A stretch of DNA of 32,251 bases, from positions 1 through 32,251 of the IMG/VR virus record IMGVR_UViG_3300022752_000251. One strand, written 5' to 3'. Both the position numbers and the translations under genes were made by a program. Shown piece after piece: positions 1 through 32,251 of this stretch. Origin of the DNA: a virus. The notes beneath the pieces were generated by a model that was not told where the DNA came from, ran no database searches, and saw only the letters and a program-made list of their open reading frames with translations. How positions within the stretch are numbered: the stretch's first letter is position 1; every line of letters begins with the position of its first letter.

Positions 1-130
1 TAACTAGTGCTGCTAGATGTGTTGGAGTGTTAACTCGTACGCCAACAAGATTAACTTCACCGTCATTAACTTCAAATAAGTTTTCACCTTGAAGTGTTTC
101 ACTTACTTTCTCTAATAGATAGTTTGTCAC
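1..130 (-). CDS. Hypothetical protein, cut by left window edge
   Basis: Leftward gene whose N-terminal ~43 residues are in the window; the rest lies off the left edge. It begins MTNYLLEKVSETLQGENLFE and stays open to base 1. I chose the GTG start (bases 128-130) because AAAGGAA lies about 8 bases upstream on the minus strand. An in-frame ATG at 146-148 would add six residues (MKRKRI) but has a poorly placed SD. The start overlaps the end of the preceding Cys-rich gene by about 30 bases, which suggests translational coupling. I do not recognise the family. The sure points are an open frame, a good ribosome site and the same direction as its neighbours. Confidence 0.65.
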   Translation of the reverse strand, partial: MTNYLLEKVSETLQGENLFEVNDGEVNLVGVRVNTPTHLAALV

Positions 131-290
131 TATTCTTTTCCTTTTCATTTGATTGATTGATAATTTCTCCACAATTGCTACAACTGAACTCGCATTTGTC
201 TTGCTTGTATTGACTGCAAGTAATCCAGTTATAGCTACCATCTTCATTACAATTAACGCACTCAGTGTTATAAATATGATTACAGATCAT
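99..290 (-). CDS. Small Cys-rich (zinc-binding-like) protein
   Basis: A 63-aa protein with seven cysteines (C3, C11, C14, C25, C33, C37, C40). The pairs C11xxC14 and C37xxC40 are typical of a small zinc ribbon, and the C-terminal third is charged and probably flexible. An upstream in-frame ATG would add eight residues, but the ATG at 288-290 has AAGGA six bases before it and is preferred. It lies just after the hairpin that closes the SSB-like gene, so it depends on read-through or its own weak promoter. Such tiny Cys-rich proteins are common in phage early regions, often as DNA- or protein-binding accessory factors. No specific function can be given. Confidence 0.6.
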   Translation of the reverse strand: MICNHIYNTECVNCNEDGSYNWITCSQYKQDKCEFSCSNCGEIINQSNEKEKNSDKLSIRESK

Positions 291-335
291 AGAAATCCTT
301 GGACTTAGTAGCAACTGGATGCTCTACTAATTAAG

Positions 336-373
336 AAAATTGGAGAGTGGGTTTTATCCCACTCTCCAATTTT
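336..373 (-). terminator. Hairpin terminator after the SSB-like gene
   Basis: A perfect 16-base inverted repeat (336-351 with 358-373) encloses a 6-base loop. It begins three bases after the stop codon of the SSB-like gene in the leftward direction. The outer part of the stem is A/T-rich, giving TTTT-C-TT at the 3' side of the leftward transcript as in an intrinsic terminator. By symmetry it could also stop rightward transcription. It separates the SSB-like gene from the Cys-rich gene downstream. Confidence 0.75.
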
Positions 374-375
374 GC

Positions 376-702
376 TTAACCGACCAACTCGATTTCAGAG
401 ATAACGATGCGGGTAAGCGGCGCTTTTCGGTCAGCGTTATCAACATTCTTGCGAGTGTCGAACTTGGTGTTGAGTTCACCAGTGATTACAACTTCTGGAG
501 TGTAACCTGTCTCAGCGTCTTTAGCATTGTCAAGACCTGCCAAGATTTCTGCAACTACCTTGCTGTGTGTCACGATTGGAATCGTGAATGTAGCCTTGTT
601 GTTCTCGTCACGCTGAGTCAACTGACCTACTACCATTAAGCCGTACTGGTCGAACTTCTTAATGTTCTTGAGCATTCCACTTACTTTGATTTGGTTGTTC
701 AT
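376..702 (-). CDS. SSB-like OB-fold protein
   Basis: A 108-aa protein with alternating beta-strand character: an N-terminal VSGMLKNI strand, a central VVGQLTQ strand, and a C-terminal VVITGELNT ... TRIVISEIELV pair. The order and spacing resemble the OB fold of single-stranded DNA-binding proteins. It is shorter than bacterial SSB and lacks the acidic DDDIPF-type tail, so it would be a phage-specific or minimal form. Its likely role is coating single-stranded DNA during phage replication in the cytoplasm. An upstream ATG (708) exists, but it sits almost on top of the SD AAAGGAA. The ATG at 702 has a proper spacing and is chosen. It is followed at once by a strong hairpin terminator. The fold assignment is an inference from pattern only. 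Confidence 0.6.
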   Translation of the reverse strand: MNNQIKVSGMLKNIKKFDQYGLMVVGQLTQRDENNKATFTIPIVTHSKVVAEILAGLDNAKDAETGYTPEVVITGELNTKFDTRKNVDNADRKAPLTRIVISEIELVG

Positions 703-735
703 AACCATTTCCTTTACTGTTGTTTGACTTTGAGT

Positions 736-770
736 GGCTTCCGCCGCCCGCGAAAGCAGGGGCGGAAGCC
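736..770 (-). terminator. GC-rich intergenic hairpin
   Basis: A 10-base perfect inverted repeat (736-745 GGCTTCCGCC with 761-770) in the 75-base gap between the 199-aa gene and the SSB-like gene. It lies eight bases after the upstream stop codon. No T-run follows in the leftward direction; a TTTCT follows only on the plus strand. It may be an attenuator, a processing site or an RNA-stabilising element rather than a true terminator. Confidence 0.45.
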
Positions 771-777
771 TTTCTCG

Positions 778-1377
778 TTATTGGTTGATTAATACTTTGT
801 CGCAATTCTGACAAGTATCGTCTGCTTTAGGTGTGTAGATAAAGCATTCACCACACACCACATTGATTCTGTGGAATAGATTGTCTGAATTTTCCACATA
901 GCGCAGTCCCGGTAGACCAGCCCAGAAGTTCTCGGTTGGTCTGTCGGTTAGTGAAGTCCAAGACTCCAAGTATTCATCGCGTATGTTGTCAACTATCTCA
1001 AAGGATTTGAGATAGTATTTGTGAACGCAACCATACTTCATCTTGTCGCATTTGGTTTCTGGTTTACCACAGATTGTTGGGTATGCACCAAGCACGATGT
1101 TTTCTTTTAAGCCGTGCTTGGTTTGAGATGATACCCAATCGTGCTGACTGACTTGTTCGTCAGCACGAATATCAACAGACTGCATAGCATCTGTATCAGT
1201 AGGTACGAATGCTTCATCTACAGCGTACTTACCTACTGAATCGTCCCAAGACTCTTGTTCTTGGTTTACAGCTTCTAGTTCTGGGTCTAGAACCTGCATA
1301 AAACTGGCTAACTGCATCACAGTTAACCAATCTATGTAGTTGGTCTCACTTTCGTAGACCACTTCGTCATCACTCAT
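778..1377 (-). CDS. Hypothetical protein with C-terminal zinc ribbon
   Basis: A 199-aa protein. The N-terminal half (1-90) is strongly acidic and looks disordered. The C-terminal half has three cysteines at 103, 110 and 117 and then a clear C175-x2-C178-x10-C189-x2-C192 zinc ribbon at the end. The start ATG at 1375-1377 has a near-perfect SD (AAAGGAG, five bases before). It lies in the leftward block between the membrane/coiled-coil gene and the SSB-like gene, with hairpins in both gaps. A role in phage DNA metabolism or transcription would suit a zinc ribbon next to an SSB-like gene, but I do not recognise the family and the function is unknown. Confidence 0.75.
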   Translation of the reverse strand: MSDDEVVYESETNYIDWLTVMQLASFMQVLDPELEAVNQEQESWDDSVGKYAVDEAFVPTDTDAMQSVDIRADEQVSQHDWVSSQTKHGLKENIVLGAYPTICGKPETKCDKMKYGCVHKYYLKSFEIVDNIRDEYLESWTSLTDRPTENFWAGLPGLRYVENSDNLFHRINVVCGECFIYTPKADDTCQNCDKVLINQ

Positions 1378-1430
1378 ATGAACTCCTTTGTGTGTTGAGT
1401 GACTGATTTCCAGGATTAGAAATCAAGAAT

Positions 1431-1462
1431 GCTTGCGTACCCACGGAGGCAGGGACGCAAGC
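1431..1462 (-). terminator. Intergenic hairpin after the membrane/coiled-coil gene
   Basis: An 8-base inverted repeat (GCTTGCGT 1431-1438 with ACGCAAGC 1455-1462) begins 11 bases after the leftward stop codon at 1474. The sequence after it in the leftward direction is ATTCTTGATTTC, so the T-run is poor. A second short inverted repeat (1405-1410 GATTTC with 1418-1423 GAAATC) follows. Probably a weak terminator or mRNA processing or stability structure. Confidence 0.4.
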
Positions 1463-1473
1463 AAACTCAATGC

Positions 1474-1764
1474 CTAATTCTTAAGGTCTTTGGCAAAATC
1501 GACTGCTATCTCGAATGCTCGGTTTCTAGCGTAGTCGCCGAGTTTGCGTTCGAGTTCTGCGTTCTCGTCCATTAGTTCGTCTATGGTTTTATCTTGCCAA
1601 GACAGCAAATGGGCGTAACGCTCTAGTCTGTTGTCAAGGAACTTGACCCTAGACTTAAGGTGGTTATGGTGACGCTGTTCGTTAATAGCGAGAGCACCGA
1701 ATACCCAGAGGAGCAGGGTAAGGATGATGAAGAGCCAAGACTGGCTGGTAGTCATCGGGAACAT
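1474..1764 (-). CDS. Small membrane protein with coiled coil
   Basis: A 96-aa protein with one hydrophobic segment at about residues 9-27 (SWLFIILTLLLWVFGALAI), then a charged stretch predicted to form a coiled coil at about 35-80 with leucines at heptad-like spacing. The likely topology is a short outside N-terminus and a cytoplasmic coiled coil. It is the first gene of the leftward block, reading out of the 538-base control region. The SD AAGGA is six bases before the ATG (1762-1764). A hairpin in the leader pairs over the start codon region, which suggests translational control. It resembles i-spanins in outline, but it is far from the lysis genes and has no partner, so that name is not supported. 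Superinfection exclusion or membrane anchoring are other options. Confidence 0.7.
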   Translation of the reverse strand: MFPMTTSQSWLFIILTLLLWVFGALAINEQRHHNHLKSRVKFLDNRLERYAHLLSWQDKTIDELMDENAELERKLGDYARNRAFEIAVDFAKDLKN

Positions 1765-1811
1765 AATGAATCCTTCCTGTCAAGCCGACCATCGGCAAGA
1801 CAAATTCATTA
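1762..1811 (-). promoter_or_regulatory. Leader hairpin covering the start of the 96-aa gene
   Basis: On the minus-strand transcript two nested stems can form. The outer stem pairs TAATGAAT (1804-1811) with ATTCATTA (1764-1771), whose last A is the first base of the start codon. The inner stem pairs TGTC/GACA (1778-1781 with 1799-1802) and GCCGA/TCGGC (1784-1788 with 1792-1796) around a three-base loop. The SD AGGAAGGA lies in the bulge between the stems. This is directly visible complementarity; a role in blocking ribosome entry is an inference. Confidence 0.55.
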
Positions 1812-1941
1812 CTAAAGCGAAGCGTTAAAAATCCCGTTAGGCAAAAAGGGGGAAAGCTAGTCAGGACAAGTCTGAGATTAGTCAGCAGACAGTCAACAAT
1901 CCGTCCTGTAGTCTTGTTAGTTTGTTTTCTAAAGCGACAGC

Positions 1942-1961
1942 CTGAACTATTTATAGTTCAG
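1942..1961. promoter_or_regulatory. Perfect 9-bp palindrome, operator-like
   Basis: CTGAACTAT-TT-ATAGTTCAG is a perfect 9-base inverted repeat around two bases. It lies in the middle of the divergent region and has the size and symmetry of a dimeric repressor operator. It could also form a hairpin in RNA, but the two-base loop is too tight for a good one, which favours a DNA-binding site. No T-run follows it. Confidence 0.4.
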
Positions 1962-1989
1962 AAGAAGTAGGGGGACTATTAGTAAGAGG

Positions 1990-2025
1990 GGGTCAACAAG
2001 ACGAGCGTCAGCGAGTCTTTGACCC
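1990..2025. other. Imperfect stem-loop in control region
   Basis: GGGTCA (1990-1995) pairs with TGACCC (2020-2025), and AAGAC (1998-2002) pairs with GTCTT (2015-2019), with a two-base bulge and a 12-base loop. Total pairing is 11 bases. No T-run follows on the plus strand. It could be part of a small RNA or a protein-binding site. Confidence 0.4.
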
Positions 2026-2107
2026 ACGGTTATTAATTGTTGGTGTAACCTGTAGTGTAGACTCTCATTTATTTTTTTATGTTTTGTTTGGTGTGTTTGA
2101 TCTGTAT

Positions 2108-2135
2108 TTGTTTAAAATAACAAAATTGTTACAAT
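2108..2135 (+). promoter_or_regulatory. Candidate late promoter for the rightward block
   Basis: TTGTTT (2108-2113) and TACAAT (2130-2135) are separated by 16 bases inside a very A/T-rich stretch. The -10 box matches TATAAT at five of six positions; the -35 box matches TTGACA at three. The -10 overlaps the 13-base palindrome AATTGT-T-ACAATT (2124-2136), so a repressor or activator could control it. It is the best sigma-70-like site found before the terminase gene, but phage-specific sigma promoters would not be recognised by eye. Confidence 0.35.
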
Positions 2136-2144
2136 TATTTTTTA

Positions 2145-2164
2145 ACCAATGCGTTACTATTGGT
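2145..2164. other. ACCAAT/ATTGGT inverted repeat
   Basis: ACCAAT (2145-2150) and ATTGGT (2159-2164) flank eight bases, just downstream of the candidate promoter, near its expected start of transcription. It may be an operator or the first hairpin of a long late-mRNA leader. Confidence 0.3.
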
Positions 2165-2201
2165 CTGTAACGGGGTTAGTATGTATGTAGGTTCTTTTCT
2201 T

Positions 2202-2254
2202 ACAGCCAGGTCTTATGGGCTGTCTACTACTACGAAGCCCTCTAAGGGGCTTCG
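2202..2254 (+). other. Two hairpins in the late leader
   Basis: ACAGCC (2202-2207) pairs with GGCTGT (2218-2223). CGAAGCCC (2233-2240) pairs with GGGCTTCG (2247-2254) around a six-base loop. The second hairpin is terminator-like in its stem but is followed by CTATATAG rather than a T-run. It may be an attenuator, an RNase processing site or the end of a short leader RNA starting from the promoter at 2108-2135. Confidence 0.4.
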
Positions 2255-2259
2255 CTATA

Positions 2260-2285
2260 TAGTATATTAATTAATATATATACTA
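2260..2285. promoter_or_regulatory. AT-only palindrome before terminase
   Basis: The 16 bases 2263-2278 (TATATTAATTAATATA) are a perfect palindrome. With a two-base bulge it extends to TAGTATAT (2260-2267) and ATATACTA (2278-2285). It ends nine bases before the AAGGA ribosome site of the terminase gene. It could be an operator, a duplex-unwinding element or a promoter melting region. Confidence 0.35.
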
Positions 2286-2302
2286 ATAATAGAAGGATTT
2301 TT

Positions 2303-4192
2303 ATGTCTGCTAAAGCTGGTAATGAGCATCATACTAGAAAGCAGCAACGTGAAGATCAAGACAAGTTTATTTCTTTTTTAAAGCAAGGAATAGATAAAGA
2401 ATCTGCTCTTGCTGCTGTTGGAAAAAAGAATACAGTTTTAAGGTCATGGTTATCCACACCCGGCTTCGCCGAGCGCATGGAAGATGCTATTGCTTTTGGC
2501 TCTGAAGCCATGTCTTTAGCTTTAGGCGAAGATAAGCGTTCCATAGACTTTGCCACATTTTCAAAGGAATTTTTAAATACCGAGGTGTTTCCACACCAGC
2601 AAAATTGGATTGATGTTCTTGAGGGGCGCGACCCTTCTTGGTTACATGAAAGCATGATTTATGAACCAGGCAACCGCCGTAGGCTTTTAATTAACGTTCC
2701 ACCCGAACACGCCAAATCCACCACCATGACGGTCAACTACGCCGTTTACCGCATTGCCCTAAACCCTAATGTTCGTATTGTGGTTATTTCTCAAACCCAG
2801 ACTAGGGCTAAAGAGTTTTTGTACTCTATTAAACAAAGGCTTACTGAAGAGCCATGGCTAAAGATGCAGCAGGTATACGGACCAGCTAATGGCTACAAAG
2901 AAACGGCTGATCAATGGACAGCCGATAGAATTTACCTAGAGCGTGACTCAGGTGAAAAAGATCCCACCGTTCAAGCGTTGGGTGTTGGTCAGCAAATTTA
3001 TGGTACACGTGCTGACCTAATCATCATGGATGACATCATCTCTACGACAAACGCCCATGAGTGGGAGAAGCAATTAAACTGGTTACAGAAGATGGTTGTC
3101 ACTCGTGTTGGTTCTACTGGCACTCTTTTAATTGCTGGTACTCGTGTGTCTTCAATTGATCTTTACAAAGAAATTCGTAGTGCTGAACATTGGACTGGTG
3201 GCAGGTCGCCGTTTACTTATCTAGCCATGCCAGCCGTTTTAAAATTCTCTGACAATCCTGCTGAGTGGGAAACTTTGTGGGCTAGGTCAGACAGACCCCT
3301 AGATGGGGCTGATGAGTATGACGATCCAGAATTGCTTACGCCAGATGTCAGTGGTCACTATGTAAAGTGGGATGGTAAGCGACTGTTTGAACGCCGAAGC
3401 GAAGTCTCCCCATCTACGTGGGCTTTGGTTTACCAGCAGCAAGACGTTGAAGAGGATGCTGTTTTCCCTCTAATTGCCGTTAATGGTTCAATTAACCGAA
3501 TGCGTAAGTCTGGTCCATTAAACTTTAACGCTCCTGGTCATCCAAACCAAGAAGGTACTTGGACTACCATTATGGGACTTGACCCTGCTATGGCAGGGAA
3601 TACTGCTGCAATTATGTATGCGTTTAACCGCACCACTCACAAGCGGTATGTGCTAGATGTGTTTAACATGTCAGACCCAACGCCACAAAAGATTCGTAGC
3701 CTTATTGAAGAGTGGACAAACAAATACCATCCACAAGAACTACGCATTGAGATTAACGCTTTTCAGAAAGCTTTTTCACTTGATGATGATCTTCGTCAAT
3801 GGCTTGCTAGCCGTGGCACGGCATTACGCGAACATTTTACTGGCAAAAACAAATGGGATACTGGCTTTGGTGTGGCAGGTATGTCGCCGTTATTTGGCAG
3901 TATTCGTGAAGGAAAGTTTCAAAACGATAACTTAATCGAACTTCCTGATAACAACAATGAACATGTCAAAGCCTTAATCAATCAGCTTATTACTTGGAAA
4001 GCTGACACTAAAGGCAAGACTGACTGTGTCATGGCTTTATGGTTCTGTGAGATTCGAGCCAAAGAACTTATACAACAAAGCTCTTTTATAACATCGCACG
4101 TTAACAACAGATACGCCACAAGGCGCAATGTAGCTCAACAAGGAATAGTTAATCTTGACGAGATGCTAGCCGATAGCGTTAATTACTTTTAG
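2303..4192 (+). CDS. Terminase large subunit
   Basis: A 629-aa packaging motor that translocates DNA into the prohead by ATP hydrolysis and cuts the concatemer. The ATPase part has a Walker A of the form VPPEHAKST (132-140; K138 is the likely P-loop lysine), Walker B LIIMDDI (239-245) and a coupling-motif-like TLLIAGTR (274-281). The RNase H-like nuclease part starts at MGLDPAM (424-430, metal-binding D427) and continues with RIEINAF (E483) and KTDCVMALW (D574). Residues ~20-75 carry an extra helix-turn-helix-like segment (FLKQGIDKESALAAVG, then W, then PGFAERM) like those of small terminase subunits. The ATG has AAGGA five bases upstream. It opens the late block and is followed nine bases later by the portal gene. 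Confidence 0.97.
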   Translation: MSAKAGNEHHTRKQQREDQDKFISFLKQGIDKESALAAVGKKNTVLRSWLSTPGFAERMEDAIAFGSEAMSLALGEDKRSIDFATFSKEFLNTEVFPHQQNWIDVLEGRDPSWLHESMIYEPGNRRRLLINVPPEHAKSTTMTVNYAVYRIALNPNVRIVVISQTQTRAKEFLYSIKQRLTEEPWLKMQQVYGPANGYKETADQWTADRIYLERDSGEKDPTVQALGVGQQIYGTRADLIIMDDIISTTNAHEWEKQLNWLQKMVVTRVGSTGTLLIAGTRVSSIDLYKEIRSAEHWTGGRSPFTYLAMPAVLKFSDNPAEWETLWARSDRPLDGADEYDDPELLTPDVSGHYVKWDGKRLFERRSEVSPSTWALVYQQQDVEEDAVFPLIAVNGSINRMRKSGPLNFNAPGHPNQEGTWTTIMGLDPAMAGNTAAIMYAFNRTTHKRYVLDVFNMSDPTPQKIRSLIEEWTNKYHPQELRIEINAFQKAFSLDDDLRQWLASRGTALREHFTGKNKWDTGFGVAGMSPLFGSIREGKFQNDNLIELPDNNNEHVKALINQLITWKADTKGKTDCVMALWFCEIRAKELIQQSSFITSHVNNRYATRRNVAQQGIVNLDEMLADSVNYF

Positions 4193-4200
4193 GATAATCA

Positions 4201-5952
4201 ATGGCATTAACCAATGAGCAGATCGCCAGTAAGGTAGATGCTCTGACCAGACGGTTCGTTGATCGTGACCGCCGTATGGCAGATATTACATCTATCCGTC
4301 GTGGCAATATGTCCGCGGTTTATCCCGACATGTTCCCTGAGGAAATGTCTAAGCCAATGATTGCCAACTTTGTTGACATTGCTGCACGTGACATTGCTGA
4401 ACTTCTAGCACCACTACCGTCATTTAACTGCACTACAACAAACGTTAATTCAGAAAAAGCAAAGAAGTTTGCAAACAAGAAAAGCATGATTGTAAACAAT
4501 TATGTTAACTTTTCTAAACTAGAAACACAAATGTACACAGGTGCTGACTGGTACATTACTTACGGTTTCTTGCCAATATTTGTTGAGCCAGACTTTGAAT
4601 CAGGTCTACCATCAATCCGAGTAGAAAACCCTATGGGTTCATACCCAGAGTTTAATCGCTTTGGCAAACTTGTTTCATTTACAAAGAAATACATTAAGAC
4701 TGTTCGGGAACTATGCATTGACTTCCCCGAATGGGAACACATCATTGTGGGTCCAATGGCTCGTGACGCACAAAGCTACGACACAACTCTTGAACTAATG
4801 CGTTATGAAGATGACGACCAAATTGTGTTGTTTTTACCACAACGAGCAAACCTTGTACTACAGCGTTCAAAGAATTTGCTTGGTCGCTTGTCTGTACGTG
4901 TTGCTCGCCGACCAGGGCTAGACATTGATGATCCTCGTGGTCAGTTTGATGATGTTCTGTGGGCACAGATTGCACGTGCTCGTTTCAGCCTTCTTGCTTT
5001 AGAAGCTGCAGAAAAATCTGTTCAGGCACCATTGGTTATGCCTACCGACGTTACTGAGTTTGCTTTTGGTCCAGACTCAATTATCCGTAGCAATAACCCA
5101 CAGGGTGTTCGTCGTGTAGGTTTGGAACTTCCACCGGGCGCATTCCAAGAACAGCAGATGCTTGAAAATGAAATGCGTATGGGTTCACGTTATCCTGAAG
5201 GTCGTTCAGGTAACATTGACGCTAGCATCATTACAGGTAATGGTGTTCAAGCCCTTATGGGTAGCTTTGATAGTCAAATCAAAGCAGGACAGCAAATTCT
5301 TGCTCAACTATTCCAAGAAGTTGTTGCTGTTTGTTTTGAAATGGATGAAAAATTATTTGATTTCCAAAAGGAAATGAGTGGCTCTTACAAAGGTGCACCG
5401 TACGAATTAAGTTATAAACCAACTAAAGACATCAATGGAGATTACAACATTGAGGTTCGTTACGGTCTTATGGCTGGACTTGATCCATCTCGTGCGTTAA
5501 TCTTTAGCCTTCAAGCTCTTAATGCTGGTCTTATTTCTCGTGAGTTTATTATGAGTGAATTGCCGTGGAGCATTAACGTAACAAATGAACAGGCTCGCAT
5601 TGACATTGAAAAAATGCGGGATGCTTTATCAGCATCATTGCAGTCTTTAACTCAAGCTATTCCACAGATGGCATCACAAGGACAAGATCCTTCAGACATT
5701 GTGGCAAAGATTGCTAGTGTTATTAACGCAAAGAAGAAGGGTCTTAGCATTGAAGACGCGGTCACGGAAGTATTCGATCAAGAAGAGACTGAAAGCCCTA
5801 CGGCTCCAGAAAGCCCTGTAGAGCCACCAGAAGCTCCAGTTGGTCCACAAGTACCACCTGAGGCTCAAAACGCCCCTACAGCCCCTACAGGGGCTCCTGC
5901 GGCTGCTCCTGATGTGTCGTCTATTTTGTCAATGCTTGGTGGTGCTAGTTAA
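4201..5952 (+). CDS. Portal protein
   Basis: A 583-aa protein directly after the terminase gene with a good SD (TAGGA, six bases before the ATG). Length and position suit the portal, the dodecameric ring at one capsid vertex through which DNA is packaged and ejected. The N-terminal ~500 residues are mixed alpha/beta with the conserved-looking MFPEEMSKPMIANFVDIAARD early segment and a helical region around 330-400. The last ~60 residues are very rich in proline and alanine and end in SILSMLGG, a flexible tail. The stop overlaps the next start by one base (TAATG). No cleavage site or fused domain is seen. Identification rests on position, size and general likeness to podovirus-type portals. Confidence 0.88.
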   Translation: MALTNEQIASKVDALTRRFVDRDRRMADITSIRRGNMSAVYPDMFPEEMSKPMIANFVDIAARDIAELLAPLPSFNCTTTNVNSEKAKKFANKKSMIVNNYVNFSKLETQMYTGADWYITYGFLPIFVEPDFESGLPSIRVENPMGSYPEFNRFGKLVSFTKKYIKTVRELCIDFPEWEHIIVGPMARDAQSYDTTLELMRYEDDDQIVLFLPQRANLVLQRSKNLLGRLSVRVARRPGLDIDDPRGQFDDVLWAQIARARFSLLALEAAEKSVQAPLVMPTDVTEFAFGPDSIIRSNNPQGVRRVGLELPPGAFQEQQMLENEMRMGSRYPEGRSGNIDASIITGNGVQALMGSFDSQIKAGQQILAQLFQEVVAVCFEMDEKLFDFQKEMSGSYKGAPYELSYKPTKDINGDYNIEVRYGLMAGLDPSRALIFSLQALNAGLISREFIMSELPWSINVTNEQARIDIEKMRDALSASLQSLTQAIPQMASQGQDPSDIVAKIASVINAKKKGLSIEDAVTEVFDQEETESPTAPESPVEPPEAPVGPQVPPEAQNAPTAPTGAPAAAPDVSSILSMLGGAS

Positions 5953-6185
5953 TGTATGACGAGTTCATGCAAAAACTAAGAAACCTGCTAGACGAATATA
6001 GCCAAACAGAACACAAAGACGGTGCAATGTGCACCACATTCTTTTTAACCGCAGAGTTTATAGACGGTGACGGTCAATACTTTGCAAATACTTTTTATAA
6101 CCAAGACGGTACTCCACTTTGGAGAATTACTGGTTTAGTGCAACATGCACTAGAAAACGATTTTAATGTAACAGAAGAGGAATAA
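5952..6185 (+). CDS. Hypothetical small acidic protein
   Basis: A 77-aa acidic protein (MYDEFMQKLRNLLDEY...) whose ATG overlaps the portal stop (TAATG), so translation is likely coupled. It has no cysteine cluster beyond one residue and no membrane segment. The middle (FFLTAEFIDGDGQYFANTFY) looks like a beta-hairpin and the C-terminus is helical and acidic. Its place between portal and the head proteins suggests a head-assembly or virion role. The family is not recognised. Confidence 0.75.
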   Translation: MYDEFMQKLRNLLDEYSQTEHKDGAMCTTFFLTAEFIDGDGQYFANTFYNQDGTPLWRITGLVQHALENDFNVTEEE

Positions 6186-6186
6186 T

Positions 6187-6615
6187 ATGCCTAGAGGTGG
6201 ATATCGCAAGCCAGGTCAACCAGCTGCCGTATCTGGTCCAGGTAAACTTTCAAAGCGTACAGATGGTAATCCAGATCGTGGACTGCCAGCAAATGGTGAT
6301 TATGGATATCGTAAAGAAACTCGTGAGCAGATGTCTGCTGCACCTATGGCGCAAAATTTTCAGCCCACTCCGACTGCATCTGTTAGTATTCCGTCTGCTC
6401 CAACTCCTATTACTGGTATGTTTGCCCCAACAGAACGACCAGACGAACCAGTAACTTCTGGTAGTCCTATGGGATTTGGTCCAGGACCAGAAACATTAAA
6501 TCTTCCACAAACAACTTTTAACCCCGTCCAAGCTTTATCTCGCATTGCTGCTAATGATCCATCAGGTCAAGTAGCAAATATTTTGCAGGATTTAAGTAGC
6601 AGGGGTATTCAATAA
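6187..6615 (+). CDS. Gly/Pro-rich head-region protein
   Basis: A 142-aa, low-complexity protein beginning MPRGGYRKPGQPAAVSGPG. It is rich in Pro, Gly, Thr and Ser, with a short helical C-terminus (VQALSRIAANDPSGQVANIL). Proteins with this type of basic, Gly/Pro-rich start between portal and scaffold are common in phages of Actinobacteria, where they are hypothetical. The SD AGAGGA lies in the last codons of the previous gene. The stop overlaps the next start (TAATG). It is probably a minor or unstructured virion component; no enzymatic motif is visible. Confidence 0.8.
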   Translation: MPRGGYRKPGQPAAVSGPGKLSKRTDGNPDRGLPANGDYGYRKETREQMSAAPMAQNFQPTPTASVSIPSAPTPITGMFAPTERPDEPVTSGSPMGFGPGPETLNLPQTTFNPVQALSRIAANDPSGQVANILQDLSSRGIQ

Positions 6616-9600
6616 TGGCAGAAACTCCTGTTACTGGTTTTGATATTTTAAATAATACTCCACCACCTTTAAACATGCCTACGGTTTCACCTTTGGTTTC
6701 ACCCGAAACAGGCATGTCTCAACTAGCTAAAAGAAATATTCATCCTTTAGTTGCTTCAGTTGCTCCTGCTTTGTACATTGCAGCATCGGCTACGCCCTTA
6801 GCACCAGAAGAACAAAACCTTGTTGAAAACTGGTCAAAAGTAAAAGATATACATGACAAATTAATGTCATTGCCAAATAACAAAGCAATGGAACAATTTA
6901 AACTTTTACAACCAGATTATCAACAAGCATTAATTCAATACTATGGCGTTGATTACGGAACAAAACCAAGTAATACGGATTTAATTGATTCTCCCGAATG
7001 GCAACAGCAACAAACAAAACAAGATCAAAATAAAAGTCTTTGGGGTCGTACACGCGAAATAGTAGCTAGCCCATTTCGTGCAATTTTGCATGGTGCTGAA
7101 TCTTATTATCAAGTTTTAATGACACCTATTCATGCACTTGAAAATGCTGCAATTAACAATCAGTCATTTTGGTCAAAGAAAAATTGGGATGCTGCATACA
7201 ACGGAAAAATGTTGTATGACAATAATGAACTTGACAAACTAATGAACGAGTATGGTCAAGAAGTTTCATACCTTGCTACACATGTTTTGGCTGGTCAATC
7301 TGTTGGCGATATTGTTAAACAATACGGTTCAAAAAATAAAGCAATGCTTGATGAAGTCAGCAAATTAATGAATCATCCAGAAGAATATAATTTTATTCTA
7401 GAAAAATTTTCTCAAGCTAGATTGTCACCTGGTCGTGATATGGCACGGTGGACGCTTAAATCTTTTGGCATGAAAACTTCTGAACATGCTGGACTGTTTA
7501 AAAGTATTTCTGGTGTTATTGATGCAGCAACTAGTATTCTTGCTGATCCACTAACGTATTTAACTCTTGGTGGGTCTAGTATGCTTAAAGGTGCTAGCAC
7601 ATCAACTAAACTTGCTGAAAATCTTTTAAGAAGTGAAAGTATTGATCTTCATTTTGCAGATCCTAAAGTTGCAGCTTTTTGGACTGGCTATAGTGAACAA
7701 ATTGATTTGCTTAAAAAGGCTAGAGCAGAAAAAGATTTTAAAAAAGCAGCAGAAATAAGCGACAATATTTCTTTTAATTTTGCTGAACATGGAACAAAAG
7801 CGGAACAAGAAGTATTTTTATCTGCTGCAAAAGCGCAAGATATTGCTGCTGGTAAGGTTGTTCCATTTGATGCTAAACAATATTTTTCAGATGCAAATAA
7901 TCTTAATCAATTAGTACGTGGTTTATCTTCTAATACTTTACATACAAGAGAAGGCGCTGCATTTGCTCGCACATCTCGCGCTCGTACTTTAGGTGCTAAA
8001 AGAAAAGCAGTAGAATTTTTTGTTGGTGAACCTAATTTTGCAAAACTTGATAAAGATGGAATAGACAAGTTTCTTGATGATGCACAGCAATTAGGTGCTG
8101 ATCGAACTGGTGTTCTTGATTATTCTGAAATGGATAAATTTGTTGAGCAACATACAGAAAAAGGTTTTAAAGCTTTTCTTCGTAGGCAGACAAGTTATGC
8201 TCCTGGTTCTGGTGCAGTTAATGTAACAGATGATGGTGTTGCAAAAACTATTGAAACATTTAGACGACAAGCATTTGTTGCTTTAAATGATAGAGTTCTT
8301 GCTGATACTATTGCTCAACATTTTCTTGAATGTTCACAAGCAGAACGTATTAACATTAAAAGATTTATTGATGAAACTACGCTTCGTCGTTTTGGTGTTC
8401 ATAATATGGGCACAGAAGGCAAGCGTTTTATGGATGAAATGCTTAATGCTAAATATGGTAGTAAAGATTCTTTTACGGCACGAGAAAAACTAGAAATTCC
8501 TGAACACTTTAAAACTGCAAATGCTGGACAAACTGTAGAATCACAGGGTCCATTAATGTCACATCAGTTTCAGGATGAAATTCGTCCACTTGATTGGCGT
8601 AGAGTAAAAGAATTTACTGCTGGCAAATATCGAGGAAGCAATCTTGCCGAAGAAAGCAACATGGAAAAAGCTTCTCGTATTATTGGTGGAGCATATTCAA
8701 ACAAAATTACAAATGCTATTACTGATATTTGGTCTGTATTAACACTTGTTCCGCAATTAGGTATTCGTACTGCAATTGATGAAGGTTATCAATTTGCTAT
8801 GTACTTAAATCTTCCAATGTCAAAAGAGTTTTTTGCTGCACGATCTGCTAAAAATATTAATCAGGCAATTACCGGTGCAAAATCTGGACCTGCTAAAGAA
8901 TTTTTATTTGGAGCATTAAGTAAAGCAGTTGGTAAACCACTAGGTGCATCTAAATTTATTAGCCAAGAAGAACGTGTTGCAATTCAAACTAAGCTTTTAG
9001 AAGATCTTTCTAAAAAGTCTGGCACTATGGGCGACTTCCATAAGATGTATTTAGATGAACTTTACAATATGGCTGTTGCTAAGTATGGTAAAAATCTTTC
9101 ACAAGAAAATAAAATTTTATTAAAACAATTAACGGATGCTAATCCGCGTTCGATGCTTGATAGTACGTCTTCTCGTAACATTTCTTCTGCAATGATTGGT
9201 AGACCAGAAGACGGTTTCAAAACAGATGCAGGATTTTTCCCACAGGATGCTTTAAATAAAGCAATGGAAGATCACGGTAAAGAAGCAACTGGATTTTTTA
9301 ACTCTATTCGAGCAGACAGTATGTCACAAACTGATTTACAATTGCATATGTTCCGTCAGTTTGTTACTCACTTTAACGCTCATAGTTTTGAAAAATTTAA
9401 TCACAGTTTATCGTCAATAAAGCATTCAGATCCTATTGCAATTTTCTTAAAAAACGATGGATTGAAGACTTCTAAAAATGTTGAACAAGCCATTGACAAT
9501 TTTCTTAGTGGTTTTGGAATTAGAAGAAACCTAACAAGTGGCAATTATTTTTATATAAACGAAGAAGCTGCTCAAAAAACTCGTAGCTTTATTAATAGCA

Positions 9601-11879
9601 CCACGCAATTTGATAAATACCGCGACATGGGTGAAATAGAAAAAGTAAAAGCTTTTTCAGAAGAAATGTTTGCAAACATATACAACGTATTTCATGGTGA
9701 TGCTAACCAATTTAATCAAAAACTTATGGATTATTTTGGTCCGTTTGTTTACGGTAAAGTTAACGATCATCGTATTCTTATTAATCAAATGGAATTTGAT
9801 AAATACAAAGAATTAACTGAAAACTTTTTAGCTAAAGGTAGAATTTTTACAGATCTTGAAGCACCAAATAAAAGTTTTACACAACTTGTAAAAGAGTACG
9901 GTATCAATGGGGCATACGATGCTATGGCTCGACAAACAGATAACATACTTCGTCAACCAGCAGTTCACATGCATTACTTGTATTTTAGAAAACAGTACAA
10001 ATTGTTTGAAGAAAAGTATGCAAAACAAATTTCTGATGACATATTTGAAAAAGCAATTGCTAAACATACAAATCCGTCAGAAAAACTTATTGCAAAAATA
10101 CAATTGCGAGCAAATCTGCAAGGTGAAGAAATAGCGCAAAAAGTATACACTCATAAAGCTATGAATGATGCTGCTAATCATATGTTAAAGTTTTCTGATA
10201 ACCCAGAAATGCGTACTATCTTTGCAGATAACATTCGAGCAGTTGGTCGTTTTTATCGTGCTGTTGAGGATTTTCATCGTAGAAGTTATCGTCTTGTACG
10301 CGATAATGGTCTTGGTACGTTATACAAAATGCGATTAATGAATCAAGGTTTTGCTGCGGTAGGTAATATTCACAAAGATGATAATGGTGATCAATTTGTC
10401 ATTTTACCATTTGATAATATTATTTATGGTGCTGTTAACAACACTATGCGTTTATTAACTGGTAAAGAAGTTGGCGTTAATCAACCGATCTTTAATAACA
10501 TTACGTTTAAATTGTTAGCTGGAAACCCATCATTTCAAACTGATGCTGGTATGCCTTACCTTAGCGGACCATTAGGTGCTATTTCTGTTATGGCTGCTAA
10601 GGGTTTATTGTCTGTTCCAGATGTTACATTTACTAATAAATTAACAAATGAATTAGACAATTTTGCTTTAGGTAGTTATGGCGATAACATTAATTTACAA
10701 AAAGCATTAATGCCTCGCATTACTCAAAACATTTGGAATGCTTTAAATCCAGACGAACAATCACAACAAGAAGTGTCTGCTCTTACTCAGGCTATTTGTT
10801 ACAACGTAGCAAATGGTATTAATGTTCCTAATCCTGAAGATCCTAAGTATCTTAATAATGAAGCTTTGTTTAACAAGGATAAAGCAGATTATTTAAATCA
10901 ACTTAAAATATCTGCACACAACATTATTGTTACTCGCTCACTTCTTGGAACGATTTTGCCAAGTACGGTACAGTTATCAGATACAAAGGACTTGCCTGAT
11001 TATTTAAAGAGTGCTGGCTTGCCATCAATGCAAGCATCTTTTTATGATGTACTTGATGCTGTTAAAGAAAAATATCCAGAGGTTCAAGAACCAATTGAAA
11101 TGGCATTAGCTACTTGGATTGGTGATAATCCAGGAAAACTTGTTTACACTTTGTCAAAAAAAGACAAAGAGATTACTCCAATTATGAAGTTTAGTAAACA
11201 AATGGAAACTTGGGTTATTGAAAATAAAACTGGCGTTAATAAGTATGGTGCTGGTGCAGTTTTGTTTGCACCTAATACTGGTAAATTTAATCCCGGTACA
11301 TATAATTTTATGGAGTCAGCAGGATTAACTTCTCATGTTGATATCAAAAACTTTTTTGATAAAGCATTACTGCAATCAGCAGCAAATAAATATTATGACC
11401 TTGGCAGAGAAGAATCAACTGCATTAAGAACTGTTCCATTTAATGACATGAATATGCGTAGGGCAGTCATTAATCAATACACACAAAAACGTTCAATGCT
11501 ACAATATAGTGTTTCTGGATTAAAAGAATATCTTCAAAGTGGTATAGCAAATCAAGATGCTTACAACTTTATTGAAGATGCTCATGCTTTTGTTAATGAA
11601 AATCCTTCATCAGTTAACAAAGATATTCTTGAAAAAATTAATACTGCTTATGCACTTTACAATAATTTTATTGAAGCTGTTAATCAATATGATCAATGGG
11701 ATGTACCTAATTCATCAGAATTAAAACAGTCTGCTAAAGCAGCACTTGAAAATCAAATGAAACAATTAATAGCATCTGATGATTCTAAAGTTATAGAACA
11801 ATATTATAACTATGGAATTAAGAAAATTGCTAACGAACATGTACGAGATAGTTCAGGAAGCTTGACAAGGAATTACTAA
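6615..11879 (+). CDS. Very large putative inner-virion (ejection) protein
   Basis: A 1754-aa protein, by far the largest gene here. It is mostly helical and polar, with long Lys/Glu/Gln/Asn-rich stretches. Hydrophobic patches occur near 45-62, near 300-325 (DAATSILADPLTYLTLGG) and near 697-733 (ITDIWSVLTLVPQLGIRTAI). I see no transglycosylase or peptidase catalytic motif. It starts at the TAATG overlap with the previous gene and stops in a TAATG with the next. In podovirus-like phages, very large helical virion proteins are typically DNA-ejection or internal core proteins that leave the capsid with the DNA; that is the best inference. A tape-measure protein is less likely, because no tail-tube or chaperone genes surround it. 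Base composition is more AT-rich than in the capsid gene. Confidence 0.85.
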   Translation: MAETPVTGFDILNNTPPPLNMPTVSPLVSPETGMSQLAKRNIHPLVASVAPALYIAASATPLAPEEQNLVENWSKVKDIHDKLMSLPNNKAMEQFKLLQPDYQQALIQYYGVDYGTKPSNTDLIDSPEWQQQQTKQDQNKSLWGRTREIVASPFRAILHGAESYYQVLMTPIHALENAAINNQSFWSKKNWDAAYNGKMLYDNNELDKLMNEYGQEVSYLATHVLAGQSVGDIVKQYGSKNKAMLDEVSKLMNHPEEYNFILEKFSQARLSPGRDMARWTLKSFGMKTSEHAGLFKSISGVIDAATSILADPLTYLTLGGSSMLKGASTSTKLAENLLRSESIDLHFADPKVAAFWTGYSEQIDLLKKARAEKDFKKAAEISDNISFNFAEHGTKAEQEVFLSAAKAQDIAAGKVVPFDAKQYFSDANNLNQLVRGLSSNTLHTREGAAFARTSRARTLGAKRKAVEFFVGEPNFAKLDKDGIDKFLDDAQQLGADRTGVLDYSEMDKFVEQHTEKGFKAFLRRQTSYAPGSGAVNVTDDGVAKTIETFRRQAFVALNDRVLADTIAQHFLECSQAERINIKRFIDETTLRRFGVHNMGTEGKRFMDEMLNAKYGSKDSFTAREKLEIPEHFKTANAGQTVESQGPLMSHQFQDEIRPLDWRRVKEFTAGKYRGSNLAEESNMEKASRIIGGAYSNKITNAITDIWSVLTLVPQLGIRTAIDEGYQFAMYLNLPMSKEFFAARSAKNINQAITGAKSGPAKEFLFGALSKAVGKPLGASKFISQEERVAIQTKLLEDLSKKSGTMGDFHKMYLDELYNMAVAKYGKNLSQENKILLKQLTDANPRSMLDSTSSRNISSAMIGRPEDGFKTDAGFFPQDALNKAMEDHGKEATGFFNSIRADSMSQTDLQLHMFRQFVTHFNAHSFEKFNHSLSSIKHSDPIAIFLKNDGLKTSKNVEQAIDNFLSGFGIRRNLTSGNYFYINEEAAQKTRSFINSTTQFDKYRDMGEIEKVKAFSEEMFANIYNVFHGDANQFNQKLMDYFGPFVYGKVNDHRILINQMEFDKYKELTENFLAKGRIFTDLEAPNKSFTQLVKEYGINGAYDAMARQTDNILRQPAVHMHYLYFRKQYKLFEEKYAKQISDDIFEKAIAKHTNPSEKLIAKIQLRANLQGEEIAQKVYTHKAMNDAANHMLKFSDNPEMRTIFADNIRAVGRFYRAVEDFHRRSYRLVRDNGLGTLYKMRLMNQGFAAVGNIHKDDNGDQFVILPFDNIIYGAVNNTMRLLTGKEVGVNQPIFNNITFKLLAGNPSFQTDAGMPYLSGPLGAISVMAAKGLLSVPDVTFTNKLTNELDNFALGSYGDNINLQKALMPRITQNIWNALNPDEQSQQEVSALTQAICYNVANGINVPNPEDPKYLNNEALFNKDKADYLNQLKISAHNIIVTRSLLGTILPSTVQLSDTKDLPDYLKSAGLPSMQASFYDVLDAVKEKYPEVQEPIEMALATWIGDNPGKLVYTLSKKDKEITPIMKFSKQMETWVIENKTGVNKYGAGAVLFAPNTGKFNPGTYNFMESAGLTSHVDIKNFFDKALLQSAANKYYDLGREESTALRTVPFNDMNMRRAVINQYTQKRSMLQYSVSGLKEYLQSGIANQDAYNFIEDAHAFVNENPSSVNKDILEKINTAYALYNNFIEAVNQYDQWDVPNSSELKQSAKAALENQMKQLIASDDSKVIEQYYNYGIKKIANEHVRDSSGSLTRNY

Positions 11880-13399
11880 TGACAGCCACACCATCGCCAT
11901 CACCAACACCAAGTGATTCCACCCTTAATCGCTTTGAAGAAAATGATCGGCAACGTCAAGATACACAAACTAAAGATCAACAAAAACAAAAAAATATTGA
12001 AAAGAAAAAGCAAGAATACAATAAACTTCAAGCAAGTTATTTATTTGGTGGCTCTCATGATGCTCGTGGAAACCCAACATCTTTTAATGGTTTAGAATTT
12101 ATTGATGTTCTGCAAAAATTGCAAACAAGATACAATGCATTAAAAACTGGTAATTACAATTATCGAGATTCGGGATTATTTTCGCAGACTCATTCAAAAA
12201 AAGAAACTCAAAAACAATATTTACACTATAAAAATATGGTTCTTTCTTGGACCAAACAATGGGAAAAAAAGAACAAAATGAGTGTTCTTGATTTGTTAAG
12301 TTATGATGCAGGATTACTTGAACCACGTGGTGATAATGGAGAAAGAAATCCACAAAAAGTTGATAAAGATATTTTATTTGTTGTCTTAAATGATAATTCA
12401 AATTCAAAGCAAAAGTTTATTACACCAACTAGATACGTTCCAAATGTAAGTGTTCAAGACACAGGAGCATGGACTAAACCACCAGTAGTTAATCCTGCTG
12501 CTGTTGATCCTGTAACTGGAAAGCCACCTACTAAAACAGTAAATCCGTCAGGTAAATTTACTTTTACTAGTGATGTTGATAGTCAGGGAAATCCTACATA
12601 TTATTTTGATGCTAATAGTGGAAAAATTCCAATTGCACTTATTGGTGGAAGTACATATGGGTATTATCGTAATGACCCTAATTATGCAAGCAGTACAAGT
12701 GCTTCTGGTTTAGATGTTAATAATCCATTAGTAGATAATTCTCCAATGGGTTATGGTGAGTATTTTAATTATTATGTTACTAGACTTTACAAAACTCCAA
12801 ATGGTGTAAAAAACCTAAAAGAGCTTTTAATATCTAAAAATATTATTCCACCAAGTGCTGTTCAAACAGTTATGTTAGATCCAAATACAATTGATGGAAC
12901 AACGCAGAATGCAATTTACAGTGTAATGTCAATGGTAACTGCACACAACGTTGCACGTGCACAAGCTAAAGGTGCTAAAGCAGGGTTCTGGTCAATTGAA
13001 GATTTCTTATCTAACATGCGTCCACTTGATTTATCTTCTACTAGTGTAAATACTATTCATCAAAAAATTAATCCAACTGATTATTCAATTAGTATTGATA
13101 AAATGTTTCAAGACACTATTGGTCGTGGAGCAAATCAAGAAGAACTTGATCATTTTGTTAAACAGTTGCAGTCATATGCTAATAGAAATCCAGAAGTAAC
13201 TAGCACTACTACTACTCCTACACAAACTGGTGATACTAAATCAACATCTACATCAGGTGGAGTAACAGATTCTGCTGCTGCAGCAATAATGCAGCAAGAA
13301 GCATTAAAGCAACCGGGAGCAGAAGATTATACTAAAGGTGTTAAATATTTTAAATTATTTCAAGATGCGATTAATTCACCATTACAGTTAGGCGGTTAA
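11879..13399 (+). CDS. Putative inner-virion protein with Thr/Ser-rich linker
   Basis: A 506-aa protein. The N-terminus is PSPSPTPS-rich, followed by a Lys/Gln-rich helical stretch (25-50) and a long mixed domain. Near 414-426 is IGRGANQEELDHF, a motif of the type found in DUF4214-like helical modules of phage and surface proteins. Residues ~438-462 are a Thr/Ser/Gly-rich linker, followed by a short helical end. The SD AAGGA is well placed and the ATG overlaps the previous stop. It follows the 1754-aa gene and precedes two more unknown genes before the scaffold, so a shared virion-internal complex is a reasonable inference. The function is otherwise unknown. Confidence 0.8.
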   Translation: MTATPSPSPTPSDSTLNRFEENDRQRQDTQTKDQQKQKNIEKKKQEYNKLQASYLFGGSHDARGNPTSFNGLEFIDVLQKLQTRYNALKTGNYNYRDSGLFSQTHSKKETQKQYLHYKNMVLSWTKQWEKKNKMSVLDLLSYDAGLLEPRGDNGERNPQKVDKDILFVVLNDNSNSKQKFITPTRYVPNVSVQDTGAWTKPPVVNPAAVDPVTGKPPTKTVNPSGKFTFTSDVDSQGNPTYYFDANSGKIPIALIGGSTYGYYRNDPNYASSTSASGLDVNNPLVDNSPMGYGEYFNYYVTRLYKTPNGVKNLKELLISKNIIPPSAVQTVMLDPNTIDGTTQNAIYSVMSMVTAHNVARAQAKGAKAGFWSIEDFLSNMRPLDLSSTSVNTIHQKINPTDYSISIDKMFQDTIGRGANQEELDHFVKQLQSYANRNPEVTSTTTTPTQTGDTKSTSTSGGVTDSAAAAIMQQEALKQPGAEDYTKGVKYFKLFQDAINSPLQLGG

Positions 13400-13400
13400 A

Positions 13401-14414
13401 TTGAGTGACAAACACGATCAAGCCTATGTATTAAAAGATGGTAAATGGGTAAAACCCGCTAAACCTTCTGATAAAAATTCTAAAGATCCATACATTTGGG
13501 TTCCCAATAAAGGATGGGTTAATCAGTCTAGTCAAGCAGATGAGTTTGGTTATGAACTAAGTCTTATTAAATCTGATCCAAGTTTAGAAAAAGTATTTAA
13601 TGACGCATGGGCAGATGAAAAAAAGGGTACTGCTTGGCCTCCTGAAAAATTTGTTAGTAAAATTAAAAATAGTACCTGGTACACATCTCGTACTACTGCT
13701 CAACGTGAATACGATGTTGCTTATGGTTCTGGTAAAGACAGTCCAGAATATAAAACTTTGCAAGATAAAATTGTAAAGCAAAAAGAATCAATTGAAGAAC
13801 AAGCAGCTAAATATGGTATTAATTTAACATCTAAACAGCTTCAAAAAATTGCTACAACATCTTTGCGTAATGGCGAAGGTATTGAGAAAATTGACAATTA
13901 CTTTGCCAACTATGCAACTACAGACAAAAAAGATATTACATCATTTTTAAATAATATTTCTGGTGGTACAACTGGAGATGCTAGAAATCAAATTCTTGAT
14001 TGGGCTAAAAATAATGGCGTTAGTGTTTCTGATTCTTGGTTAGCTGGACAGTTACAGGGTATTACTAACGGTCACATAAATATTGGTTCTTCTAAAGAAT
14101 ACATTACTAGTCTTGCTAAAGTTGCTTATCCTGCTCATGCTAATTACATTAGTCCAACTATGAGCGTAATGGATCGAGCACAAAGTTACGCACAAAAAAT
14201 TTCTAAAATGCTTGAGTTACCATTTGAAAATGTTGACCTTAACAATGATCATTTAAGAAAAGCATTAGCACCAGATCAAAATGGTCAGCCTAAAAACTTT
14301 ACTCAAATTGAACAAGAACTTCGTGGCACTTCTGATTGGGCTAAAACCAATAACGCTAAAGAAACTGTTAATGGAGTAGTAAATAATATTTTAAATAAGT
14401 TTGGGTTGGTATAA
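13401..14414 (+). CDS. Putative inner-virion protein (TTG start)
   Basis: A 337-aa, helical, Lys-rich protein. It starts at TTG (13401) with AGGCGG upstream; no ATG gives a comparable length with a ribosome site. The N-terminus has short aromatic repeats (KDGKWVKPAKP, IWVPNKGWVN) followed by a DPSLEKVFNDAW ... WYTSRTTAQREYD segment at ~56-105. That segment is of a type recurring in phage virion proteins near portal and scaffold genes. The rest is helical. The stop overlaps the next start. A structural role with the neighbouring 1754-, 506- and 300-aa proteins is inferred. Confidence 0.8.
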   Translation: MSDKHDQAYVLKDGKWVKPAKPSDKNSKDPYIWVPNKGWVNQSSQADEFGYELSLIKSDPSLEKVFNDAWADEKKGTAWPPEKFVSKIKNSTWYTSRTTAQREYDVAYGSGKDSPEYKTLQDKIVKQKESIEEQAAKYGINLTSKQLQKIATTSLRNGEGIEKIDNYFANYATTDKKDITSFLNNISGGTTGDARNQILDWAKNNGVSVSDSWLAGQLQGITNGHINIGSSKEYITSLAKVAYPAHANYISPTMSVMDRAQSYAQKISKMLELPFENVDLNNDHLRKALAPDQNGQPKNFTQIEQELRGTSDWAKTNNAKETVNGVVNNILNKFGLV

Positions 14415-15316
14415 TGTTTAATGACTCAATGTTTCAAAGCAGTAATGAAACCAATCAAGCTTGGACTACATTTACTACTGAAGCAGAACGCGGTTTGTGG
14501 GATGAAGTTGCTTCTAAATTAACTCAATATGGTTTAGCATCTCTTGTTCCTACTGTTACTAACCTTATTGCAAAGTACGGTAGTGACATGCCAGAAACTA
14601 TTAATACTGAATTGCGAGAAAGTGAAGCATACAAAAAAAGATTTGCTGGTAATGAATTACGTCGCAAAGCTAATTTACCAGTATTATCCGAAGGTGAATA
14701 TCTTTACAATGAATTGCAATATCATCAAACTTTAACTGCTTATGGTGCTAGCGATCTTGCTACTTCAGATAATTACACTAAATTTATTGGTGGAGATATT
14801 TCTCCAACCGAATTAAGTAATCGTTTTGATGCTGCTGTAACTAAAATTAATCAAGCGTATGCAGGTAATGACAAAGCATTACTAGATGAATTAACTAAAA
14901 TGTATCCAGGTGCAAGCAGAGAACATCTTGCTACATCAATTCTTCTTGGTAGTGAAGGTTCACAATACTTAAAGAACAAGTTTGGTGTTGCTGAAATTAA
15001 AGCAGCACAAACTGAAACAGGATATAAATCACAAATTGGTGCAGATTATTTGCAAGCACAAGGTATTGACCGTAATCAAGCACGTCAAGGATTTGCACAA
15101 ACTGCTAATCAAATGGCTGGTTTAGAATCTGCAGCAAATTTGTTTGGTGATACTCGTACAGCACAAGAGCGTCAGACTGAACTAGAAAAAGAAAATTTGT
15201 TAGGTCAGCAGAGCAAGCGTAATAAAGAATTAGCTTCTCGTGCTCGTGCTAACTTTGGTGGTGCTGCAGGTGTGCAGTCACAGTCGTTGCAACGCAAAGA
15301 CGTAGGCAACATTTAA
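14414..15316 (+). CDS. Putative head/inner-virion protein before scaffold
   Basis: A 300-aa, mostly helical and Ala/Gln/Glu-rich protein. The C-terminus (RANFGGAAGVQSQSLQRKD, about 278-296) is Gly/Gln-rich and flexible, of a type seen in small head proteins just upstream of scaffold genes in many podovirus-like and actinobacterial phages. It begins at TAATG overlapping the previous stop and ends the run of four tightly coupled large genes. A 125-base gap follows before the scaffold. It could be an internal virion protein or minor capsid component. No catalytic motif is seen. Confidence 0.78.
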   Translation: MFNDSMFQSSNETNQAWTTFTTEAERGLWDEVASKLTQYGLASLVPTVTNLIAKYGSDMPETINTELRESEAYKKRFAGNELRRKANLPVLSEGEYLYNELQYHQTLTAYGASDLATSDNYTKFIGGDISPTELSNRFDAAVTKINQAYAGNDKALLDELTKMYPGASREHLATSILLGSEGSQYLKNKFGVAEIKAAQTETGYKSQIGADYLQAQGIDRNQARQGFAQTANQMAGLESAANLFGDTRTAQERQTELEKENLLGQQSKRNKELASRARANFGGAAGVQSQSLQRKDVGNI

Positions 15317-15441
15317 TAAACTCCATTGGGACCGACCAGCCCTCAATGCGTATAAGACTGGTAGTAGAAGCCGACATTATTTACCCCGAATAATGTTAGT
15401 GGTCTGCGATTAAACTACAAACAAAATGGGAGATAGTTACT
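15317..15441 (+). promoter_or_regulatory. Structured gap before scaffold/capsid genes
   Basis: A rare 125-base non-coding gap in the late block. It contains a perfect 8-base stem (ACATTATT 15374-15381 with AATAATGT 15389-15396) and a possible TTGGGA (15326-15331), 19 bases, TATAAG (15351-15356) promoter. A promoter or processing site here would raise scaffold and capsid expression above the upstream genes, which suits their expected high demand. The promoter match is weak because of the long spacer. Confidence 0.35.
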
Positions 15442-15927
15442 ATGAGTAACAACAATGAATGGTACGATGACGACGATATCTTTGGAGATGACGACGTTAA
15501 CGAAGGTTATGATTCAGATAACGGTATTAAGAATCTTCGTAAAGCTGATCGTGCTAAATCTAAAAGAATCAAAGAACTAGAAGCCGAACTGGAATCCTTA
15601 CGTAAATTCCAGCGTGACTCTGTTGTCAGTTCCGTTCTTGCAGAGAAGGGTGTCAATCCAAAGATTGCATCTTTTATTCCAGCAGATATTGCTTCAGATG
15701 CTGAAGCTATTGATAGTTGGCTAAATGAAAATGGCGAGATTTTCGGATATGTCCGTGAAGAACCTGTACGAGAAAGTAATGTAGATCCAGAAGATCTTCA
15801 AGCTTTCCGTAGGATTGAACGAGCATCCAACTCTGCTGTTTCGCCGGACGATGTTAATGACATTTCTTCACGTCTAAACAATGCCCAATCCGCTGAAGAG
15901 ATTATTGCTCTAATCAACGGAATGTAA
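15442..15927 (+). CDS. Scaffolding protein
   Basis: A 161-aa acidic protein directly before the major capsid gene. It has a very acidic N-terminus (1-25, WYDDDDIFGDDDVNEG), then a coiled coil at ~28-58 (RKADRAKSKRIKELEAELES), then a helical domain containing SVLAEKGVNPKIASFIPADI. This architecture and position are typical of phage scaffold proteins, which guide capsid assembly and then leave the prohead. The helical module with KGVNPKIA is common in such scaffolds. The SD GGAG is eight bases before the ATG. No protease gene is seen, so release without cleavage is likely. Confidence 0.85.
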   Translation: MSNNNEWYDDDDIFGDDDVNEGYDSDNGIKNLRKADRAKSKRIKELEAELESLRKFQRDSVVSSVLAEKGVNPKIASFIPADIASDAEAIDSWLNENGEIFGYVREEPVRESNVDPEDLQAFRRIERASNSAVSPDDVNDISSRLNNAQSAEEIIALINGM

Positions 15928-15959
15928 TTATCCAAAACAATCCCTAAGGAAAAGCTACT

Positions 15960-17150
15960 ATGGCTACATACACAGGCACTAACGCCTACACAGGCACAGG
16001 GTCGGGAACTCTTGGTGGTACTACTGGTTCTGCTGGTCTCGTCCAGCAAGCCTATGACCGCTTGCTAGAGTTTGCACTCCGTGCACAACCACTTATCCGC
16101 GATGTAGCAGATAAGAAGCCAGTTCAGCAGTCAATTCCAGGTTCAACTGTTTCATTGCAGATTTACAAGGATCTTGATAAGGTCACTGATACTCTTAATG
16201 AAACTCCTGACTTGGATGCTGTTGCTCTTGGTACACCAGACATCATCAACATTACGTTGAATGAATATGGTAATGCTGCAATTACGACTCGTCGTTTGCA
16301 GTTGTTCTCTCTTGCAGATGTTGATCCTGCTGTTGCAAACATTATTGCTTGGAACATGGCAGATTCGATTGACGATGTTGCACAGACTGAACTTTTAAAT
16401 GGTACTAATGTCATCCGTCAGGGTGCTCGTACCGCTACTTCAAGCATTGTTGATGCAGATGTATTCAACGCTGCTGCTGCTCGTAAGGCTGTAGCTAAGT
16501 TGCGTAGCAACAAAGCTATCTATCGTAAGGGTAGCATGTACTGGGCTGGTATCCATCCTGAAGTATCTCACGATCTTCGTAAGGAAACTGGTGCTGGTGC
16601 ATGGCGTACTCCTCACGAGTACCAGACCAACGATCAGATTTGGTCAGGTGAAATTGGTTCATTCGAAGGTGCTTACTACGTTGAGTCACCTCGTCTGTAC
16701 AATGCTGTAGATGGTGGCGACAATGCTACCTTTACTAACACTGGTGGTTCTGCAGGTACTTCAGGTACTAAGACCATCACCCTTACTGCTGCTACTACTT
16801 CAGGTACTCCTAAAGTTGGCGACAAGGTAAGTGGTACTAACGTTGGTACTGGTGCAAAGCTAACTGCTATCTCTACAGATGGTAAGACTCTTACCGTTGA
16901 CACCAACAACTCTGGTGCAGTTTCAGGAACGATTACTTTTACTCCTGTAACTAAGGTCTATCGTACGTTCTTTGCTGGACAGCAAGCTCTTGCTCAGGCT
17001 GTTGCAGAAGAACCACACGTAGTTATTGGTCCTATCACCGATAAATTGCAGCGTTTCCGTCCAATTGGATGGTACGGTGTGCTTGGTTTCAAGCTTTACC
17101 GTCAGGCTGCACTATACCGTGTAGAAAGCTCTTCGAGCATTACTGTTTAA
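15960..17150 (+). CDS. Major capsid protein with beta-rich insertion
   Basis: A 396-aa protein after the scaffold with a good SD (AAGGA). The likely HK97-like fold is suggested by the N-terminal arm (Thr/Gly-rich 1-25), helical 26-50, and E-loop and P-domain segments such as NEYGNAAITTRRLQLFSL and AYYVESPRLYN. Residues ~256-331 form a Ser/Thr/Gly/Val-rich insertion (KTITLTAATTSG ... KVGDKVSGTNVG ... TLTVDTN) that looks like an Ig-like or other surface beta domain. The chain then returns to capsid-like sequence (TFFAGQQALAQAVAEEPHVV). Codon choice is more GC-rich than in the upstream large genes, as expected for the most expressed protein. The absence of other capsid candidates supports this call. 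Confidence 0.93.
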   Translation: MATYTGTNAYTGTGSGTLGGTTGSAGLVQQAYDRLLEFALRAQPLIRDVADKKPVQQSIPGSTVSLQIYKDLDKVTDTLNETPDLDAVALGTPDIINITLNEYGNAAITTRRLQLFSLADVDPAVANIIAWNMADSIDDVAQTELLNGTNVIRQGARTATSSIVDADVFNAAAARKAVAKLRSNKAIYRKGSMYWAGIHPEVSHDLRKETGAGAWRTPHEYQTNDQIWSGEIGSFEGAYYVESPRLYNAVDGGDNATFTNTGGSAGTSGTKTITLTAATTSGTPKVGDKVSGTNVGTGAKLTAISTDGKTLTVDTNNSGAVSGTITFTPVTKVYRTFFAGQQALAQAVAEEPHVVIGPITDKLQRFRPIGWYGVLGFKLYRQAALYRVESSSSITV

Positions 17151-17166
17151 TACGGTTAGTCTTATT

Positions 17167-17185
17167 CCTCACCCACAAGGTGGGG
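17167..17185 (+). terminator. Hairpin after the capsid gene
   Basis: CCTCACC (17167-17173) pairs with GGTGGGG (17179-17185), including one T-G pair, around the loop CACAA, 16 bases after the capsid stop. No T-run follows (GATAGGGC), so it is more likely a partial terminator or an mRNA end-stabilising hairpin that reduces expression of the genes beyond the capsid. Confidence 0.5.
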
Positions 17186-17222
17186 GATAGGGCTAGGTGT
17201 ATTAATTGATGATTGGACAATT

Positions 17223-17471
17223 ATGTACTTGTTTACAACTCCTTATGTAGATGAACACTTAGATACTCGTGATCGTTTGTTTATGCGAACGTATTTAACT
17301 CGTGCTATTAGTGTTCTTAAAATTGAAGGTGAGTATTACGAGATGCGTTATCCATCACAAGATGAAATTGCTGAAGCAGAAATTGTCTATCAAGGTGGAC
17401 ATGACTACTATGTAGATGATGCAGAAGCTGCAGATTTAGTTGCTGCTGGTTATGAAGTTACGGCTTTGTAA
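17223..17471 (+). CDS. Small conserved-looking head/connector protein
   Basis: An 82-aa protein beginning MYLFTTPYVDEHLDTRDRLF and ending in DYYVDDAEAADLVAAGYEVTAL, a short turn-helix-strand end frequently seen in small phage proteins after the capsid gene. The ribosome site is weak (GGA six bases before the ATG). It follows the post-capsid hairpin, and its stop overlaps the next start. A head-completion or head-decoration role is possible from position; no motif proves it. Confidence 0.75.
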   Translation: MYLFTTPYVDEHLDTRDRLFMRTYLTRAISVLKIEGEYYEMRYPSQDEIAEAEIVYQGGHDYYVDDAEAADLVAAGYEVTAL

Positions 17472-17752
17472 TGGAGTTAACAGTAGTACTTCAGGTGTTA
17501 AGTTGTATATCAATGGCGATAGGTATCTTAACTGTAATAGGTAAAATATTAATTGTTAAACCATTGAAGGATTATATAAGTGAGCAAACACATAGTATCC
17601 AGCCTTACGCGAATGGCGGCAAATCTTTACCAGACGTTGCCAAGAATGTAGCAGAAATCAAAGCAAATTTAGATAATTTAGTTCATCAAGTTGATCGGGT
17701 AGAAAACAGATTAAATACCCATATAGAACAACATGTTAAAGGAGACGCATAG
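17471..17752 (+). CDS. Membrane/coiled-coil protein, DUF2746-like
   Basis: A 93-aa protein with a hydrophobic segment at ~5-30 (VVLQVLSCISMAIGILTVIGKILIV), a loop containing IQPYANGGKSLPD, and a coiled coil at ~56-88 (NVAEIKANLDNLVHQVDRVENRLNTHI) ending with His residues. The order resembles small actinobacterial phage proteins described as DUF2746 or holin-like membrane proteins. A holin role is possible, but a better holin candidate lies next to the M23 peptidase gene, so this one is left as a membrane protein. The start overlaps the previous stop (TAATG). Confidence 0.75.
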   Translation: MELTVVLQVLSCISMAIGILTVIGKILIVKPLKDYISEQTHSIQPYANGGKSLPDVAKNVAEIKANLDNLVHQVDRVENRLNTHIEQHVKGDA

Positions 17753-18093
17753 TGTCTGCAGGTATTTACAACATTAAAGCTGATCAAGGTTCTACATTTG
17801 TATTTAGTTTTACAATTACTACTGATAATGTTCCATGGAATTTAAGTGGTTACGCTGCACGTATGCAAGTTCGTGCTAGCACACAATCTACTTCTACTAT
17901 TCTTAATCTTGTAAGTCCAACTGATATTACTTTAACTTCTGCTGGTGTTGTTACAATTACTGCTAATGCTACTACTATGGCTGCTGTTGCTTCTGGTAGT
18001 TTTGTTTATGATATTGAAATTCAAAGTAATGGTGGTATTGTTACTCGTTTATTGCAAGGTAAATTTATTGTTACTCCAGAAGTGACACGATAA
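17752..18093 (+). CDS. BppU-N-like baseplate/fibre-attachment protein
   Basis: A 113-aa beta-rich protein starting with GTG in a TAGTG overlap. The pattern IKADQGSTFVFSFTI ... WNLSGYAARMQVR ... GSFVYDIEIQSNGGIVTRLLQGKFIVTPEVTR matches the Ig-like BppU N-terminal type domain seen in many phage baseplate or fibre-anchoring proteins. It stands directly before the fibre cluster and is likely to attach fibres to the virion. It has no enzymatic motif. The AAAGGAG SD is seven bases before the GTG. Confidence 0.75.
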   Translation: MSAGIYNIKADQGSTFVFSFTITTDNVPWNLSGYAARMQVRASTQSTSTILNLVSPTDITLTSAGVVTITANATTMAAVASGSFVYDIEIQSNGGIVTRLLQGKFIVTPEVTR

Positions 18094-18659
18094 TGTCTAC
18101 TGAAATTTCCGTTCAAGAACCTGATGTTGTTAAAATTTCTGTTAATCAAAATTCTGTAACTGTTTCTCCAAGTGAAATTTCTATTGATGTTGCCGTTAAT
18201 CCTGTTGATCCTACAATTGTAACTATTTCAAACGATCAGGGTCCACAAGGTATTCAAGGAATACAGGGTAATGTGGGGCCAACGGGCGACATTGGTGTTG
18301 TTATTTCTGGTACTGCCCCAAGTAACATTGCACAACTTTGGGCAGACACTTCTACTAGCAATGCGCAAGTTGCTGTGTTTGACGGTGGCACACCGTCTAG
18401 CCAGATTACTTCAATTAAGATCCGCCGTGGACTTGCATCTGCTTGGACTAATCAGGTCTTAGATGCTGGTGAGATCGGATTTGAAACCGACACTTTGCGA
18501 TTCAAGGTTGGGAACGGATCAACAGCTTGGTCAAGTTTGTCTTATGCAAAAGGTGACCTTCCTGCTTCGCCAACGATTAGTAATCCAACCTTGACTGGCA
18601 CAGTTACTATGACCGGTGCAACTGTTACGGGTGGAACAATCTCTGGGGGTTCAGCATGA
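18093..18659 (+). CDS. Modular tail-fibre protein (collagen-like, Mtd-N-like)
   Basis: A 188-aa fibre-type protein. Residues 1-48 are beta-rich; 49-67 (GPQGIQGIQGNVGPTGDIG) are collagen-like Gly-X-Y repeats that would trimerise. Next come an APSNIAQLWAD module (75-85) and, at ~107-152, a domain of the major-tropism-determinant N-terminal type (IKIRRGLASAWTN ... AGEIGFETDTLRFKVGNGST). The end is a Thr/Gly-rich beta repeat (TLTGTVTMTGATVTGG). Such modules are mixed and matched in phage fibres. The gene overlaps the next start by ATGA, so coupling is likely. It is probably a short connector fibre. Confidence 0.85.
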   Translation: MSTEISVQEPDVVKISVNQNSVTVSPSEISIDVAVNPVDPTIVTISNDQGPQGIQGIQGNVGPTGDIGVVISGTAPSNIAQLWADTSTSNAQVAVFDGGTPSSQITSIKIRRGLASAWTNQVLDAGEIGFETDTLRFKVGNGSTAWSSLSYAKGDLPASPTISNPTLTGTVTMTGATVTGGTISGGSA

Positions 18660-18826
18660 CCGCACTAAAAGTTTGGGATAGCGGAACTAACCAATGGGTT
18701 TCAATGACATTAACCCAGCAAAACAATGTTAAGATTTCTACATCTGCACCAACGGATACTTCTCAACTTTGGGCTGATCCTAATGACGTTACTTACACAG
18801 TTGCTATTGATGGTGGTTCTGCATGA
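18656..18826 (+). CDS. 56-aa fibre-module mini-protein
   Basis: A short gene joined to both neighbours by ATGA overlaps (18656-18659 and 18823-18826). It encodes 56 residues: [19 protein letters not shown], then a linker and [17 protein letters not shown]. The start repeats the [14 protein letters not shown] start of the next fibre, and the second part repeats the APxxxxQLWAD module of the previous one. Its perfect coupling and clear paralogy make it a real gene despite its size. It may be a separate small fibre subunit or a remnant of module shuffling. Confidence 0.8.
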
Positions 18827-20376
18827 GTGCTTTGAAATACTATGACACCACAACTGGCACTTGGAAGTATCTTGCCCAAGGCGTTAAAGGTGACAAGGGT
18901 GACAAAGGTGACACTGGAAACAATGGCAATGATGGCCAAGGTGTACCCACAGGTGGTACTACTGGTCAAGCTTTAATCAAAAACTCCAACACTAATTATG
19001 ACACTACTTGGACTACTTTATCCACAACTCCTTCTGGTAATGCTGGTGGAGATTTAACAGGAACTTATCCCAATCCAATTCTGAGTTCTGTTGGAACTGC
19101 TGGTACTTACACGCAGGTAACTACCGATTCCAAAGGTCGTGTAACGGCTGGTTCAAATGTTGTTTCAGTTAAAGAAAAATTGCTTACTGCTTTAACCAAC
19201 ATGGTTGGTCCAACAAATGCAATTCCTGCCGCAGATACAAGTTTGGTCTCAAGTACTAGCACTTCGGCAATTACTGGCGCAGTTGTTTATGCTTACAATA
19301 GTGGCAAATTTACATTTCGTGGTTTGAACCCAAGCGTTATTACTAATAGTAATAGCACAAGTTACTATCGAAACAATGCAACGCTGAGCAGTTCTGATCC
19401 AATTTACAATCAATTTTGGGTAGAGTTTGATTACTACGGTTCAAACTTTGACATTAGATACAACAACAATCAGCCTGGTGCAAACGCTGGGTATTCGCAA
19501 CTTTGGATTTGGGTTGACGGCGTTCCTACAAGTTCAACTGCTGTTTCTGCATCTGCGACATACAATCAAGACAGATACTATCAAGTAGTTTTTCCATCTG
19601 CCAAACAGCGCCGAATCCGCATTTTATTAGGTGGCCTTGATTTTGGTGGCATTGGTTTGAAAGATGTTACTGAAACTATTTTTCCAGTTAATCAAAAATT
19701 ATTAAAGGTAGCATTTTTAGATGCTTCTTGGTTTGCTGGTGGCAATGGTGGAGTTAGCGCACGAAACCTTGCAAATCAACTTGCTGTACAGTACGGCGAA
19801 ATGCTGAATGTTGATTACTACAATCTTTCCGTAGCTGGTACTGGTTATGTAAGAGGAAACAACACTGATCCAATTCTTAATGTTGTTACAGATAGCGGTG
19901 CTAATGGAGAAAACTGGTGTAGCTCTAATAGGTTATCGCCATTGACAACCATCCAGCCAGATTTAGTTGTAATCCAAGGAACAACTAACGATGATACTTT
20001 AGTAAGTTCGTATTATCAATTAGGCAATCATGCTACTTATGTTTACGACTACATTAAAACCAATTTGTCCGATACCAAAATTATTGTTTTTACTCGTGGG
20101 TCAAATACAAACACAAGTCAAAACGCAAGAGATAATGTGGCGGCTGTTACTGCTGCTGCTAATGCTCATTCATCTGTTATTGGTGTAGTTGACATTTACA
20201 CCGAGGGCTGGGTAACTGGAACATACACAGATTCAACTTCAACAGGAACTCAAGGTAACGGTCAAATCTACATCAGTGGTGGTGATTTGCATCCAAACGC
20301 CGCTGGTAACAAATACTACGCAAGCCGCATGTTTGACAGAACTTACGACATTATCAAGAACTACGCAAGGAGTTAA
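18823..20376 (+). CDS. Tail fibre with C-terminal SGNH hydrolase domain
   Basis: A 517-aa fibre enzyme. Order: [14 protein letters not shown] start (1-15); collagen-like [16 protein letters not shown] (23-38); a [11 protein letters not shown] ... [11 protein letters not shown] fibre module (75-110); a beta-rich region (120-290); then an SGNH/GDSL-type esterase domain (293-517). In the hydrolase, block I reads [10 protein letters not shown] with the nucleophile S302 in place of the usual GDS context, block III is GTTND (386-390) and block V is DLHPN with D488 and H490. The triad is therefore present. Such domains deacetylate or cleave esters on host surface glycans during adsorption. The start is ATG in an ATGA overlap. 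Substrate cannot be told from sequence. Confidence 0.88.
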
Positions 20377-20378
20377 TA

Positions 20379-21371
20379 GTGCCACAGATTACACAGATTC
20401 AAGTTCGTAGAGATCCAGCTTCTACGTGGACTTCTGTTAACCCCACATTGGCTTCTGGTGAAATTGGATTTGAAACTGATACTGGTAAGTTAAAAATTGG
20501 TACAGGTTCTACTGCGTGGAACTCTTTAACTTATGTTACCGATGGATCTAAATTAACCGGTACTATTGCTGCTAGTACAGCAACTACTGCTACCAATGTT
20601 TCAGGAATTGTACTTGGAGCTAACGGCGGAACTGGTGTAGCAAATACTGGCAAAACTATTACCGTTTCTGGAAACACTACTGTTGGCTCTAGTACCAATA
20701 CTGTAAGTCTTGCAACAACAGGTAACACTTCTGTTACTCTGCCTACAAGCGGAACGCTAATTGGCTCCAATGATTCTAAAACAGTAACAGCCACAATGCT
20801 GTCGGATTACGCAACGGCACCAACATTATGGTTTTCTAAAGATGCAGACATAGGTTTGAACAATGGCAACAATGTTGCTAGCACCACTTACGACTGTTTT
20901 AATTTAACGAACGGTGTAACCGTTGCAAACAGTTCTCTTTACTACGTTGATTACTGTATTTTAGGAACTATTGCAAACGTTACTGGTGCAAGTCAGTCTA
21001 TTCGTATGACCATTGCTGGTAATGCTGTTGCTAATTTTAATTTTGCTACTGCGCTAGGTATGGGTGCACTTGCATCATCTACTGGTAGTACCTTTGCTTT
21101 ACAAGATCAATTAGGTTACATAAATGTTGCAAACACTACGTACTCCATTGGCGCTGTCACAAGTTCGCAAACTGCTATGAGTTTTAGTTTAAGTTTTCGA
21201 GGCGTATTAAGAACAGGCGCTACGGGGCAATACTTTCAGCCTAAAATTGGCGTAAATGCTGTTTCTGCTTCTGGCACAACTATTACGGTATTGCGTGAAT
21301 CTTATGGTTCGCTTCGATTAATTGGTTCATCATCTCCTGACTTCAAGTACCCAACAGGTTCGTGGTCATAA
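20379..21371 (+). CDS. Tail-fibre protein with Mtd-N-like head
   Basis: A 330-aa protein starting at GTG with AAGGAG six bases before. Residues 4-50 (IQVRRDPASTWTSVNP ... SGEIGFETDTGKLKIG ... STAWNSL) are of the Mtd N-terminal type, paralogous to the same module in the 188-aa fibre gene upstream. The middle (55-140) is Thr/Val/Gly-rich beta repeat. The C-terminal ~190 residues look like a globular beta receptor-binding tip (ANVTGASQSIRMTI ... YSIGAVTSSQTAMSFSLSF). It is likely a trimeric receptor-binding fibre. The stop overlaps the next gene by one base (TAATG). Confidence 0.85.
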   Translation: MPQITQIQVRRDPASTWTSVNPTLASGEIGFETDTGKLKIGTGSTAWNSLTYVTDGSKLTGTIAASTATTATNVSGIVLGANGGTGVANTGKTITVSGNTTVGSSTNTVSLATTGNTSVTLPTSGTLIGSNDSKTVTATMLSDYATAPTLWFSKDADIGLNNGNNVASTTYDCFNLTNGVTVANSSLYYVDYCILGTIANVTGASQSIRMTIAGNAVANFNFATALGMGALASSTGSTFALQDQLGYINVANTTYSIGAVTSSQTAMSFSLSFRGVLRTGATGQYFQPKIGVNAVSASGTTITVLRESYGSLRLIGSSSPDFKYPTGSWS

Positions 21372-21631
21372 TGGCATGTAGAACAGGTTGTTCAACTCAG
21401 GATCACGGATCTTGGGGAGATTGTTTACGAGCATCTAATCTTCAATTAACTACTGGTGATGCTAACAGCAATCTTATTTCTGGTGGTTGGACAAATAAAA
21501 AATGGAATAAAGAGTTGGACTTGTACGCTTCTGCAAGGAAGCAAGGCATTCAACCTGATGGTACAAGTACTGCAAAGATCCAGAAAGCCCTGGACATTAG
21601 TGAAAAAACAGGTGTTGCTTATGGCAGCTAA
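21371..21631 (+). CDS. MACRTGC-type small phage protein
   Basis: An 86-aa protein beginning MACRTGCSTQDHGSWGDCLR, with three cysteines and a histidine (C3, C7, H12, C18) that could bind a metal. The C-terminus has GIQPDGTSTAKIQKALDIS. Similar small Cys/His proteins (C-R-x-GC-x-TQDH-x-S) occur in many phages of Actinobacteria, of unknown function. A GTG upstream would add three residues, but the ATG in the TAATG overlap with the fibre stop is the natural start. The next gene starts 11 bases before this one ends. Confidence 0.8.
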   Translation: MACRTGCSTQDHGSWGDCLRASNLQLTTGDANSNLISGGWTNKKWNKELDLYASARKQGIQPDGTSTAKIQKALDISEKTGVAYGS

Positions 21632-21785
21632 ACATCCAGGATTCAAAGCAGTGCAATCCAGCATTGCCAAGAAACAAGGTATCAGTAAGAAAGCAGCTGG
21701 TGCAATTCTTGCGAGTTCTTCTCGTAAGGCTTCTGCTAAAGCTAAAAAATTAAATCCTAATTTAAAGAAAGTTAAAGGTAAATAA
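21621..21785 (+). CDS. Small basic Lys/Ala-rich protein
   Basis: A 54-aa, strongly basic protein (MAAKHPGFKAVQSSIAKKQG ... NPNLKKVKGK). A longer in-frame ORF exists, but its extra N-terminus overlaps the previous gene completely and lacks a ribosome site. The ATG at 21621 has AGGTG seven bases before. The helical segment GISKKAAGAILASSSRKASAKAKK resembles a short DNA-binding or Lys-rich tail. It is the first of four small basic genes in a row. It may bind packaged DNA or be an assembly factor. Its last codons (AAAGGTAAATAA) form the SD of the next gene. Confidence 0.75.
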   Translation: MAAKHPGFKAVQSSIAKKQGISKKAAGAILASSSRKASAKAKKLNPNLKKVKGK

Positions 21786-21786
21786 T

Positions 21787-22035
21787 ATGGCTACTGGAAA
21801 GAAGCCAGCACTGAAGGTGGTACGTAAGCCTAGTGCTTCTGCAATGAAAGCTGCTGATCGCAAGCAGGACGAAAAAATGATAAAGGGTATGGCTCCAAAG
21901 GCTAAGGCAGCATATAAAAAGGCTGACATTGCAATGGACAAGCGTAAGCCTTCTGCAAAAGCCGACATGAAAATGGATCGTGCTTTAGCTTCTAAAGTAA
22001 AGAAGCAATTCCCTATGAAACGAAAAGGAAAATAA
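21787..22035 (+). CDS. Small basic Lys-rich protein
   Basis: An 82-aa, highly basic protein with about a quarter Lys residues, Met-rich and Ala-rich, without hydrophobic core or cysteine. Pattern KKPALKVVRKPSASAMKAADRK ends in KKQFPMKRKGK. It looks disordered or helical, histone-like in composition only. AAAGG from the previous stop region provides the SD. Its last codons AAA GGA AAA again provide the SD of the next gene. A nucleic-acid-neutralising role in the virion is a guess from charge. Confidence 0.75.
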   Translation: MATGKKPALKVVRKPSASAMKAADRKQDEKMIKGMAPKAKAAYKKADIAMDKRKPSAKADMKMDRALASKVKKQFPMKRKGK

Positions 22036-22036
22036 T

Positions 22037-22240
22037 ATGCCAATGCATCCAACATTGACTGGAAAGTCACACCAGTCAGCAAAAAATCAGAGTGCTTCCA
22101 GTATCGGAAAGTACAAGTCAGACACCACTAAAGTTGGTCGTACTGCTAACGCATCAGGTTATAAGACTCGTTCATCTGCTACCGATGTTTCTTCTGTTCA
22201 GTCTGCGTTTAAGTCTAAGACTAAGCCAGCATCTAGTTAA
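22037..22240 (+). CDS. Small basic Ser/Lys-rich protein
   Basis: A 67-aa, Ser/Lys/Thr-rich protein (MPMHPTLTGKSHQSAKNQSA ... SKTKPASS), basic and without a clear fold. It sits in the run of small basic genes between the fibres and the 1037-aa gene, with an AAAAGGA ribosome site in the preceding gene. The family is not recognised. A virion or DNA-associated role is possible. Confidence 0.7.
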   Translation: MPMHPTLTGKSHQSAKNQSASSIGKYKSDTTKVGRTANASGYKTRSSATDVSSVQSAFKSKTKPASS

Positions 22241-22249
22241 GGAATAATA

Positions 22250-22528
22250 ATGGTCGATCCTCGTCTTAAACGTGCTGGAGTATCTGGTTACAATAAACCC
22301 AAGCGTACTCCTAGTCACCCTACTAAGTCTCATGTTGTTGTAGCTAAAGTTGGTTCACAAGTTAAGACGATTCGTTTCGGTCAACAGGGTGTCTCTGGCT
22401 CGCCTAAAAAGAAAGGTGAGTCAGAGGCATACCGTAAACGTCGTGAGTCTTTTAAAGCACGACATGCAAGTAACATCGCTAAAGGCAAAATGTCTGCAGC
22501 GTATTGGGCAGATAGGGTGAAGTGGTAA
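22250..22528 (+). CDS. DUF6321-like basic phage protein
   Basis: A 92-aa basic protein: RLKRAGVSGYNKPKRTPSHP, then SHVVVAKVGSQVKTIRFGQQGV, then ESEAYRKRRESFKARHASNI ending in KMSAAYWADRVKW. This order is characteristic of a small phage family (I recall it as DUF6321) widespread in marine and freshwater phages and in actinobacterial phages. The ending with RHxxNIxKGKMSAAYWAxxVKW is well conserved in such proteins. Function is not known; its high charge suggests nucleic-acid contact. The SD AAGGA precedes the ATG by about six bases. Confidence 0.85.
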   Translation: MVDPRLKRAGVSGYNKPKRTPSHPTKSHVVVAKVGSQVKTIRFGQQGVSGSPKKKGESEAYRKRRESFKARHASNIAKGKMSAAYWADRVKW

Positions 22529-22767
22529 TGGCTGTTGGTTTACAATTTAATTTAAATCGTGTTATTGGTAATACTATGACTGGTCCTACTTGGTATGACG
22601 CACAGAAAGCTGCCAATGTTTGGGCTAGTACTCCTACTTACCTTGATCTTCTTGGTGCTTTAAATTATAAAGCCGGTACATCTGGTCTTGGTTTAAATGC
22701 TGTTTGCAATTTACTTGCTGGTACTACTGGCTTAGATTCTGACGGTGCTTCTGAATTTTTTAGTTAG
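22528..22767 (+). CDS. Small neutral virion-associated protein
   Basis: A 79-aa protein starting at ATG in the TAATG overlap with the previous stop; an upstream GTG would add two residues and is not needed. It has the segment VIGNTMTGPTWYDAQKAANVWASTPTYLDLLGALNYKAGTSG, which looks like a compact helical domain with Gly-rich turns, and one cysteine. No membrane segment or motif identifies it. It stands between the basic cluster and the 1037-aa gene and is probably structural. Confidence 0.75.
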   Translation: MAVGLQFNLNRVIGNTMTGPTWYDAQKAANVWASTPTYLDLLGALNYKAGTSGLGLNAVCNLLAGTTGLDSDGASEFFS

Positions 22768-22775
22768 GATTTTTA

Positions 22776-25700
22776 ATGACTGTTCTTAATGTAGAACCTA
22801 GTCCTAGTCCTGAACCATCACCAACTCCTTCTCCGTTGCCTGATGAAAAAGGTCTTTGGGGTCACATAGCAGATGTTGCTGATTTTCTTTTTGCCACTAA
22901 ATCTCTTGGTCGTTTATTTACTGGTCAAGGTAGTTGGGGAGATGCTGCTGCTGTTGGTATTACTGCTGCTTCATTCTTTATTCCACCTGTTAAATTATTA
23001 AAATTTGCTGCTAAACCTTTAGAGTCTATTGTTGTTCATGCTGCAGAGGTTGCCGCTTCTGATACCGCTAGTATTGTTGCAAAAAATGCTGCCGAACTTA
23101 CTGCTAAAAATGCTGAATACCTTTTAAAGAATCCTGAAAAACATGCAGAATTAATTCGCTTAACTAATCTTCATGCAAATGATCCTGAAGCTAGTGTTTT
23201 TAAATTACATGACCTTTCAAAAGAATTAGATTATTTTTTTGAAACTAATAAATCACCTTATGAATTTAAAATTATTCCACCTGTACGATTAATAAAATAT
23301 GGTATTGAACCTTTAAAAAATCTTATTACTTTAACTGATAAAGTTATTAATTCTGGTGTTGGAACTGCTACTAAAAAAGCTGCTATTAGAACAAGTGAAA
23401 ATGCTCGTTGGCTTCTTGATAATCCAGAAGAACATAAACAGTTGCTTGAAATAGCACTTTCTAAAAATACTCATGGAATAAAAAAATTAACAAATCTTTC
23501 TGAACAAGCAAAATTTTTTCTTCGTCATGGCGAACCATATGGCGGATACCTTCCAGAGCTTGAAAAAGTTCCAATGTCAGATGAACTTAAAGAAACTTTA
23601 AAAGCTCATGCAGAGGCTGATAGATTTACTAATAGCTATGATCGAGGTTTATTTGAAGAAGGTTTATTGGAGCATCATCCAAATGCATTTCAACCTGATA
23701 CTTTTGATGAATTAGAAGATGTAAGCTTAACAATGAGTGATATGCGAAAAGGTACAAAGTACCCTAAGTATCCCAATTTAACTCAAGAAGAAGTTAATGA
23801 TCTTAGACGAGCTGGTCATGGTGAAGATTATATTAAAGCTTATGATGAATACATTGGCAAGCTTGATAAAGATGAACTTGTTAATGAAGATAAAATTCGT
23901 CAGTTTAAATTTAATAATAAAAAAAGTGAAGATGAATATCTTTTTGAAGAAGGTCAAGATATTAATCTTAAAGGACAGAAACTTGACTGGGCTGTTCAAC
24001 ATCAAGCCAGTATGGATGAAAATGGAAATCTTGTTTTAACTGAACTTGAAAATGCTGGAGATAAAATTAAACCTTTATCCACGGCAGAGTTCATGGGCAT
24101 TGTACCAACGCCTAAACGTTTGAATAGTGCTGCTAGATCTTATCCTTCTGAGATACGTGCAGATGTTGGTAACTCTGCAAGTAACTGGCTTAATGCTAAA
24201 ATGTTTGGAACTTCAGAACAGATTGCTAAAGCTGAACGTTTGTATAATGCTGACAAAGATGCTTTAAGGAAAGCGTTAAATAGTTCTAAGATTACTCCTC
24301 ATGCTGCTATGGCTATTAAAAAGGAACAACAAAAAGATCTTGTTGATAAAATTTTTAAGAGTGTTATTCCTGAGTTTAAACCTAAGAATCCTTATGCACG
24401 TTCTGCATCTAAAAGACTTAAACCAACTAGTGAAGTTGATCCACGTATTACACAGGATGTTGCTAAAAAAGTTACAGTGTTTGACAGAATTACACATGTT
24501 GAAAATATTTTAAAACGAGAGCAAATAGATTTTCTTCCTGAAAGTAAACAATATCAAAAACTTATTAAATCTAATTATGATTTAAATAATCCTAAAGAGT
24601 TAGCAGAATATAACGACATTATAAAAAATTATAAAGATGAACTTGTTAACTTAAAAGAATTACAAGTAAAACATGTTGAGTCTGTGCAATCATTTGTTAA
24701 AGATCTTGATGATAATGGTATTAAGTATTTTGTCAGGATGCTTAATGGTAAACCTTTAAAGGAACTTGAATCATTAGATCATCATGTTTATATTAATTTG
24801 TTGCGTGATATTTTTAGGCAAGCTAAAGCTGATGATGTTAAACGATCTGTTGCTACATTAGGTAAACGATTTAAGTCTCTTCAAGATGATGCACTTAAGC
24901 AGCAAAATAAATTAGAGATGGAAAAACGTCTTTCACGTAATGCTCCTTTAGTAAAAAATAATACTTCTTTAGATCGCAATGAAGAAACTTTGGCTAAAGT
25001 TCAAGCTATGGCTAAACCTGAACCTAAAGAACCAGAAGTTGTTGCTGAAACTTTATCTAAAGAAGAACGCCTTGCTGCAACTAAAGCTAAAGTAGAAGCT
25101 CTTGCTAAAACTAAACCTGCTGAAGTAGTTGAAAAGAAAACTGTTGGTGATACTGGTGATGTTGTTAGATGGAAGAGTTTAACTTCTGCTGAACAAAAAG
25201 ATGTTGTTTACATTGGTCGTGGTTCTGGAGACAAAGGCAAGTTTGGCAATCCATTTCCTGTTGGCAATGGTGTTACTGTTAAAGAAGCAGTTGATAAATA
25301 TCGTTCTTGGTTATGGGACAAAATTAAATCTGATCCAGAATATGCTAAAGAACTTTATGCCCTTAAAGGTAAACGACTTGCGTGTCCAGGATCTGAACCT
25401 AATGACGCTTGCCATGGTCAAGTAATTCTTAAAGCAATTGAATATTTGGATAAACATCCAGAGTTAATGTCTAAGTCTGCAACAAAAGGATCAAGTTGGA
25501 GTAGAGCAGCAGATGACGAAATTCTTGTCTTTGGTTCTAACCTTGAAGGTCGTCATGGCAAAGGTGCAGCACTAGAAGCTAGGGAAAGATTTGGTGCTAA
25601 GCAAGGTCAAGCTCGTGGACGACAAGGTCAGTCATATGCTATTCCTACTAAAGATCTTAAAGTCAATAAGGGTCTTCCGTTATCTTCAATTAAAAAAGAT

Positions 25701-25889
25701 ATTGATGAATTTCTTGATTACGCTGAAGCACATCCAAATGAAAGATTTTTCTTTAGTGCTTTAGGTACTGGTCTTGCTGGTCATTCTCCTAAAGATATTG
25801 CTAGTTTAATTTCTAGAACTCCAAGCAATGTTAGATTTGATCCTAAAATTGGTGATTTAATTGGTAAAGAAACGGTGAAAGGTAAGTAA
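22776..25889 (+). CDS. 1037-aa fusion: repetitive body, DUF4326-like and macro-like domains
   Basis: A 1037-aa multidomain protein. Order: Pro/Ser-rich start (1-25); a ~95-aa segment present twice in tandem (~70-165 and ~168-262, each beginning PPV[KR]L[LI]K); a charged helical body (270-800); a DUF4326-like domain (~806-885) with YIGRGSGDKGKFGNPFPVG, AVDKYRSWL, and a C..ACHGQVI end; and a final domain (~912-1020) with EILVFGSNLEGRHGKGAA, SYAIPTKD and FFSALGTGLAGHSPKDI. DUF4326 proteins and the FGSN...GRHG family are usually separate small proteins; the latter resembles macrodomain-type proteins that bind ADP-ribose or related nucleotides. Possible roles are a virion-delivered nucleotide enzyme, or a structural protein that has picked up these domains. 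Good SD (AGGA). Confidence 0.85.
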   Translation: MTVLNVEPSPSPEPSPTPSPLPDEKGLWGHIADVADFLFATKSLGRLFTGQGSWGDAAAVGITAASFFIPPVKLLKFAAKPLESIVVHAAEVAASDTASIVAKNAAELTAKNAEYLLKNPEKHAELIRLTNLHANDPEASVFKLHDLSKELDYFFETNKSPYEFKIIPPVRLIKYGIEPLKNLITLTDKVINSGVGTATKKAAIRTSENARWLLDNPEEHKQLLEIALSKNTHGIKKLTNLSEQAKFFLRHGEPYGGYLPELEKVPMSDELKETLKAHAEADRFTNSYDRGLFEEGLLEHHPNAFQPDTFDELEDVSLTMSDMRKGTKYPKYPNLTQEEVNDLRRAGHGEDYIKAYDEYIGKLDKDELVNEDKIRQFKFNNKKSEDEYLFEEGQDINLKGQKLDWAVQHQASMDENGNLVLTELENAGDKIKPLSTAEFMGIVPTPKRLNSAARSYPSEIRADVGNSASNWLNAKMFGTSEQIAKAERLYNADKDALRKALNSSKITPHAAMAIKKEQQKDLVDKIFKSVIPEFKPKNPYARSASKRLKPTSEVDPRITQDVAKKVTVFDRITHVENILKREQIDFLPESKQYQKLIKSNYDLNNPKELAEYNDIIKNYKDELVNLKELQVKHVESVQSFVKDLDDNGIKYFVRMLNGKPLKELESLDHHVYINLLRDIFRQAKADDVKRSVATLGKRFKSLQDDALKQQNKLEMEKRLSRNAPLVKNNTSLDRNEETLAKVQAMAKPEPKEPEVVAETLSKEERLAATKAKVEALAKTKPAEVVEKKTVGDTGDVVRWKSLTSAEQKDVVYIGRGSGDKGKFGNPFPVGNGVTVKEAVDKYRSWLWDKIKSDPEYAKELYALKGKRLACPGSEPNDACHGQVILKAIEYLDKHPELMSKSATKGSSWSRAADDEILVFGSNLEGRHGKGAALEARERFGAKQGQARGRQGQSYAIPTKDLKVNKGLPLSSIKKDIDEFLDYAEAHPNERFFFSALGTGLAGHSPKDIASLISRTPSNVRFDPKIGDLIGKETVKGK
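22983..23561 (+). repeat. Tandem ~95-aa coding repeat in the 1037-aa gene
   Basis: Two consecutive segments of the protein align by eye: PPVKLLKFAAKPLESIV ... ENAEYLL-like part KNAEYLLKNPEKHAELIRL and PPVRLIKYGIEPLKNLI ... ENARWLLDNPEEHKQLLEI, followed by L-HDLSKELDYFF and LTNLSEQAKFFL. DNA identity is low, so the duplication is old or the repeat is under structural constraint. Confidence 0.6.
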
Positions 25890-26815
25890 TGCCAACATTT
25901 AATCAGTTAGCAGATGAAGTAACTCGTAAGTTGTCAGGCTTTACACTACGCCAAGATAGACAAACACATTTAACTGCCGACATAACTGCATCAACTGGAA
26001 CAATAAACATTGCTGATGCAACAAACATTTCTGCTGGCATTATTCAGATAGATGATGAATTAATTTACATTGATTCATTTGATCGTGATACCGGTAACCT
26101 TACTGTTGGTGGATATGTAGACGCTACTAGCACAAACCTTTATGGTCGTGGTTATAACGGTACTACAGCATCAGCACATAAAAAAGGTACTAAGGTTATT
26201 ATCTCCCCAACCTATACAGCCGTAGATGTTAAAGCTGCTATTAACGAAACTATCCATGCAGTTTATCCTGAACTGTATGCTAGTGATCAGTATTCATTTA
26301 AGTATCGTCCTGCTCGTTTAACCTATGAACTACCTGCAGAACTAAAGAAAATCATTATGATTTCTTACGAGTCTATTGGTCCATCTAAACAATGGATTCC
26401 TATTCGTTCGTATCGTCTTGATACTGCAGCAGACCGTACTGCTTACCCTAGTGGTAAGACTGTATCTCTTTATAGTGGTATTGTGCCAGGTCGTACTATC
26501 AATGTTCATTACTCGCACATCCCTACCACACTAGAAAATGGTAGCGATGACTTTGAATACACTACTGGTTTATCTGCTTCGTCTAAAGATGTAATTGTTC
26601 TTGGTGCAGCAGCAAGGCTGGCTGCATTTATTGATCCTGGTCGTTTGACTTTTGGTTCTGCTGAAGCTGACCAGCAGTCACAGATTGCTGGACGTGCTTA
26701 CGGTGCTGGTACTAATGCTTCTAAATATTTGTATGCATTGTATCAACAGCGTCTACAAGAAGAAGCACAGCGTTACCAAGACGAGAACAACATCCGTATC
26801 CACTACTCACTATAA
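25889..26815 (+). CDS. Head-tail adaptor / tail tubular protein A-like
   Basis: A 308-aa protein with N-terminal beta-rich part (LTADITASTGTINIADATNI ... IIQIDDELIYIDS, 28-60), central helical/beta part including AINETIHAVYPELYA, and a helical C-terminus (DVIVLGAAARLAAFIDPGRL ... YGAGTNASKYLYALYQQRLQ). This C-terminal pattern and position match adaptor (gp11/gatekeeper-like) proteins of podovirus-like phages, which seal the portal after packaging and carry the tail nozzle. The ATG overlaps the previous stop (TAATG), with the SD in the KGK codons. No enzymatic motif. It is followed by a fibre and a large beta-rich tail protein, in agreement with this call. Confidence 0.75.
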   Translation: MPTFNQLADEVTRKLSGFTLRQDRQTHLTADITASTGTINIADATNISAGIIQIDDELIYIDSFDRDTGNLTVGGYVDATSTNLYGRGYNGTTASAHKKGTKVIISPTYTAVDVKAAINETIHAVYPELYASDQYSFKYRPARLTYELPAELKKIIMISYESIGPSKQWIPIRSYRLDTAADRTAYPSGKTVSLYSGIVPGRTINVHYSHIPTTLENGSDDFEYTTGLSASSKDVIVLGAAARLAAFIDPGRLTFGSAEADQQSQIAGRAYGAGTNASKYLYALYQQRLQEEAQRYQDENNIRIHYSL

Positions 26816-26823
26816 GGATAACA

Positions 26824-28062
26824 ATGCCAAAACGTAATTACTCTTCTACCTCTGATGTTAGATCATTAGCAGCAGATATGAATGCTACTGATACTGGTTC
26901 TGTTGGCAGCAATCCTAATCGATATACTACAATTACTTTAAATACTATTTCAGGTTCAAGTAATCTTCCTGGTTCCTATCCCTTTACTCTTGTTGTTGAT
27001 CCTGACATTTCAGGCAAAGAAGAAATTATTACAGTAACAAGTCAAGTAAGCACATATGTTTATAACGTTACTCGTGGTGTTGATGGTAGTAATCCTGTTG
27101 CTCATGCTAGTGGCGCTATAGTTAAACACATGGTTACTGCTCGTGATTTGCAGGAACCACAAGATCATATTTATGCTTCTACTGGTGTTCATGGTATTAC
27201 TGGTGCTGTTGTTGGAACCACTGATACACAAACTCTTAGTGCTAAAACTTTAACTAACCCTACAATTAATAGTGCTACTTTAAGTGGAACTATGAGTGGC
27301 GGTACAGTTACTAGTACTATATCTGGTACTGTATCTAATGCAACTTTATCTGGCACAACTACTGCTACTAGTGGAACAATTGCTTTTGGAACTAATGCTT
27401 CAGCAATAACTGCTGCAACAAAAACAATTAGTGCAACAGAACTTAGTTATCTTGATGGTGTAACGTCTGCTATTCAAACTCAAATTGACGGTAAAGTTTC
27501 AAGTTACAATCCAACTTTAACTGGAACTGTAACTCTTACTAATGCAAGTGTTGTTGATGGCGCATTTACTAATTTAACAATGTCAACTGGTAGCATTAAC
27601 AGTGCTACAATTACAGGTACTTTAACTGGTGGAACATTAAGTGGATCAACTCTTTCTGCTGGTACTGTATCTGGTTCTACTTTGACTGGCGGAACTATTG
27701 CTGGAACCATAACTAATACTGCCACAATAACTGGCGGAACTTTAAATCCAGCAACATTAAGACAGAATAGTATTACAGTTCCTCTTGCTTTTTCTTCTGG
27801 TACTGGTACATTTAGTCCAGGTGGTACTACTTTTGGCACTGCATCAATAACTTTTCCATCTAATAGATTTACTGTAGCACCTTCAGTTGTTGTTACTTCT
27901 GATAACTCTGCATTCAATATGTCTGTTAGTTCAATAACTTCTTCTGGTTGTACTGTTACTGGTCGCCATATTGATGGAACAAATACAAGTGGAACATATA
28001 CTTTTTATTGGATTGCTATTCAACAGACAAACACAGCGTATAGTGCAGGAACGGCACAGTAA
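26824..28062 (+). CDS. Beta-repeat tail fibre with lectin-like tip
   Basis: A 412-aa fibre protein. Residues 1-110 are a beta-rich attachment domain (PFTLVVDPDISGKEEIITVTSQ ... YNVTRGVDGSNPVAHASGA). Residues ~135-315 are Ser/Thr/Gly repeats (units like GTLTGGTLSGSTLSAGTVSG) typical of a beta-helix or triple-stranded shaft, with one KTISATELSYLDGVTSAIQTQIDGK coiled segment at ~200-225. The end (~325-405; FPSNRFTVAPSVVVTSDN, TFYWIAIQ) resembles the H-type lectin fold used as fibre tip. It probably binds host surface glycans. SD AAGGA is well placed; the stop overlaps the next start. Confidence 0.82.
   Translation: MPKRNYSSTSDVRSLAADMNATDTGSVGSNPNRYTTITLNTISGSSNLPGSYPFTLVVDPDISGKEEIITVTSQVSTYVYNVTRGVDGSNPVAHASGAIVKHMVTARDLQEPQDHIYASTGVHGITGAVVGTTDTQTLSAKTLTNPTINSATLSGTMSGGTVTSTISGTVSNATLSGTTTATSGTIAFGTNASAITAATKTISATELSYLDGVTSAIQTQIDGKVSSYNPTLTGTVTLTNASVVDGAFTNLTMSTGSINSATITGTLTGGTLSGSTLSAGTVSGSTLTGGTIAGTITNTATITGGTLNPATLRQNSITVPLAFSSGTGTFSPGGTTFGTASITFPSNRFTVAPSVVVTSDNSAFNMSVSSITSSGCTVTGRHIDGTNTSGTYTFYWIAIQQTNTAYSAGTAQ
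27235..27765 (+). repeat. Low-complexity fibre-shaft repeats
   Basis: About 530 bases of degenerate short repeats built on the pattern ACT-GG(T/C)-GGA-AC(T/A), encoding Thr/Gly/Ser units every five to ten residues. This is a recombination-prone segment in which fibre length can vary. Confidence 0.6.
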
Positions 28063-30101
28063 TGGCTGCAGATATTACAGAAGAATTTCAAGTTGATTTA
28101 TCTAATCTAAGCGCTACTAATGAATCTTTTAAACCTAGCAAAATTGCTTATGATATTTCTATAAACAATTTAGGTTTTGTCATCGATGTTAATGATCAAA
28201 CACCATACAAACGTGAGACTGCACAGTACAAAAAAGATCAGTTTGATTCTGCACCAGATCCCGGCGAGCAAACACTTGTAGCTTCTTGGTGGTTGCGTTC
28301 ACAAACATCATGGCACATGGGTGCAGGAGTTAAATACTTTGATCCTGGTTTAGATTATCAACATCAACAGAATCGTTTTTGGGATTCTCGTGGTATAGAT
28401 ATTTGGGATATTGGCAATCTTAAACTACATAAAGATATTGCTTATGTTTATTCTGATTCAGGTAATCATAACTTTAAAGCTTGCGCTGCATCTTATTACA
28501 GTAGTGGAACTAAATATGAATGTTTAGTTGTAGGCAACTCTGGCGGTTCATTAAATAGAATAAGACTTAATGGCAATAATCAAGTAACTACATCGCCATA
28601 TGTTTATAATTATACTATTACCGGTCATAGTGGTGGAACCGTTTACCCATTTCATTCCGTAACTACTGATGGTAATAAATATTACGCCGCTTGTGATACT
28701 TGTATACATGTTGGTACTATTGGTACTACTGCTGATACTGTACTTATGCGTCATGCCACTGGTAAAACACCAACTATTTCCTTTGCTAAAGGTTACATTT
28801 TCCTTGGTGATGGACATGAGTTATGGAATATAAATACTACTTATAGTTCTAGTAATGGTAGTCATTCTGGTGCAACAGATCTTAGTACATCTGGTTCCAA
28901 TCCTGCAGCATATGGTGTAACCACACACATTAATACTAACTGGACCTGGAATTATATTACTGGTGGACGTACTGCTATCTGGGCATCTGGATATGGTGAC
29001 GGTGTTTCAGAAATTTGGGCTATTAGTATTGATGAAACTGCTGCGATAGCTACGCCAGATATGGCTGGCGCAACTTGTATTGCTACACTTCCATTTGGTG
29101 AGGTAGTTCAATGCATGGAATATTACTTAGGCAATCTTATTGTTGGCACAAACAAAGGTGTTCGTATTTGTAAAGTGTCATCCAACATGGTATCCATGAA
29201 AGAGTTCATTACTCTTGGACCACTACTATGGGACTATAACGGTTATGGCGTAAACGATCTTACTGTTAATGATAAATATGTTTATGCGGCGACTGCTGTT
29301 GATGGTGAATCTGTATCACATCAAGGTACTTTAGTACGCATAGATTTAAGTCGTGAGTTTGAAGATGGAACTTATGCTTACGCTTACGATCTTGAAGATG
29401 CTGCAGATGAAAACTCTATCTTTACTCATGTATTGTTTATTGATGGTAGACGTGTAGTTATTACTGAAGAAGCTGGTACTGCTGGTGAGATTAAAGTAGA
29501 ACACACAACTAACTATGTTTCTTCTGGTTATCTTGAAACTGGTTACATTCGATACGCTACTATTGAACCCAAGTATTTTAAAAACATTTTAATTAATGCT
29601 TTATATCCTAGTGATACATCTATTAAACTTACAACAATAGATAAAAATGAAAATCAATATGACATCTTGCGAACATATTCGGATGCAGGAAATCAAGAAG
29701 TAGGAACATCTAAACCTACTGATCGTCAAGAAATGCTACGTTACAAATTTACTTTGTATCCTTCGTCTGATTTAGTAACGACCCCTGTTATGCAGTCTTA
29801 CCAAGTAAAAGCTATTCCTGCTACCAAACGTCAGCGCATAATACAATACCCATTGTCATGTTATGATAGTGAAATGGACAGATACAATGTCCAGTATGGT
29901 CACACAGGAAGAGCATTTGAACAACTGGCAAAATTAGAATCGCTTGAAGAAGCTGGAGATACAGTAACAGTTATTGACTGGAGAACTGGTGAACAGTTTA
30001 CAGGACTAATTGAAAGTGTATCTTTTAATAATGAATCGTCACCAGACAAACGTGTTCATTCCTATGGCGGTACGATCCTACTAACTGTAAGGAAACTATA
30101 G
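28062..30101 (+). CDS. Large beta-rich tail protein (nozzle-like)
   Basis: A 679-aa protein with beta-propeller-like character: repeated strands such as DIAYVYSDSG, YYAACDTCIHVGTI, GYIFLGDGHELWNI, AIWASGYGDGVSEIWAI, LGNLIVGTNKGVRI and KYVYAATAVDG between residues ~130 and 430. It opens with a QTLVASWWLRSQTSWHMGAG segment (70-90) and ends with a beta domain (ESLEEAGDTVTVIDWRTGEQ ... LTVRKL). Size, position after the adaptor, and beta-propeller-like core fit the tail nozzle (tail tubular protein B) of podovirus-like phages. A baseplate hub is the alternative. It overlaps the previous gene by TAATG and the holin start by TAGTG. Confidence 0.72.
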   Translation: MAADITEEFQVDLSNLSATNESFKPSKIAYDISINNLGFVIDVNDQTPYKRETAQYKKDQFDSAPDPGEQTLVASWWLRSQTSWHMGAGVKYFDPGLDYQHQQNRFWDSRGIDIWDIGNLKLHKDIAYVYSDSGNHNFKACAASYYSSGTKYECLVVGNSGGSLNRIRLNGNNQVTTSPYVYNYTITGHSGGTVYPFHSVTTDGNKYYAACDTCIHVGTIGTTADTVLMRHATGKTPTISFAKGYIFLGDGHELWNINTTYSSSNGSHSGATDLSTSGSNPAAYGVTTHINTNWTWNYITGGRTAIWASGYGDGVSEIWAISIDETAAIATPDMAGATCIATLPFGEVVQCMEYYLGNLIVGTNKGVRICKVSSNMVSMKEFITLGPLLWDYNGYGVNDLTVNDKYVYAATAVDGESVSHQGTLVRIDLSREFEDGTYAYAYDLEDAADENSIFTHVLFIDGRRVVITEEAGTAGEIKVEHTTNYVSSGYLETGYIRYATIEPKYFKNILINALYPSDTSIKLTTIDKNENQYDILRTYSDAGNQEVGTSKPTDRQEMLRYKFTLYPSSDLVTTPVMQSYQVKAIPATKRQRIIQYPLSCYDSEMDRYNVQYGHTGRAFEQLAKLESLEEAGDTVTVIDWRTGEQFTGLIESVSFNNESSPDKRVHSYGGTILLTVRKL

Positions 30102-30310
30102 TGAAGAAATTCAAGGTATGGCTAGCGCATAGCCCAATAGCATCAGCATTAAAGATTGGTGTAGGTGCAGCACTTGTTTACATTATTGACAATGTAAGCT
30201 CGTTTAATCTAGGTCCAGCATGGACAGCAGTAGTTATTTCTGTTGTTACTGTGTTGATTAACTTTGTTAATTCAGAAGATAAAAGATATGGAGTAACCAA
30301 TAATGCCTAA
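30101..30310 (+). CDS. Holin
   Basis: A 69-aa membrane protein with two hydrophobic segments, ~18-32 (ALKIGVGAALVYIID) and ~43-58 (AWTAVVISVVTVLINF), a basic N-terminus (MKKFKVW) and a charged C-terminus (NSEDKRYG). This is the size and topology of small two-span holins that form holes in the inner membrane at the end of infection. It stands two genes before the M23 peptidase, giving a lysis cassette. It starts at GTG within the TAGTG overlap with the previous stop, with AAGGAA seven bases upstream. It overlaps the next gene by eight bases. Confidence 0.8.
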   Translation: MKKFKVWLAHSPIASALKIGVGAALVYIIDNVSSFNLGPAWTAVVISVVTVLINFVNSEDKRYGVTNNA

Positions 30311-30755
30311 TAGTAATAGACCAGACTCTCCTACTGGAGGGGCTGGAGGTGGAGGAAGTCGTGGTGGATACGGAACAACTCGTGGTGCTGGTAGTTCTCG
30401 CACTTCTTCCACTCGTACTAGTCCACGTGTTGGTAAACCTGCTAAAAAAACTACAACCAAAACATATAAAGGTGAAATTTCTAAAGATGTAAGTTTTAAA
30501 AAAGCTCATCAAAGATTTGGAAGAAAAGAAGGATATGGAAAAGAAGAAGGTGTTCAGCCTGCTGGCAAATTAGCAAAAGCTGGTATTACTAAACCAAAGC
30601 CACTTCCTAAAAATATTTCAAAAAAAGTTTTTGAAAAACCTATTGTTAGAGATGGACAACCTGCTAAAAGTATTGTTTCTGCTAAAACTAAATATCAAAT
30701 GAATCAAGCACAAAGAGCCACTAATCTTAAAGCAAAAAAAATGAAAGGCAAATAA
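30303..30755 (+). CDS. Basic Gly/Ser/Lys-rich protein in the lysis cassette
   Basis: A 150-aa, strongly basic protein. The first ~45 residues are Gly/Ser/Arg-rich (GGAGGGGSRGGYGTTRGAG), and the remainder Lys-rich and probably disordered to helical (KPAKKTTTKTYKGEISKDV ... NQAQRATNLKAKKMKGK). It lies between holin and M23 peptidase and overlaps the holin end. Its KGK ending supplies the SD of the peptidase gene. No catalytic motif. It may be a structural or DNA-binding protein like the basic cluster at 21621-22528 rather than a lysis protein. Confidence 0.75.
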   Translation: MPNSNRPDSPTGGAGGGGSRGGYGTTRGAGSSRTSSTRTSPRVGKPAKKTTTKTYKGEISKDVSFKKAHQRFGRKEGYGKEEGVQPAGKLAKAGITKPKPLPKNISKKVFEKPIVRDGQPAKSIVSAKTKYQMNQAQRATNLKAKKMKGK

Positions 30756-31156
30756 TGTATCCAGTTAAGAAGCCAGTACTAACTTGTGGTTTCCATGCTA
30801 AGGGTTCACAGTGGCAGTCAGGCTATCATCAGGGTTATGACTTTGGTGGTCGTATTGGTACACCAGTTTATGCAATGGCAGATGGTGTAGTAGTCGGTGT
30901 AAACATTTGGGGTAGAGCATTTGGTCGCTTTGCTCCAGTCATTAAGCATGGCAAGGTTTATCCAAAGTATGTGGTGTACGGTCACGTACGTGCAGTCTTT
31001 GTTAAGCCGGGTGACAAGGTCAAGCGTGGTCAAAAGATCGCTGAGATTGGTGTTGAAGGTAACTCAGGTGGACCTCACATCCACGTAGAGGGACAAAGAA
31101 CTAAATGGTGGACACCAACAGGTGGAACTAGATTAACCTCTTTATTCAGAGCTTAA
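30755..31156 (+). CDS. M23-family peptidase (endolysin candidate)
   Basis: A 133-aa zinc peptidase of the M23/LytM type, which cuts peptide cross-links in peptidoglycan. Visible motifs: HQGYDFGG with zinc ligands H25 and D29; GHVRAVFVKPGDKVKRGQ with H77; and GPHIHVEG with H108 and ligand H110. These are the expected catalytic residues, and the protein is essentially the bare catalytic domain. No signal peptide or cell-wall-binding domain is seen, so export would depend on the holin. The gene order (holin, small gene, peptidase, terminator) supports an endolysin. A virion-associated lysin is the alternative. The start is the TAATG overlap. Confidence 0.9.
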   Translation: MYPVKKPVLTCGFHAKGSQWQSGYHQGYDFGGRIGTPVYAMADGVVVGVNIWGRAFGRFAPVIKHGKVYPKYVVYGHVRAVFVKPGDKVKRGQKIAEIGVEGNSGGPHIHVEGQRTKWWTPTGGTRLTSLFRA

Positions 31157-31162
31157 CTAAAT

Positions 31163-31208
31163 AAAAAGAATCCCCCTTCCAGTAATTGGTTGGGGGATCT
31201 TTTTTATT
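31163..31208. terminator. Strong bidirectional terminator
   Basis: ATCCCCC (31170-31176) pairs with GGGGGAT (31192-31198), and CCA/TGG extend the stem inside. A/T tracts flank both sides: a T-run at 31200-31205 on the plus strand and the AAAAAG at 31164-31168 giving a T-run on the minus strand. It ends the rightward late block after the M23 peptidase and also the leftward block that converges from 32251. Confidence 0.9.
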
Positions 31209-31377
31209 GCTCTGTTATTTCTTCAAACCTATGACCACAGAAACAACTGTTGTTTGCTCTTGGAGATTTAGAACATAACCAATGCATCTGTCTTGTATCT
31301 AAAAGGTCTTTGGGATCTTTGGTGATTTTATATTTAGAATAATAGTCACCAGCTTTTTTACATAGGTTACATATCAT
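31204..31377 (-). CDS. 57-aa Cys-rich (zinc-finger-like) protein
   Basis: A small leftward gene: MICNLCKKAGDYYSKYKITK ... MHWLCSKSPRANNSCFCGHR ... EITEQ. Cysteines at 3, 6, 35, 45 and 47 and H32/H49 form a plausible zinc site. The SD AGAGGA is five bases before the ATG at 31375-31377, which overlaps the end of the sigma-like gene by 11 bases. It ends inside the T-run of the convergent terminator. Protein similar in outline to small phage zinc-ribbon proteins; function unknown. Confidence 0.7.
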   Translation of the reverse strand: MICNLCKKAGDYYSKYKITKDPKDLLDTRQMHWLCSKSPRANNSCFCGHRFEEITEQ

Positions 31378-32020
31378 TTGATTCCTCTTTTCCGTAGGTA
31401 TAATCTTTATCTTTGAATGGCTTAGTACCGCCCAATGACCTGACCATTTTATTTAAAGCACGGTTAGCTTTCATAATAGCAGCCTTGTCTGTTGTATTAG
31501 ACTTAGTAGCTTCGACTAATTCACTACCTGTCAAATCTTCTCCGTAATAAAGTTCTACGTAGACTTGTTCTTCTAATGATAATTTTTCAAATGCTTTCTT
31601 GATGTCAGCACTAAAAGCCATCAAGTCATTTAGTTCAGATAAATCTTTCTTAGCCCTACGGTCGGAGGATAAAGTGTTTGCCATTTTAGACCAGTCACCA
31701 GATAATACAGCAGGAATCATTATCTTGATGAACTGCTTATCGTAAAAGAAATTATCGGAAGGATCATAGCCAAGTTTAATGGCTTTTTCTTTTAGACAAT
31801 AATCAAGAGCAGCATTACGTAAAGATCTAGCAACCAGTTTATCTACATCTTTTTGTTCTTCATGCTCATTGTTCCAAGTTTCTAGTTTAACTGGATGCTC
31901 AGCAAACCAGACCCACAATTCCTGCTGTATATCTTCTTTCTCTACCATCGGATATTTACGACCAAACTCAGAAGCAATTTGTTTGACCATATAGTTATAC
32001 CCATCATAGAAGTCTTGCAT
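31367..32020 (-). CDS. Sigma-factor-like protein
   Basis: A 217-aa protein with the two-part layout of small sigma-70-type factors. Residues ~5-75 (GYNYMVKQIASEFGRKY ... VEKEDIQQELWVWFAEHP ... DKLVARSLRNAALDYC) resemble sigma region 2, which melts the -10 element. Residues ~143-195 (AFEKLSLEEQVYVELYYGED, then LTGSELVEATKS, then IMKANRALNKMVRSLGG) resemble region 4, which reads the -35. Phages of Actinobacteria often encode such divergent factors; it would redirect host RNA polymerase to phage promoters. The start overlaps the previous stop (TAATG). It could instead be a sigma-like DNA-binding regulator, since phage versions are seldom tested. Confidence 0.72.
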   Translation of the reverse strand: MQDFYDGYNYMVKQIASEFGRKYPMVEKEDIQQELWVWFAEHPVKLETWNNEHEEQKDVDKLVARSLRNAALDYCLKEKAIKLGYDPSDNFFYDKQFIKIMIPAVLSGDWSKMANTLSSDRRAKKDLSELNDLMAFSADIKKAFEKLSLEEQVYVELYYGEDLTGSELVEATKSNTTDKAAIMKANRALNKMVRSLGGTKPFKDKDYTYGKEESNDM

Positions 32021-32251
32021 TATTTACCCCACACCTTGTTAGCAACAACAAATGTACCATCTTTTTGGATTGGTATTAGTTGTGGAGTAACTTTATTTCC
32101 ATCGATGTACAGGATTCCAAATGCTTGTTGCCAGTTAGCAATACCTGCTTTAAGGTAAGAAGCTTTACGCATATCCATAAGGTTACCTACTTCCATACCC
32201 CATACAGTTTTAACAGGACGACCACCATATGATTGACTATGGTGTAGTAGT
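32020..32251 (-). CDS. C-terminal part of an unidentified protein, cut by right edge
   Basis: The last ~76 residues of a leftward gene whose start lies beyond the right edge. The sequence HHSQSYGGRPVKTVWGMEVG ... NWQQAFGILYIDGNKVTPQL ... VVANKVWGK ends in a TAATG overlap with the sigma-like gene. The HHS...GGR...W, then NWQQ(A/G)FG(I/V)L(Y)IDG order resembles the C-terminus of phage calcineurin-like metallophosphoesterases, but the defining N-terminal metal motifs are outside the window. Treat the function as a guess; that a gene is here is well supported by the open frame and coupling. Confidence 0.6.
   Translation of the reverse strand, partial: LLHHSQSYGGRPVKTVWGMEVGNLMDMRKASYLKAGIANWQQAFGILYIDGNKVTPQLIPIQKDGTFVVANKVWGK

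Follow-up and report, generated by a model that had tools for sequence, protein, structure and literature searches.

The locus described here raises the question of why a phage protein of 1037 residues, encoded among structural genes, should end in a DUF4326 domain followed by a macrodomain. The window, meaning the whole stretch of DNA analysed, comprises positions 1 to 32,251 of the 32,251-base virus record IMG/VR IMGVR_UViG_3300022752_000251. It carries genes for a terminase, a portal, a scaffold-like protein, a major head protein and an Mtd_N protein, together with an endolysin/endopeptidase-like gene. Among known phages, the Streptomyces podoviruses (Beephvirinae) and ct2KA10 have similar head and tail genes. 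The initial annotation had described the 1037-aa ORF at 22776-25889, its DUF4326-like and then macro-like C-terminus, and its place within the structural block. The frame is open, the two domains stand in that order, and structural genes lie on both sides. The features of the locus are as follows:

22250..22528, + strand: PHROG_7595 gene, the upstream flank marker, conserved upstream of slot members
22522..22767, + strand: PHROG_27452 gene, directly 5' of the ORF; it adjoins the slot in contigs L002 and L097 too
22776..25889, + strand: whole ORF, 1037 aa, with N-terminal module, helical Lys/Glu-rich body, DUF4326 and macrodomain
22776..23105, + strand: constant N-terminal module, residues 1-110, common to all complete family members (13-member alignment; contig scan)
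23271..23603, + strand: internal duplication in the body, about 100 residues, in which residues ~166-276 repeat ~68-164; L002 lacks it
25188..25433, + strand: DUF4326 (PF14216), residues 805-886 (Pfam; alignment; predicted model)
25500..25868, + strand: A1S_2505/PHROG_2072 macrodomain, residues 909-1031 (profiles, model, fold matches, TARG1 alignment)
25889..26815, + strand: PHROG_7578 gene, the downstream flank marker, weakly adaptor-like; 3' of all slot members in which that side is present

The PHROG_7578 gene and the ORF overlap by one base at the ORF stop codon. Elsewhere in the window, a 1754-aa protein encoded between the portal and head genes (6615-11879, +) matches nothing in Pfam or PHROGs; the Beephvirinae have a protein of ~1635 aa at the corresponding place, and the window's protein is a candidate large ejected protein. 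A tail-region protein (18823-20376, +) matches GDSL-lipase/SGNH hydrolases below the threshold (E=2e-6) and is a possible surface-polymer deacylase. The neighbouring gene (20379-21371, +) encodes an Mtd_N domain (major tropism determinant; PF18454, E=1.4e-13) at its N-terminus.

By its predicted structure, the A1S_2505/PHROG_2072 domain is a macrodomain fold, DarG/TARG1-like by its nearest structures. It was recognised by PHROG_2072 (residues 909-1031, E=6.2e-38) and by the NCBIfam entry NF049995, 'A1S_2505 family phage non-structural protein' (residues 916-1023, E=1.8e-35). An AlphaFold2 model, built on a 51-sequence alignment of the window's domain and relatives from viral contigs, had a mean pLDDT of 90.4 and a pTM of 0.86. 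When the model was compared with the PDB by Foldseek, the top rows were TARG1, DarTG, Af1521 and DarG (probability 1.00, E 1.1e-3 to 1.8e-3). A second structure aligner gave Z 11.5 with rmsd 2.6 over 117 aligned residues for TARG1, and Z 11.0 with rmsd 2.6-2.8 over 117-118 residues for the DarG macrodomains; its leading rows were macrodomains or designs of macrodomain shape. A sequence-only profile search, weak and independent of the model, put TARG1 first (E 0.035), followed by 5e3b and other macrodomain entries. The initial description of this segment as macro-like is borne out by the model, which lies nearest to TARG1 and DarG. The same annotation had mentioned a tail-fibre name for the domain in some databases, and Pfam, PHROGs and NCBIfam use no such name. 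A tail-fibre reading of the ORF was rejected, as no tail-fibre profile in these three collections matched it.

The window's macrodomain has N922 and the catalytic-type lysine K959, which aligns with Lys84 of TARG1 (the lysine after the Thr in YYLITKK) and is K in 50 of the 51 aligned sequences. Ala or Ser stands in the family at the position of Asp125 in TARG1. Lys84 is the lysine named for TARG1 (PMC9411070), and DarG has kept the lysine alone of TARG1's Lys/Asp dyad (PMC9411070, PMC5179494). Removal of thymidine-linked ADP-ribose from DNA is reported for TARG1, DarG and SCO6735 alike (PMC9411070, PMC5179494). Copies of A1S_2505 are mostly stand-alone proteins of 113-165 aa, and the depositors of Klebsiella phage KP8 annotated theirs as an ADP-ribosylglycohydrolase. 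The window's protein matches 461 phage records, and among the matches listed all fall within its C-terminal domains.

The DUF4326 assignment, already made in the initial annotation, stands on a Pfam match well above the curated cut-off (PF14216, E=1.7e-17, 64.3 bits against 25). C870 and C879-H880-G881 are invariant among 10 aligned sequences, and the 1037 residues of the protein include no cysteine besides C870 and C879, a hint that these two may be catalytic. When both C-terminal domains were aligned together, DUF4326-only rows fell in the wrong place, and each domain was therefore given a model of its own. The DUF4326 model had a pLDDT of 89.7. Compared with solved structures, it gave no significant match and no nucleotide-binding domain; its weak rows include dual-specificity phosphatases. 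A rhodanese-phosphatase fold has been put forward earlier for DUF4326 (PMC9503650) and may still apply.

The remainder of the protein has two parts. The N-terminal module carries the motif VADFLFxxKS...GxGxWGD...ITAASFFIPP, and in the window it is moderately hydrophobic with a Pro-rich start. A profile of this module found no relative in a bacterial and archaeal genome collection, and no carrier of the module was found among phage records. The body, first described as repetitive, is instead a Lys/Glu-rich, Cys-free stretch with a single internal duplication of about 100 residues, and its length varies among family members. Residues 1-800 as a single-protein query found no relatives among viral contigs, and a two-sequence body profile returned the L002 contig again and nothing else. 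The L002 protein is the nearest relative, 72% identical to the window's ORF over its full length.

The ORF belongs to a family of phage proteins whose genes all sit in one variable slot, within the late structural operon in Beephvirinae-like viruses. The slot lies between the PHROG_27452 gene and the PHROG_7578 gene. In ct2KA10, which has the same flanks, the corresponding pair of genes is contiguous, with nothing in between, so the gene is an accessory insert. Across 75 loci with the downstream gene, a scan for the N-terminal module and a scan for DUF4326, the family comprises 17 contigs including the window, with complete ORFs in 14. Wherever that side is present, these contigs have PHROG_7578 downstream, PHROG_7595 upstream, or both. 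The slot is a general accessory-gene site. By eye, the gene before the PHROG_7578 match in L012-L087 encodes a glycosyltransferase-like protein of ~350 aa or a short Lys-rich protein. Beephvirinae such as FlowerPower encode a short, unrelated protein there. Since the slot elsewhere holds such glycosyltransferase-like genes or is empty, location in it is not in itself a sign of a virion protein.

The C-terminal sets of the family differ from contig to contig. The window has DUF4326 and then the macrodomain, and L002 has the macrodomain, DUF4326 and SLOG. SLOG is followed by DUF4326 in L058 and L192 and by NADAR in L009, L099 and L105; NADAR stands alone in L010 and L011, and SLOG alone in L102 and L108. 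L097 has DUF3626, and no recognised C-terminal domain was found in L103 and L104. SLOG is the commonest partner and NADAR the commonest alternate. The NADAR matches have E values of 1e-29 to 1e-31. The SLOG label comes from a DprA-like PHROG match (E=4.6e-8) and sub-threshold YAcAr/DprA Pfam matches, and was extended to the remaining members through mutual similarity. SopF is an ADP-ribosyltransferase. It carries DUF3626 (PMC6682159), the domain (E=1.1e-9) that ends the L097 protein (L097:6001-8709), the closest relative of the window's N-terminus, and this protein is a possible ADP-ribosyltransferase in the same slot.

Domain exchange in the slot has been recent. Identity between L011 and L105 is 98.3% in residues 1-524 and reaches 99.3% in NADAR, and the SLOG of L105, ~190 residues, has no counterpart in L011, making it a clean insertion. 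L009 and L102 are 80% identical through the end of SLOG, where L102 ends and L009 runs on into NADAR. L102 and L103 are likewise 80% identical to about the start of L102's SLOG, where L103 ends. Between the window and L002, DNA identity is 92% around the N-terminus, 94% in DUF4326 and 88% in the macrodomain, and the order of these two domains is reversed. Assembly error is conceivable for any single contig, and the variation recurs across many samples. Within the protein, DUF4326 (dN/dS 0.14) and the macrodomain (0.11) are under the strongest purifying selection; the body stands at 0.29 and the N-terminus at 0.46. The two domains are functional parts, not decaying fragments.

The same domains occur in other phages in other arrangements. 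In the N4-like phage KP8, gp14 (DUF2493), gp17 (DUF4326) and gp19 (macrodomain) are clustered separate genes, and the DUF4326 and A1S_2505 genes of G7C have been noted as similar to N4 gp12 and gp14. The A1S_2505 copy of G7C, gp14 (L194:3343-3690), differs from KP8 gp19: the GCGLAG loop is missing, and PTKD is replaced by PVRD. It may therefore be a pure binder or have no activity. L144, a 130-kb contig, encodes a 452-aa fusion of SLOG, macrodomain and DUF4326. The RNA polymerase of the crAss-like phage cr112_1 (gp004) has a fused macrodomain at residues 81-198 (E=4.3e-30), and the giant ORFs of L003 and L004 also contain one. In L004 this ORF (768-11480) encodes 3571 aa, with an intein-like stretch in its helicase-like part as judged by eye; a NADAR-like stretch seen by eye in L003 was dropped, as Pfam did not find it. 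Mass spectrometry detected three polymerase proteins of phiCrAss001, namely gp47, gp49 and gp50, in virions (PMC10172136), and none of the three contains a macrodomain. This virion polymerase sets a precedent for the body part of fusions of this kind, and is no proof for the window's phage. Among phage records with A1S_2505, 5 of 49 have DUF4326, compared with 1 of 49 in a control set, and that one is itself a slot-family member. A general link between A1S_2505 and DUF4326 is weak, since in most of the five records the genes are not adjacent.

DarT1 and DarT2 ADP-ribosylate DNA in phage defence, and their antidotes are NADAR and the DarG/TARG1-type macrodomain, respectively. The alternates in the slot correspond to the antidotes of DarT2 and DarT1, which suggests ADP-ribosylated DNA as the substrate. 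Computation gave the gene and its domains, the macro fold, the conserved catalytic-type lysine, the selection and the exchange of domains in one slot. Our overall reading, for which the chances are about even, is that the window's phage packages and delivers a macrodomain-DUF4326 protein that undoes ADP-ribose conjugates made by the host. The constant N-terminal module would serve packaging or delivery, and the protein would be made with the particle and probably packaged in it. The Cys-free charged body may tolerate threading through the portal, and the protein would enter the host cytoplasm upon infection. There, the macrodomain would take ADP-ribose off a host-made conjugate, the favoured one being thymidine-linked ADP-ribose placed on phage DNA by a DarT2-like defence. 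In sister phages, NADAR could do the same job for guanine-linked ADP-ribose from DarT1, and DUF4326 may act on a further product. NADAR does act on guanine-ADPr (PMC11543638), and packaging of Macro, NADAR and related domains in phage heads has been put forward earlier (PMC9503650). Counting against the mechanism, a phage NADAR that was active in vitro did not protect cells from DarT1 (PMC11125620). The NCBIfam label 'non-structural' and the mostly stand-alone macrodomain copies also speak against packaging. The initial proposal of a nucleotide-type enzyme in the phage particle is thus upheld in part: an ADP-ribose-type macrodomain is present on a protein whose gene lies in the structural block, and relatives with NADAR, SLOG or DUF3626 in the same slot strengthen the idea of an ADP-ribose enzyme, while its presence in the particle is probable at best.

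The same enzymes could instead act on a soluble substrate, destroying or binding the ADP-ribose signals (cyclic ADP-ribose variants and others) of TIR-type defences and playing no part in DNA repair. Burroughs and co-workers favour soluble signals as the target of phage Macro, NADAR, SLOG and DUF4326 domains, and in Thoeris ThsA it is SLOG that senses these signals (PMC9503650); SLOG is also the commonest partner in the present family. However, the substrate of the nearest macrodomain relatives (TARG1, DarG and SCO6735) is ADP-ribosylated thymidine in DNA, and the commonest alternate acts on guanine-ADPr; we regard a soluble target as a plausible but less than even prospect. It is also conceivable, if rather unlikely, that the protein is made late, never enters the particle, and protects replication or blocks competing phages inside the cell. 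Enzyme-like genes occupy the slot in other phages, N4-like phages encode the same domains separately among their early genes, and the 'non-structural' label would suit such a role. Yet the N-terminal module has stayed constant through many C-terminal exchanges, which implies a role such as targeting, and late synthesis would probably come too late against early-acting defences.

Two further explanations fit less well. A constant N-terminus with a variable C-terminus is the layout of polymorphic toxins, and L097 ends in the domain of SopF, so the C-terminal sets might attack the host or rival phages. This is improbable, as macrodomains and NADAR remove rather than attack, and the one-base overlap with the PHROG_7578 gene leaves no immunity-type gene between the two. 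That the protein is a tail or fibre component whose C-terminal domains merely bind ligands is very hard to credit. The gene does sit in the structural block, but it has no fibre-family match in Pfam, PHROGs or NCBIfam, the catalytic-type lysine and the Cys-His-Gly motif are kept, purifying selection is strongest in these very domains, and ct2KA10, with the same flanks, has no such gene. Returning to the packaged de-ADP-ribosylating protein, a wider version of that reading would make the family a polymorphic antidote: one slot and one delivery module, carrying in the particle interchangeable de-ADP-ribosylating enzymes matched to host defences. This wider version is offered tentatively. Under it, the enzyme would be a DarG-type macrodomain or NADAR, with SLOG and DUF4326 as partners, in small podovirus-like phages.

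Predictions of virion-borne counters to NAD/ADP-ribose defence have come mainly from gene context, and mostly concern myoviruses with larger genomes. The family described here is a natural swap series on one backbone, in some cases between near-identical phages, and so it can reveal which domain counters which defence. A widespread family named only 'A1S_2505 non-structural protein', which includes G7C gp14, gains a testable identity as a DarG/TARG1-type macrodomain. Earlier work had already proposed that DUF4326 associates with SLOG, Macro and NADAR and that domains of this sort are packaged (PMC9503650, PMC7824862). As far as the present data show, the new elements are a constant-N family with exchangeable ADP-ribose domains in one slot of small podovirus-like phages; domain swaps that can be seen between near-identical genomes; and, on the strength of predicted structure, the grouping of the A1S_2505 family with the macrodomains of DarG and TARG1. 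The supplement of PMC9503650 may list part of this.

Compared with DarG and TARG1 (the ALC1-like class), the predicted likeness consists of the fold (Z ~11) and a lysine at the position of TARG1 Lys84 and DarG Lys80, and DarG likewise has no equivalent of Asp125. The macrodomain here differs in being fused to a phage protein with no known DarT-binding domain, and its activity is predicted. The N4-like early genes (KP8 gp14, gp17 and gp19; G7C gp12 and gp14) also bring SLOG-type (DUF2493), DUF4326 and A1S_2505 domains together, but unlike the window's ORF they are small, separate, unfused and outside the structural block. Gp004 of cr112_1 shares the fusion of an A1S_2505 macrodomain to a very large protein, whereas its body is unrelated and its macrodomain N-terminal; phiCrAss001 has no macrodomain. 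Polyvalent proteins (Iyer et al. 2017, PMC5512222) likewise carry several conflict-type domains per polypeptide and are encoded with structural genes, and the window's ORF has several effector-type domains, L002 three. The family here has the constant-N/variable-C layout that PMC5512222 sets in contrast to polyvalent proteins, and that paper makes no mention of NADAR or SLOG. The viral NAD-ADPr network (Burroughs et al. 2022, PMC9503650) shares fusions of DUF4326 to SLOG, Macro and NADAR and the proposal of packaging, and reports NADAR as rare in small phages (0.3%). What sets the present family apart from that network is the exchange of domains in place, in one slot and on one backbone, in small podovirus-like phages.
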